In this document: positions 1-64,000 of the stretch, one piece after another
Position numbering within the stretch: the stretch's first letter is position 1
How the letters are laid out: each line of letters opens with the position of its first letter
Source: Asterias amurensis
Lineage: Eukaryota > Echinodermata > Asteroidea > Forcipulatida > Asteriidae
Assembly: GCF_032118995.1 (NCBI RefSeq)
Contig: NC_092659.1
Location: forward strand, 9,279,177 to 9,343,176
DNA length: 64,000 nt
Direction of reading: 5' to 3'
The notes under the pieces: generated by a model
What the model saw: the letters and a program-made list of their open reading frames with translations, nothing else
What the model was told of the DNA's origin: nothing
Databases searched by the model: none
Made by a program: the position numbers and the translations under genes

Positions 1-20
1 CTTGAGGGTGACCGAGTCTC

Positions 21-700
21 TAGCCTTGCTCAAGGCAGTCGAATTATTCACTCCGAAAAAAGACCGCCGTTGTATAAAACCCACCCGTATCCACTCTGTG
101 TAACATCGCACGACACGGTGCCCCCGTACATCACTATCCGCATGCGTCGGCCGTCAGGCCGACAGCCTTGTAGGGTCTGTGTTGAAACCACTGACCTCAT
201 TACTATAATAAGCGAAGAGTTCCCACGGTCAGCTCATTACCATAATGCCCGCGAAAGATGAGACATGTCTACATCATCACACACCACCACCACGGACGCT
301 CAGCGAGCATGATAGGCGTGCGTGATTGGACGTCAAAATGAATAATTCATTTGCCTTACATCCTGTGTTGTCTGATAGGTCTGACGAACGATATACATAT
401 TCATGAGCTGCATACTAGCATATCCGAGAGCCCCCCAATTTTTTCCACTAGTGGAATTTTTTCAATACAACACATTAAACCCGGACGATACAGACCCGAC
501 AAGGCTGTCGGCCTGACGGCCTCCGCATGCAGTTAGTGGTACGAGTGCGATGACTTGTGTGAACAGTATTCGTACGATCTGACAGTGTGTATACGGGTGG
601 GTCATGCGGTGTGATCGCACGCACCACGAACAGGGTATACGGGTGGGTTTACAGCGGCGTCTTTTCGGAGCGAATAATGCGACTGCCTTGAGCAAGGCTA
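21..700. mobile_element. MULE-like non-autonomous element (MITE), copy 1
   Basis: The element begins TAGCCTTGCTCAAGGCAGTC and ends with the inverted complement. It is flanked by an exact 9-bp target duplication CCGAGTCTC (12-20 and 701-709). The inverted repeats are long: subterminal blocks around GCATGCG and GGCCGTCAGGCCGAC recur on both sides. A 9-bp duplication with long TIRs is typical of the Mutator (MULE) superfamily. No transposase ORF is present, so it is non-autonomous. It sits in the 3' flank of the TRIM pseudogene of unit A. Confidence 0.8.
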
Positions 701-719
701 CCGAGTCTCTCGTTTAATT

Positions 720-1510
720 AGCGTTGTCTAATACTATAAAGTTGCGAGTTGCAATTGTATTGTTTTCGGCCATGACGTCATTGACACTCAAACGCGATAC
801 AAGATCTTGACCGAATGAAGATCAGCCACGATGAGGTCACCGGTCGGAGTAAACGTCATGCCAAATACCCACGAGCAACACAGCCGATGTGCTCACCTGA
901 TGCATCGTAATGATGTATCTCACAGGCTCCTACTGTACCACTACCATGCACAGACACATAGATGTCTCCAGCATCGTCGCAGCAAACACCAGTAGATTTT
1001 ACAGGTTAACCGTCATTGGAGGTGATGATATTGAACACCTCGTTTCCCGTAAAACCCAGACAAACTAGTTTCATCTTGTCGTAGCTAGTGAAGATGAGTC
1101 GCTCCTTGCTGCTAACAAGGAAGCGCAGATTGCTAATATCACCATGAGATATTGTAGCAATGGTAGATCCATCCATATTATGCAGAGATATCACTTTTCT
1201 CTTACAGTCAACCACTGCAATCCGATCTTTCTCGTTAACTGCGATTCTACTGAGTAGACTCTCTGACTGCCCCTCGACTTCATTCTGTGAGGGTCGGAAC
1301 TGACGAATGTATCGCAGTTCTCTATCATAAACCATTACATCCAGTCCATCAGTAACCAGAAGCAGGTCATCAGAGGTCACGGCAACACCGTAAGGGTGTT
1401 TTAGTTTACCATCCTCTGTTCCACTTTGAACACCGGTATCTTTGTAACTACCCTTTGATGTAAAGGTGGTTAATAGCCATCATTCTGCAACATTAATGAC
1501 ATTGTCATCT
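720..1510 (-). pseudogene. TRIM-NHL pseudogene, C-terminal propeller only (unit A)
   Basis: On the minus strand this segment encodes NHL blades closely similar to those of the four intact TRIM genes in the window, for example the stretch with DRELRYIRQF and KVISLHNMDGS. The frame is broken: a TAA interrupts the blade that begins DGKPVKP in the paralogues (near 1,008), and a short deletion near the last blade shifts the frame. The RING, B-boxes and coiled coil are absent; similarity stops near 1,510. The promoter/exon-1 block of the same unit survives at 4,840-5,389, so the loss removed the N-terminal coding part and left the promoter. Clearly a pseudogene; whether it is still transcribed cannot be seen. 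Confidence 0.9.
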
Positions 1511-1590
1511 ACCTCGAGTTGTTTACCAGAGGGCGGCGGAGGGCTTTACCATTTCACCAAAAAATTATGATGTTTTTGACTGAAAATGTA

Positions 1591-1780
1591 TTTATGAATG
1601 GGAATCAAAGTGTGTTGAATCGGTTTTCAACTAGTGGTTTAAACCCGCCGAGGCCTGGTTCTTTATAATTTACCTCGACTTCGTCTCGGTAAAACTATCA
1701 AGAACCAGGCCTCGTTGGGATTAACCACTAGTTGAAAACCTCTTTACCACACATTGATTCCCTTATTAATACAACTTTTA
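1591..1780. mobile_element. Foldback (palindromic) element, GGGAAT-ended family
   Basis: A near-perfect hairpin of about 190 bp. The outer ends are TTTATGAATGGGAATCAA and its complement near TTGATTCCCTTATTAA, and the tip is CTCGACTTCGTCTCGG around 1,683. It shares its outer ends with 24,431-24,606 and 56,167-56,350, but its arms are different. Confidence 0.7.
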
Positions 1781-2440
1781 GGTTTAATTAGCTATGTTCG
1801 TATTTAGCTCTCATCTTCTCTACAATAGCACTCTCCTGCTCCACTTAACTTTTGGCAATTATAGTGCTTTGGTCACTATATGACGTTTCAGAAGCTTAAC
1901 AAAAACGTTTTGCTTTGATTCTGGGGATCCACATGAGCCTTGCCTTTATCAAACTGTTGTCAGAATAAAAATCTCATGACTGACTTTATAGAGTTCGTCG
2001 TAGACGTGAATGGGAGTAGTAATACAAAGGAAACATTTTGTTTAGAACCATATTGCAGACAGCTTGATATCAGAAGTATTTACTCCGAAGCATAGGCCTA
2101 AGTGAATACTTTGCAGTAAACGGAATTTAGAAGATGCTTTTACTGAATGCTTCTACTTGGAAGTTTATTTTTTTTACTTTTTGGTAGTACTTGTCAGTAA
2201 TTACTTATTTTTATTCAAACGACCCAATGTCTCAACTAATTAACAAGCCAACGTTGATACAAAAGAACCCCCTTCGGTTGATGCTCACAAAAGTTGCTGT
2301 TTAAAGGGTGAAAATGTGTGTCAAACGTACTGACCCGCTAAATTTCAAACAAAATGGTGGCCAATGAAAGTGATTTGTCGCGACGGCACCCTGGTCAGTT
2401 CGAAGTAACCCACTCTACATGCAGTGTAGCCTATAGTATA
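1781..2440. other. Intergenic, no feature seen
   Basis: No gene, no convincing ORF and no repeat that I recognise. Confidence 0.5.
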
Positions 2441-2571
2441 CTTGGGGCTAACCTGGGTGAGCCTTGGAAATGACGTAGCAGCTGTTATATCGAACCAAGG
2501 ATGGCCCTTTTTTTGGGGGGGGGGGTTGACCTGGGTCAACCCGGGAAGTCTAATTGAACGCACCCAATTAG
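2441..2571. repeat. Degenerate foldback of the GGGTCGACCC family
   Basis: Ends resemble ATTGAACGCACCC and CCTGGGTCAACCCGGG, which match the ends of the foldbacks at 15,083-15,232 and 57,810-58,046. One arm is eroded and a G-run lies inside. Confidence 0.45.
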
Positions 2572-3342
2572 TGCAACAATCATATGGGTGGATACTTTTA
2601 GATACGTGTCAGCAGATTTACCGGGTACCTAAGAGAAAGTGCAGAGCCTTTATTGGGACAGTTGCGACAACTTGCGGTTAGATGCGTTTTTTTGGTCCAA
2701 AAAAGCATCTAATCGCCAGTTTATTATTCAAATAATAAACTGCATTTATAAGACGCATTATGAATCACTAGCGGAAAACCCGCGCTACGCGCGGGCCCCG
2801 CTAGATTTCCGCGCTTTTTCAATTTCACAAAGCACTTAGATTGATCTTAACTTTGTATCAATCTTAATCTCTTGAGTGACGTCACACCAATTACCCTGTC
2901 CTTGGTTGTACTCTGTTTCGTTTATTTTTTCCCGTTCAGTTTATTTTTGTTCCTGTCCCGTATCATTTATTCGTCCCTTTTCTGTTTTCCTTTCCCGTAT
3001 TATTTCCCCAGCCCCGTAACTTTGTTTTCGTCCTGCGTCCTGATCATTATTTTATCGTCCTGTTTTTCCCGTTTTGTGTTATTTGTCAGTCGAATTCATT
3101 GTGTTAACCAAAGCTTAAAAATAATTTTTCATGTGCAATGAATGTCCAAAATGCGTAAACTTTAAAGGCATGTTTTACTACCAAACAGCCGTGTGTTTGT
3201 GGAGGGGGAGGGGGTAACAAAAGAGGTGTAGATGTCGCGAGTTTTAAAATAAAAATTAATGTCCCCATTTTTGTGTAAACTTTAAATGTAAGGCGTGCTC
3301 TATTCAGTTTGCTTGAGGACGGATGCATGTGTCCTGAAAAAA
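2572..3342. other. Non-coding stretch with three small hairpins and pyrimidine-rich DNA
   Basis: Three hairpins follow one another: 2,677-2,714 (GTTAGATGC arms), 2,717-2,742 (CAGTTTATTATT arms) and 2,768-2,804 (CTAGCGG arms with a GC-rich stem). Then comes a T/C-rich stretch with scattered CCCGT and TGTCC words (2,880-3,070). No gene seen. Confidence 0.45.
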
Positions 3343-3955
3343 TGGAGCTGCGTGATAGGTGCCGTCCTCCCGTCCACCTGCCTCTCCCTGTCCCACGTGC
3401 TCTAAAGCCCGCCTCCGATCTCCATGATCCCGTCCCGTAGCAAAAGTTTAATAAAAAGTGCCGTTCCCTCGTCCCCTTCCCTCTCCCCGTCCCGCGTGCT
3501 CTGAAGCCTGCCTCCGTTCTCCATGATCCCGTCCCATAGCAACAGTTAAATAAAAGGTGCCGTTCCTCCGTCCCACTGCCCCTCCCCCGTCCCGTCCCAC
3601 GTGCTATAAAAATGTGCCGTTCCCCCGTCCCCCTGCCTCTCCCCGTCCCACGTGCTCTAATAAAAGAAAATGATTCTCCATGATCCCGTCCCATAGCAAA
3701 AAGGTGCCGTTTCCCCGTCCCCCTTCCCCTTATCTCTCCCCGACCCACGTGATCTAATGTCTGACTCCGTTCTCCATGATCCCGTCCCATAGCAACAGTT
3801 AAATAAAAGGTGCCGTTCCCCCGTCCCCCTGCCCCTTCCTCTCCCCGTCCCAGTTAAATAAAAGGTGCCGTTCCCCCGTTCCCCTACTTCCTCTTCCCGT
3901 CCCACGTGCTCTTAAGCCTGCCTCCGTTCTCCATGATCCCGTCCCATTATACGCC
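3343..3955. repeat. C-rich degenerate minisatellite
   Basis: Repeated modules GTGCCGTTCCCCCGTCCCC, CTCCATGATCCCGTCCCATA and CAACAGTTAAATAAAAG recur about six times with changing spacing. The minus strand stays open for 228 codons as a Gly/Arg/Thr-rich string, but this is explained by the repeat and I do not call it a gene. Confidence 0.75.
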
Positions 3956-4839
3956 TCTCTTAATATTTATGCATGACGTCATAATTCTTACCCAAAATGA
4001 GGCGCTTGCATTGTACGCGCGCGCTGCCCATAGCAACAGTTAAAACGGCGCGCAAAACCCCACCAATTTTGGTGGTTCTTTGCTCATAAATCTGTCAATT
4101 TTCAACGGATTTTATTCAAAAATAGATGAGTATCAAGACGAAGTCAGCTCCTTTCTTTGGCGAGGTTTGATGCGATATCCAAGGAGGAGATCCAATAACA
4201 TACACACACACACACACACACAAATCGGCTATTTATAAAGAGATAAATAAATCAACAATAAAAAGCTAAAAACCAGGACAATTAGAATAGAGAATTAAAG
4301 CTATGTAAACCGAAAATACCCGATATAAAAAGATTCTACAATATACACATTAGTAGATACAAATTTAAAACATTAGAAACAACAGACCAAGATATATAAA
4401 CACATACAAATGGATAAATTAAAAATACAATAAAAAGATCAAACCCTCCAACATGCATCGAGTCAGGAGCAATTATGAGCAATTGTAAATACTGTGATTA
4501 ATTACTAAACAGGTATGTTTTAAGAGCAGATTTAAACATTTGTAAGGACCCAGCACATTTGATTGTTGTAGGGAGTTCATTCCAGGGTTCATCTCCGGGG
4601 TCACAAGGACAGTATACATCTAGCAATAATTGGGTTTCCTAAAAACAAACAATTACTTCTAGAACAACAATAGTTCGCTTCCCGTAGCTTTTATACAACT
4701 TGTTAGATCGGGTTTCTTAAAATTGGGTACTTTTCATCAACAAAGTACTGATGTATGTGAACCATCGTTCATTTTCACAATGTGCGTTCTGCGTCGGTTT
4801 TGGACAACATTTAAACCCCAAATGAAAGTAAAGTCCTAC
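3956..4839. other. Non-coding, includes a (CA)n run
   Basis: A short (CA)n microsatellite lies at about 4,200-4,222. The rest is A-rich sequence without a supported gene. It lies downstream of the unit A exon-1 donor, in what would have been the intron. Confidence 0.5.
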
Positions 4840-5389
4840 CTGAAGCTGTAGATGTTCCTTAAATAAACTTCACTCACTGCTTATAAAGTTGATCCTCTTT
4901 GCTGAACTTTAGGAAGAGGCTGATGGCCGGCAACGATTGGATTCTCAACGACAAACAACGTTAGAATAACACAAAATAGTGCACTGCCACGCTATAACTT
5001 GCGTGAATGGATGTACAGTACATGTATCGGCTATAGACCTTTCTTTTGCAACGTCACAGCCCGAGTTTTTGCCAACCCAGATTGGAAAACTATGGAAAGC
5101 TGTAAGTGCAAATTAAGAAAAGATCGCTATTTTTTGTAACAATGTAACCAAATTTGTTGATTTTGTTAAAAACAAAACAAATACTTATGAGAGGTATTTT
5201 ATTTAATTGAAAGTTTGCAGAAAATGCTGAATTTGGTTAAAACATCTGTTTTTAAGATTTAGTGTTTTACTAACATTCGGCCGACCATGCCAACCAAGGC
5301 GGTTTGTTTATCAACAAAAGAAAGGTCTATAACGCCCACGCGCAATGAACGTAGTTTCTCACACCTGGATAAACCCACAGGTATTTATA
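4840..5389 (-). promoter_or_regulatory. Relic TATA promoter and non-coding exon 1 of TRIM unit A
   Basis: On the minus strand TATAAATA lies at 5,382-5,389, followed by TACCTGTGGGTTTATCCAGG and the motif TGAGAAACTAC that also follows the TATA boxes of units B, C and D. The presumed exon ends at 4,840 with AGCTTCAG followed by GTAGGACT, the same splice donor as in B, C and D. A 296-bp TA-flanked MITE (5,034-5,329) interrupts the exon. The coding exon it should join survives only as a pseudogene. The start site is inferred from the TATA position. Confidence 0.7.
5034..5329. mobile_element. TA-flanked MITE (TAGACCTTTC ends), copy in exon 1 of unit A
   Basis: Terminal inverted repeats TAGACCTTTCTTTTG and CAAAAGAAAGGTCTA are flanked by TA on both sides. 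A second copy is at 38,172-38,453, close to the unit D promoter. TA duplication suggests a Tc1/mariner-type mobiliser, which is inference. Confidence 0.75.
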
Positions 5390-5429
5390 GCGTTTAATGC
5401 TTGGTGCATCGATTGGTGCTGCATTCTTA

Positions 5430-5650
5430 TGTAGCTCCACAGTGTCATCTTATTGCATACATGACCTGGTTGACCTTCCCGTCTGGTGTGACTTTCCCCT
5501 TTTGGTAAAAAATTATTTTTGGTATAAACATTATTGTAATGCAAATAAAGGCGACAATGTTACCCACTCGACTGATGATGACTAACACACAGTCCCGCTG
5601 TGTCTGCTGTTTACGGTTTATCTTATGTATTATTGGAACCCGCTCTCAAA
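5430..5650 (-). promoter_or_regulatory. Conserved distal upstream block of TRIM unit A
   Basis: This block recurs upstream of all five TRIM promoters. It holds CTGTATACATGACC-like sequence, GGTATAAACATTATTG and an octamer ATGCAAAT at 5,539-5,546. Here it lies only 150 bp from the TATA box; in B and C it is about 550 bp away. ATGCAAAT is the known POU-domain octamer; regulatory use here is inference. Confidence 0.45.
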
Positions 5651-5889
5651 TATGGCGTACAGTCATGCCATTGGGATTTATTACCTGTATAACTGTTGAA
5701 GAAAAGTTATTCGAAAACAGAGGATCCGTTTTAGTTACTGTTGCTTCCACAAAAGCACCAATAAACCGTACTAATCGTGTGGATTATCTATTTTTTTAGA
5801 AACCATTGAATCGACCCACAATAATATTTAATCCTTCGTCCAAACAACCTGATTTTAAAGTCCAAACCGGGACTCGAATATTAGCATGC

Positions 5890-6255
5890 TGTTCTGTCGA
5901 CTTTGGGAAATAGAGACAATAAGGAATTATACAGACTTCTGTAATCGGAGTAAAGACATATCTATCTGTCTAGTAACAGAGTCAGCTGTAGGCTACTTGG
6001 AATAGATGTATAGAAATAGAGGCACATGGATTAGGAACATAGAGACATCTATTTTAGAAATATAGAGACATATGTGTAATTTTAATAGATACATAGGAAT
6101 GGAAACAGGAAAAGAGATATCTGTATCAGAGAAGAGAGACATCTGGCTATAAGTCAGCTGGAATATAGAGATATGTATTAAATAGACATAGAGACATCAT
6201 AGACTATGAATAGAGAGATATACATTAGTTGTTTAAATAGAGACATCTATGCTAT
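5890..6255. repeat. Degenerate ATAGAGACAT tandem region
   Basis: Words ATAGAGACAT, AGAGATAT and ATAGATA recur at irregular spacing over about 365 bp. It is a decayed simple tandem repeat. No coding signal. Confidence 0.55.
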
Positions 6256-6258
6256 ATA

Positions 6259-6525
6259 GGGGTCATTCCGTGTCAATTCAACACGCTTTTGGACCTGACC
6301 CTCACGGATTTAAATGAAATTCGGTGTGCTGGTTGGACTCCCTGAGAAATGCCCAAATCCCCAATTATTTTGGGAGATACGGCTTAACGAACTTTTGACT
6401 AATTAGCATACCTGCTATGTTTGGACAATCATATCTCCAAAAGTAAAATACCTACAGAGATAATATTTACATCATTTTGAAGCTCTTGACATGGCAAAAA
6501 GCGTGTTGAATTGACACGGAATGAC
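6259..6525. mobile_element. MITE with GTCATTCCGTGTCAATTC ends
   Basis: Inverted ends GTCATTCCGTGTCAATTCAA and the complement TTGAATTGACACGGAATGAC enclose about 210 bp. No ORF inside. Confidence 0.75.
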
Positions 6526-6527
6526 GC

Positions 6528-7090
6528 ATAGACCGATCCAGGCGCGCAAGTGCTGCGCGCCATTGCTGGGGTGTCTTTGTGCCTAGTTTTGTGCACAAAG
6601 ACACGAGAAAATCGTTTTCCTTTTCACTTTTTGTGGGAATTTAATGTCTTCCTCGATAATCTATGAAATTTTCTTGATATGGCTGATTGATATAACAACG
6701 TATTACAATCTTGAATTTTTTTTTTTAATTAAGCAGAAAGTAAAATACTGAAATTCTGACAAACTACCTTGCCGATGTACCGCATTAGCTACTTTTATGC
6801 AGTTTCCGCGTGTTTGACCCCTAACTCGCCTAAGACAAGCACTTTTTCAAGATGATTCGGCATATATTTTTGTTGTAAATTTTTGTGGTCAGTGATATAC
6901 ATTGGTATTATCATGATGTCCTGTTAAGGAGATTGTGTTGTTCGTTGAGGAAAACATTTAATTTACATAAATAGTAAAAAGAAACATGATTTCCTTATGT
7001 CTTTGTGCACAAAACTTGGCACATGTGCACCCCTGCAATGGCGCGCGGTGCTAAACATTTGCGCGCCCGGTGCGCGTCGGATCGGTCTAT
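6528..7090. mobile_element. MITE with ATAGACCGATCC ends
   Basis: Inverted ends ATAGACCGATCC and GGATCGGTCTAT, with further inverted matches inside (TGTCTTTGTGC / GCACAAAGACA and GGCGCGCAA / TTGCGCGCC). It abuts the preceding MITE almost directly. No transposase. Confidence 0.7.
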
Positions 7091-8054
7091 ATAAATAAAT
7101 ACATGAATATGGATATAATATGTACTATGAGAGCACTATAAAAAGAAGTTTGTACACAGTTGCTCACAGTTTGCCGGGTCACGTTGGTGGCCGTCACAAC
7201 GAGGTGCGACACAGGTTGAGGGCGTTTTCTGATGTTATGCGATATGGAACTGAAAATAAGAGGACTCTAACGGGATTGGGACTTGAGTCAGAGTCTACCG
7301 ACACCGGCAGTTCAAACGCGGTAGTTATTCTGCTGAAAAAAGATTCGTAGACTTGCCTAATCCCTCTGGATATGTTACACTGTCGACCTGTGCTAACACA
7401 ATCTAAACCGAGATTAATCTTATAAGGACTTTGGATGAGCATGGAGGAATACATTAAGTCCTCCTTGGGATGGTTCCGTATCCATAGACTTTTATAGGAT
7501 GAATTGAATCCATCCTAAATTAGAACGAGTTATTTTACTCGTCCTAACTCGAGAAACCGGCTGCAGAGGTATAAGAAAGGGCAGATAAGGGCAGAGGAAA
7601 ATATGTCCACCGGAGAATCTGTCTCCCACATGGGAAACTAACTCGGGTTGAGCATGGATGTAGAAACCTCAATGGGTTGAGGGAGGACGATTCAAAAGAA
7701 TGTTGTACTACAATAGGGAGCTTTCGTAAGGAGACAGAAGGGGCGAGGAGACGGTAACAAATTATAATCGTATTTTTTTTATCTTTAGAAGATAAGGCCA
7801 CTAGCAACAAGTGGTGTGTTCTACCTTCTTTCTCACGTGGTGCTATTCTAGCTGCATGGATGGGTGAACTCTAACCAAGTTACCGCACTAAACAGAGCGC
7901 CCTCTGTAGATATTGACCAAAATTCAAAGAGCTTGTCAAAAAATGACTAAGCACCACAAGTTTATGCTTACGAGGTTTGTGGTGACCAGCCAAAATACAG
8001 ATGTAAAACATGTGTCTGGTTTAATGCTTATTGTTTGGTTAGCATGTTAAGCAA
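7091..8054. other. Non-coding, nothing recognised
   Basis: Short open frames at 7,120-7,350 (plus) and 7,544-7,810 (minus) have no recognisable domain and I treat them as chance. A weak match exists between 7,255-7,310 and 36,925-36,975, consistent with the unit A/unit D relationship. Confidence 0.4.
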
Positions 8055-8444
8055 TTAAAGGCACTGGCACTGTCGGTAATTGTCGAAGACCAATCTTCTC
8101 ACTTGGTGTATCTCAACATTATGCATAAAATAACAAACCTGTCAAATTTTGAGCTCAATTGGTCGTTGAAGTTGCGAGATAACTACGAAAGAAAAACACC
8201 CTTGTCACACAAAGTTGTGTGCTTTCAGATGCTTGATTTCGATTCCTCAAAATCTAAATCTGAGGTCTCGAAATCAAATTCGTAGAAAATTACTTCTTTC
8301 TCGAAAACTATGTCACTTCAGAGGGAGCCATTTCTTACAATGTTATATATCAATCAACCTCTCCTCTCCCCATTACTCGTTACCAAGTAAGGTTTTATAC
8401 TAATAATTATTTTGAGTAATTACCTATAGTGTCCACTGCCTTTA
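8055..8444 (-). mobile_element. 380-bp TTAA MITE (AAAGGCAGTGGACAC family), copy 1
   Basis: Full-length copy starting TTAAAGGCACTGGCAC and ending CACTGCCTTTAA. The centre holds a smaller palindrome around GAGGTCTCGAAATC. TTAA at both ends suggests a piggyBac/Kolobok-type target site. Confidence 0.8.
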
Positions 8445-9184
8445 ACAATGGTCAAGCAGCTCCATTTAAATCAAGCTCTGTTTAGAGTTCATCAAGTCCA
8501 GTGTATACACATGATTGAGTAATTAAGTGTCGTGCGTTGCAGTTGCCAGTGGTTCCTAATAATTTTTGACATTTTAATTATGCTCAATAATTTCACGGTG
8601 GATTTAAAGTTAAATTGTTAAATTATGTACTCTCTTTTAAATCTAGAGTATGCAGCTATTTTTTAAGATGTTATTTTGTTTTATTCACCAAAGAAGTTAA
8701 AATTAATGTTTACATCGATTGAGTTTCCATGATAATTCCATGAGGGTATGCCCCACAGCAAATAAAATGCAATTTACAAGCTGTGCTATTATAATATAGT
8801 TATTAGAGTTTACAATAGTGGACAAGCTTTCCGTTTTATAAAAATGTTAACTAATAGTAGGTATCGTAACGTCATACGTTATCGACCCTCATTCGAACCC
8901 CAACTTTGATTCCCGTTTACAGCGAGATTGTGCAAGCTGCACCGGTGAAAGAAGCTATGCAGTTTACTCACGGTCTGTATTTTCATCAGGCTTAATCATG
9001 CTGAGAATAAAGTTTCCTGTCGTTGGTTATGCTCCAACATTTGTATAAAAAAATGATTGATTTTTGGTACAAATCACTAGTGCATTATTATGCCAACATT
9101 TAAATGCGTCAAAGAAACATCATCCAACCTCGAAAGTTCAAAACAAAATTACTATCTGCTAGATTGAGTTTCATTCTGCTTTAG
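8445..9184. other. Non-coding; part of the duplicated TRIM unit
   Basis: About 8,555-8,890 is paralogous to 23,150-23,470 (shared words such as CTCAATAATTTCACGGT and AGTATGCA). No gene. Confidence 0.5.
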
Positions 9185-9340
9185 TCACTAGATGGATCAC
9201 GTGAGGTGGTTACTATTTGGGATTCACTAGATGGATCACGTGAGGTGGTTACTATTTGGGATTCACTAGATGGATCACGTGAGGTGGTTACTATTTGGGA
9301 TTCACTAGATGGATCACGTGAGGTGGTTACTATTTGGGAT
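9185..9340. repeat. 39-bp tandem repeat, four identical copies
   Basis: The unit starts TCACTAGATGGATCACGTGA and is repeated four times without a difference. Each copy holds a CACGTG palindrome. Identity of the copies indicates a recent expansion. Confidence 0.95.
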
Positions 9341-10026
9341 TCTATGGTGTCCCAATATGGGGGAAAAATTTAAATATTTTAAGTGAAAATGACAAAAAAA
9401 ATTGTTTTGATTAACTGCGTACTGTAATAAATTCCGATAAGCGTAATAAATATTAAGTCTACATTAAAGAGAACATATCATAGATTGGTTTCTTATCTCC
9501 TGAACCAAACATTACTTGTCTGAAATGGGGGAAAACGGATTGTTATGAAGTGTGTGTGTGCTTTAAGGGGGGTGGGGTGTTTTACTTCCATGCCTTATGA
9601 TATCTCTGGATTCTAATATAGTAGCCATAATGCCTTAGGACAAAAATGTAATTAATATTGTTAAGTAGTAATTGAATAATATTTTTGATTTATTCTGCAC
9701 GCCATACTAGCTTCTGAATATTCAATAAAATACCAACCAATGAAAGGTGTGAAAACATATGACGTTGCTCCAATGACGTGCATGCATAAGCACTGTGTTA
9801 ATGGCGGACTCTCTCGCAATGTAAAACCAAAACTTTAAAAATTTCAACACACCATGAAGTGTAAGTGTTATTGTTAAGAAATTGGATAGATGATTTGAAA
9901 AAAAAACATTCAGTTTTTGATTTTGAACAATTTTCCTGTCCTACTGAAAACACATGACACCATATGCAGAGCCCTATATAGGACTCTTCCTCTGTACACA
10001 GATACAGAGTCCTAACTATTATATTA
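9341..10026. other. Non-coding, nothing recognised
   Basis: AT-rich DNA without a supported gene. An open frame starting at 9,954 runs into the following foldback and is not credible. Confidence 0.45.
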
Positions 10027-10617
10027 AGGCCCGTTTCTGGGGCGGAACAATTTCAAAGCTTTATAACTCAAATCTTACCTGCATCAAGCCACTAATTTCA
10101 ACAGATTCACATTCAATGGCGGCATACATTTTTCTGCGGTGGGTTTTGGTCCTCATATATTCCTCACAAATCCGTCATTTTCGTGAAATAATGCAGCTCC
10201 CAACGTTGAAAAATTCCCGTTTTGATCGTTTTCTCACAGTGTTGTCTGTTGCCGTGCGTACGCGTATACATTCGCGTGCAAGACGCATGATGCAAGCTTA
10301 GACGCACGAATTCCTTGGTCACCGTATCTTGACTGCACAGCGTTAACACGCAAACGCTACGCAAGATTTGTGCGTCGTGCGTCTTTCGTACACACGGCAG
10401 ACTGTGAGAGTACGAACACAAATGGGAATTCCTTTAACGTTGGGAGCTACATTATTTCATGACAATGACGGATTTGTGAAGAATAACTGACGATCAAAAC
10501 CCACCGCAGAAAAATCTATGCTGCCCTGGAATGTGAATCTGTTGAAACTAGTGCTTTCTGTCAGGTAAGATTTGGGATATGAAGCTTTTAAAATTTTCCG
10601 CCCCAGAAATGGGCCCT
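10027..10617. mobile_element. Foldback element, AGGCCCGTTTCTGGGGCGG ends
   Basis: Long inverted arms: AGGCCCGTTTCTGGGGCGG on the left and CCGCCCCAGAAATGGGCCCT on the right, with matching inner parts (ATTCACATTC, TGCGGTGGGTTTTG and GGAGCT). About 591 bp, no ORF spanning it. Confidence 0.75.
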
Positions 10618-10672
10618 GATAACCAACCAGGACGTCAATGTAGTATAATACGAAAGTGTAAGGCCGCCAGCT

Positions 10673-10813
10673 GGGGCCGATTTCACAAAGATCTAAAATT
10701 GATCGTAACTGCGAATCAATCGTAGTTGCTTAGTTAAGTGTGATGTCACAATACGAATCACTATGGTGATACTGAAAATTTGTCTTGCGATGAATGTTAT
10801 TGCTTTGTGAAAT
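10673..10813. mobile_element. Short foldback, GATTTCACAAAG ends
   Basis: GGCCGATTTCACAAAG at the left and CTTTGTGAAATC at the right bound about 140 bp. A related single arm is seen near 2,815-2,875. Confidence 0.6.
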
Positions 10814-11265
10814 CTGAACAGTACGCACATGTCTGTAGGTATGTCATGTCAATAGGTGGCGCGCTAGCGTTTCCGCTGTTTCCAATGGCACGTTTCAACT
10901 AAAATCCTACATTATTAAGCATGATTATATCGAATTTTCGGAAGAATTATTAGCAGTTCATTCAATTGCTTATAATTATTTATCAGGTGACTATGTTTCT
11001 TTTAAATAAATCGTTGCATGATTTTTGTGTACACATATGAAAGTAATCAACGGATTCAATGTGGATCAATAGTTAAGTAGGTTTTGTAATGGCTTCATCT
11101 ACCGTTGACAATTGATGCATTTGTACACAAAGTAAGCAAGAAGAGATTAGTCCTGCCCCTTTCTAACCGAATCACTGCCCCTTGATTGAAACCCCTATAT
11201 GCGTGTGGTATGGTCCAACTTAAGACAGCAATGCCTATATGAGCTGGCCGGGGTGTATGGAGTGG
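10814..11265. repeat. Paralogous 3'-flank block of TRIM units
   Basis: Nearly identical to 23,490-23,936 and, inverted, to parts of 49,864-51,110; a diverged remnant is near 41,800-41,880. It includes TAGGTATGTCATGTCAATAG and GGTGTATGGAGTGG. It marks the junction between neighbouring TRIM units. Confidence 0.75.
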
Positions 11266-11649
11266 TTAAAGGCAGTGGACACTATTGGTAATTACTCAAA
11301 ATAGTTATTAGCATAAAACCTTTGTTGGTAACTAGTAATGGGGAGAGGTTGATGGTATAAACATTGTGAGAAACGGCTCCCTCTGAAGTGCCATAGTTTT
11401 CGAGAAAGAAGTAAATTTCCACGAATTTGATTTCGAGACCTCAGATTTAGAACTTGAGGTCTCGAAATCAACCATCTAAACGCACACAACTTCGTGTGAC
11501 AAGGGCGTTTTTTTCTTTCATTATTATCTCGCAAGTCTGATGACCGATTGAGCTCAAATTTTCACAGGTTTGTTATTTTATGCATATGTTGAGATACACC
11601 AACTGTAAAGGCTAGACTTTGACAATTACCAAGTGTCCACTGCCTTTAA
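11266..11649 (+). mobile_element. 380-bp TTAA MITE, copy 2
   Basis: Complete copy from TTAAAGGCAGTGGACAC to GTCCACTGCCTTTAA, inserted in the 3'-flank block of unit B at the same position as a MITE in unit E and next to a different MITE in unit C. Confidence 0.85.
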
Positions 11650-12116
11650 GACAATGACCATAACTCAATGTCAGTACGTGCTGACAGAGTTTGTAGTCTT
11701 AAAATAACTGAACAATGGAGCTCTGAGTTCCCTCTACTCTTAGCGACCTCACATCCCACCCCATTTTGATTGGTTAAACGGCATTAGCGGAAATTAATTA
11801 ATGTATAATAGATGTTAAATTTGCATCGGGGAAAAGAATATTATTTTAGTTTTTTACCTAAACACCGATGTGTGTTAGCACTGTAATTAATTAATTAATT
11901 CATGATTCATCAATGTCAACGCGAAAGTCAATTATTAAAATTTCACGGAACGATATGCCGGTTTTGAATGAGAGGGTTGTTCATGGATTTGTTCGAATGA
12001 TAAATTATTCACAATCTTGGGTATGATTGAGTCTCTCCAATAATTATTATTGTCTAACTTTGTGACTTGTAATTGTCTTAAACATGTTTCATTCTCGACC
12101 ATTACTTCATTGACAC
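11650..12116 (-). other. 3' flank of TRIM gene B
   Basis: AT-rich flank, paralogous to 24,326-24,430 and 25,000-25,166. No canonical AATAAA is obvious close to the stop codon on the minus strand. Confidence 0.4.
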
Positions 12117-14048
12117 TCACACGCGATGCATGATCTTGACCGAGTCCCTATCAGCCACGATGACGTCACCGGTAGGAGTAAACGTCATGTCTATAGGATT
12201 GTACAATCCACGAGTTACACAGCCGATGTGTTCACCTGATGCATGGTAATGATGTATCTCACTGGTTCCAAGATTACCGTCATGAAGGGACACATAGATG
12301 TTTCCAGCATCGTCGCAGCAAACACCAGCAGGTTTTACAGGTTTGCCGTCAATGGAGGTACTGATATTGAACACCTCGTTTCCCATGAAATCCAGACAAA
12401 CCAGTTTCATCTTGTCGTAGATTGTGAAGATCAGTCGCTCCTTGCTGCTTACAGATAGGCTGCACACATGGTCTATTTCGGCATGATGTATTGTAGAAAT
12501 GGTGGATCCATCCATATTATGGAGAGATATTACTTTTCTCATACAGTCAGCCACTGCAATCCGATCTTTCTCGTCCAAAGCGATTCCACGGAGTAGACTC
12601 TCTGACTGCCGATCGACTTGATTCTGTGAGGGTCTGAACTGACGAATGTATCGCAGTTCTCTATCATAAATCTTTATATCCGGTCCGTCAGTAACCAGAA
12701 GCAGGTCATCAGAGGTCACGGCAACACCGTAAGGTTGTTTTAGTTTACCATCCTCTGTTCCACTTTGAACACCAGTGGACTTGTAGAAACCCTTTGATGT
12801 AAATGTGGACAATAGCCAACTTTCTATATCAGTAACGGCAATGTCACCATTGCTAAAAAAAGCAACGTCCGATGCCATCTTGAACTCCCCCTCATCTTCC
12901 CCGTCTTTACCAAACTTTGTCTTTTCCTCCCACTTTTCTTCCTCTAGTATTTCACCGATATCCGCATCAGTTACGACATCATGACCTTTGAACCCGATGA
13001 ATGACTTGCAATGCTGCACTGTTTGAAACTGTAGCTCTTTGTGGAATGTCAAGTTGTGCATAACCTTTGGCTTGAGGTCCAGCAGCTCAAAATTATCAGC
13101 ATGTTGCATCAAGTCCTTGACTGAAGCTACGATCTGCTCTGCACGGCTCATCTTATTGTGATTGCTACTCAGTTTGCTATTAAAATCCTCACCCCTTTCT
13201 TGACTGATTTGAGAGACTTTTGCTTGGAGGAGGCGAGATGCGTTTCTTATCTTGGTGACTTCCTCTTCCTCCTTAGCCAAAATATCTCGAAGAGCCCGGT
13301 CGACTTTGAGTTGTAATCTACGCTGTGAGTGTTTGATAGAGTCATCCACTTTTTGAAATTGCTCGCGACATTCATCAAACTTCATCAATGCCTCTTCAAC
13401 AGCTTGACGATAAGATCGAATGGAATCATTGATTTCAGAGAGAACGTGGTTTTGTGCTCGGTGATCGTACGCCACACATTTTAGACACACAAGTAAATCA
13501 CACGTGTCGCAATAAAAACACAGGTCCTGGTCAGTGTGTTTCCGGCACTTTGGTGATTCCAGTTTGCCCTTGTTCTCGGGTCGCGCATTTGACGAGCCGA
13601 CATTAACGATTTGATGATGCCTGTTCATTTTTAATTTCGCGTGGTATTCCTGACATGTCTTGCACAAGTTTGCATCACAGTCAACACACCGAGAGACGGG
13701 TTCAAGACCTTCGTCGCATCCTTCGCAAGTCGAGACAGGAGGGTTGATGTCCTCCTCCGGACCTTCAAGATGGATGACGTCATCAATAAGCGAGCTCAAG
13801 AAAAAACAGTTAAAAAGAGCCGACACTCCCTTTTCTGGGATTGAAGTTTTCTCTCTACACACTGGACAAATTATACACTCCTCTTTTTGGTCATATTTGG
13901 CTACAAGTTCCTGAAGACATTTCAGGCAGAAGCTGTGCTGACAGTCCAGTATTTTCGGATCGGTAAACCGAGTCAGGCAGACTGGGCATTCGATGTGTAT
14001 ATGTCTAATCTTGCAAGTGGTCTCAGTGGGTGGTGCAGCTTCGGCCAT
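12117..14048 (-). CDS. TRIM-NHL protein (RING, two B-boxes, coiled coil, NHL propeller), gene B
   Basis: Predicted E3 ubiquitin ligase of 643 aa, encoded in one exon. RING at residues 21-64 with C21, C24, C36, H38, C41, C44, C61, C64 (C3HC4, complete). B-box 1 at about 108-145, B-box 2 at about 168-201 (C168, H171, C180, C183, C188, C191, H196, H201). Coiled coil about 205-320, then a linker from KSFIGFKG to EEEKWE, then six NHL-type blades to the C-terminus. No filamin domain separates coiled coil and propeller, unlike TRIM2/3/71; the layout is closer to TRIM56. I start at the ATG of MAEAAPP (good context, CAAAATGGC) and not at the ATG 48 nt upstream, because TTTTACTTCAG at 14,076-14,086 is a 3' splice site and the upstream codons are intronic. 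Substrate unknown; the propeller probably binds it. Paralogous to C, D and E. Confidence 0.93.
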   Translation of the reverse strand: MAEAAPPTETTCKIRHIHIECPVCLTRFTDPKILDCQHSFCLKCLQELVAKYDQKEECIICPVCREKTSIPEKGVSALFNCFFLSSLIDDVIHLEGPEEDINPPVSTCEGCDEGLEPVSRCVDCDANLCKTCQEYHAKLKMNRHHQIVNVGSSNARPENKGKLESPKCRKHTDQDLCFYCDTCDLLVCLKCVAYDHRAQNHVLSEINDSIRSYRQAVEEALMKFDECREQFQKVDDSIKHSQRRLQLKVDRALRDILAKEEEEVTKIRNASRLLQAKVSQISQERGEDFNSKLSSNHNKMSRAEQIVASVKDLMQHADNFELLDLKPKVMHNLTFHKELQFQTVQHCKSFIGFKGHDVVTDADIGEILEEEKWEEKTKFGKDGEDEGEFKMASDVAFFSNGDIAVTDIESWLLSTFTSKGFYKSTGVQSGTEDGKLKQPYGVAVTSDDLLLVTDGPDIKIYDRELRYIRQFRPSQNQVDRQSESLLRGIALDEKDRIAVADCMRKVISLHNMDGSTISTIHHAEIDHVCSLSVSSKERLIFTIYDKMKLVCLDFMGNEVFNISTSIDGKPVKPAGVCCDDAGNIYVSLHDGNLGTSEIHHYHASGEHIGCVTRGLYNPIDMTFTPTGDVIVADRDSVKIMHRV

Positions 14049-14201
14049 TTTGATGAGATGGCACAATCCTGTAACCTGAAGTAAAACGAATGTCATTTCT
14101 GTTAGTTCCTACAATCAGTGAGTGCAATAATTGATGGATATTTTAAGACACTAGGTGGCAGCAGACTCACATGGGAAACTCGTTTGCACTCGAACAAAGG
14201 T

Positions 14202-14869
14202 TAGCCTTGCTCAAGGCAGTCGAATTATTCACTCCGAAAAAAGACCGCCGCTGTATAAAAACCCACCCGCATTCACTGTGCGTAACATCGCACGACACGA
14301 TGCCCCGTACACTATCCGCATGCGGAGGCCGTCAGGCCGACTGACCTCATTACTATAATAATCGTAGAGTTCCCACGGTCAGCTCGTTACCATAATGCCC
14401 GCGAAAGACGAGACATGTTTACATCACCACCACGGACGCTCAGCGAGCATGATAGGGTCCAAAGGTCATGATAAGGGAAGTGCGTGATTGGACGTCAAAA
14501 TGAATAATTCATTTGCCTCACATCCTGTGTTGTCTGATAGGTCTGACGAAAGATATACATATTCATGAGCTGCATACTAGCATATCCGAGAGCCCCCCCC
14601 CCCCATTTGTTTCCACTAGTGGACATTTTTCAAAACAACACATTAAACCCGGAAGTTACAGACCCGACAAGGCTGTCGGCCTGACGGCCTCCGCATGCGG
14701 TTAGTGGTACGAGTGCGGATTTCTTGTGTGCACAGTATTCGTACGATGTGACAGTGTGTATACGGGTGGGTCATGCGGTGTGATCGCACGCACCACGCAC
14801 GGGGTATACGGGTGGGTTTACAGCGGCGTCTTTTCGGAGCGAATAATGCGACTGCCTTGAGCAAGGCTA
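14202..14869. mobile_element. MULE-like MITE, copy 2
   Basis: Ends TAGCCTTGC and GCAAGGCTA, flanked by the exact 9-bp duplication AACAAAGGT (14,193-14,201 and 14,870-14,878). The paralogous intron of gene C has the empty site (AAAAAGGT at about 27,249-27,256), which proves insertion after the two units separated. No ORF. Confidence 0.9.
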
Positions 14870-15082
14870 AACAAAGGTGCGCATGCCCAGAATTGTGTAA
14901 ACAATCGACTGATTACTGGAGAACTTGTGTCATGTGTTTGCCACACGAACAACAGGTTTCTTAAGTACAATTTTGATGTTTTGAAGTTGCCTTCAAAATA
15001 TAATAAATATTATGTTGTTTTTCTCGATAAGAAAAACTGGAAAAACAAAGCAAGATATTATTGTTTAACCTTTCAAAATATT

Positions 15083-15232
15083 GAGTGCGTTCGTTTAGCT
15101 CACCTGGGTCGACCCCGGTGTGCGGCGGTTTTTTTCCAGGTCGAACGTGTGCAGATAATTACCCACGTTTGTCCTGGGAAAAAAAAACGTCACACACCGG
15201 GGTCGACCCAGGGAAGCTAAACGAACGCACCC
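15083..15232. mobile_element. Foldback of the GGGTCGACCC family
   Basis: Inverted arms GTGCGTTCGTTTAGCT and AGCTAAACGAACGCAC, with CTGGGTCGACCCCGGTGTG inside each arm. Absent from the paralogous intron of gene C. Confidence 0.8.
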
Positions 15233-15236
15233 ATTG

Positions 15237-15580
15237 TGGGGTGTCGTGGCCGATCGGTTAAGAGCACCGAATTCAAGCTCTGCTGATTCTGTTCAGCAGT
15301 GAGTGGGTTCGAATCACGGTCTTGACACATGTGTCCCTGAGCAAGACACTTAACTATTATTGCTTCTCTCCACCCAGGGGTAAATGAGGGCAGAGATGGT
15401 TCTTGTGATTGATTTAGCCGAGTAGCGCATTTGTTGCACGATGCTGAGAGAGCTGAGATGGTTTAAGGAGTGAATTAAGGCTCAGTGACCAAGGGTAATA
15501 ATTTGAAGCGCTTTGAGACACCCATTCGGGAGTGAAAAGGCGCTATATAAACTCAAAATATTAATATTAATATTATTATT
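15237..15580 (+). mobile_element. tRNA-derived SINE
   Basis: The head carries an A-box-like TGGCCGATCGGTTAAGAGC and a B-box GGGTTCGAATC, as in RNA polymerase III promoters of tRNA-derived SINEs. A middle part GTCCCTGAGCAAGACACTTA follows, then the tail AGCGCTTTGAGACACCC...GCGCTATATAAA and an (ATT)n end. Absent from the paralogous intron of gene C. Not a functional tRNA gene. Confidence 0.8.
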
Positions 15581-16261
15581 TACAATTTGAACTATTTAAA
15601 GGAGACTATTTGTGGATGGAATAGTGATAATTTTCTGTGTTAACACCCACGTTTCGTGCGTTATTATAACAGAATTTTTTAATTGAAAACTGAGCATGTT
15701 TTTTCCCCTTTTTTTACCATTTTGTGGTTGAAAGACAAATGTGTTGCTTTAGAAACTTGTTGTAACCATAATTTAAAGCTGTAAATGTTAATTAAAAGCT
15801 GTAACCCCCCCCCCCCCTCAAAAAAAGAAAAAAAAAGAATGCAGTTACCAATGAACCGGTTAAGGCGTACATTTATATTTTCTTCATTGTATGTTTTCCC
15901 CTTTCAAACCGAGTTAGACCATTGCCAACAGGCAATTCCAATTAGCATCCATACTCTATACATACCTGGGTCAGCATGGTTTGTTTTCTGATTCAAACTG
16001 ACCAGCTACTATTATACTTTATAACACACCTTTTGCTTCCTCTGTATTCTGGTTGGCTGAAACACGGTCACGTGGGATTAACTAATATAGTCTAGTGATC
16101 GCGCGCGCGTGTTTGCGGGAACTAGTACCCGAGCGGGCACTAGTCTTTGAAAATAGTGCCCGGTTACAGCGCCCTCTTGCGACTTGAACCGTGAACTGCA
16201 ACTACAAAACTTCCTTTCTTTTCCAGATTTCTGTTCTCATTTGACATTTAAGACCGAGCTG

Positions 16262-16433
16262 TGTTATAAAACACATATTGACTGGCAATGAGGTAACTAG
16301 TGTACGTCTATTGCCCCTCGGGCCTGTGAGTGACCAGAAGAAGGGCCCAAATAAGTCGCTCTTCTGGTCACTCAAAGTCCCTCGGGGGAATAGACGTACA
16401 CTAGTTACCTCATTGCCAGTCAATATGTGTATA
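16262..16433. mobile_element. Foldback element, TATTGACTG-ended family
   Basis: Nearly perfect hairpin of 172 bp. Ends are ACACATATTGACTGGC and GCCAGTCAATATGTGT. It shares its ends with 32,588-32,764, but the arms are different. Confidence 0.75.
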
Positions 16434-16908
16434 GTAGGCCCTACATTTGAGTAAAATTAGTGATAACAACTAGAAAATTCATTACATTGGCCCTTAAATG
16501 GCAGTTATACTGCCCAAAAAGGACCAATGTCCCAAGGTCTGTCAGCCAGAGATTCTCTCCCCCATATGGGAAAGTAACATCGGTTGGAGGAGGGTTAAAA
16601 CATGGGCGCTATCAGAATTATTTTGTTCACAGTTCACCGTATGGGGGACAGAGTGTCCTGCCACACCGGGACTTCATAATGGTTGCAGTATTTACATGTC
16701 AATAATTGGGTTTCCTAAAACAACAATTATTTCTTCCAAAACGTCGATAATATTCGGTTTCCGTAAAGCTTTTGTACAACTTCTCAGATCAGGTTTCATT
16801 CCAAAAGCTTGTCTGCTCATGAACAACCAACAAGACCATTTCACAAGTGTGTCGGTTATTATAATTTGTCATCTGCATTAGAAAACACTAGTAAAAGTAA
16901 AGTCCTAC

Positions 16909-17126
16909 CTGAAGCTGAAGACGTAGCTTTACTCAATGCGTTCAGTTGAATCTTATGGTAGGTGAAATTAATGGATTATTAACGACAAAAAAACGTTGAA
17001 ATTGATCAAAAACTGTGCAGGTTTATTCGCAAACACTACCCGCGTACTAATGTAAAGTACGCATCGGCTAATACGAACATGCGCAATGGTAGTTTCTCAC
17101 AACTGGAAAAACCCACACTATTTATA
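16909..17126 (-). promoter_or_regulatory. TATA promoter and non-coding exon 1 of TRIM gene B
   Basis: Minus strand: TATAAATAG at 17,118-17,126, followed about 25 bp later by CCAGTTGTGAGAAACTACC, conserved in units A, C and D. The start site is estimated near 17,096. The exon ends at 16,909 in CTTCAGCTTCAG with donor GTAGGACT. Short frames inside it contain stops, so it is a 5' UTR exon. Confidence 0.7.
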
Positions 17127-17255
17127 GCGTTCTATCGGGATTGGTATTGCATTCAACCATAGCGATAGTGCGCGCTGTATGGTATGGTGATTTCCACGTG
17201 TCACATAGTCTTGAAATCAAGTCGGTAATTTGTTAAGCGCGGTGTTGTTACGGAA

Positions 17256-17292
17256 ACTCACACACATCCTCGATCCCGGTATGTGTGTGAGT
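17256..17292. promoter_or_regulatory. Conserved inverted repeat upstream of gene B
   Basis: ACTCACACACAT and ATGTGTGTGAGT face each other across CCTCGATCCCGGT. The same stem and loop recur at 30,517-30,553 upstream of gene C at the same distance from the TATA box. Could be a protein-binding dyad; function unknown. Confidence 0.45.
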
Positions 17293-17539
17293 CAGTGGCA
17301 ACAGCTGCCACGCGCTACCTACGACCGTTCCATGAATGTATAATCGCACTGTGACTGTTGCATGGACGGCAGAATGTGTGCCTGTAACAGCTAGGCAGCG
17401 CCTAACGACTTGTCACCAAGTCTACATGTCACAGAAAGGCTGTGTTTATGAAACTCGATGTGTTCAGTCCTGGAGCTGTTGACCCAAACACAAACCATAA
17501 CATGGGAATTGATGCAAATGGAAAACCATATAATGTGTG

Positions 17540-17720
17540 GTGATACTAGGTGGAACATTGTACATGACAACAGTCTACTACGTACACCCAACGTCACCCA
17601 ACTGTATACATGACCTGTTGACATTCCCCTATAGACAAAAATGTGTTTTTGGTATCAACATTGTTTTTATGCAAATAAAGCCGGCACAGTCCCGCTGTAT
17701 TTGCTGTTTATACGCTACAT
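17540..17720 (-). promoter_or_regulatory. Conserved distal upstream block of TRIM gene B
   Basis: Shared by all five units. It includes CAACTGTATACATGACC, GGTATCAACATTG and an octamer ATGCAAAT at 17,669-17,676, about 540 bp from the TATA box. Confidence 0.45.
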
Positions 17721-17785
17721 GTTCATGTATTGTGTGGCGTAGGGCCTACCGTTCTGCCATTGGGATTTGTCACGTGCCTTGGTAA

Positions 17786-18252
17786 ATAGTTCCTTTATAA
17801 CCATTGAATGAAAGCTCTTTGAAAACAGAGGATCCTTGTTACTATATATTGCTTCCAAAGAGGGACCAATCGACCAGAAATATGTGGATTATAAGCTAGA
17901 CGTTGAATCGATGTATCCACACAAACTAGAGCGACTCTATCGTTCGTAGAATAAACCTGAATACGGGACTTGAAAAAGCATGCTGTTTTATCGAATTTCT
18001 ATTTTATATGAAAAATGCTCTTTACGACGATGTCAGTAAATAATTTCAAGCTTTTCAATTTATGATAAACAACGAAACAAATGACCCAGTTAGGAAAATG
18101 ATTTTTGTTTTTTTAGCTTAGTGATACAATTTTTGTGTAGCGTTTTTCTATAGTGATTTAAAGGGCGGGAAAATGGTTCACTGCGGGGTTTGTGCTGCGG
18201 ATGTACTGTGTGTATTAGCAAGTTTTGTCCAAAGTGGTTGGCTTTCCATGAT
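17786..18252. other. Distal unit B sequence
   Basis: Paralogous to about 31,110-31,590 in unit C, with no gene. It ends at the insertion point of the giant foldback. Confidence 0.5.
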
Positions 18253-21200
18253 AGACCGGCAGCCCAGAGCACTTTGGTTAAAGGAACGAGGTACCAATAT
18301 TTGACTACGGGAACGTTTAGTGGATAACCTGACATAATCAGATATGGATGTCTGCCGGGGACCCCCCGCTGCATGTGGCGCATGGACCCCAACAGAGAGG
18401 CAAAATAATGGGCTGAATCAAACATTCTAGGAACCACATGAAACCAAGTGGAAATGGTCATTACCATGATACTTAGTAAACAAAATCAACCGCCAGACAA
18501 ATTTTCTGCTGCATTAGGCCTGCCAGACACCCCCTTCCCCAAATATTTAGTGTACAAACCTATGGGTTGAAAATTACCAGTTGTCAAATTACCTCAGATT
18601 TACATGAAACTTTGTTTAACTGTTCCACTATGGCTAAAATGAACACAAACCAACAATTAAATCCATACTCCATGTCGTTTCTGAGATACAGCCTCTTACA
18701 ATATACTAAAATCTCCCCCTTTTGGAGCTCCGACCCCGGCCGACACCGCGCGTCGTGGTGGTATTCTTTCAAACGTTAAGCCCGTAATTTAATAACGACA
18801 CCAGCTTTGCGGCTGAAAGGTGTATACTATTAAAGTTATGGCCCTTGAGTCATAATTTGGCTGCATTGGGCCTACCAGACACCCCCACCCCCGGGGTTCA
18901 ACATCGGAGGAACGACCTAAAACCAAGTTGAAATTACCAAGGCCTTTTGCACTATTCTTAACACAAGACATTATCAGGCGCCGGACAAATGTTTTGCCCG
19001 GCAGACACCTCCCTTACCCGGGTTAAACAAAGGAATCACCTGAAACCAAGTAATGACCAAACACACTATTCTTTGACGTCCAGTATCAATCACCACCAGA
19101 CGAACGTTTTGCTGCATTTGGCCCGGCAGACACAGCTCCCTTCCCCGGGTTAAACATCAGAGGAACCACTGAAACCAAGTTGAAATGTGACCAATACAAT
19201 ATTATTCTTAATACAAGTATCAACTGCCAGATATCAACTGCCAGGCGAAAGTTTTGTTGCATTTGGCCCGGCAGACAACTCCCCCCCCCCCGGGTTAAAC
19301 ATCAGAGGAACCCCCTGAAACCAAGTTGAAATGACCAATAACAATATTCTTAATACAAGTATCAACTGCCAGACAACAGTTTTGCTGCATTGGGCCCGGC
19401 AGACAACTCCCCTCCCCCTGGGTTAAACATCAGAGGAACCCCCTGAAACCAAGTTGAAATGACCAATAACAATATTCTTAGTATCAACTGCCAGAAAAAA
19501 GTTTGGCTGCATTGGGCCCGGTAGACAACTCCCCCCCCCCCCCCCCGGGTTAAACGTCAAATGAACCACCTGAAACCAAGTTGAAAAGGCCAATAACAAT
19601 ATTCTTAATAAAAGTATCAACTGCCACTCGAAAGTTTTGCTGCATTGGGCCCGGCAGACAACCCCACTCCCTCGGGTTTTAGAAGAACCGCCTAAAGCTA
19701 AGTTGAAATAACCAATAACAATATTCTTAATACAAACGGAAGTATCAACCGCCAGACATTTTTATGATTCTTCATTGGGCCCGGCAGACACCTCCCCAAC
19801 CCCGGGGTTAAACTTCGAAGGACCGACCTAAAACCAAGTTGAAATTACCAATAACAATATTCTTAAACCAAGGGGGTGGGGGTGTTTGGCGTGCCCAATG
19901 CACCAATTTTTTGTCTGGCGTGTTATGATACTTGTATTAAGAAGAGTGTAAATTGGTCATTTCAACTTGGTTTGAAGTGGTTTCTCTGATGTTAACCCGG
20001 GGAGGGAAGGTGTCTGCCGGGCCCAATGCAGCAAAACTTTCGTCTGGTGATTGGTACTGGTATTAAGAATATTGTTATTGGTCATTTCAACTTGGTTTCA
20101 GGTGGTTCCTCTGATGCGTAAAACCCGGTGTGGCGGTTTCAGTTTTCCGCCGTATTCAGTTTTCCGGGACTCAGTAAAGAATAACAGTATTGACTTCTTT
20201 CGGTTGCTGCGCGCAGGTGTCGCATGACGCTATGTTACCGTATTTGGTCATTCGGAAAACTGAACACGGCGGAAAGTTGAAACCGCCACACCGGGGGAGT
20301 GGGGTTGTCTGCCGGGCCCAATGCAGCAAAACTGTTGTATGGCAGTTGATAATGGTGGTAAGAATATTGTTATTCGTCATTTCAACTTAATTTCAGGTGG
20401 TTCCTTTGATGTTTAACCCAGGGGGAGGGGAGGTGTCTGCCGGGCCCAATGCAGCAAAACTGTTGTCTGGCAGCATGGTATTAAGAATATTATTGTTATT
20501 GGTCATTTAAACTTAATTTCAGGTGGTCCTTTGATGTTTACCCCGGGGACGGGGAGGTGTCTGTCGGGCCCAATGCAGCAATACTGTTGTCTGGCAGTTG
20601 ATACTTGTATTAAGAATATTGTTATTGGTCATTTCAACTTAATTTCAGGTGGTACCTTTGATGTTTACCCCGGGGGAGGGGAGGTGTCTGTCGGGCCCAA
20701 TGCAGCAAAACTGTTGTCTGGCAGTTGATACTTGTATTACGAATATTGTTTTCGGTCATTTCAACTTAATTTCAGGTGGTTCCTTTGATGTTTAACCCGG
20801 GGGAGGGGGTGTCTGCCGGGCCCAATGCAGCAAAACTGCTGTCTGGCAGTTGATACTTGTATTAAGAATATTGTTATTGGTCATTTCAACTTAATTTCAC
20901 TTGGGGCCTTTGATGTTTACCCCGGGGGAGGGGAGGTGTCTGCCGGGCCCAATGCAGCAGTTGATACTGGTATTTAGAATATTATTATTGGTCATTTCAA
21001 CTTAAATTCAGGTGGTTCCTTTGATGTTTACCCCGGGGGAGGGGAGGCATCTGTCGGTCCCAATGCAGCAAAACTGCTGTCTGGCAGTTGATACTTGTAT
21101 TAAGAATATTGCTATTGGTCATTTCAACTTAAATTCAGGTGGTTCCTTTGATGTTTACCCCGGGGGAGGGGAGGCATCTGTCGGGCCCAATGCAGCAAAA

Positions 21201-22074
21201 CTGCTGTCTGGCAGTTGATACTTGTATTAAGATTATTGCTATTGGTCATTTCAACTTGGTTTCAGGTGGTTCCTTTAATGTTTAACCCGGGAGGGTATAT
21301 GTGTCTGTCGGGCCGCGCCCAATGCAGCAAAACATTGTCTGGCGGCTGATATTGTCTTCTGTTAAGAATTGTGCATTAGGACTATTGGTAATTTCAATTT
21401 GGTTTTAGGTTGTTCCTCCGATGTTTTACCCCGGGGGTGGGGGTGTCTGTCAGGCCCAGTGCAGCCAAATTATGAATCAAGGGCCACAACTTAAATAGCA
21501 TACAATTTTTAGCCACACAGCTGGTGTCGTTATTAAATTACGGGCTCTTAACGTTTGAAAAGAATATCACCACGACGCGCGGTCGTTCGGGGGCGGAGCG
21601 CCAAAAGGGGGAGATTTTAGCATTTTTTAAGAGGCTGTATCTCGGAAACGGTATGGAGTATGGATTTAATTTTTGGTTTGTGTTCATTTTAGCCATAGTA
21701 GAACAGTTAAACAAAGTTTCATGTAAATCTGAGGTAATTTGACAACTGGTGAATTTCAACCCATAGGTTTGTACACTAAATATTTGGGGGAGGGGGTGTC
21801 TGGCAGGCCTAATGCAGCAGACAATTTGTCTGGCGGTTGATATTTTTTACTAAGCATGATGTTAATGAACATTTCCACTTGGTTTCATTTGGTACCTAGA
21901 ATGTTTGATTCAGCCCATTATTTTGCCTCTTTGTTGGGGGTCCACGTGCTACACACAGCGGGGGGTCCCTGGCAGACATCCATATCTGACTATGTCAGGT
22001 TATCCACTAAATGTTCCTGTACTCAAATATTGGTACCTCGTTCCTTTAACCAAAGTGCTCTGGGCTGCCGCTCT
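18253..22074. mobile_element. Giant modular foldback element with inverted arrays of a 125-bp repeat
   Basis: Inverted arms of about 1.6 and 2.2 kb meet near 19,870. The outer ends are CGGCAGCCCAGAGCACTTTG and its complement. Inside come an outer unique domain, a module with CAGATTTACATGAAAC (18,590-18,780, inverse at 21,540-21,750), and then an array of about 9-11 units per arm, each about 125 bp, holding GTCTGCCGGGCCCAATGCAG, GTATTAAGAATATTGTTATT and TCATTTCAACTT. Unit C has the empty site (CTTTCCATGAGAGC at about 31,589-31,602). No transposase ORF. The design resembles the modular TU foldback elements described from sea urchin and Drosophila FB elements. Confidence 0.85.
20127..20292. mobile_element. 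Small foldback nested in the giant element
   Basis: GGTGTGGCGGTTTCAGTTTT and its complement near GAAACCGCCACACC bound about 165 bp and interrupt one 125-bp repeat of the right arm, so it arrived later. Confidence 0.75.
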
Positions 22075-23489
22075 ATGAGGGCCTTATTTCAAAGAGCTCT
22101 TGAAGCAAAAATGTGTGCCTAATAACATTTTGATTTGCAAAACTATAAGCAGGATACCAGTCAGTAAAACATGGTACATGTGACATAGTATTTAAGCTGC
22201 AAAGTTATACTTAATTCTGGTATATAGGGCCTAAGCATCGTGTCTTTTTGTGATTTAGCTGTTTTGTGCTGAAGCGTCTGTATGGATGTAATACAATAAC
22301 TAATCTTGTAGTCTTGGACATGACGCTTCATGCTTTAATTGCTTCTCAACATACTGCTAGATAGGGTGAATGATAAACAAGGTATGCACCCATTCTGAGT
22401 ATTCTGAAAGAGTAGCGATGGTTTCAGGAATGTTTCGTCCGAATGAAAACAGGGGCAGTATGTAAGGCTATTTTTTCCCTTCAAAAGCGTTTGCCCAAAG
22501 GGTTCATCCTTAAATCATATCAGTTCAATCTTTTTACATTAGTTTATGTTTAACAAAAAAGGCACACATTTTCTGTGTTACCTCAAACAAAATCGCGTTG
22601 GAGACATGGCCATCTAAGCCACTCTTTGTACAATTAAGAAAGAATCGAACCATGCTTAAGATGCTTTTCAATCTGTGAAGATTTCATTTCAAAAAGTGGT
22701 AAAGTTTGCGAAAATCGGCAGTAGTTATATCCATGCAGGGAGAATGTAGTAACGTTTCGCAGGCCTTTTTTCTGGGGTTGTGTGTGGCTGTGGGGGGGGG
22801 GGGGTCAACAGATATATAACCGCAGTGTTTTAAAGTAAAATGTTCATCAAAATACATTTTATCCAAAGCTGATGTACTTCTTACCAAATTTGTAATGCCA
22901 CCAGTTTTCAGAGTCATTATCAAACGTGTACAGACCTTTTCATCTACCTTGTGCTTGATAATGTTAAGGTGGAACTACAGGAAAGTATACAGTTTTCTAC
23001 TAACTACCAAACACAAGTAATATGTATATCATTTAAACCAAATATAATAAAATTACTTTCATCATTGATTGAGAAATTTTGCTTGAATAATGAATCCACG
23101 ACAGGACAGCCAACAAACTTACGCTTATACAAGACTATCACTGTTAATTTCTGACATTTTAATTGTGCTCAATAATTTCACGGTAGATTTAAAGTTAAAA
23201 TGTTTCATTTTCTACTATATATCAAATCTAGAGTATGCAATTATTTTTTAAGATGTTATTTTGTTATATTCACCAGAGAAGTTAAATTTACTGTTTACAT
23301 CGATTGCATTTTTATGATAGTTCCATAAGGGTAGGCCCCACAGCAAATAAAACGCATTTTACAAGCTTTGCTATTATAATATAGTTATTAGAGTTTAAAA
23401 TAGTCAACAGGCTTTCCATGCAAAGTTTTAAATCCTACTTAACAAGCTTTCCGTTTAATACAAATTGTAACTAAATACAAGCATACTGA
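22075..23489. other. Distal unit B sequence, no gene
   Basis: The first part is paralogous to unit C (31,610-32,000). About 22,690-22,990 matches 43,500-43,760 inverted (unit E), and 23,150-23,470 matches 8,555-8,890 (unit A). A G-run lies near 22,793-22,804. Short frames have no recognisable domain. Confidence 0.5.
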
Positions 23490-23936
23490 ACAGTACTTAC
23501 TGCCATGTCTGTAGGTATGTCATGTCAATAGGTGGCGCCCTAGCATTTCCGCTGTTTCCAATGTCACGTTTCAACTAAAATCCTACATTATTAAGCATGA
23601 TTATATCGACTTTTCGGAAGAATTGTATCAGCAGTTCATTCAATTGATTATAATTATTTTATCAGGCGACCATGTTTCTTTTAAATAAATCGTTGCTTGA
23701 TTAATGTAAAAATACAAAAGTATAATCAAATGATTCAATTTAAGTTAATAGCTAGGTTTTGTAATGGTTTCATCTACCATTGACAATTGATAAATTTGTA
23801 CACAAAGCAAGAAGAGATTAGTCCTGCCCCTTTCTAACCGAATCACTGCCCCTTGATTGAAACCCCTTTAGGACGTGTGGTATGGTCCATCTTAGGATAT
23901 AAATGCCTATGAAATGACCGGTGGGTATGGTGTGGA
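23490..23936. repeat. Paralogous 3'-flank block of TRIM units (copy next to gene C)
   Basis: Close copy of 10,814-11,265, up to GGTATGGTGTGG, where a MITE interrupts it. Confidence 0.75.
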
Positions 23937-24323
23937 TTAAAGGAACACGTTGCCTTGGATCGGTCGAGTTGGTCTTTGAAAAGCGTTTGTAACCGTTTTT
24001 TATAAAATGCATATGTGTAGAAAGATGTTGTAAAAATAGAATACAATGATCTACACATACATGCCTCGAAATTGCACGGTTTTCCTTTTACCTCGTCGAC
24101 TAACACGGTCGGCCATTTATGGGAGTCAAATTTTTGACTCCCATAAATGGCCGACCGTGTTAGTTCGCACAGTAAAAGGAAAACCACGCATTTTCGAGTT
24201 AAACTTGTGTGAATCATTGTATTCTACTTTTAAAAGATCTTTCCAACCACATGCATTTGATAAAAAACGGTTACAAACGCATTTAATAGACCAACTCGTC
24301 CGATCCAAAACAACGTGTTCCTT
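23937..24323. mobile_element. Fully palindromic MITE (AAAGGAACACGTTGCC family)
   Basis: The whole 387 bp folds on itself around 24,125, where TGACTCCCATAAATGG meets its complement. Ends TTAAAGGAACACG and CGTGTTCCTT. Facing open frames on both strands simply reflect the palindrome. Confidence 0.85.
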
Positions 24324-24430
24324 CTGACAGAATTAGTCTCAAAACAACTGAACAGAGCTTTGAGTCCTCTCTCAGTGATTTCGCATCCCACCTCCCTTTG
24401 ATTGGTTAAACGGCTTAGTGGAAACTAACT

Positions 24431-24606
24431 AAGGGAATAAAAGAGGAGCGACGAGTTCTTAAACGGCCGTTTAAAACCGGCAGGGTCGTGGTCGTGTGAT
24501 AAAGGCCCTCGCCTTCGGCTCGGGCCTTTATCGCACGGCCACGACCCTCCAAGGTTTCAAACGGCAGTTTAAGAACAAGTCACTACTCTTTAATTCCCAT
24601 TCATCA
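24431..24606. mobile_element. Foldback element, GGGAAT-ended family, TTCG tip
   Basis: Arms contain GTTCTTAAACGGCCGTTTAAA and GGGTCGTGG; the tip is CCCTCGCCTTCGGCTCGGGC near 24,513. The ends AAGGGAATAAA and AATTCCCATTCAT match 1,591-1,780 and 56,167-56,350. It is the same element as 56,167-56,350 in opposite orientation. Confidence 0.8.
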
Positions 24607-25166
24607 ATACATTTTGGTTAAAAGGCGTAATAAAGTAAGAAACTCTGTAAAACTTATCCGTTTTCCGACGTCCTTGAGCTTTGTACGTGGGTTGCATTTT
24701 TATGACTGAGACAGTTTTCGTAAATGCATCGTGCGCGTAGTTAGTCTTGGTGCACGACGTTTCTTGTTTTCCTTTCACACACAGCGCAGCCAACTCACCA
24801 ACAGCGCCCGCAACGCCCGTAACGAGAAACGTCTTGCACCAAGACAAGCGTGTAGTATCCGAAAACAACCGGTTATAAACAGAGCTCCAGCTGGTTATTA
24901 TCAACCGTTTAATCACCCCTACGTGACGTGCTCTCCACCAATACGAATAGCGAAACTGTTTGAGTTATTTATGAATAATGATTGACTCAATGTTAATGCT
25001 ACAGTAAATCAGTAAGATTTCATGAAATGATTTGTCGGTTTTGAATAATAGTTCGTGGATTTCTTTGAATAATGATTTTGTCACATTCTTCAGTAGGACT
25101 GATTCTCTCGATTTGTTCGTTTTAATTGTCTTGCAAATGTATCGTTTTCGACAATGCCTTTGACAC
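24607..25166. other. Non-coding, 3' flank of TRIM gene C
   Basis: About 24,870-24,990 is similar, inverted, to 55,520-55,640 (CCGGTTATAAAC, ACGTGACG and ATTTATGAAT words), so it is probably an old repeat. No gene. Confidence 0.45.
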
Positions 25167-27104
25167 TCACACGCGATGCATGATCTTGACCGATTGAAGA
25201 TCAGCCACGATTAGGTCACCGGTAGGAGTAAACGTCATGCCAAAAGAATTGTACAAGCCACGAGCTACACAGCCGATGTGCTCACCTAATGCGTGATAAT
25301 GATGTATCTCACACGTTCCCACACTACCGTCACCATGAACAGACACGTAGATGTCTCCAGCATCGTCGCAGCACACACCAGCAGGTTTTACAGGTTTGCC
25401 GTCAATGGAGGTGCTGATATTGAACACCTCCTTTCCCATGAAATCCAAACAAACTAATTTCATCTTGTAGTAGTTTGTGAAGATCAGTCGATCCTTGCTG
25501 CTTACAGATAGCCCGGACAGGTTTTCTATTTCGGCATGATGTTTTATAGAAATGGTAGATCCATCCATATTATGGAGAGATATAACCTTTCTCTTACAGT
25601 CAGCCACTGCAATCCGATCTTTCTCGTCCACTGCGATTCTACTGAGTAGACTCTCTGACTGCCCCTCGACTTCATTCTGCGAGGGTATGAACTGACGAAT
25701 GTATCTCAGTTCTCTATCATAAACCTTTACATCCAGTCCGTCAGTAGCCAGAAGCAGGTCATCAGAGGTCACACAAACACCGTTAGGACAATATAGTTGA
25801 CCATCCTCTGTTTCACTTTGAACACCAGTAGATTTATAACAATCCTTTGATGTAAATGTGGATAATAGACCCCTCCCTATATCAGTAACGACAATGTCAC
25901 CATTGCTAAAGCAAGCAACGTCTGACGCAACCTTGAACTCCCCCTCACCTTCCCCTTCTTTACCAAACTCTGTCTTCACCTCCCACTTCTCTTCCTCTAG
26001 TATTTCACCGATATCCGCATCAGTTACGACATCATGACCTTTGAACCCGATGAATGACTTGCTATGCTGCACTGTTTGAAACTGGAGCTCTTTGTGGAAT
26101 GTCAAGTTGTGCATAACCTTTGGCTTGAGGTCCAGCAGCTCAAAGTCATCAGCTTTCTGCATCAACTCATTGACTGAAGCTACGATCTGCTCTGCACGGC
26201 TCATCTTATCGTGATTGCTGCTCCGTATGCTGCCAAATTCCTCACCTCTTTCTTGACCGATTTGAGTGACTCTTTGATGAAGGAGGCGAGATGCATTTCT
26301 AATCTTAGTGATTTCCTCTTCCTCCTTAACCAAAATATCTTGAAGAGCCTGATCGACCATGAGTTGCAATCTACGCTGAGAGTGTTTGATAGAGTCATCC
26401 ACTTTTTGGAATTGCTTGCGACATTCATCAAATTTCATCAATGCCTCTTCAACAGCTTGACGGTAAGATGTTATGGAATCATTGATTTCAGAGAGATTGT
26501 GGTTCGACGCTCTGTGATCAAACACCACACAAGCATGGCACGCAAGTAAATCGCAAGTTTCGCAGTAAAAACGCAGTTCCTGGTCAGTGTGTTTCCGGCA
26601 CTTTGGAGATTGAGTTTTGTCCGTGTCTTTGGGTCGCTCATTTGATGAGGCGAAGGCATCAACGATTTGATGATGCCTGTTCATTTTTAGTTTCGCGTGG
26701 TGTTCCAGACATGCAGTGCAGAGTTTTGCATCACAGTCAACACACCGTGAAACGGCTTTAAGACCTTCGTCGCATCCTTCACAAGTCCAGACAGGAGGGT
26801 TGATGTCATCCTCCGGACCTTCCAGATTGATGACGTCATCGATAAGCGAGCTCAAGAAAAAACAGTTAAGAAGAGCCGACACTCCCTTTTCTGGGATGGA
26901 AGTTTTCTCTCTACACACTGGGCAAATTATAAAATCCTTATTTTGATCCTGTTTGTCTACAAGTACCTGAAGACATTTTAAGCAGAAGCTGTGCTGACAG
27001 TCCAGGATTTTCGGATCGTTGAACCGACTCAGGCAGATTGGGCATTCGATGTGTACATGTCTAATCTTGCAAGTGGTCTCAGTGGGTGGTGCAGCTTCAG
27101 CCAT
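25167..27104 (-). CDS. TRIM-NHL protein, gene C
   Basis: Predicted E3 ubiquitin ligase, 645 aa, one coding exon. RING residues C21 to C64 (C3HC4) are all present; B-box 1 (CEGCDEGLKAVSRCVDC...), B-box 2 (CRKHTDQELRFYCETC...), coiled coil, invariant linker and six NHL blades follow as in gene B. The start is the ATG of MAEAAPP; the acceptor TTTTACTTCAG at 27,132 lies 27 nt before it and makes the longer frame (to 27,152) intronic. The B-box 1/B-box 2 spacer is two residues longer than in gene B. The gene faces away from D across the lectin gene. The reading frame is intact from start to stop. Confidence 0.93.
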   Translation of the reverse strand: MAEAAPPTETTCKIRHVHIECPICLSRFNDPKILDCQHSFCLKCLQVLVDKQDQNKDFIICPVCREKTSIPEKGVSALLNCFFLSSLIDDVINLEGPEDDINPPVWTCEGCDEGLKAVSRCVDCDAKLCTACLEHHAKLKMNRHHQIVDAFASSNERPKDTDKTQSPKCRKHTDQELRFYCETCDLLACHACVVFDHRASNHNLSEINDSITSYRQAVEEALMKFDECRKQFQKVDDSIKHSQRRLQLMVDQALQDILVKEEEEITKIRNASRLLHQRVTQIGQERGEEFGSIRSSNHDKMSRAEQIVASVNELMQKADDFELLDLKPKVMHNLTFHKELQFQTVQHSKSFIGFKGHDVVTDADIGEILEEEKWEVKTEFGKEGEGEGEFKVASDVACFSNGDIVVTDIGRGLLSTFTSKDCYKSTGVQSETEDGQLYCPNGVCVTSDDLLLATDGLDVKVYDRELRYIRQFIPSQNEVEGQSESLLSRIAVDEKDRIAVADCKRKVISLHNMDGSTISIKHHAEIENLSGLSVSSKDRLIFTNYYKMKLVCLDFMGKEVFNISTSIDGKPVKPAGVCCDDAGDIYVSVHGDGSVGTCEIHHYHALGEHIGCVARGLYNSFGMTFTPTGDLIVADLQSVKIMHRV

Positions 27105-27497
27105 CTTGGTGAGAACGCACAATCCTGTAACCTGAAGTAAAACGAATGTCATTCCCGTTAGTTCCTACAATCAGTGAGTGCAATAATTGATGGATATTTT
27201 AAGACACTAGGTGGCAGCAGACTCACATGGGAAACTCGTTTGCACTCGAAAAAGGTGCGCATGCCCAGAATTTTGTAAACAATCGACTGATTACTGGAGA
27301 ACTTGTGTCATTTGTTTGCCACACGAACAACAGGTTTCTTAAGTACAATTTTGATGTTTTGAAGTTACCTTCAAAATATAAATATTATGCTGTTTTTCTC
27401 GATATTAAAGAAAAACTGGAAAAACAAAGCAAGATATAATTGTTTAACCTTTCAAAATATTGTTTACAATTATTCTTGAATGACCTTTTTGAACTAT

Positions 27498-28480
27498 TTA
27501 AAGGCAGTGGACACTATTGGTAATTACTCAACATAATTATCATCATAAAACCTTTCTTGATTACAAGTAATGGGGAGAGGCTGATGGTATACAAAAATTG
27601 TGAGAAACAGCTCCCGCTGAAGTGACGTAGTTTTCGAGAAAGAAGTAATTTGCCACGAATTTGATTTTGAGACCTCAAGTTTAGAATTTGAGGTCTCGAA
27701 ATCAAGCATCAGAAAGCACACAACTTCATGTGACAAGGGTGTTTATTTAATAACCCATTGCCGGTTATAATAATTATTGTTATTATTATTAGTTTTATTT
27801 GAGTGGGGGGGGGGGCACTCCCGTTGCCGTCCCATCACGCGATATAATGGGGAGGGGGCGTCAACTCCACCTTCCAATACGATGGAGTCAGACTATTTAA
27901 ACAACTTGTTTTGTCAATTCGGACTATCGAACCGTATTGTAAATTCGGACTATCGAACCTTATTGTCAATTCGGAATATCGAACCTCATTGTCAATTCGG
28001 ACTATCGAACCTTATTGTCAATTCGGACTATCTAACCTTATCGTCGATTCGGACTATCGAACCTTATCGTCGATTCGAAATAATGAACCTTCGGACTGTT
28101 GAACCTCGTTTTTGTTTCGGACTACCGAACCTTCGGACCAGTAAACCTTCGGATCGATGAACCTTCGGACTAATGAACCTTCGGACTATCGCATCAAATG
28201 TTCGGATTAAAGAACCCTATTACATTTTCGGACTAATGAACCCCCTCTTATGGAAAATTGCGCGTTCGGACTATCGAACCTTCGGACTATTGAACCTTCG
28301 GACTAACGGACCTTCGGACTATCGGGCGGACCCCGTTTTTCTCTTTCACTATTATCTCCCAAATTCGACGACCGATTGAGCTAAAATTTTCACAGGTTTG
28401 TTATTTTATGCATATGTTGAGATACACCAACTGTGAAGACTAGTCTTTGACAATTTACCAATAGTGTCCACTGGCTTTAA
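27498..28480 (+). mobile_element. 380-bp TTAA MITE, copy 3, split by a minisatellite insertion
   Basis: The left part runs 27,498 to about 27,745 and the right part about 28,341 to 28,480. Between them lie roughly 595 bp of foreign sequence. Absent from the intron of gene B, which has AACTATTTAAAGGAGACTAT at the matching place. Confidence 0.8.
27905..28330. repeat. Minisatellite of TTCGGACTATCGAACC
   Basis: About 20 variants of TTCGGACTATCGAACC. In the first half they are spaced by TTATTGTCAA into 27-bp units, in the second half they are packed as about 16-bp units. The core TTCG..CGAA is a dyad. The plus frame is open because 27 is a multiple of three; not a gene. Confidence 0.85.
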
Positions 28481-28689
28481 AGGTGACTATATGTGGATGG
28501 AATCGTGATAATTTCCTGTGTTAATATCCACGTTTTGTGCGTTATTATAATAGGACTTTATGAATTTTTAAATTGAAAACTGAGCATGTCTTTTTTTTTT
28601 CCTTTTTTTTTTTACCATTTTGTGGTTGAACGAAATCGTGTTGTTTTAAAAACTTCTTTTTAACGAGCAACTTTGGGACTATAAAAACT

Positions 28690-29378
28690 TAGCCTTGCTC
28701 AAGGCAGTCGAATTATTCACTCCGAAAAAAGAACGCCGCTGTATAAAAACCCACCCGTATTCACTGTGCGTAACATCGCACGCCACGATGCCCCCGTACA
28801 CTATCCGCATGCGTCGGCCGTCAGGCCGACAGCCTTGTAGGGTCTGTGTTGAAGCCACTGACCTCATTAATATAATAAGCGAAGAGTTCCCACGGTCAGC
28901 TCATTACCATAATGCCCGCGAAAGACGAGACATACATCACACACCACCACCATGGACGCATGATAGGGTCCAAAGGTCGTGATATGGGAAGTGCGTGATT
29001 GGACGTCAAAATGAATAATTCATTTGCCTTACATCCTGTGTTGTCTGATAGGTCTGACGAAAGATATACATATTCATGAGCTGCATACTAGCATATCCGA
29101 GAGCCCCCCCCCCCATTTTTTCCACTAGTGGAATTTTTTCAATACAACACATTAAACCCGGAAGTTACAGACCCGACAAGGCTGTCGGCCTGACGGCCTC
29201 CGCATGCGGTTAGTGGTACGAGTGCGGCTGACTTATGTGCACAGTAGTAGTACGATGTAACAGTGTGTATACGGGTGGATCATGCGGTGTGATCGCACGC
29301 ACCACGCACAGGGTATACGGGTGGGTTTACAGCGGCGTCTTTTCGGAGCGAATAATGCGACTGCCTTGAGCAAGGCTA
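28690..29378. mobile_element. MULE-like MITE, copy 3
   Basis: Same ends (TAGCCTTGC / GCAAGGCTA) and same internal inverted blocks as copies 1 and 2. The flanks ATAAAAACT and ACTATAACC do not match, so the 9-bp duplication has been lost or blurred. Inserted in the intron of gene C at a site different from copy 2. Confidence 0.85.
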
Positions 29379-29785
29379 ACTATAACCATAATTTAAAGCT
29401 GTAAATGTTAACAACAACCCCCCCCCCCCTCAAAAAAAGAAAAACGAAAAAAAAGAATGCAGTTACCAATGAACCGGTTGAGGCGTACAAATATATCTTC
29501 TTCATTGTTTTTTCCCCTTTAAAACCGAGTTAGACTATTACCAACAGGCAATCCCATTTAGCATCCATACTCTATACAGAGGGCCTATACCCGAGTCAGC
29601 ATGGTTTGTTTTCTGATTCAAACTGACCAGCTACTATTATAACTGTAGGCCCTACATTTGAGTAAAACATTTTTAGTGATAAAAACTAGAAAATTCATTA
29701 CATTGACCCTTAAATGGCAGCTATACTGCCCCAAAAGGACCAGTGTGTCCCAAGGTCTGTCAGCCAGGGTTTCTCTCCCCCATAT

Positions 29786-29786
29786 G

Positions 29787-29817
<31 letters not shown>
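29786..29817. repeat. (TAA)n microsatellite
   Basis: A run of about 10 ATA/TAA triplets inserted in a sequence that is uninterrupted in the intron of gene B (CCCATATGGGAAAG near 16,560). Confidence 0.85.
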
Positions 29818-29819
<2 letters not shown>

Positions 29820-30168
29820 GGAAAGTTGCATCGGTTGGAGGGGGGTTAAAACATGGGCGCTATCAGAATTATTTTGTTCACAGTTCGCTGTATGGGGGAC
29901 AGAGTGTCCTGCCACACCGGGACTTCATAATGGTTGCAGATTTACATGTCAATAATTGGGTTTCCTAAAACAACAATTATTTCTTCTAAAACGTCGATAT
30001 TTATAATATTCGGTTTCCGTAGAGCTTTTGTACAACTTCTCAGATCAGGTTCATTCCAATAGCTTGTCTGTTCATAAACAACCAAACAAGACCATGTTTC
30101 ACAAGTGTGTCGGTTATTATAACAATTGTCATCTGCATTAGAAAACACTAGTAAAAGTAAAGTCCTAC

Positions 30169-30387
30169 CTGAAGCTGAAGACGTAGCTTTACTCAATGCG
30201 TACAGTTGAATGTTATGGTAGGTGAAATTAATGGATATTAACGACAAAAAAAACGTTGAAACTGATCAAAAACAGTGCAGGTTTATTCGCAAACACTACC
30301 CGCGTACTAATGTAAAGTACGCATCGGCTAATACGAACAATGCGCAATGGTAGTTTCTCAGAACTGGAAAAACCCACAGTATTTATA
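30169..30387 (-). promoter_or_regulatory. TATA promoter and non-coding exon 1 of TRIM gene C
   Basis: Minus strand TATAAATA at 30,380-30,387, then TTTTTCCAGTTCTGAGAAAC; start site estimated near 30,357. The exon ends at 30,169 in CTTCAG with donor GTAGGACT. The frame leading into the coding exon has a TGA nine codons before the donor, so the exon is non-coding. Confidence 0.7.
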
Positions 30388-30516
30388 GCGTTCAATCGGG
30401 ATTGGTATTGCATTCAACCATAGCGACAGTGCGCGCTGTATGGTATGGCGATTTCCACGTGTCACATAGTCTTGAAATCAAGTCGGTAATTTGTTAAGCG
30501 CGGTGTAGTTACGGAA

Positions 30517-30553
30517 ACTCACACACATCCTCGATCCCAGTATGTGTGTGAGT
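30517..30553. promoter_or_regulatory. Conserved inverted repeat upstream of gene C
   Basis: ACTCACACACAT / ATGTGTGTGAGT with a loop that differs by one base from the copy upstream of gene B. Confidence 0.45.
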
Positions 30554-30829
30554 CAGTGGCAACAGCTGCCACGCGCTACCTACGACCGTTGCATGTATGT
30601 ATAATCGCACTGTGACTGTTGCATGAACGGCAGAATGTGTGTTTGTAACAGCTAGGCAGCGCCTAACGACTTGTCGTCGAGTCTACATGCCACAGAAAGG
30701 CTGTGTATATGAAACTTTATGTGTTCAGTCCTTGAGCTGTTGACCCCAAACACAAACCATAACATGACATGGGAAATGGGGAATTGATGCACATGGAAAA
30801 CCATAACGTGTGTTGGTAGAAGTGGAACA

Positions 30830-31030
30830 TTGTACATTACGACAGAGTCTGCTTTGTACACCCAACATCACCAACTGTATACATGACCTTGTTGACATCC
30901 CCCATGGACAAAATGTTTATTTGGTATCAACGTTGTTATTTTATGCAAATAAATCCGGCAATGTGAACCATTTGACTGATGATATTATGACAAACACAGT
31001 CCCACTGTATTTGCTTGTAACGGTTCATGT
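30830..31030 (-). promoter_or_regulatory. Conserved distal upstream block of TRIM gene C
   Basis: Same block as in the other units, with the octamer ATGCAAAT at 30,943-30,950, about 555 bp from the TATA box. Confidence 0.45.
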
Positions 31031-31930
31031 TCATGTATAAGTGTAACCCTATCTCAAGTATGGCGTAGGGCATACCGTTTTGCCACTGTGATTTGTCACG
31101 TGCCTTGGTAAATAGTTCCTTTATAAATTATGAAGGAAAGTTCTTTGAAAACAAAGGATTCGTGTTACTGTTGCTTCCAAAGAGGTACAAATCAACCAGA
31201 AAAAAATGTGGATTATAAACTAGTAGACATTGTGTCGATTTATCCACAAAAACTATAACGACTCTATCATTTGTAGAGTAAACCTGAATAAATACAAACC
31301 AGGACTCGAAAAAGCATGCTGTGTTATCGACTTTTTATTCTGTGTGAAAAATGCCCTTTACCGCGATGTCAGTAAATAATTTCAAGCCTTTCGATGATAA
31401 CATGAAACAAAATGCCAAAGGAGCAAAATGATTTTTGTTTTTTAGCTAAGTGATACTTTTTTTTGTGAAACATTTTTTTGTAGTGATTAAAAAGGGCGGG
31501 AAAACGGTTCACTGCAGGTTGTGTGCTGGCAGTGTATGTCAGCCTATTAGCAAGTTTTGTCCAAGAGTTGTCCGATGTGTTGGGCTTTCCATGAGAGCAT
31601 ATAGTTTCAAAGAGCTCTTGAAGCAGAAGTTTGTACTTAATAACACTTTGACTTGCAAAACTATAAGCAGGATGCCAGCAAGTCAAATAATGGTACATAT
31701 GGCTCAGTATTTAAGCTGCAAAGTTATACCTAACTCTGGTTTTCATCTTTTTCTTGTTTGTGATTAGCTGTTTTGTGCTGAAGCATCTGTATGAATGTAA
31801 CAATTGTAGTATATGGCGAGACGCTTAATGCCCGCTTTAATTGCTTCTCAACACCCAGGAGTAAATGTGTACTCCTTTATAGCGTGAATGATAGGCAAGG
31901 TAGCATCCATTTGGTGCTGCGTACTCTGAG
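31031..31930. other. Distal unit C sequence, no gene
   Basis: Paralogous to unit B on both sides of the giant foldback (17,786-18,252 and 22,085-22,390), and so gives its empty site. Short frames look like chance. Confidence 0.55.
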
Positions 31931-32262
31931 ACATGGACGACAGAAAGGGCTATGGGAAGGATTATGATATGAGTAACAGAGAAGGACACGGTGACAAATG
32001 AGGACAAGAGTGCAGGGAAGACGATCAAATGAAAGGAGTGGAGATGGTCAGGCCATCTAGCAAGGAGGCACGACAATGGGCATGCAAAGCAACCAACTGG
32101 ACCCCAAGAAACTGGACAAGAAAAAGAGGGCGACAATCAGAAGATGGAGAGATAAACTGTTAAGTACCTACAGAAGCATTTCTTTGCAACAGACAGCGCA
32201 GGATAGAATGAGACACAGAATTGGTGAAGAGGCTTTCCTCCTGCAGTGGAGTAATACAGATT
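31931..32262 (+). mobile_element. LINE fragment (RTE-like), C-terminal end of the reverse-transcriptase ORF
   Basis: Translation of the plus strand gives TERAMGRIM, VTNED, KEWRWSGHLARRHDN and, in another frame, RRWRDKL...QTAQDRMRHRIGEEAFLLQW. These match the usual tail of RTE/Jockey-type LINE proteins (..WAGHVAR.., RGRPK.RW.D, ..AQNR..W..LGEA). It holds two in-frame stops and one frameshift, and the 5' part is missing, so it is a dead 5'-truncated copy. Confidence 0.7.
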
Positions 32263-32587
32263 TAAACACCCCTTACTAGTATTCTCCCTGCTCATTGGTT
32301 TAGAGCGCGTCACATGACATGTCTTAGTTTTGCTAGACGACGGCCGTGTGTTAGTGCGTCGGTTTGCCATGCGCTAGTCCGAAGACTAGCACATGGCGTG
32401 CATTACCCAGACGCCCGTTGCGTGTACGAGGATGATAAATTAATAGTCTGTAACCATTTCGGATTGCACGACACTACATGCAGCACAGTAAAAGTTTTTG
32501 TTCAGTCCGTATTCGCGTCGTCCGTGGATTGTAGCATGCAGGTCTGTAACTTAATAATAATTGTACAGTATTAAGAAATGTTTGGGG

Positions 32588-32764
32588 TGTTATAAAACAA
32601 ATATTGACTGCTTCGAGTGCAATGGTTAAAACGATGACTCCGTCGGTGATCCCCGTAGCGTTCTATTTTCCCTCGGCTTCGCCTCGGGAAAATAGAACGC
32701 TCCGGGGATCACCTCGGGAGTCATAGTTTTAACCATAGCACTCGAAGCAGTCAATATTTGTATA
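32588..32764. mobile_element. Foldback element, TATTGACTG-ended family, TTCG tip
   Basis: Hairpin with arms GTTCTATTTTCCCTCGG and complement, tip CTCGGCTTCGCCTCGG near 32,673. Ends AAATATTGACTGC / GCAGTCAATATTT match 16,262-16,433, but the arms do not. Confidence 0.8.
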
Positions 32765-34256
32765 CTAGACGACGACTCTGAAAGACTAGCGATGGTTTCA
32801 GGAATGTTTCTGCTCTTTGAAAACAAGGATAGGAGAAAGCAAGGCACTTTTTAAAAACGTATGCCTAAAGTTTTCACCTTTATAAGATGTATGCGTTCAC
32901 TCTGTTAATGTTTTAATAACACAGGGCAGATATTCTGTTGTTTTCGTAAATACTATTAAGGTGGAGACATGACCATCTGAGCCAAACACATACAACTAAA
33001 TATGTGTAAAGCGCATTTACATCAAGATCAAAGCGCTGAAAATAGCAAAACCAATGGAACTGTAACTACAATATAATATTATAACGTCTGAGACAAAGGA
33101 GTTTATAGAGATTTTTTTATTAGTGTCAAAGAGTTACAATATTTTTTTATGCGTACTGGGAGGTTGTTCCATATTCGGGGAGCAACAAAGGAAAAAAGTC
33201 CGGTTGTGAGCAGATGAGAGTGTTCTGATGGTTGTTGCCCTCTCAGCCTCCCTTTGGTTACACTGGGCTAAATAAGAAAATGGATGGAAGGTTGCTGCCA
33301 GGATTTTTCTTAAATTTTGTAGTGCCTACATGTAGCCAGGAGGAGCAAGTATCTTGTTATTCCATACAGCCTGTCAACTTTTTTCACGGGTTCATGTTTC
33401 ATAATAAAAAGGGATGCTTTTCAATACTGGCTAGCCTGAATCACCAGCAATGTTTTAGCTTAAAAATGTGTGGGCAAGTCCATTATTTTGTTAAGGACAT
33501 GATTCCACTGAAAATATGTTCTTGTTGATGTTGGCGTCAAGCAGAGAAAGTAGGGTGTGTCAATCACGTGATCGAGTGCTGCGACCGAGTCGTCTATGTT
33601 ATAAGCGTCAGATGTCCATGGAGTATTCATCATTGAAGCTGCGTTGTTTTCACACAAATTTGCTTACAGGTAAACAGCTTTATGAAATTGGGCCTTGATC
33701 ATGACGACGACAGTGCCCCTAGCGGTTAAAAAGGCAAAACATGGTCAAGCGCCTTGTTTACTTCGTGATGTGAATACTGGACATGGAAAATAAAGATTAT
33801 GGCATCTTTTGTTTTGTCTCGAACCACGTCCATAACTCAAAGATTGACCTTTAGTCCAAGGAGAATGTGACGTCATAGAATGAAACTTCCATTGATTTTG
33901 CAGGAGGCGCTTCATGTTCAAACAAACATACTCCAAAAATGTAACTTCCTGGAAGGTAATATCAATAACTGATCAATAATCATATCGACTGAAAGATTAA
34001 TCGATTAAGCAATCCATTATCGATTCACTATGCCACCGATTGTTTCTACTTTGGTATGTTCCTTTGAGTATGTATACATATTCAAACCGGGAACCTATAA
34101 CAAATGAGGACAAGATATCAAAATGTTCGGGAAAGGTCCACAGTTGGAAAACGTGTACAAAACCAATGGGAGCTGTTGCAAAAAAGTTGAGTATAAACAA
34201 AAGAGGGACAAGAGTAACTCAACGGACAAGCTTGGGTGCGTATGTTACCACGGTCA
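32765..34256. other. Intergenic between unit C and lectin 1
   Basis: No gene that I can support. About 33,110-33,200 (GGGAGGTTGTTCCATATTCG) looks like an old LINE-derived piece, weakly. Open frames at 33,232-33,528 and elsewhere lack any recognisable motif. Confidence 0.4.
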
Positions 34257-35007
34257 TCAGGTGTTGAAATAGTAACAAGAATTGTCTATGTCAAAAACCT
34301 CGTTATCAGCTCCCTCACGAGTGACGTTGTTGAGCTGGCAGATCTTCTCTTTGCTTCTTCGTCCAAGCCGTACATTGAAGGAGCGGCACCGAGGCTCATC
34401 ACGGCACGCTGAGCCACACGCAACCACGCCCTTGATCGGTAACTCCTTGATGACATGACCGGTCAGGCAATGGGATGCGAAGCGGCCGTTGGTGTCTGCT
34501 TGCAGACAGTACGGACTGACTGGCGGGATGGTTGGTGCGACGGCAGGGCGCTGACAGACCACGTAGCTCGGATAGTTACAGGAGCCATCATTCCAGCTAC
34601 CATCACATGGAGGATTCATCAATACACAATCTTCACCGTTCTGTTTGGTGGGTTCTCCTGGATACCAGTTGAAGAAACTGCACTCTCCCTCACCAGGCTG
34701 CACCCACTTGCCTTCTACCTCCCTGTCAGTGCAGCCAACCCAGACGTTGCCACTTTCAACGTTACTGACCATGTCCCAGATAAGCTGATGCTCTGTGAGT
34801 GACGTATATAGGCACTGCAACGTGGCCACTCATAACGGCACAGGTGATGAATGCGGTATCAAAAGTAATTTTCTCCATAACTGACTTGTAGCATGACTCG
34901 CCAAATAACACCCACTCAGATGGGCAGATCAAACCTTCATTGCAGCTCGATACCACGAAGTTAAGGGCAACTGCGAATACTAAGACTAAAGTCTTCATGA
35001 TTGACAT
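34257..35007 (-). CDS. Secreted C-type lectin with C-terminal PAN/apple-like domain
   Basis: On the minus strand a signal peptide (MKTLVLVFAVALNFVVSS, ATG at 34,998; another ATG at 35,007) is followed by a C-type lectin-like domain beginning CPSEWVLFGESCYK and ending YVVCQRP. Sugar-site motifs: EPT in place of the mannose-type EPN, and a canonical WND (GSWNDGSC). After a Thr/Pro linker comes a Cys-rich domain (HCLTGHVIKELPIKGVVACG...CRSFNV...CQLNN...CYYF) resembling PAN/apple domains. The domain is split over two frames: there is one frame change near 34,790-34,800 in the middle of the lectin domain. This may be a real lesion or an assembly error. Probable role: extracellular carbohydrate binding in immunity, inferred from family. 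Confidence 0.75.
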
Positions 35008-35437
35008 CAACACGGATACAAGAAAGATGCGACTCTCTGCTGGAGATTGACAAAATCTGAATATTATATCGGGTATACATTTCGTTATTAATACTAAACG
35101 TCTGATGTTTTCAAGTCTCTGCGTCATATTTACTACGGTGATCATATTCTGATTTTGTCTATGGAATTTCTAGTTTGTCGAGACGTTTATAGCAAAATAA
35201 ATCAATAACAGGTAGCATAATACAGACATTACGAGCAAATTTAAGTAAATGCTTTTGCAGAGGATTGTTGGTAAAGTCATCTTGTCATGCAGAGACGTAC
35301 TCAGAGTCCTTGAGTAAGAGATCCATAATATATCACCCAATACCAAGTGCTTGTGTATGAACAAACAACAACCAATACATTTCTGTAGTAAAGTTCATCT
35401 GGATAAAAGTCATTGGTTTTAACAGGCCGCACCCGGC

Positions 35438-35838
35438 TTAAAGGCTGTGGACACTATTGGTAATTACTCAAAATAATTATTAGCACAAAACCTTACTTGG
35501 TAACGAGTAATGTGGAGAGGTTGATAGCAGAACAGTTTGTGAGAAACATTTGCCTCTGAAGTTACGTAGTTCTCTAGAAAGAAGTAATTTTCCAAGAATT
35601 TGATTTAAAGACCTCAGATTTAGAATTTGATGTCTCGAAATCAAGCATCTAAAAGCACACAACTTCGTGTAAACATGGTGCGACAAGGGTGGGGTTTTTT
35701 CTTTCATTAATATCTTGCAATTTCGACAACCGATTGAGCTCAAATTTTCGCAGGTTTATTATTTTGTGTATATGTTGAGATACACCAACTGTGAAGACTA
35801 GTTTTTGACAAATTACCAATAGTGCCCAGTGTCTTTAA
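35438..35838 (+). mobile_element. 380-bp TTAA MITE, copy 4
   Basis: TTAAAGGCTGTGGACAC to GTGCCCAGTGTCTTTAA, complete but diverged; upstream of lectin 1. Confidence 0.8.
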
Positions 35839-37389
35839 CACTCCATCCATTCAACATGGACACAGTTTATGCTTTGCTTGTAATTAGTGGCGTAACTAGA
35901 CATTATAGTTATGGTGCGGAGGGGGGGTGCAGGTAGGCTAAAACAATGGTTGGGAGGAAGGCAAACCATCTGTACTAGCACCCTAGAGCATATCGACATG
36001 ATTAAGGCGCTATGTAAGTGCTGATATTATTAAACTTATTGAAATTATCGTTCGTGCATATTATTACTCCCGATCTCATATTGAAGCCTAAAAGGGGAGG
36101 GGTCTAATGGGTGGAGGGGTGACTCCTACCCCTGTCCCCTGCATGCTGGTTACACCTTCGCATTCAACGAATGTAATCCATGCTCATGAATAATATTATA
36201 ACGACCTTTATTGAAATACAAGCTCGAATTAGTACTAGAATCCAAACTACCCAAATCTCCACGCCACAGGAGGAAAATTAAGAATGATACCGCCCTTTAA
36301 CTAGCGGTCAGTAAAGCTACGTCTTTACATACCAGATAGACATATTGGCCCATACTCTATTTATTACGTTTATGTTTACTAAATGATCTGTTTGCCTTAC
36401 TTACTCCGTAATACATGAACTTGTCGTCAATTGTTTTTATGGAAGTATGAAAGCACACGTGTATTTGAATTCAAATTAAAATTTTTGATAATAAAACAAA
36501 ATCATTGATTGCAATGGTCATTGTCTGATTGGTGCATCGAAAGAGCTACTTCCTGCTTGTGGCATCCATGTGTGTATTGTGTTTCAGCCCGCGAGTTGTA
36601 TATCTTTTTGAGTATTCAAGTTGATAATTATCGATTCGTGTACATTAAATAACTGATGAATATACATTGGGCGGCCAAGTATCTAACAGATTAAAGTTGG
36701 GTGTTTAGCAGTGTTTAAATACCCTTAACATTAATTTACATAATTTGGTAAAAATATAAACCATTAGAAACCGCTAAATACCACTGTGGCTTCCCCACCT
36801 TAGTGGTGTTAGACTTGATTCAAGTCCCGTTCTCGAGTGAGATGTCCCTTAGGAATACCGTGCCAACTACAAGCCGTGTAGCAGTGCGCCCTCACCGTCA
36901 AAATGTAGCTACTGTTTTTCCGAGAATGGCAAAGGGATTGGAATTTGAGTCAAGTCTGGTGGTGCCGAAGCCATCGTCTGAATCGTCCGATGTCCATAGA
37001 TACGTAATGCAGTAAATTTTATATCATTTTATATCATTTGTTTGTCTTTTGAAATTGGTCAATGAAGTAGATTGTCAGATGTTTTGAGGAAGATAATACC
37101 ATACATAGAAGTTTAATAGCTAAAACTTAGACTTAATAAATGCTGATAGGTGTCTCTATTCTGATTTTTTAAGTCTGTATCCTTATATAAATCTATTCGT
37201 GTAATTCTTTTCTGTTGAAATAAAAAGTCGACAGAACAACATGCTTTTCGAGTCCCGGTTTTTTCGACGAGGGATGTTTGCTAAGTTAGATCTACATTCC
37301 ACAGTGCTGTGGTACATTGGTGCTTTTGTGATGGAAGCAACAGTAAAACGGACCCTCCGTTTTCGAATAAAAATTCTTTCAAAAGTTAA
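35839..37389. other. Intergenic, distal unit D
   Basis: No gene. 36,800-37,390 matches distal unit A sequence (for example TCGAGTCCCGGTTT near 37,248 with the complement near 5,865-5,880). The open frame 36,803-37,015 has no motif. Confidence 0.45.
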
Positions 37390-37578
37390 CAAGGCAGGTA
37401 ACGAATCCCAATGGCAGGACTGTACGGCACATTTCACAGCGGTTACAGCTACATGAACACCGTAAACAGCAATTACAGCAGGACTGTTTGTGTCATATTT
37501 ATAAGCAGCCAAGTGGTTCACATTGTTGGCTTTGTTTGCATAACAATAATTATGCTGTTACCAAAACGCCTCTTTTTC
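37390..37578 (+). promoter_or_regulatory. Conserved distal upstream block of TRIM gene D
   Basis: Same block as in the other units (CAGCAGGACTGTTTGTGTCAT, AAGTGGTTCACATTG). The octamer here is changed by one base (GTTTGCAT at 37,534-37,541). Two MITEs now separate it from the TATA box. Confidence 0.45.
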
Positions 37579-37579
37579 C

Positions 37580-37958
37580 TTAAAGGCAGTGTGGACACCA
37601 TTGGTAAATACTCAAAATAATTATTAGCATAAAACATTACTTGGTATCGAGTAATGGGAGATGTCGATAGTATAAAATATTGTGAGAAACGGCTCCCTCT
37701 GAAGTAACATAGCTTTCGAGACAGAAATTTTATTTCGAGACCTCAGATTTAGAATTTGAGGTCTCGAAATTAAGCATCTGAAAGCACACAACTTGATGTG
37801 ACAGTGGTGTTTTTCTACCATTATTATCTCGCAACTTCGACCACCAATTGAGCTCAAATTTTCACAGGTTTATTATTTTATGCACATGTTGAGACACAAG
37901 TGAGAAGACTGGTCTTTCACAACTATTGACAACTACTGAAAGTGTCCAGTGTCTTTAA
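37580..37958 (+). mobile_element. 380-bp TTAA MITE, copy 5
   Basis: TTAAAGGCAGTGTGGACACC to GTCCAGTGTCTTTAA; inserted in the upstream region of gene D. Confidence 0.8.
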
Positions 37959-38171
37959 GGGAATGTGAAGGTCAGGGCCTACTTGATGACGTTGTGATGT
38001 GGGTACGCAGACGAACTACTGTCGTAAGGTACAAAGTATCATGCATCTACCAAACAAAAACAGGTTGTATTTGCATAATTTTTGTGTTATTGTTTATGTT
38101 GGGGTCACCAGGTAAATGACTGAAATCATCAAGTTCCTTAAACACATATGCGAATTGTGTAGATCATCGTA

Positions 38172-38453
38172 GAGACCTTTCTTTAGCAACGTCACAGCCC
38201 GAGTTTTTGCCAACCCAGACAGGAAAACTATTGAAAGCCATAGGTGCAAATTTGGTAACAATGTAGCAAAATTTGTTGAATTTGTTTAATACATAACAAC
38301 TTATTAAAGAGGTATTTTACTTATTGTTGAAAACTTGCAGAAAATGTTGAATTTTGCTTAAACATATGTTTTTACGATTGAGTGTTTTACTAAGATTCGG
38401 CCGGCCATACCAACCAAGACGGTTTGTTTAGTTATCAACAAAAGAAAGGTATA
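38172..38453. mobile_element. TA-flanked MITE (TAGACCTTTC family), copy near promoter D
   Basis: About 85% like 5,034-5,329 by eye; its right end lies 78 bp upstream of the TATA box of gene D. Confidence 0.7.
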
Positions 38454-38530
38454 TAGCTGGATTCTATAAAAAATGGTTGCTGTAATAGGCTACATTATAA
38501 TGTAGTACCAATCCATGCACCATTGAACGC

Positions 38531-38752
38531 TATAAATACTTGTGGGTTTTTCCAGTTGTGAGAAACTACCTTTGCGCGTGGGTGTTAGTAAAGCAGATAC
38601 ATGTACCGTACTGCCATTCGATTAAGTTCACTATATTATTTGGGTTGTTTCTTTCAGGATCCAGTTTCTGCCGGCCATTAGCCTCTTCCCGAAGTTCAGC
38701 AAAAGGGATCAACTCTACGCAGAGAGTGAAGTCAAAGGAACAACAGCTTCAG
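38531..38752 (+). promoter_or_regulatory. TATA promoter and non-coding exon 1 of TRIM gene D
   Basis: TATAAATA at 38,531-38,538, then GGTTTTTCCAGTTGTGAGAA; start site estimated near 38,561. The exon ends CAACAGCTTCAG at 38,752 with donor GTAGGACT. The frame that would enter the coding exon is open here but has no ATG, so no N-terminal extension is predicted. The exon body (CCGGCCATTAGCCTCTTCCC, AAGTTCAGCAAA) matches unit A better than B, C or E. Confidence 0.7.
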
Positions 38753-39445
38753 GTAGGACTTAACTTTCATTTGGAGTTCATGTTGTCCAATAACCGACAC
38801 AGATCGGACACTCTAAAACATGAGCACGATGGCTCACACAAATCAGTACTTTGTTTATGAAAAGTACCAATCCGTTTATGAAACCCGATCTGACAAGTTT
38901 ATGCTGACTCGATCTTGCATTGCAGGCAAAGTCTGAATCGCACATGGTTTACAGTTTTGAAAAAATCATTACCACGGTAAAAATCAGCTAAAAATGCAAA
39001 AATGCAAAATACAGAACTCACATTAAAATGAGTTAACATATTGGTTCTAAAGCCATCGATTTAGAAATCGGGCAATTATAAAGATCTTGTATCACAGGCA
39101 AAAGCTAAAATGCACATGGTTTACAGAAAAAAATTGTTTGTGTGATTACCCTTAGTTAAACGTTTTGTTAAAACAACTGTAGGGGAAAAGCACTGAGAAT
39201 AGTTTTTAACCTATAAGTATGTTCATTTTGGCATGAAATGACACCAGTCCTTTTTAGCGGTATTTTGGGTGGTAAGACCATATCTATATATATATTTTTT
39301 TTTTAGTGCAACTAATGTTTATCCGGTCAGAGCTGTGCGTTGATCGAAAGAGTTGCTATAAAGAGAATAGAATAGCTTCTACGTCATAATCAAACGCAGC
39401 CATTGATTGTTTAAATTAACCGAAATGACATTTGTTTTACTTCAG
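38753..39445 (+). other. Intron of TRIM gene D
   Basis: Only 693 bp between donor GTAGGACT and acceptor TTTTACTTCAG. It lacks the 120-bp block that precedes the acceptor in B, C and E. Confidence 0.65.
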
Positions 39446-39472
39446 GTTACAGGATTGCCCCTTCTCATCAAG

Positions 39473-41404
39473 ATGGCTGAAGCTGCACCACCCACTGAGA
39501 CCACTTGCAAGATTAGACATATACACATCGAATGTCCAATCTGCCTGAGTCGGTTCACCGATCCAAAAATGTTGGACTGTCAGCACAGCTTCTGCTTAAC
39601 ATGTCTTCATGATCTTGTTGACAAACAGGATCCGAAAACGGAAATTATTATATGTCCCGTCTGTAGAAAGAAAACTTTAATCCCAGACAAGGGAGTGTCG
39701 GCTCTTCTAAATTGCTTTTTCTTGAACTCACTTATTGATGACGTCATAAATCTTGAAGGTCTAAAAGTAGACACCAGCCCTCCTATCATAACTTGCCAAG
39801 GATGCGACGAAAGTCTTGAAGCCGTTTCACGGTGTGTTGACTGTGATGTGAATTTTTGCACTGCATGTCTGGAACACCACGCGAAATTAAAAAGTCACAG
39901 GCATCATCAAATCATTAATGCTGTCGGGTCGTCAAAAAAGCGACACAAAGACACGGAAAAGGACAAATCTCCAAAGTGCCGGAAACACACTGACCAGGAA
40001 CTGCGTTTTTACTGCGAAACTTGCGACTTACTTGCGTGCCATGCTTGTGTGGTGTATGATCACCGATCGTCGAAACACAATCTCTCTGAAATCAAAGATT
40101 CCATTCTATCTTTTCGTCAAGCTGTCGAAGCGGAATTGATAAAATTTGATGAATGTCGCAAGCAGTTTCAAAAAGTGGATGACTCTGTTAAACACTCGCA
40201 GCGTAGATTACAGCTCATGGTCGACCGGGCTCTTCGAGATATTGCGGCTAAGGAGAAAGAGGAAATCGCTAAAATAAGAAATGCATCTCGCCTCCTACAA
40301 AAAAGAGTCACTCAAATCGGTCAAGAAAGAGGTGAGAAATTTGTCAACATACGGAGCAGCAATTGCGATAAGATGAGCCGTGGAGAGCAGATCTTAGCTT
40401 CAGTCAACGACTTGATGCAACATGCTGATGACTTTGAGCTGCTGGACCTCAAGCCAAAGGTTATGCACAACTTGACCTTCCTCAAAGGGCTCCAGTTTCG
40501 ATCAATGCAGCGTAGCAAGTCATTTATCGGGTTCAAAGGTCATGATGTCGTAACTGATGCGGATATCGGTGAAATACTAGAAGAAGAGAAGTGGGAGGTG
40601 AAGACAGAGTTTGGTAGAAAAGGGGAAGGTAGGGGAGAATTCAAGGCTGCAATGGACGTTGCTTGTTTTAACACTGGATACTTGGTTGTTACTGATATAG
40701 AGAGAAAGCTATTAAGCACATTTACATTAAAGGGATGTTACAAATCCACAGGTGTTCAGAGCGGAACAATGGATGGTAAACTAAAACACCCTTACGGTGT
40801 TGCCGTGACCTCTGATGATCTGCTTTTGGTTACTGACGAAAAGGATGTAAAGATTTATGATAGAGAACTGGGATACATTCGTCAGTTCAGACCCTCACAG
40901 AATCAAGTCGATGGGCAGTCGGAGAGTCTACTCAGTGGAATCGCAGTGAATACGAAAGGTCAGATTGCAGTGGCTGACTGTATGAGAAAGGTTATATCTG
41001 TCCATAATATGGATGGATCTATCATTAATACTACACATCATGCCGATATAAGCAATCCATGCAGGCTGTCTGTAAGCAGCAAGGAGCGACTGATCTTCAC
41101 AAACTACCACAAGATGAAACTAGTTTGTCTGGATTTTATGGGCAACGAGGTGTTCAATATCAGCACCACTATTGGCGGCAAACCTGTAAAACCTGTCGGT
41201 GTGTGCTGCGACGATGCTGGAGACATCTACGTGTCTCTTCATTACGGTACATTGGGAGCCTGTGAGATACATCATTACGATGCATCAGGTGAGCACATCG
41301 GCCGTGTAGCTCGTGGCGTGTTTGCTTTATCCATGACGTTTACTCCCGCAGGTGACCTAATCATAGCTAGTTTTCACTCGGTCAAGATATTGCACTGCGT
41401 GTGA
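39473..41404 (+). CDS. TRIM-NHL protein, gene D
   Basis: Predicted E3 ubiquitin ligase, 643 aa, one coding exon, intact. RING C21-C64 complete (CPICLSRFTDPKMLDCQHSF...), B-box 1 (CQGCDESLEAVSRCVDC), B-box 2 (CRKHTDQELRFYCETC), coiled coil, invariant linker, six NHL blades; the last blade is a little shorter than in the others (GVFALSMTF). Start chosen at MAEAAPP (context CAAGATGG); the frame is open upstream to 39,407 but the acceptor at 39,445/39,446 lies inside that extension. It is the most divergent of the four in sequence and in upstream region, pairing with the relic unit A. Transcribed towards E. Confidence 0.93.
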   Translation: MAEAAPPTETTCKIRHIHIECPICLSRFTDPKMLDCQHSFCLTCLHDLVDKQDPKTEIIICPVCRKKTLIPDKGVSALLNCFFLNSLIDDVINLEGLKVDTSPPIITCQGCDESLEAVSRCVDCDVNFCTACLEHHAKLKSHRHHQIINAVGSSKKRHKDTEKDKSPKCRKHTDQELRFYCETCDLLACHACVVYDHRSSKHNLSEIKDSILSFRQAVEAELIKFDECRKQFQKVDDSVKHSQRRLQLMVDRALRDIAAKEKEEIAKIRNASRLLQKRVTQIGQERGEKFVNIRSSNCDKMSRGEQILASVNDLMQHADDFELLDLKPKVMHNLTFLKGLQFRSMQRSKSFIGFKGHDVVTDADIGEILEEEKWEVKTEFGRKGEGRGEFKAAMDVACFNTGYLVVTDIERKLLSTFTLKGCYKSTGVQSGTMDGKLKHPYGVAVTSDDLLLVTDEKDVKIYDRELGYIRQFRPSQNQVDGQSESLLSGIAVNTKGQIAVADCMRKVISVHNMDGSIINTTHHADISNPCRLSVSSKERLIFTNYHKMKLVCLDFMGNEVFNISTTIGGKPVKPVGVCCDDAGDIYVSLHYGTLGACEIHHYDASGEHIGRVARGVFALSMTFTPAGDLIIASFHSVKILHCV

Positions 41405-42359
41405 GTTTCAATGACGCCATGATCGAAAACGACACATTTGCAAGGCAATTTCGTACAGTTTAGAAAATGTTAGTAAAAGTAGCTAATAATAATTAAATGA
41501 AAAACTCGGTCATACTCGAGAATGTATGGCATTTTGAGAAAACCACAAACTACAGTTTCTTATTTTGGCCGTAACAATCACTTCTCTAAATCACAAAATA
41601 TTCGATTTAATTTGTGTTTAAATCGAACCACTTATGGATTAATCTTGCTGGGCCGAAACACCGGAATGTCAAATTAAACCAACAATGAGGTACATCACAA
41701 CCAGACTAAAATTGTTGAAAACAAACTCTAAGCTCTGGAAAACGAGCTTTTGAGACTACAAGTTATAATTTAAGTATTGCCATTGTCCTCACCACATCAT
41801 ACACACCGGTCGCCTCATCATGTGCCTTGACGTCCTTTATCTATGCATTGCAGCGGAACAGGGCGCCACCTATAGACACTGATTTACTATTGTTTGTACT
41901 AATCTTTTGAAATCGGACTGTCACACCCCCGACAGTTGCTTCCATCTTCAAAGTCTGGTTTAAACTCAATTCAATGCAAAACAGAGAGATACGGGAAATC
42001 TACCCCTCCACAACTTACCAACTTGTTGTAATAGTTATTTTACTACATGTCCCTCGTACGTGTCTAGTTATTGTTCGTATTTACTACATGTTCTTACATT
42101 TTAAAATTGCATCAGTGAGTTTTGCAATCTTTCATTCCACAATTGGTCTGATGTTGTAAGCTTTTATGAAGGGTTTTGTAAAAAAGTTTTTCTTGTTGTT
42201 GCCTTTTGAAAATGTGATTATTTAAATCTTTTAGACTGTTTTTTTTTTTACCATTGTAAAGTGACCCCCTTCAGCTACTGCTGCTGGTCATGTTGTTTGT
42301 ATATTCCAATTAAAAAAATTATGTAACATAATGTTCATACCTTCTGATCGGAAAACCTG
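41405..42359. other. 3' flank of TRIM gene D
   Basis: No gene. At about 41,790-41,880 lies a diverged inverted copy of the 3'-flank block (CACACCGGTCGCCTCATCAT, GGGCGCCACCTATAGAC) without any MITE at the TTAA site used in B, C and E. A variant poly(A) signal ATTAAA is at about 41,493. Confidence 0.5.
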
Positions 42360-42739
42360 TTAAAGCCATTAGACACTTTCGGTAAACAGTATTGTCCAAG
42401 GCCCACACTTCGTGTACCACAACTTATATATAAAATAACAAACCTGTGGAAATTTAGGCTCAATCGGTCATCGGAGTCAGGAGAAAATAACGGGAAACCT
42501 CACCCTTGTTTCCGCACGTCTTGCCGTGTCATGACACGTGTTTATAATAAATTCGTAATTCTCGATATCGAGAATATCGAGAATTGATAATGTTTTGATG
42601 TTTTCTCAAAAAGTCAAGCATTTCATGCAAATAACATTTCAAGAGAAGTCTTTCACCATTCTTCTGTACACCCTGTAAATTATTTGTAAATCTGTGAACT
42701 TTTTTTTTTTTCTATACCGAAAGGGTCCAATGGCTTTAA
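42360..42739 (-). mobile_element. Diverged relative of the TTAA MITE family
   Basis: Ends TTAAAGCCATTAGACACTTTC and GGGTCCAATGGCTTTAA, interior TATAAAATAACAAACCTGTGG shared with the main family, but the middle part is different (ATCGAGAATATCGAG palindrome). A separate subfamily. Confidence 0.65.
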
Positions 42740-44399
42740 GGGTATCGTAAACTCTGGTAACTCTATTTTAATATCTGGAGCTTGTAAAATCAATTAGTAA
42801 TTAAAATTCTTTGTGTACACTACAAGAATACCCGGAGAACGCTAATTTATTAATTACTTCGTTGTAAACATATTTTATTGATGCGCATTTGCTTTTTTTC
42901 CAGCAGTAGACGTTATGAACATTGACCAATAAAAACACATTAAACGGTCTTTGAACATGTCACGTGATGATCATTTTGCCATAAACGCGTGTTCACGCGC
43001 TGCGATGTGCCGCGTCCACAGACGACACAGCATTCAGCATTCTCCGGGTTCTATTTGTATGGTTTTATTCAATAACTTAAAAAAATATACATATAACATC
43101 ATATAGAAAACTGCATACTCTGTTTTTGTGGTTGGTATTTAGTTATTGGATTTTTTTCATTGAATTTAACCGTAAAATTATATAGCATGATGTAAATTAA
43201 AATTACAGAAATGATTAGTAATAAACGGTAAACTGCATTAATTCCCCAAAGCTGTTTTCACATTTCACTTCTTAAAATTTTTTTTTTTTATTAACTTTAA
43301 CCCTAAACTGTTGCCTAAAACCTTCCCCTGAACCAAACATGCCCGGGGGCAGTCACAGCTTTTTCTTGTGACTTATTATTTTGGCTGGTCACCGCAAGTT
43401 TCTTGGCTGTCACATCATAGATTTATTATTCAACCCAAATTTCTCAATTAATGATGAAAGCAATTGTATTATTGTTTGGTTTAATATACATATTAATTGT
43501 GTTTGGTAGTTGAAAGGTAGATGAAGTATACGTTTAGTAATGACTCTAAAAACTGATGGCATTAAAAAATTCCTAAGAAGTACATCAACATGGATAAAAT
43601 GCATTTTGACAAACATTTTATTTTAAACGGTTATAATAACTGTTACCCCCCGCCACACACACACACACACCCTAAAACCGGGTCTCCGAATCGTTACTCG
43701 TTTTCCTTACATGGACATAACTACTGCCGATTTTCACAAACTTAATCACTTTTTGAAATGAAATGTTCACAGATTGAAAAGCATCCCTATTTACTATTAA
43801 ATAATGGACCCGTGTAAACAGTTGAAGGGCTGTATGAAATAACAAGCAACTGCTCCTCCTTGCTACATGTAAGCACGACAAAAAGAAAACACTGGAAGCC
43901 ATCTTGTATTTCTTGTATTTTGAGGCAGAGAGAGCAACATGGTCCGATTATTTTTAAATGTACGATGGGAGCTTTGGCTTTGCGGACATGTCTTCATCGG
44001 AAACAACAAATATATATGTCCTATTTTAAAACATAAACAAAAGAAACGGATTGAACGCATACATATTTTAAAGATGAAAACTTTTATAGGCATAGATAGG
44101 CCACCCCTTACGCTTTAAACAGTGCCCTACATACAACCCCAGTTTTCATTTTGCCGAAATATTCCTGAAACAATCTGGACGTGTGTGTATGATCACAGCG
44201 CACGACTAACATACACGACGCTCGTACAACTACATTGCACAGGTCATCGGCACTTGTACCACTTTCGCTTCCCGCATGCGGAGGAGTCAGGCCGACAGAG
44301 TAATACGCATACCGCTCATCGCAGCAAAACACTCGTACTGATCTGATACTGCACACACAGCGAGAGCGGGTTACAATAACGGGATAACACGAACCGACT
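42740..44399. other. Distal unit E sequence, no gene
   Basis: 43,500-43,760 is an inverted copy of 22,690-22,990 (unit B). An (AC)n run is at about 43,656-43,670. 44,270-44,300 has GCATGCGGAGGAGTCAGGCC, a possible scrap of MULE-MITE. No supported ORF. Confidence 0.45.
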
Positions 44400-44640
44400 A
44401 AAATCAAATACAGCGTGTTTGTCATATCAGTCAAGTGGTTCACATTGCCGGCTTTATTTGCATATTAACAATGTTGATACAAAAATATCCTTTTATCAAT
44501 GGGGGAATGTCAACAGGGTCATGTATTGGTGACGTTGGGTGTACATACGTTGTAGACTATGTACAATGTTCCGACTAGTACCAACGCACATTTAATGGCT
44601 TTTCATTTGCATCAGTTCCCAATTTCCAAGTTATGGTGTT
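44400..44640 (+). promoter_or_regulatory. Conserved distal upstream block of TRIM gene E
   Basis: Same block as in units B and C, octamer as ATTTGCAT at 44,456-44,463, CATTGCCGGCTTTATTTG and GTGTACATACG conserved. Confidence 0.45.
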
Positions 44641-44699
44641 TTGTTGGGGGTCAATATCTCAAGCACTGAACACATCAATGTTTCATGACATCTGGAAAC

Positions 44700-44864
44700 C
44701 ACCATACAGCGCGCACTATCGCAATGGTTGAGTGCAATATTATTATTACCTGCACCGTTTTTGATAAATGTTTACGTTGTTTATCGTCAATAATCCGTTA
44801 ATGTTGACGGCCATTAGATTCAACTGTACGTCGTGAGTAAAGATAGTAACGTCTACAGATTCAG
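44700..44864 (+). promoter_or_regulatory. Promoter/exon 1 region of TRIM gene E with TATA segment missing
   Basis: CATACAGCGCGCACTATCG and GGTTGAGTGCAAT match the sequence just upstream of the TATA box in B and C, and CCTGCACCGTTTTTGAT matches their exon 1, but about 135 bp between them, including TATAAATA and the start site, are replaced by ATTATTATTA (44,739-44,748). The donor CAG|GTACGT at 44,864/44,865 is intact. Another start must be used, or the gene is poorly expressed. Confidence 0.6.
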
Positions 44865-46699
44865 GTACGTCACTGCACTTTTACTAAGGTCTATGTAGGC
44901 CTATGTTTTTCCCAATGAACGTTAAGACAAATTATTGTTATAACCGACACTGTGCCTTGGACATTGTGAAAATTATCATTTTGGTTCACGCAAGCTGTAG
45001 GCTAGTGTTTTGTTTATGAATAGACAATGAAACCTTGTGATTAAACCTCATCTGACAAGTTGTACGAAAGCTACGGGAACCAAAAATTGTCGATGTTCTG
45101 GAATTTATATTGGTTGCCTTCAGGAAATTCAGTTATTATTGACAGTATATTGTAACGACCCCCCCCCCCCGCCCCCTAGGAGATCCGCCAGTCTAGGGAT
45201 TAAAGAAATGGCCAAACCATTACCAAAAGAAAAATGAACAATTAAGTCAATAATCTTTGGACTAGCAATCGATTCAAAAGTTTCCAGTTGTCGTCACTGT
45301 AATTTCTTAGCGACTTTTAATTCAACGAACAAAACAACCTTCAAATCTCAATTCACATAAAAACGGGAGGCAGTATGGACTTAATGTCAATGAATGTCGC
45401 TATTATGACCAAACCATTGAACCTTACAGAATAAACAGGAAAGGAACCCCAAATTCCGCCCAATGTGTCTCCTGTACATGCAGCAATGTTTTAATCATTA
45501 AATTTGGGTTAAAAGTAGGCCGAATCGGCTGTTGAATTTGGAGGGCCTAATAAAGAAGGCTGTAACACACAACAACAACTTTCCCCAGAATTAAACCCCA
45601 AAATGTTACCCTCCCGCATGTACAAAGAAAAACACTGTCGAAACCAAGGGCCCTATACTACAAAAATGTGAATAAGGCACTACAAAATGGAACTGAAACG
45701 GACTCGGGGTATAAGAAATACAAATGTAAACTTACAGAAACAAGGCTTGGCTACACTACACATCATCACCAAGTAGAGGCAAGCATGTGTCACCACATGG
45801 GATCAGAAAACCCAGCCATAAAAACACTGACACTGAATTTAGCCACTCCGGTTCCCGAGTCACAAGTCCTCAATGTGAAACTGAGCACAATGATTTAATA
45901 CCAAAACTGAAGTCAGCTGATAATGCATTCAATAGCACTAATATAAATCACAAAGCATTGGGAATTAAAAGAGGTCAGAGGCTCTTCAAACTTTCTTAGA
46001 CCCGGGTAAACACAATGCACATGTATAAGAAAGAACACTAAAGGCTCAGCTAGTGAATGGAAGTAGCTTACTAACAAAAGAAGACCTAACAAACCATGAC
46101 TCATCTGGGGCGTGGCATGCTGCATTCTTGCACACTAACCCAAGTTGTATGTTGCAATACACAAAACAAGATCTGACTAAGATCAACTGGTTAGTTTGAT
46201 AAAGGTCAAAATTCAAACAGAATTGCAATAAGTTTACAATTTAAACATGCATAAAATCCAGTTATTTGTGAGCAAAAATAACGCACATGTTGCCGTGGGT
46301 ATTAACACAGAAAAGTAACACTACTCCATCCATAAATGGTTTCTTTTTTCAGATGTAATTAAAAAAAAACTGGTTAAAATATTTAAAGAGGTTAAACAAT
46401 TTCTTATTTTGTTATTTCTTTTAATAAAGAAAAATAGCATAATAATTGTAATATTTTGAAGGCAACTTCGAAATATGAAAATTGAAGTCAAGAAACCTGT
46501 TGTTCGTCTGTCAAACAACTGGCACAAATTCCTTAGTAATCAGTCGATTGTTTACAAAATTCTGCGCATGCGCACCTTTTTTCGAGTGCAAACGAGTTTC
46601 CCATGTGAGTCTGCTGCCACCTAGTGTCTTACAATATCCATTAATTATTTCACTCACTGGTTGTAGTTACTAATGGGAATGAGATTCGTTTTACTTCAG
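44865..46699 (+). other. Intron of TRIM gene E
   Basis: Donor GTACGTCACT, acceptor ACTTCAG at 46,699. The last 130 bp (CAGTCGATTGTTTACAAAAT, GAGTCTGCTGCCACCTAGTG) match genes B and C. A C-run lies at about 45,157-45,168. Small frames at 45,668-45,999 have no motif. Confidence 0.65.
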
Positions 46700-46726
46700 G
46701 TTACAGGATTGTGCGTTCTCACCAAG

Positions 46727-48664
46727 ATGGCCGAAGCTGCACCACCCACTGAGACCACTTGCAAGATTAGACATATACACATCGAATGCCCAATCTGCCT
46801 GACTCGATTTACCGATCCGAAAATCCTTGATTGTCAGCACAATTTCTGCTTAAAATGTCTTCATGATCTTGCAGACAAACAGGATCAAAATAAGGATTTT
46901 ATAATTTGCCCAGTGTGTAGAGAGAAAACTTCAATCCCAGATAAGGGAGTTTCGGCTCTTTTTAACTGCTTTTTCTTGAGCTCACTTATTGATGACGTCA
47001 TCAATCTTGAAGGTCCGGCAGATGACATTAACCCCCCTGTCTCGACTTGCGAAGGATGCGACGAAGGTCTTGAAGCCGTCTTACGGTGTGTTGACTGTGA
47101 TGCGAATTTGTGCGATATATGTCTGGAAAACCACGCGAAATTAAAAATGAACAGGCATCATCAAATCGTTAATACTGTCGGCTCGTCAAATCAGCGACCC
47201 GAGAACAAGGACAAACTGGAATCAACAAAGTGCCGGAAACACACTGACCAGGAGCTGTGTTTTTATTGCGACACGTGTGACTTACTTGTGTGTCTCAAAT
47301 GTGTGGCGTACGATCACCGAGCACAAAACCATGTTCTCTCTGAAATCAATGATTCCATTACATCTTACCGTCAAGCTGTTGAAGAGGCATTGATGAAGTT
47401 TGATGAATGTCGCAAGCAATTTCAAAAAGTGGATAACTCTATCAAACACTCACGTTGTAGATTGCAACTCATGGTCGATCAGGCTCTTCGAGATATTGTG
47501 GCTAAGGAGGAAGAGGAAATCGCTAAAATAAGAAATGCATCTCGCCTCCTTCAAGAAAGAGTCACTCTAATCGGTCAAGGAAGAGGTGAGGAATTCGAAA
47601 GCAAACTGAGAAGCAATCACGATAAGATGAGCCGTGCAGAGCGGATCGTAGCGTCAGTCAATGACTTGATGCAACAAGCTGATGACTTTGAGCTGCTGGA
47701 CCTCAAGCCAAAAGTCATGCACAACTTAACATTCCACAAAGAGCTCCAGTTTCAAGCGTTGCAGCATAGCAAGTCATTCATAGGGTTCAAAGGTCATGAT
47801 GTCGTCACTGATGCGGATATCGGTGAAATACTAGAGGAAGAGAAGTGGGAGGTGAAGACAGAGTTTGGTGAAGAAGGGGAAGGTAAGGGGGAGTTTAGTT
47901 ATGTACAGGACATTGCTTGTTTAAGCAATGGTGACATTGTCGTTACTGATATAGGGAGGGATCTAATATCCACATTTACATCAAAGGGTTGTTACAAATG
48001 TACTGGTGTTCAAAGTGAAACAGAGGATGGTCAACTAAAAAAACCTTATCGGATTGCCGTGACCTCCGATGACCTGATTCTGGCTACTGATGGACATGCT
48101 GTGAAGGTTTATGATAAAGAACTGCGATATGTTCGTCAGTTCAGACCCTCACAGAATGAAGTCGAGGGGCAGTCAGGGAGTCTCCGTGGAATCGCAGTGG
48201 ATAAGAAAGATCGGATTGCAGTGGTTGACCGGAAGAGAAAGGTAATATCTCTCCAAAATATGGATGGATCCAACATTTCTACAATACATCATGGTGACGT
48301 TAGTAATATCTGTCGTCTTTCTGTCAGCAGCAAGGAGCGACTTATCTTTCGAAACTTCGACAAGAGGAAACTAGTTTGTCTGGATTTTACGGGAAACGAG
48401 GTGTTCAATATCAGCACCTCCATTGACGGCAAGCCGGCAAAACCTCTTGGTGTGTGCTGCGACGATGCTGGAGACATCTATGCGTCTTTCAATTACGTCT
48501 GCGGTACATTGCGAACCTGTGAGATACATCATTACGATGCATCAGGTGATCACATTGGCTGTGTAGCTCGAGGCTTGTACAACCCTCTAGGCATGACGTT
48601 TACTCCTACCGGTGACCTCATCGTGGCTGATCACACCTCGGTCAAGATTTTGCATCGCGTGTGA
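46727..48664 (+). CDS. TRIM-NHL protein, gene E
   Basis: Predicted E3 ubiquitin ligase, 645 aa, one intact coding exon. RING C21-C64 complete (CPICLTRFTDPKILDCQHNF), B-box 1 (CEGCDEGLEAVLRCVDC), B-box 2 (CRKHTDQELCFYCDTC, as in gene B), coiled coil, invariant linker, six NHL blades with a 3-residue insertion in blade 5 (NYVCGTL). Start at MAEAAPP (CAAGATGG) for the same splice reason as its paralogues; a MGMRF start 54 nt upstream would be intronic. AATAAA at about 49,032 is a possible poly(A) signal. The coding sequence is intact although the core promoter of its paralogues is missing. Confidence 0.93.
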   Translation: MAEAAPPTETTCKIRHIHIECPICLTRFTDPKILDCQHNFCLKCLHDLADKQDQNKDFIICPVCREKTSIPDKGVSALFNCFFLSSLIDDVINLEGPADDINPPVSTCEGCDEGLEAVLRCVDCDANLCDICLENHAKLKMNRHHQIVNTVGSSNQRPENKDKLESTKCRKHTDQELCFYCDTCDLLVCLKCVAYDHRAQNHVLSEINDSITSYRQAVEEALMKFDECRKQFQKVDNSIKHSRCRLQLMVDQALRDIVAKEEEEIAKIRNASRLLQERVTLIGQGRGEEFESKLRSNHDKMSRAERIVASVNDLMQQADDFELLDLKPKVMHNLTFHKELQFQALQHSKSFIGFKGHDVVTDADIGEILEEEKWEVKTEFGEEGEGKGEFSYVQDIACLSNGDIVVTDIGRDLISTFTSKGCYKCTGVQSETEDGQLKKPYRIAVTSDDLILATDGHAVKVYDKELRYVRQFRPSQNEVEGQSGSLRGIAVDKKDRIAVVDRKRKVISLQNMDGSNISTIHHGDVSNICRLSVSSKERLIFRNFDKRKLVCLDFTGNEVFNISTSIDGKPAKPLGVCCDDAGDIYASFNYVCGTLRTCEIHHYDASGDHIGCVARGLYNPLGMTFTPTGDLIVADHTSVKILHRV

Positions 48665-49481
48665 GTGTGAATGCCGTCCCGGTCGGAAAAATTGATAATT
48701 TAGCTAATTTGCAACTTTCGAAGTTAACAATGTTAAACCATCCTTTAGAATGTGATACTTCTATCACTCGGACAAATCCACGCAAACTTTATTGTAGAAA
48801 AAAAGTACCAATCTGTTCAAAAGTCAAAATGATAAACTTTCGCGTATATCGTGAATTTATGTTCGCTGAGCTGGTTAACCAAATTGAAGGAGGTGGAGAT
48901 GTAAAATCGCTCCTTTTTTAAGTTGTTTCGATGCTGCGAATTCTGTGAGCTCGTTAGACGGTCCATTGTCTTAAAGTCACCTGGAAATAGAATTTTTTTT
49001 CTTTAAAACATAAGAGTATATGCTTACGAACAATAAAACAATTTTTTTAGTAATTGTTTGTCACGATTTATATGTTTAAAAAATATATAAAGTTGTTTGG
49101 GGGCTGACTCCGCCTACCCCTTTTGTGACGTCACTCCAGGCACACTTTGCCTGCAATGCGTATAGTAAACACACGTGCAAAGTACATGTACGTCCAAGTC
49201 ATGAGTTGGTACATTTCAAAAAGTGTTTTTCTGCATTCAGCAGCAATACACCTGGTCGGCATTGCCGGAAAAAAAAAGAGAAAAAAAAGCAGGCAAAGTC
49301 TGCCTCGATTTACGTCACGAACAGCGCCCTCTCGGGTCGGGGTCTACTCTTAAATTTGTAAATAACATAGGAACTGATTTTTCAAAACCTTAGTTAACTG
49401 TTTATTCACATTCCACTCATCAAAACACATATATTAGTGACAAAAGCTTTATTTTGAAAAAAATACCACTTCCAGGTGACT
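48665..49481. other. 3' flank of TRIM gene E
   Basis: No second gene. Contains AATAAA at about 49,032. Open frames at 49,125-49,361 are lysine-rich because of an A-run. Confidence 0.45.
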
Positions 49482-49863
49482 TTAAAGGCACTGAACACCT
49501 CTGGTAATTGTCAAAGACCAGTCTTCTAACTTGATGTATCCCAACATATGCATAAAATAACAAATCTGTGGAAATGTTGCCTCAACTGGTCATCGAAGTT
49601 GCAAGAAAACAATGGAAGAAAAACCACTGTTGTTGCACAAACTACATGTGCTGTCAGATGCCTCATAAAAGGCTTCAGGTCTGATCCTTTTATTATTTTG
49701 GATGAAAAATTACCCCAAACACTACCTTACTTATAGAGGGAGCTGTTTCTAAAAAAAATGTTTTGGGGTCTTTGTTTCTCATCAACACCAATGCTCGTTA
49801 CCAAGTACGTTTTTTTGCTAACAAATATTTTGAGCAATTACCATTAGTGTCCAGTTCGTTTAA
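49482..49863 (-). mobile_element. 380-bp TTAA MITE, copy 6
   Basis: TTAAAGGCACTGAACACC to TGTCCAGTTCGTTTAA. In gene-sense orientation it has the same position and direction as copy 2 beside gene B. Confidence 0.75.
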
Positions 49864-50104
49864 CCACACCGTGCACACCGGTCAGCTCATATGCCAGGAT
49901 ATCCTATAAGTTGGACCATGCCACTTCCTATTGAGAGGTGTTTCAATCAACAGAGGGCAGTGTTAAGATATAAGGGGCACGACAAAACCCTCCATATTTG
50001 TTTCGTCGATTTGATAAATGGTAGATAAACCATTATAAAACTTAACAAACTATTTACTCATAAATATTGATTCATTCGATTAGGTTTTATTTTTATTTTT
50101 TTAC

Positions 50105-50518
50105 TATAGGTTTTCTCGGTCAAATTCGGCAAATGAGCAGCCAATTTCATTTTCATGCGTTCGAATCAAAGCTGTTTTGCATCTCTAGTTGTTACTGCGT
50201 TTCAAATTCAGAATTCGGCCATTCAATTTCGTTTTGAGTCGAGTCAAATTCCTTTAGCACTATGTTCAATTTAGTGTATCGTCATTCTTTTTCGAGACAC
50301 ACACGCCTCAAGAAGCGACTGCGAATTTGAATGCTGCTTTGATCAATTGTTAAATTGAATGATTATTTTGTTAAATCGAATGACGCAACATTACATTTGA
50401 CTATTAATAAAACGAAATCGAATGACCCTTTTCAGTAGCATTCGATTTCGTGCGAAATAGAATAGCTTGACGGTTAAATTGGCTGCTCTTTTTCCGAAAT
50501 TCGCCGAGAAAACCTATA
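50105..50518. mobile_element. Foldback with TATAGGTTTTCTCGG ends
   Basis: Inverted ends TATAGGTTTTCTCGG and CCGAGAAAACCTATA, next inner match CAGCCAATTT / AAATTGGCTG. About 414 bp. TA at the ends suggests a TA target. Confidence 0.75.
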
Positions 50519-50537
50519 TAATCATGTCACGTTTTAA

Positions 50538-50904
50538 TTAAAAAACAGTGGACACCTTTGATAATTGTCAAAGACCTGTCTTCTCACTTGGTGTATCTCA
50601 GCATACGCATAAAATAACAAACCTGTGAAAATTTGAACTCCATTGAAGTTGCAAGATAATAATGGAAGAAAAATAAGTTATGTGTTTACAGATACTTGAT
50701 TTCGGTACCTCAACATCTAATTCTGAGGCCTCGAAATCAAATTCGTGGAAAATTACCTCTTTCTCAAAAACTACGTTACTTCTGAGGGAGTCCTTTTTCA
50801 CAATGTTTTATACTTTCAACAGCTCCCCGTTGCTCATTACCAAGTTAAAGTTTGTATGCTAATACTTATTTTGAGTAATTACCAATAGTGTACAGTGCAT
50901 TTTA
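50538..50904 (-). mobile_element. 380-bp TTAA MITE, copy 7
   Basis: Diverged copy (ACAGTGGACACCTTTG to AATAGTGTACAGTGC), nearly adjacent to the preceding foldback. Confidence 0.75.
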
Positions 50905-51110
50905 CAGAATCATATTTACCTGATAACTAACTTTATTTAACGATTGAAAGTAACAGTTGATATCAATCTTTGATATCATATCATTTTATATTCCGAAAAA
51001 TATATGTCATTGTTATTACTAATGCCTTGGGAAACAGCCGAAATGCTAGGGCGTCACCTACAGACAAGACGCTTCTTAAGACATGAGAGCAAAATAATGT
51101 TAAGTTTTTA

Positions 51111-51612
51111 GTAATAATGCAACCTAGTGTCAGCTAAAATTTGTAGGCTATTGTAAACTCATACTTGGTGTGCTATTATGGAATTAAAGTTAAACAAAAT
51201 CGTTCGTCGGTGTTGCAAATAATTTGTGCTTGTCTAATGACGTTATTGAAAATGTTGTTAACTGCATAAGGTTATCTCTGCATTTTGTTGGATTATGACA
51301 TTTTCCATTTTCCACCTTGATGCAATTAAACTTTTAAAAACACGCGAGAATTGCATTGCCTCATTTTCGTATTTTTCCAAGTACACACTTATTGATTAAC
51401 CAGCACGGCAGGTGTAACACGATAATTGAACATGAGAATTCCAGTGACTTAATAACTCAGTTGTGGTGAAGTGGAAGGGAGGGCAGGTACGGATTTGCTT
51501 TCAAAATTTTGAAATATGGCTTTGAATTCGTTTGAAAAGAAAGGTAAGCTCAAAGATCCATCCCACGTGTATACAACAAACTAACAGCATTGATAATGAA
51601 ACTTCCGTTTCT
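51111..51612. other. Intergenic, nothing recognised
   Basis: AT-rich. No gene. Confidence 0.4.
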
Positions 51613-51770
51613 AAGGCCCTTTTCGAAACCACGGCTACGGCTCCAGATTTCGGCTCAGGCTAGCCTGGCCCGCGCCTGTTTTGACATTTTGAGCGTGCTT
51701 TGAGGGGTCAGGGCTTCAGACGGCCTGAAGCCGAATCCAAAGCCGAAGCCGTGGTTTCGAAAGGGGCCTA
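51613..51770. mobile_element. Foldback, AAGGCCCTTTTCGAAACC ends
   Basis: Inverted arms CGAAACCACGGCTACGGCT and AGCCGAAGCCGTGGTTTCG. No ORF of interest. Confidence 0.7.
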
Positions 51771-51790
51771 TGGGAGTTAGTACCAGGCCG

Positions 51791-51920
51791 TGTCCGAAAT
51801 GACGGCTATGGCTACGTCTACAGCTGGATTGACGCATCATCATGCGTTGAAGAATTGGGGGTTCTAAGCAATCCATTAAGCATCTACCGTAGCCGTAGCC
51901 ATAGCCTTAGCCGCCATTTT
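51791..51920. mobile_element. Second foldback, ACGGCTATGGCTACG arms
   Basis: Arms GACGGCTATGGCTACG and CGTAGCCGTAGCCATAGC, beside the preceding foldback and similar to it in its CGGCTACGG words. Confidence 0.6.
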
Positions 51921-52167
51921 ATTCATTATCACTGCTGATGAGCAATTGGAGAGGAGGTGTGATGAACACCACGCCCCCTTGCATCGCATGACCCCATTAG
52001 TATTCACCTGGATTTACATAAGTGCTGAAAAACCCGGTGGTAATAATTCCAAAGGGAAGGTAAGTGTTTGATGATCACTCTTGAGAATTACTGACAACTT
52101 TATGGATGTTAAATTTGCTTCGGGGATAAAGAAAAGTAGTTTTGGTTTTACCCATATACACCAATGT

Positions 52168-52554
52168 TTAAAGGCAGTGGACACTATTGATAATTACTCA
52201 AAATAATTATTAGCATAAAACCTTACTTGGTGACGAGTAATGGGGAGAGGTTGATAGTATAAAACATTGTGAGAAACGGCTCCCTCTGAAGTGACATAGT
52301 TTTCGAGAAAGAAGTAATTTTCCACGAATTTGATTTGGAGACCTCAGATTTAGAACTTGAGGTCTCAAAATCAGGTATCTGAAAGCACACAACTTCGTGT
52401 GACCATGGTGTTTTTTTCTTTCACAGTTATCTCGCAACTCAGACGACCAATCGAGCTCAAATTTTCACAGCCTTGTTATTGTATGCATATGTTGAGATAC
52501 ACCAAGTGAGAAGACTGGTCTTTGACAATTACCAAAAGTGTCCAGTGTCTTTAA
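52168..52554 (+). mobile_element. 380-bp TTAA MITE, copy 8
   Basis: TTAAAGGCAGTGGACAC to TGTCCAGTGTCTTTAA, complete and close to the consensus suggested by copies 2 to 5. Confidence 0.85.
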
Positions 52555-53550
52555 TAGCAGTCATACCTACTAGACCAATGAGATTGCCCGGTACCTAGAG
52601 GCAATTCGAATCATATGTTAGGCAGCGGGTACCACAGAGATGTAATGACAACTTACTTTAGAAGAAATAGGCCCACATCAACGTTCGAGAGCATAAAGCA
52701 TTTTGAGAATAAATTCACTTCGAAGTGATGTGGTTATAAAGACAGACAATGGTTTGTTTACCCGAAAATATGAATTTGAGAAACGTTACTGTCTGAAACG
52801 TTTCCCAGATTGTGTATTCCTTTTCCTGCATGGACTAAACCGCAAAGGATTTTCGGCGATGTGTCAAAAACGCTATCACCTTTAGAAATGCAATTTTCAA
52901 AGGTTAGTTTTGTTGTATATGTCTACATATCTGATGTAGGATGAAAACAATCGGATGATTCAAAAACCAAATGTTTATGTTCCATTCAATGCAGGTGGAG
53001 CATTAGGCAGTTTTACGTTCCTTGCATTAGAGTACTTAGAATAGATCAAAATGCTATATAGAGGTAAAAGTCATCTCGTACCACCAATGTAACACCAATA
53101 CAAAAAACTTGTTTTTTAAAATTAAATTACGGGGAAACAACAGCCGCAAAATAAAGTGTTGTGTTTGAGTGCAAGGGTTATTGTTTACGGCGAGTAGTGT
53201 TTGTCTGTTATCACTTTCATTGATTTGTTCTCTTTCAGTCGGAAGAAAGTAACACACAAATGAACATCAGGCGCGTTGTATTCCTTTGAATTATCTGTCG
53301 CTCGGTCCACAAGGAAAAATACAAAAAGTTTCAATAAAATGCTCGAAAATCTCGAAATTATAGTACAGTGCTCGGGTATCTTGACATGGGACTTATCTTG
53401 CCTCGTATTCAGATAACTAACCGCGCAACTACAAAAATAATTTGTGACAAAAGTCTTTCTACTTTTCAGAAACATGTGAAATCCAGATAGTAGCATGCAG
53501 TTGACACTCTCTCGAAAATACTCCCTCAAGACTTGGTACCGAGTGGCGTT
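52555..53550. other. Intergenic, nothing recognised
   Basis: Frames at 52,703-52,885 and 53,185-53,529 lack any known motif. Confidence 0.4.
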
Positions 53551-53743
53551 AAGCCCGGTTCATACTTCCTGCGGATGCGAATGCGATACGAATGTTGACG
53601 TCACAAATTCGCAACGAATAATTTGCAGCAGTTCAACTTTGTTCAACTCACTTGCGAATATCGGTGCGAAAGGAGGGTTGTGACGTCAAATTCACGTCAA
53701 AGTCGCTTCAAATTCGCATTCGCAGGAAGTGAGAACCGGGCTT
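53551..53743. mobile_element. Foldback, AAGCCCGGTTCATACTTCC ends
   Basis: Arms AAGCCCGGTTCATACTTCC and GGAAGTGAGAACCGGGCTT with TGCGAATGCGAAT-like inner sequence. Confidence 0.75.
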
Positions 53744-53907
53744 TATTGAGCTCACAAACATGGGCGTGGAATCAGACGAACTCCGCTTAATATTGATTGA
53801 GAGACAGTCTTTGCGCTCCATCGTCGTCTGCAGGCGGCTACTATGTTCGTTGGATATCTGTCCAGGGTGTGGCCGAAGAGACAGCAAGACACAAAGTGAC
53901 CAGTAGA

Positions 53908-54474
53908 CTAGTCTATGGTCATGCAGTACATGTTCATAGCAGACTGGCTACGGCTGACTTGGCGAGGACGCTCACAGACGATGAACATGTCATAATCTTT
54001 CCACACGTCACCCCAATGGCCAAGCATATCAGGATTATTCTTGTAATCACGGATTATCATGAAGCCATAATCCTGATCACCTACGTGTTTCTCATCATCT
54101 GGTTGATTTTGAGCCCATTTCCGATACTCAGTCGGATATTTAACATCCTCGTTGCAGTTCCATTCACCTTCAACTTCAGCATCATTACAATTGATCCAAA
54201 CACCTTTTAGATATCCATGTTGCTGAAACGAATTGAATATGAACTCATTTTCGCCGTCTGAGCTCGGGACCATTATAGATGCGTTGTTACGATCACACTG
54301 CATCACGGCAGTGGACCAGTAGCCCTTCATGGATCCATCCAGACCCAAGTAGCAAGAATCAGCAAAAGGCACCCATCCATAAGGGCATCCTCTTGCTGCA
54401 AAGAGACCATTGCTGACCATGATGACAGTAAAAGAAACTATGTTAAAAGTTGCCGCAATAACTCGACAGGCCAT
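53908..54474 (-). CDS. Secreted C-type lectin domain protein
   Basis: 188 aa, single exon. Hydrophobic N-terminus (residues 1-27) reads as a signal peptide. A C-type lectin-like domain runs from C30 (RGCPYGWVPFADSCY) to C167 (FIVCERP). Cysteines C30, C41, C60, C96, C107, C167 are present. The sugar motif is QPD (124-126, galactose-type), but the second calcium motif WND is not conserved (GHWGDVWKDY), so calcium-dependent binding is uncertain. A 20-residue tail follows. Upstream a truncated relative lies at 56,681-56,762. Likely an extracellular recognition protein; role inferred from the family. Confidence 0.85.
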   Translation of the reverse strand: MACRVIAATFNIVSFTVIMVSNGLFAARGCPYGWVPFADSCYLGLDGSMKGYWSTAVMQCDRNNASIMVPSSDGENEFIFNSFQQHGYLKGVWINCNDAEVEGEWNCNEDVKYPTEYRKWAQNQPDDEKHVGDQDYGFMIIRDYKNNPDMLGHWGDVWKDYDMFIVCERPRQVSRSQSAMNMYCMTID

Positions 54475-55665
54475 CTTGTGCCACTGAATTGCTCACATGT
54501 ACGTCTCTACCAGCGATTTCAGTCAGGTCTGCCAATCGGTATGGCCTCAACTCTACCTTTCTTGAGGCGAGTGGTCTTTCAAAAGATTCCTACTTAGAAT
54601 ATTAGAGTGCTTTAAATTAATCATTGTCACAGAAAGGATAGCGTGCAGAAAATGCACGGTCATGGTGCTGCCTTAATGACGCCCCTTAATGTACAACAAG
54701 ACAAACACAAAGCACGCTTTTCTACGGAGCCCAAAAGGGAATACCGGTATAAACGTAGAAATTAACAAGGTAAAATAAAAAATTATATGCTTCCTCGAAT
54801 ACTGTTTTGTTCCTTCGAATAATGTTTTTCTCTCCTTTGGCCTATTAGTTGGCTCCCTCGAAATAAAGTTACGTTGCTTTCTTGGCTGCCGACGAAAATT
54901 TAATGAAAAATCCTTTTGCGTACCAGCTAATCCTTTTAGTGTTTGTAAATACCATTAGTAATAATCCCCCTTTCTAACAAAAAATAAATAAATATAAAAT
55001 ATCTTAGTACTGTGCTACTTATTTCTTAATTTATTTATTTCCTCATAGCCTCCAAAAATTGGGAAGACAAAAAGGTGAAAGTACATCAAATATACAAACT
55101 TCCCCCACTAATCGTACGCCTATAAGTGCTTTTAACATTAAATTTGTCAAAAATTTTGCACAACAAATCTTGAACAATTATGGTGACGAATTTAGGCCAG
55201 GCTACGTCACAACGTAAATATTTTAACTCTTATAAACTGTTTTGAACCGGTTGCTTCTTCTTTTTTCTTCTTCTTCTTCTTTTTTTTTTGGGGGGGGGAG
55301 GTAGGTAAACGGTTCGAATTCATATTTGGCCCGATGTGTTTTGGGGTTGTTTGTGATCCAATCATTCCTAAGGAATCCTACACACGTAAATTAGAGCAAT
55401 AAGCATATGCAATGACCAGTTAGCGTGCACCACAGTTGAGACCACTTACTGTTCTTTTCTTAACGCATGCTGTACATCAACAGTAATTTCACATAGTGCT
55501 AAGGATGAACCATTAAAAAAATCATTCATAAATACCCTAGACAGTTTCTCTACTCCTATTGGTGGAGAAAACGTCACGTGGGGGTGTTTGACTGGTTGAT
55601 AATGACCAGTGTTTATAACCGGTTTGCTTCCGCGTGTCAGGCGCGCAAGATTATCACGCGGAACC
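54475..55665. other. Intergenic
   Basis: A (TTC)n/T-rich stretch and a G-run lie at 55,250-55,300. 55,520-55,640 is an inverted relative of 24,870-24,990. No gene. Confidence 0.45.
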
Positions 55666-55957
55666 ATAGAGTTATATATAAGAACTAGAGGGCGCACGAG
55701 TGATGCTTCGTGCACAAACGCCACGGGACCGCAAGATGACAAGCGCGTCATTCTGCACGCGCGTTGAATATGAAATACACGTTTGAGGTTTTTTTTATTG
55801 AACGCTCACGCGATGCTATTTGTTCAACTTACAAAATGGCCGCACAAACACACGCTGTGAGATAGCTGTTTTGTCAACTTAGAAAATGGCCGCCTGCTCG
55901 CATACTGGGGCGCGTATACAGGCCAGTGCGCGCTATAGTTCTTATATATAACTCTAT
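55666..55957. mobile_element. Foldback/MITE with ATAGAGTTATATATAAG ends
   Basis: ATAGAGTTATATATAAGAAC at the left, its complement GTTCTTATATATAACTCTAT at the right, about 292 bp. Confidence 0.75.
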
Positions 55958-56166
55958 GCGCGGAACGCAATTCATAGCTATTAGTAACTACGCGTAATCT
56001 ACTTTTAAGCGCGCGCGCGTAATCCATTTTTAAGCGCGCGCGCGTACACACAACCCACGCGCAACAGACTCTTCACAAAGTTTTTGAAAACAATATTTCA
56101 AACCTCAAATTTTCAACTGTCAAAGTGTCTGTCATTGTATTGTTTAACGTTTTTTAACAAAAGGGC

Positions 56167-56350
56167 ATTTATGAATGGGAATAAATCAGTAGTGACTCAC
56201 TCTTAAACGTCCGTTTAAAACCTTGCAAGGTCGTTGCCGTGCGCTAAAGGCCCTCGCCATCGGCTCGGGCCTTTATCACACTGCAACTCGACCCTGCCGG
56301 CTTTAAACGGTCGTGTAAGAACTCGTCGCTACCCTTTTATTCCCTTATTT
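56167..56350. mobile_element. Foldback element, GGGAAT-ended family
   Basis: ATTTATGAATGGGAATAAAT at the left, TTTTATTCCCTTATTT at the right; arms with CTTAAACGTCCGTTTAAA; tip CCCTCGCCATCGGCTCGGGC. Same element as 24,431-24,606 in reverse. Confidence 0.8.
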
Positions 56351-56680
56351 ACAAATATGTCGTAAAATCATCTACTTTCTTAACTGTTTTCTCAAACATA
56401 AAATTTGGTTGCAGTGACCCCTCATTATGTTGCTTACGATATAAAGCAAATATGAATCAGATAAAGGTCCAGTGAAATTAACAACCAACATGAACAATGA
56501 AAACATTACACACAAAAAAGCCGGCATCTGGCACCAAGTTGTTCACGGATTAAAGTTATTTTTTACCACAGTACCTGCACTGTTTTCCCCACTTTTTCTT
56601 ATCTTTTATAGTGGATAAAAGGCAGAACAAAGAAAATTTAAAATAGAACAGAGGCAAAACGTTTAAAAAATAGAACAGAA
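56351..56680. other. Intergenic, nothing recognised
   Basis: A-rich sequence with no gene. Confidence 0.4.
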
Positions 56681-56762
56681 GCAAGACTCAGCATAAGGCA
56701 CCCATCCATAAGGGCACCCTCTCGCTGCAAAGACACCCTTTGTTACCATAATGATAACGGAT
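56681..56762 (-). pseudogene. Fragment of a C-type lectin gene
   Basis: About 80 bp match the start of the lectin at 53,908-54,474: the minus strand reads ..MVTKGVFAARGCPYGWVP... The rest of the domain is absent. A truncated duplicate. Confidence 0.7.
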
Positions 56763-56864
56763 AGAGTTAAACTGTCATTGAAGTCATCATCAGACACAAT
56801 GAGCACTTTAATATATTAGAGACTGGAAGATTTCTAGACGGTATTTTGCAAGTTGATGGATCTT

Positions 56865-57560
56865 TGAGGTGATGCTGTGCATGCAAAAATCTGCAGTGAG
56901 TCTTACAAATTTTGTGACGAGGTATCAAATAGTCTTTTTTTCTGTAGCGCTGCATTTAAAATTGCAGATCAAGAAGTGATTGCATTTGATGCAGTGATGT
57001 GGAAAAGAGGAATATTTTGTCCATTTAGCCGTTGCTGGGATACGCTAAACACTTGTTGTTATAATTGTTATCATTTCGTCAAGCCATGATGATAACAGAC
57101 AGTGGGATTAAATAACAAGTTGTTACAAAATTACGGCATTAACTCGGGGAGATGATCTTGTGTTGAAAATTTGTGACGCACTATTGACCAGTCTTTTACC
57201 GCGGCATTGCATATTGTGGTCCAAAGAAGTGATTGCATTGTATGCAATTATAAGTCAATAATTTTAAATTACGAAAAGAGAAACGACTTGTTAATTTGGT
57301 CGTTCCTGGTATACGTTTAAAACTTGTTATTGTTATCTTTTTCAGCCATGAAGATTTCAGACAGTAACACCAAATGCAATATTATTACCAAATTACGGCA
57401 ATAACTCGATCGACAGATGAACTTGTGTTGCAAATTTGTGACGCACAATAATATTGATTAGTCTTATACCGCGGCATTGCATGTTATATGGTCCAAAGAA
57501 GTTATTGCATTTTTTAAGCGAAAGAGAAATGATTGGTTAATTTTGTCGTTACATTCGGAG
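56865..57560. repeat. Three degenerate tandem units of about 270 bp
   Basis: Landmarks recur in order three times: GATG(A)CTTGTGTTG, AATTTGTGACG, CGGCATTGCAT, AAAGAAGTGATTGCATT and TTGGTCGTT. Units start near 56,870, 57,151 and 57,415; the last is incomplete. Confidence 0.65.
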
Positions 57561-57809
57561 GCTCGTGAATAACTCTAGAGACTGGCCTCCAGCCGCCGTG
57601 TATCTTCACCTTTCACCTACATTTAATTCACATGAACGTAGTCAAATTCTACACCAACATCACACGCAAGTACATGCATATGCAAAAAAAGCTTTCCATA
57701 ATTTGTGCTTTGATTGGTACGAGGTGATTGCACCAACATCCTCCTAACTAATCAAAACACAGCTATGGAAAGCTCATGTCACTGCACCTTTATCCAATGA
57801 TATCATTGT

Positions 57810-58046
57810 GGGTGCGTTCGTTTAGCTTTCCTGGGTCGACCCGGTCTGCCCCGGGTACGTCCGAATAGCTTTGACGGGGCTCACCCGGGTCAGCCCCCAG
57901 TGCCCTGCTTGTGGTCACTTGGGGCTGACCTGAGGTACATGCCGTCACCACGAGAGGGCGAGTGTGATCGTTCGATTAGCTCTTGTCAGGGGCTCACACG
58001 ATTGAGCACTGCGGGGTCGACCCAGGGAAGCTAATCGAACGCACCC
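57810..58046. mobile_element. Foldback of the GGGTCGACCC family, longer form
   Basis: Ends GGGTGCGTTCGTTTAGCTTT and AGCTAATCGAACGCACCC with CCTGGGTCGACCC / GGGTCGACCCAGG inside, plus a second internal pair (CACTTGGGGCTGACC / GGGTCAGCCCC). Related to 15,083-15,232. Confidence 0.8.
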
Positions 58047-60307
58047 ATAATACAAGATAATCACTGAATCTGACCTGTCTTTTTCAGTGTTGGAGGTCTC
58101 GAGACCGGTTCCCCTCGACACGTCTTCCCTTTGGTCTCGACTTTCTTGGTGTTGGTCTCCCCCTTGGACATGCTGATCTTGGTCTTTGTCTTGGTCTCCT
58201 CTTTGGACATGCTGATCTTGGTCTTTGTCTTGGTCTCGGGTGTAACGGTCTTGAACACAACACTGCTCTTTCCTGTAGTGTTTATTTTGTACAAGTTTGC
58301 ATAGTTCAATAAACAGCGCCACCGACCGACAGATGGAGGCGGGTTTTTGTTTTTTTCGTTCTGAGGACGACTAATAATGAATTTCGTGGGAAACATAAAC
58401 GAACATGTAGGTAAGTATTGGGGTGCGTTCTGAGAAAATTCGTTAGTTTTAGAGAGATGAACATAGAGGATAATTATTCTGTTGCAGTAGTCTGGTTCCC
58501 TCACGAGCCTTCAGAAAACTAAGCATTGTAATGCCAGCTAGTAATTATCGGTTTGAAGAACTAGACTATTTCTAATTTGACAGGCGAAAATCGTAAACAA
58601 TATATAAGTTAATACTTTTCTTGACAGCAAAAGCATACAGGTGCCATGAAATCACATGATGCAAGCTTGGGACTTCTATTAACTATAAATTATCTTTGTA
58701 ACATTCCGCTAGACAAGTTTTGTTTGCAAACAATGTAGGCCTAATGTTTCACATAATTTCATGCATTATAACGCTACCCTTTGATATTCATAAACATGTT
58801 TTATTAATAGTTCATTTTCGTGTCTTTTCTGTACATAAAGTGATATTATAATTATATTTTATTATTCGTTTTATTACTTGTTTTACAACCAGATGTGGGG
58901 GGCAGGTCTACGGATCACAGTAATTACTATGTTTTTTATTATCCTAGCTCCTCTGAAAGCACTGGCCTTTATCGTTGAAATGGCATAATAAAATACAATT
59001 ATACTGTACTACTACTACTAATAATAATAATAATAACAGGAACACACTGTAAGTAAGCGTATTCCTAACCACCTTTCCCTGAAAAAAAGGGAGCATAATA
59101 TAATTCTGCCCAGTATAATTATTTTGGTGCATTTAGAAAACTGAGCGAATTTGTGGACAGCTGAATGGTAAATCTCATGTTCGGAAAGTAAACTATACCT
59201 TTATTGTCAGACGAAATTCATTAAAACATGATGTTAATCATGGGGCTGCTCAAGAATACAATTTTGCTTTTAAGCAAACAAATCGTTGATTAGTCAAATT
59301 AGACTACCGGCCAACACTCCACTCAATTGTTATGCTAAGTAAACACGAGCTAAACACTGCAGTCACAAGCAATAATATGGCATTAAATTTTTGCCAGTGT
59401 GTAAATAAGCAAGCTATTTTCGTGCTTAAGCATTTTTTTTTTTTTGCTTAACCAGCTCGATGAAATTAGGCACAGGGCCCTATATCACATGGCTCTATTT
59501 GCCGCTGCATTCTGCCCTTACGATCACCATTCTCTGCTCTCCGGGCCGTTGCCGATATTCTGCACTAGCTGTGTCAACAAGCGCTTTGTCCGGGCCAGCT
59601 AGTGCAGAGGTTCTGCAATTGAAATGACTTTATAAAACACTACTCTAAAGTGGAGGGATTTAAAAGTTAAATCCAACGGTTTGCAGTTTATTGTAAGGTC
59701 CAACCTACTTGAAGATTTAAAATAAGCCTAAAGCATTTAAAATTCAAATCTAAAAAGATTTAGTTTTAAATCTAAAAATAGATTGGTCCCTAATTACAAT
59801 CATGTGAATTCACTTTTAAATACCTCCCATTTATGTGGTGTACGCACGTGGGCAAGCCAAAACTCCCAGCCTGCTAACCCGTGAAGTACGCTTGAAGCCA
59901 ATAACTCCCCGTTTCCGTGAGCGCCAACTCTTTGCTTGGAATGGGCGCAACACAAATGAATAAACTATAATGATTTACATGCTTTCATAAATTTTGCCCT
60001 GAATACCAGCTTGTAGTATGTATAGTTGGATTTTCACCCTCTATTAACATTTGCAGTTGTTTCGTTTGCCAACAATGTACATACTTACACTATACCGGTT
60101 AGCATCAGTGATTTTGAAAGAACTGCGTTTATTCACACAACATATCACAGCTTTGTGCGTTTTCTTTTGTGGATTTCTTTTGGTAGTCACAGCTGAATTA
60201 ATAGTCTCCTGTAGGCCTAGTACCGTGTTGAAAGGCATACAAACTTCACTGTGAGAACCAAAGGCTGGGTCAAAACACTCATACAGTTAACTCACCGTAT
60301 ACCAATC
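58047..60307. other. Intergenic and presumed 5' region of the transporter gene
   Basis: A 39-bp unit with TTGGACATGCTGATCTTGG is repeated twice at 58,164-58,241. A (TAC/TAA)n run lies at about 59,007-59,037. No coding exon or obvious TATA promoter for the downstream gene is visible. Confidence 0.45.
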
Positions 60308-62201
60308 ATGGCCGACAAAGCTACGGAGCACGGGCAGGAGTTACACCTCCTGAAATCTTCTCGAACTCGTCTGTACCAAGGACAGGATGAGGACTGTATG
60401 AGAGACTTATCGGGAAAGGTAAGGGCAGGGACGAAAAATACTCATACAAACTGAGACAAAAGGGATTCCCTCTGCCAAATAAAGATCACCGCACATTAAA
60501 GGCACTGGGCACTATGATTGCTAATCACTCAAAATAATTGTTGGCATGAAAACTTACTTGGTGTACGAGCAATGGTACAGCTGTTGATATAAACAATGTG
60601 AGAAACGGCTCCCTCTGAACTAACGTAATTTTTCAGACAAATGTAATCCCACTCAAATACTAAAAGACTTCTGGCCTGAAGCCTTTTATTAGGCATAATT
60701 TGTGCAAATTATTATATTTTTGCACCTTCGATGACCAATTGAGTCCAAATTTTCACAGATTTGTTACTTTATGTATGTGGGATACACCAAGTGGTCTTTG
60801 ACAACACTTAAGAAACGTCTCAGTGTCTTTAAGTTATTGACGTTTTACTTGTTATTATGTTTTGGCAGGATGATGGGTTGAGTGTAATCCAGACGGTTTT
60901 CTCGCTGAGTGCAGGCACCTGTGGATATGGCTCAATGGTGACGTCAGTGCTAGTGGTCAGTACAGGTAAGACAACATAATGTTCAGATGATCATTCAATC
61001 AAGGGAACTCGGCAAACTCCCACAAGGGGATACAAACACCAAGCTGGCAACAGCCAATCTCTCTCATACAAACATTGGTTTAACGTCTATATGATTATAA
61101 ATTACACAAATTAAGAAATTGTGATTCAGTAACTAATCAACAATATTTATTTTAGTCATTTAGAAATCAGCGGTTAGCTGGGGGATTCGAACCCACAACC
61201 TTGTGATAGCAACAAACACTACCCCGAGATATATGATTTAAAAAACAAACAACAACTGAACCTCAAAATCCAGGTGATTGAACAAGCATTCTTTCCTGCT
61301 TATCTGAAGAAGAAAAAAGAATGAAACAATGTGATCATTTCTAAGAGAAGTTATGCCTGAAAGCACTCATGGTTGTGTAATCTAATCATGGAGTAAGTAG
61401 CAAAGGGTATGAAAAAGTCATTCTTTTGTTTTGTCAAGTATTCCGTGGACAGCTTGCGAAAATAATGAGACCTTGATAAAAATAGACATAACTCCTCTCA
61501 AGAATGATCAATTTATTTAATTGTTTTTCTTCTAATAAGCAGGAGAGTATGATTTTTAAATTTATATGCTTTACTGAACTTTTGAGTGTCATTTTGTTTG
61601 TTTTGAGAAAACATCACCAATCCCGGTCAACTTCTTTTTGGCTCACGCTGTATAGGTATCGGTAAAATATCTCTGGACATTTTAAGACTGTTTTTGTTTT
61701 TCACAGGATGGCTTGGGCTTGTCACTGGTGGTCTCGTTTATTCCGCTGCTGTTTTTACCATGGTGCTCCTAGCACGCTGCTGGAACATGGTTCGCGAGAA
61801 ATATCCAACAGAGCGTCATCCGTATGGGGCGATTAGCTCTGAGGCCCTTGGTAGCCGAGCAGGGTAATGTCAACCAGTTCTATGTTTTTTTTTTCTTTTT
61901 TCTTTTTTCTTTTTTATATCATTGTTCGAAGCTCCGTGCTGGAAATGTATTTTACACTTTCTAAAACTAGTGTTGTTTTAATTCAGTTATTTATTGTAAT
62001 TTTTATATCACGCAGAACTGTTGCGAATATTCTCCTGGTCTGTGTATGTTTCTTGTCCGGTTCAGCAGTACCTCTGGCCGGTTCCGAACTAATAATGCTC
62101 TTTGGTGTTCCGGTACTCCGGGGCTACTTCTGCTATTTTCCCGTTGCGATAGGCATCGTTGCCTGCCCGCTAACGTTTCTGAAGACACCCAAAGATATTT
62201 G
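60308..62201 (+). CDS. Amino-acid transporter of the AAAP family (SLC36/38-like), first four coding exons, partial
   Basis: Four exons with consensus splice sites: 60,308-60,418 (MADKATEHGQ..., phase 0), 60,869-60,965 (DDGLSVIQTVFSLSAGTCGYG...), 61,707-61,863 (GWLGLVTGGLVYSAAVFTMVLL...) and 62,016-62,201 (TVANILLVCVCFLSGS...LKTPKDIW). Phases agree across all three introns. The product has a short cytosolic N-terminus, then membrane segments; LSAGTCGYGSM occupies the place of the GAGILGLP-like motif of TM1 in AAAP carriers. About 146 residues are seen; the family usually has 400-500, so the rest lies beyond the window, past a donor GTGAGTG at 62,202. Substrate cannot be told from this part. 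The first intron holds a TTAA MITE. Confidence 0.8.
60496..60832 (+). mobile_element. 380-bp TTAA MITE, copy 9 (diverged), in intron 1 of the transporter
   Basis: TTAAAGGCACTGGGCACTATG to CTCAGTGTCTTTAA, with GAGAAACGGCTCCCTCTGAA inside. Middle shortened. Confidence 0.75.
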
Positions 62202-62929
62202 GTGAGTGAAATATTTGAATGTAATGCAATTTTTACTATTTTTTACTCTTCCACGATGTTCCGTCTGGGTTCTTTTACGTGTCGAAGAACAGAACAATAA
62301 TTACAGTCACAGGTTCAGTAGGTTGCTCAAGGACAAATATGGCACGACGGTGACTCGAACCCACACGCTGCTTACCAGAAAGACCATTTACTCTGCCTAA
62401 GAATTAAGTTAAAATTCCATTTTCTCACACTTTATAAGAGAATACGCAAGAGTAACATAATTCAAAGTTAGAGTGGCCGGGGCAAGTTCGTTTACCCGCC
62501 GAGTTTTTAACAACATAGACCAGTCCGCTGTCCGAAGAAATTCCCCTGTGTCTCGTGCACAAAATGAACCTTATGTCCTGTATCAATTAACACGTAAACC
62601 CCACCCGTGCAAATATTCACCTGTATGCCCCTAGAATGGTGAAACACAATCTCTAGACCATATGGAAGACTGTGTGATTGCTACAGTTAGTTTATTCCTC
62701 AGTGACTAGAAATATTGTCGTCACAATTTCATGATTTGTGTAATTCATAATCACAGACGTTAAACTAATGTTTGTATGGGAGCGATTGGCTGTTTGCCGA
62801 GTTCCCTTGATGGGAAAATCATTCAACAACAAACAACAAACAGTATTATGACTAGTATCTTAAGATCAGCATTGCCAGTTGTCAAATAATTGACTATTGT
62901 GCACTTGAGGGTTGAGAAATGTCTTGTTC
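62202..62929. other. Intron sequence of the transporter (presumed)
   Basis: No further exon that continues the frame is evident between 62,202 and the window end. Confidence 0.45.
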
Positions 62930-63190
62930 TTCTTCATCCATGATCAACATCCAACATACATCTTCAACTTCCCAATGGCCTACGCACGAATACCCGCTAT
63001 GGTGATAGCGCATTCACAGTGGCTGCAACAACTTGCTGGAACAAGCTTCCTCTTCCCATCCGTGACAAGCTTCCTCTTCCCATCCGTGACACATCCTCGA
63101 TCAACTCATTCAAGACTCAGCTAAAAACACATCTTTTCAGACAATGTTAAAGCGCTTTGAAACGCCTGGGGGAAGCGCTATACAAATGTA
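62930..63190 (+). mobile_element. 5'-truncated LINE, C-terminal end of the reverse-transcriptase ORF and 3' tail
   Basis: The plus strand reads ..LRTNTRYGDSAFTVAATTC then WNKLPLPIRD... and ends SFKTQLKTHLFRQC-stop at about 63,122. This is the usual C-terminus of CR1/L2/Jockey-type LINEs. KLPLPIRD is encoded twice in tandem because of a 24-bp duplication (63,046-63,093). The 3' tail AAGCGCTTTGAAACGCC...AGCGCTATACAAATGTAA is followed by an (ATT)n end. No full ORF. Confidence 0.8.
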
Positions 63191-63244
<54 letters not shown>

Positions 63245-64000
63245 TTATTATTATTATTATTATTATTATTGTTATTGTTATTGTTATTGTTATTGTTATT
63301 GTTATTGTTATTGTTATTGTTATTGTTATTGTTATTGTTATTGTTATTGTTATTGTTATTGTTATTGTTATTGTTATTGTTATTGTTATTGTTATTGTTA
63401 TTGTTATTGTTATTGTTATTGTTATTGTTATTGTTCTTGTTCTTGTTCTTGTTCTTGTTCTTGTTCTTGTTCTTGTTCTTGTTCTTGTTCTTGTTCTTGT
63501 TCTTGTTCTTGTTCTTGTTCTTGTTCTTGTTCTTGTTCTTGTTCTTGTTCTTGTTCTTGTTCTTGTTCTTGTTCTTGTTCTTGTTCTTGTTCTTGTTCTT
63601 GTTCTTGTTCTTGTTCTTGTTCTTGTTCTTGTTCTTGTTCTTGTTCTTGTTCTTGTTCTTGTTCTTGTTCTTGTTCTTGTTCTTGTTCTTGTTCTTGTTC
63701 TTGTTCTTGTTCTTGTTCTTGTTCTTGTTCTTGTTCTTGTTCTTGTTCTTGTTCTTGTTCTTGTTCTTGTTCTTGTTCTTGTTCTTGTTCTTGTTCTTGT
63801 TCTTGTTCTTGTTCTTGTTCTTGTTCTTGTTCTTGTTCTTGTTCTTGTTCTTGTTCTTGTTCTTGTTCTTGTTCTTGTTCTTGTTCTTGTTCTTGTTCTT
63901 GTTCTTGTTCTTGTTCTTGTTCTTGTTCTTGTTCTTGTTCTTGTTCTCGTTCTCGTTCTCGTTCTCGTTCTCGTTCTCGTTCTCGTTCTCGTTCTCGTTC
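63190..64000. repeat. Compound microsatellite: (ATT)n, (ATTGTT)28, (CTTGTT)85, (CTCGTT)n
   Basis: The (ATT)n tail of the LINE (63,190-63,267) changes to ATTGTT (63,268-63,435, 28 units), then CTTGTT (63,436-63,945, exactly 85 units without error), then CTCGTT (63,946 to the window edge). Each step is one base change that then takes over the array. Confidence 0.97.

Follow-up and report, generated by a model that had tools for sequence, protein, structure and literature searches.

A foldback element inside a duplicated TRIM-like segment

The window (C12:9279177-9343176), by which we mean the whole 64,000-nucleotide stretch of starfish DNA that was analyzed, contains four TRIM-like open frames, at 12117 to 14108 and 25167 to 27164 on the minus strand and at 39407 to 41404 and 46667 to 48664 on the plus strand. 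These frames are 663 to 665 amino acids (aa) long and 83 to 88% alike in DNA and represent a local gene family; RING, B-box, and NHL matches were obtained for the first of them (12117 to 14108), the sole frame that was run. Two minus-strand frames encode a C-type lectin domain (53908 to 54492) and a C-type lectin domain together with a PAN domain (34257 to 34829). A dispersed repeat of ~400 bp is present in at least seven window copies, pairs of which are 66 to 89% alike (8051 to 8452, 11263 to 11656, 35437 to 35838, 37579 to 37965, 49481 to 49866, 50538 to 50906, and 52160 to 52558), and a nearly pure (TTGTTC)n hexamer array extends from 63269 to the window end at 64000. Scanning the window against Rfam and for tRNAs yielded no hit, and the phage collection that we searched gave no match.

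One of the duplicated TRIM-like segments harbors a foldback element of 3,824 bp (18252 to 22075), delimited by an inverted-repeat search, its repeat units, a target site duplication (TSD), and an empty site. It is flanked by two copies of TGA (18249 to 18251 and 22076 to 22078), which were assigned from paired copies of the family and from the empty-site alignment. The first-pass annotation had recognized a foldback element at 18253 to 22074 with the end CGGCAG. The foldback structure stands, whereas each terminus lies one base farther out; CGGCAG is part of the end, but the TSDs of paired copies put the actual ends five bases beyond it. In the window copy and in the family, the ends read TAGA[C/G]CGGCAGCCCAGAGCACTTTG, with the family end motif also given as TAGA[C/G]CGGCAGCCC.

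In each arm, a ~635-bp outer domain is followed by an array of ~125-bp units running inward. The left outer domain (18252 to 18885, plus strand), identified by inverted-repeat search and arm comparison, is of arm type A and ends in TAGAC; the right one (21440 to 22075, minus strand), identified in the same way, is of arm type B and ends in TAGAG. According to the tandem search and unit matches, the left array has 8 core units (18891 to 19872, minus strand) and the right array has 11 (19878 to 21434, plus strand), with a period of 127 to 128 in the tandem-repeat search of the window. The two long inverted arms proposed earlier were recovered by the inverted-repeat search as three pairs, of 364 bp at 93% complementarity (18387 to 18750 and 21576 to 21939), 162 bp at 90% (18779 to 18940 and 21385 to 21546), and 145 bp at 91% (18246 to 18390 and 21937 to 22081). 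They are real and far exceed chance expectation, and the window has one copy of the end 20-mer on each strand, versus none in 100 shuffles. The previous estimate of 9 to 11 units per arm is right for the right array but too high for the left, and the arms do meet near 19,870, a point now refined to 19872 to 19878. The outer domains, earlier described as unique, are not entirely so, since each contains one diverged unit, at 18420 to 18534 on the minus strand (74% identical to the query unit) and at 21792 to 21906 on the plus strand (77%).

The embedded outer unit agrees with the core unit at 89 of 114 aligned positions, and these positions are somewhat better conserved among core units than the others (0.90 versus 0.83, permutation P = 0.007). 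The longest identical run between the two is 11 bases, which is not above shuffled sequences (mean, 14.4), and single-strand folding of one unit was no better than that of shuffles (z = -0.11). The unit and the element end have only the 7-bp CCGGCAG in common; this stretch was considered as a binding site within the unit and rejected as too short to claim. The right array also carries a nested insertion of 172 bp (20121 to 20292), a near-perfect inverted repeat with the end CCCGGTGTGGCGGTTTCAG. It is present at >90% identity in 9 of 24 counted copies, the window's included, all of which belong to the young group described below, although one of them (L019) retains only 107 bp.

For the window copy, the empty-site test was made against a paralogous segment (31400 to 31740) that has a single TGA at ~31592 to 31594, within the paralogous unit for which an empty site had been claimed. 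Aligning the element's flanks to this segment gave a score of 314 when one TGA was kept, 307 when both were kept, and 299 when none was kept, which upholds that claim. When the join was shifted by up to 6 bases, scores ranged from 302 to 322 and in some cases exceeded 314; the empty site therefore cannot by itself pin down the exact ends, which are fixed by other copies of the family.

Family size and target site duplications

In the 491.5-Mb genome of 23 contigs, the end 20-mer has 116 exact occurrences (61 forward and 55 reverse) and 197 when up to two mismatches are allowed (96 and 101 per strand); the reversed control gave 0 in both searches. At two ends per copy, the 197 ends imply perhaps ~100 family copies, a figure that truncated copies make uncertain. 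We chose 23 regions (L009 to L031) in which two exact ends face each other and added L032, which covers the distal end of the L010 copy, 16 loci with unpaired ends (L033 to L048), and five pieces (L052 to L056). The loci read and the window together contain 68 of the 100 exact ends that were listed, out of 116 in all.

Among the 23 copies for which a single piece includes both exact ends (the window's and 22 others), 21 have identical triplets on both sides, the two without a perfect 3-bp TSD being L029 and L031. The 10.5-kb copy spanning L010 and L032 has AAA on both sides, which brings the count to 22 of 24 paired copies, and none of the 23 paired copies tested has a 4-bp TSD. The fifth end base differs between the two ends (C versus G) in 19 of 23 copies and is C at both in the remaining 4. 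Once 11 redundant loci had been removed, a target bias was apparent. TWA accounts for 6 of 21 TSDs (1.25 expected; P = 0.001) and, more weakly, for 7 of 43 loci (2.55 expected; P = 0.013); the middle position is A or T at 38 of 43 loci (P = 1e-4); and C lies just outside the TSD in 28 of 65 flanks (P = 8e-6). TAA makes up 4 of the 21 TSDs. Outside the triplet, the target showed no significant symmetry (34 matches versus 28.2 in shuffled sequences; P = 0.13).

Given the constant ends, the 3-bp TSDs, the varying number of units, the empty site, and the 116 exact ends, we are nearly certain that the element belongs to a mobile, non-autonomous family of foldback DNA transposons. The genome search for the end thus turned up what the first-pass annotation had predicted of a family, namely, full copies with a constant TSD length of 3 bp and a variable unit number (1 to 15), and its view that the element moved as one piece is borne out by the same evidence, including the 22 of 24 perfect TSDs.

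Several observations were made on the assembly in passing. L043 (C4:2457000-2463000) and L044 (C4:2820000-2829671) carry truncated 54-bp foldback ends within segments that are 99.97% identical and that, by eye, adjoin TRIM-NHL-like frames; the segments are recent segmental duplications. Contig C23 has the best COX1 match and was taken as mitochondrial. Its COX1 has AAA where Asn is expected, ATA at Ile, and AGA at Ser, based on the conservation that we expect of this protein, as well as TGA within the frame, so it fits the echinoderm code (table 9). The remaining 22 contigs are large, and this number together with a mitochondrion would suit the chromosome count of a sea star. Two COX1 matches on C5 are nearly as good (L050, C5:658874-660214; L051, C5:675294-676634) and represent either mitochondrial DNA transferred to the nucleus or a misassembly.

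Copy-to-copy variation and a young group

Counting as a core unit any BLAST match of 46 bp or more, which makes the unit counts approximate, we found 1 to 15 units in the left arm and 2 to 14 in the right arm of 24 copies. Twelve copies form a young group (the window's, L009, L012, L014, L015, L016, L019, L021, L023, L027, L029, and L030). In the 11 others, the A arms are 97.7 to 99.0% identical to the window A arm and the B arms 98.3 to 99.1% identical to the window B arm, whereas the A and B arms inside one young copy differ by 5.9 to 8.4%. Since the two arms differ within a copy and match across copies, an element with two distinct arms must have been copied whole. The youngest copies differ from each other by only 1 to 2%, which implies recent activity of the enzyme.

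Across 152 units of the young group, the best match averaged 99.3% in other copies versus 91.5% in the unit's own copy, a comparison in which the larger pool of other copies favors the first figure. These values fit arrays that would have been inherited and then have lost or gained units, without homogenization inside each copy. The inserts of the long copies have dispersed repeats in common with one another and with the window (726 bp at 94% between L010 and L017), and repeats are likewise in common between the inserted stretches of L013 and L045 (~385 bp) and of L019, L031, and L041 (~375 bp). No middle domain common to all long copies appeared among the 45 longest matches listed.

Search for a transposase-bearing partner

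Inspection by eye of the open reading frames (ORFs) of at least 90 aa in the inserts of six long copies (L010, L011, L016, L017, L022, and L031) revealed no transposase, and the longest stop-to-stop frame across 23 copies was 99 to 185 aa. Ten ORFs from copies (seven from the six long copies, one from a piece of the unpaired-end loci, and two others) had no Pfam match at an E value of 0.1. All 16 unpaired-end loci were mapped, and no transposase of the element was recognized among the ORFs of at least 110 aa in 13 of them (L033 to L048 minus L036, L045, and L047). A Tc1-like fragment and, downstream, a LINE-like frame were noted by eye at L048.

A partner might share part of the end and then diverge. 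Patterns that break off after 19 end bases (TAGASCGGCAGCCCAGAGCB) gave 0 genome matches (control, 0), those after 14 bases (TAGASCGGCAGCCCB) gave 3 (control, 1), and those after 11 bases (TAGASCGGCAGD) gave 61 (control, 81), with no excess for any of the three. Ends leaving the arm after ~28 bases also numbered 0 for a pattern (four bases all different) that misses about two-thirds of unrelated continuations. These patterns cover breaks after 11, 14, 19, and ~28 bases; a partner with the same arm or a less similar end would escape them.

The DDE_Tnp_4 model had 76 matches in the genome, several in open frames of 480 to 700 aa, and CACTA had 4, two of which have identical scores and 755-aa open frames. 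All of these Harbinger and CACTA matches are remote from the 110 ends compared (100 among the exact matches listed, of 116, and 10 more), with none inside 30 kb and the nearest at a distance of 30 kb. Three Harbinger loci with open frames contain no CGGCAGCC on either strand and no TAGA[C/G]CGG on the given strand, and no clean ends with a 3-bp TSD could be set for them. PF07592, which we chose as a proxy model for Zator, matched neither the genome nor any of 14 controls. The related element with a transposase that the first-pass annotation had suggested looking for was thus not found among the end patterns, the copies examined, or the three Harbinger loci. Since no gene of its own was found, the enzyme of another element probably moves the foldback family.

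Candidate movers

To our knowledge, only a few superfamilies make 3-bp TSDs; the earlier judgment that the mover could not be assigned still holds but is narrowed to these. The PIF/Harbinger target is CWCTTAGWG, and we know of no PIF/Harbinger end that reads TAGA. Among the 3-bp superfamilies, PIF/Harbinger gives the best fit to the TSD bias (TWA, with C just outside), which resembles its targets but is looser; that 15 of 21 TSDs are not TWA is loose for the superfamily and counts against the assignment. The searches that turned up no transposase-bearing relative, the two of 24 paired copies with an imperfect TSD, and the nonsignificant target symmetry also weigh against it. The TSDs of PIF/Harbinger elements are described as 3 bp (PMC2213677), and the 76 DDE_Tnp_4 matches in the genome also speak for this superfamily. 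We therefore favor, with about even confidence, a PIF/Harbinger transposase acting in trans.

Under the mechanism that we propose, another element would provide a DDE transposase in trans, most likely a PIF/Harbinger one, and this enzyme would bind the foldback ends, with the arrayed units perhaps serving as putative extra sites. The element would be cut out and pasted into A+T-rich triplets, and the arrays may gain or lose units by unequal exchange or by interrupted gap repair after excision.

The same transposon could instead be moved by AcademX, CACTA (EnSpm), or, less likely, a Fot-type pogo transposase, an alternative that we regard as possible but less probable than PIF/Harbinger. CACTA and Zator elements make 3-bp TSDs, so that the family's TSD fits CACTA, and two of the four CACTA matches in the genome have 755-aa open frames and equal scores. 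However, CACTA ends begin with CACTA or CACTG, unlike TAGA[C/G]CGG; CACTA elements are not expected to favor TWA targets; and the CACTA matches are at least 30 kb from the ends compared. The TSD also fits AcademX, for which TSDs of 3 or 4 bp are described (PMC10045372). Most Fot elements have TAA TSDs and some pogo elements have terminal inverted repeats (TIRs) of 392 to 856 bp (PMC7386202), yet TAA is found in just 4 of 21 TSDs of the foldback family.

It is doubtful that the mover comes from a transposase lineage with TAGA ends that has gone unrecognized or has since died out. Such a lineage would agree with the end patterns tried, which revealed no partner, with the 99- to 185-aa longest frames of the 23 copies and the 10 ORFs lacking a Pfam match, and with long copies that, among the 45 longest matches listed, share only other dispersed repeats and no middle domain. 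The loci read, however, cover 68 of the 116 exact ends, and extinction sits poorly with youngest copies only 1 to 2% apart, whose enzyme was recently active. Still less probable is the more specific proposal of a recently active echinoderm foldback family whose TAGA[C/G]CGGCAG ends and 3-bp TSD belong to an undescribed transposase lineage and whose 125-bp units would act as oriented extra binding sites.

A one-unit search of the genome gave at least 362 matches (40 of 344 first-look candidates were scored), and 65 places among the matches listed fall into 37 clusters. The very improbable explanation that an ordinary satellite or segmental duplication formed the inverted array without transposing could draw on the 6 clusters with no listed end inside 6 kb (five on C10 and one on C17, judged against the ends among the matches listed) and on the two truncated ends in near-identical segments on C4, but 31 of 37 clusters lie inside 6 kb of a listed end (110 ends), and the constant ends, 3-bp TSDs, and empty site refute it for copies bearing TSDs. 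The clusters on C10 could be arrays that lack ends or could have ends that have mutated.

Comparison with known systems

Our searches of the foldback, TU, starfish (Asteroidea), and 3-bp-superfamily literature found no description of the family among the papers listed, although Repbase may hold it under a systematic name. The foldback element represents a new family of an already known type, the non-autonomous foldback transposon. A family of perhaps ~100 copies with 3-bp TSDs suggests that foldback architecture also arises in other transposon superfamilies of animals. In addition, the dozen young copies with differing unit numbers provide data on array change inside transposons, and the long arms are potential sites of rearrangement.

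TU of sea urchins, likewise an echinoderm element, and FB of Drosophila have modular inverted arms with an outer domain and inner tandem repeats. Both have short repeat units, and their TSDs are 8 bp (TU) and 9 bp (FB); that of Galileo is 7 bp. The likeness to TU and FB noted in the first-pass annotation is thus apt for architecture alone, with TSDs of 8 to 9 bp versus 3 bp setting them apart. Galileo, of the P superfamily, also has long TIRs with internal tandem repeats, which have been shown to carry extra transposase binding sites, but it differs in superfamily and in having a known transposase (PMC3688188). Tetris, a foldback element of Drosophila virilis, also has long TIRs, in which a terminal domain is joined by ~220-bp tandem repeats sharing a stretch with it, and the account drawn on here knows of no autonomous copy; it differs in its 8- to 10-bp TSDs, its three structurally complete copies, and its repeats, which also form satellite arrays (PMC4079207). 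MtPH-A6-4, a PIF/Harbinger subfamily of Medicago truncatula, likewise has a 3-bp TSD and tandem arrays of variable unit number, which in some elements lie on both sides in opposite orientation, although it is a plant subfamily with a 60-bp unit, TAA or TTA TSDs, the TIR motif G(N)5GTT, and a known transposase (PMC2213677). Taken together, MtPH-A6-4 is closest to the foldback family in working, while Tetris, Galileo, TU, and FB are closest in look.
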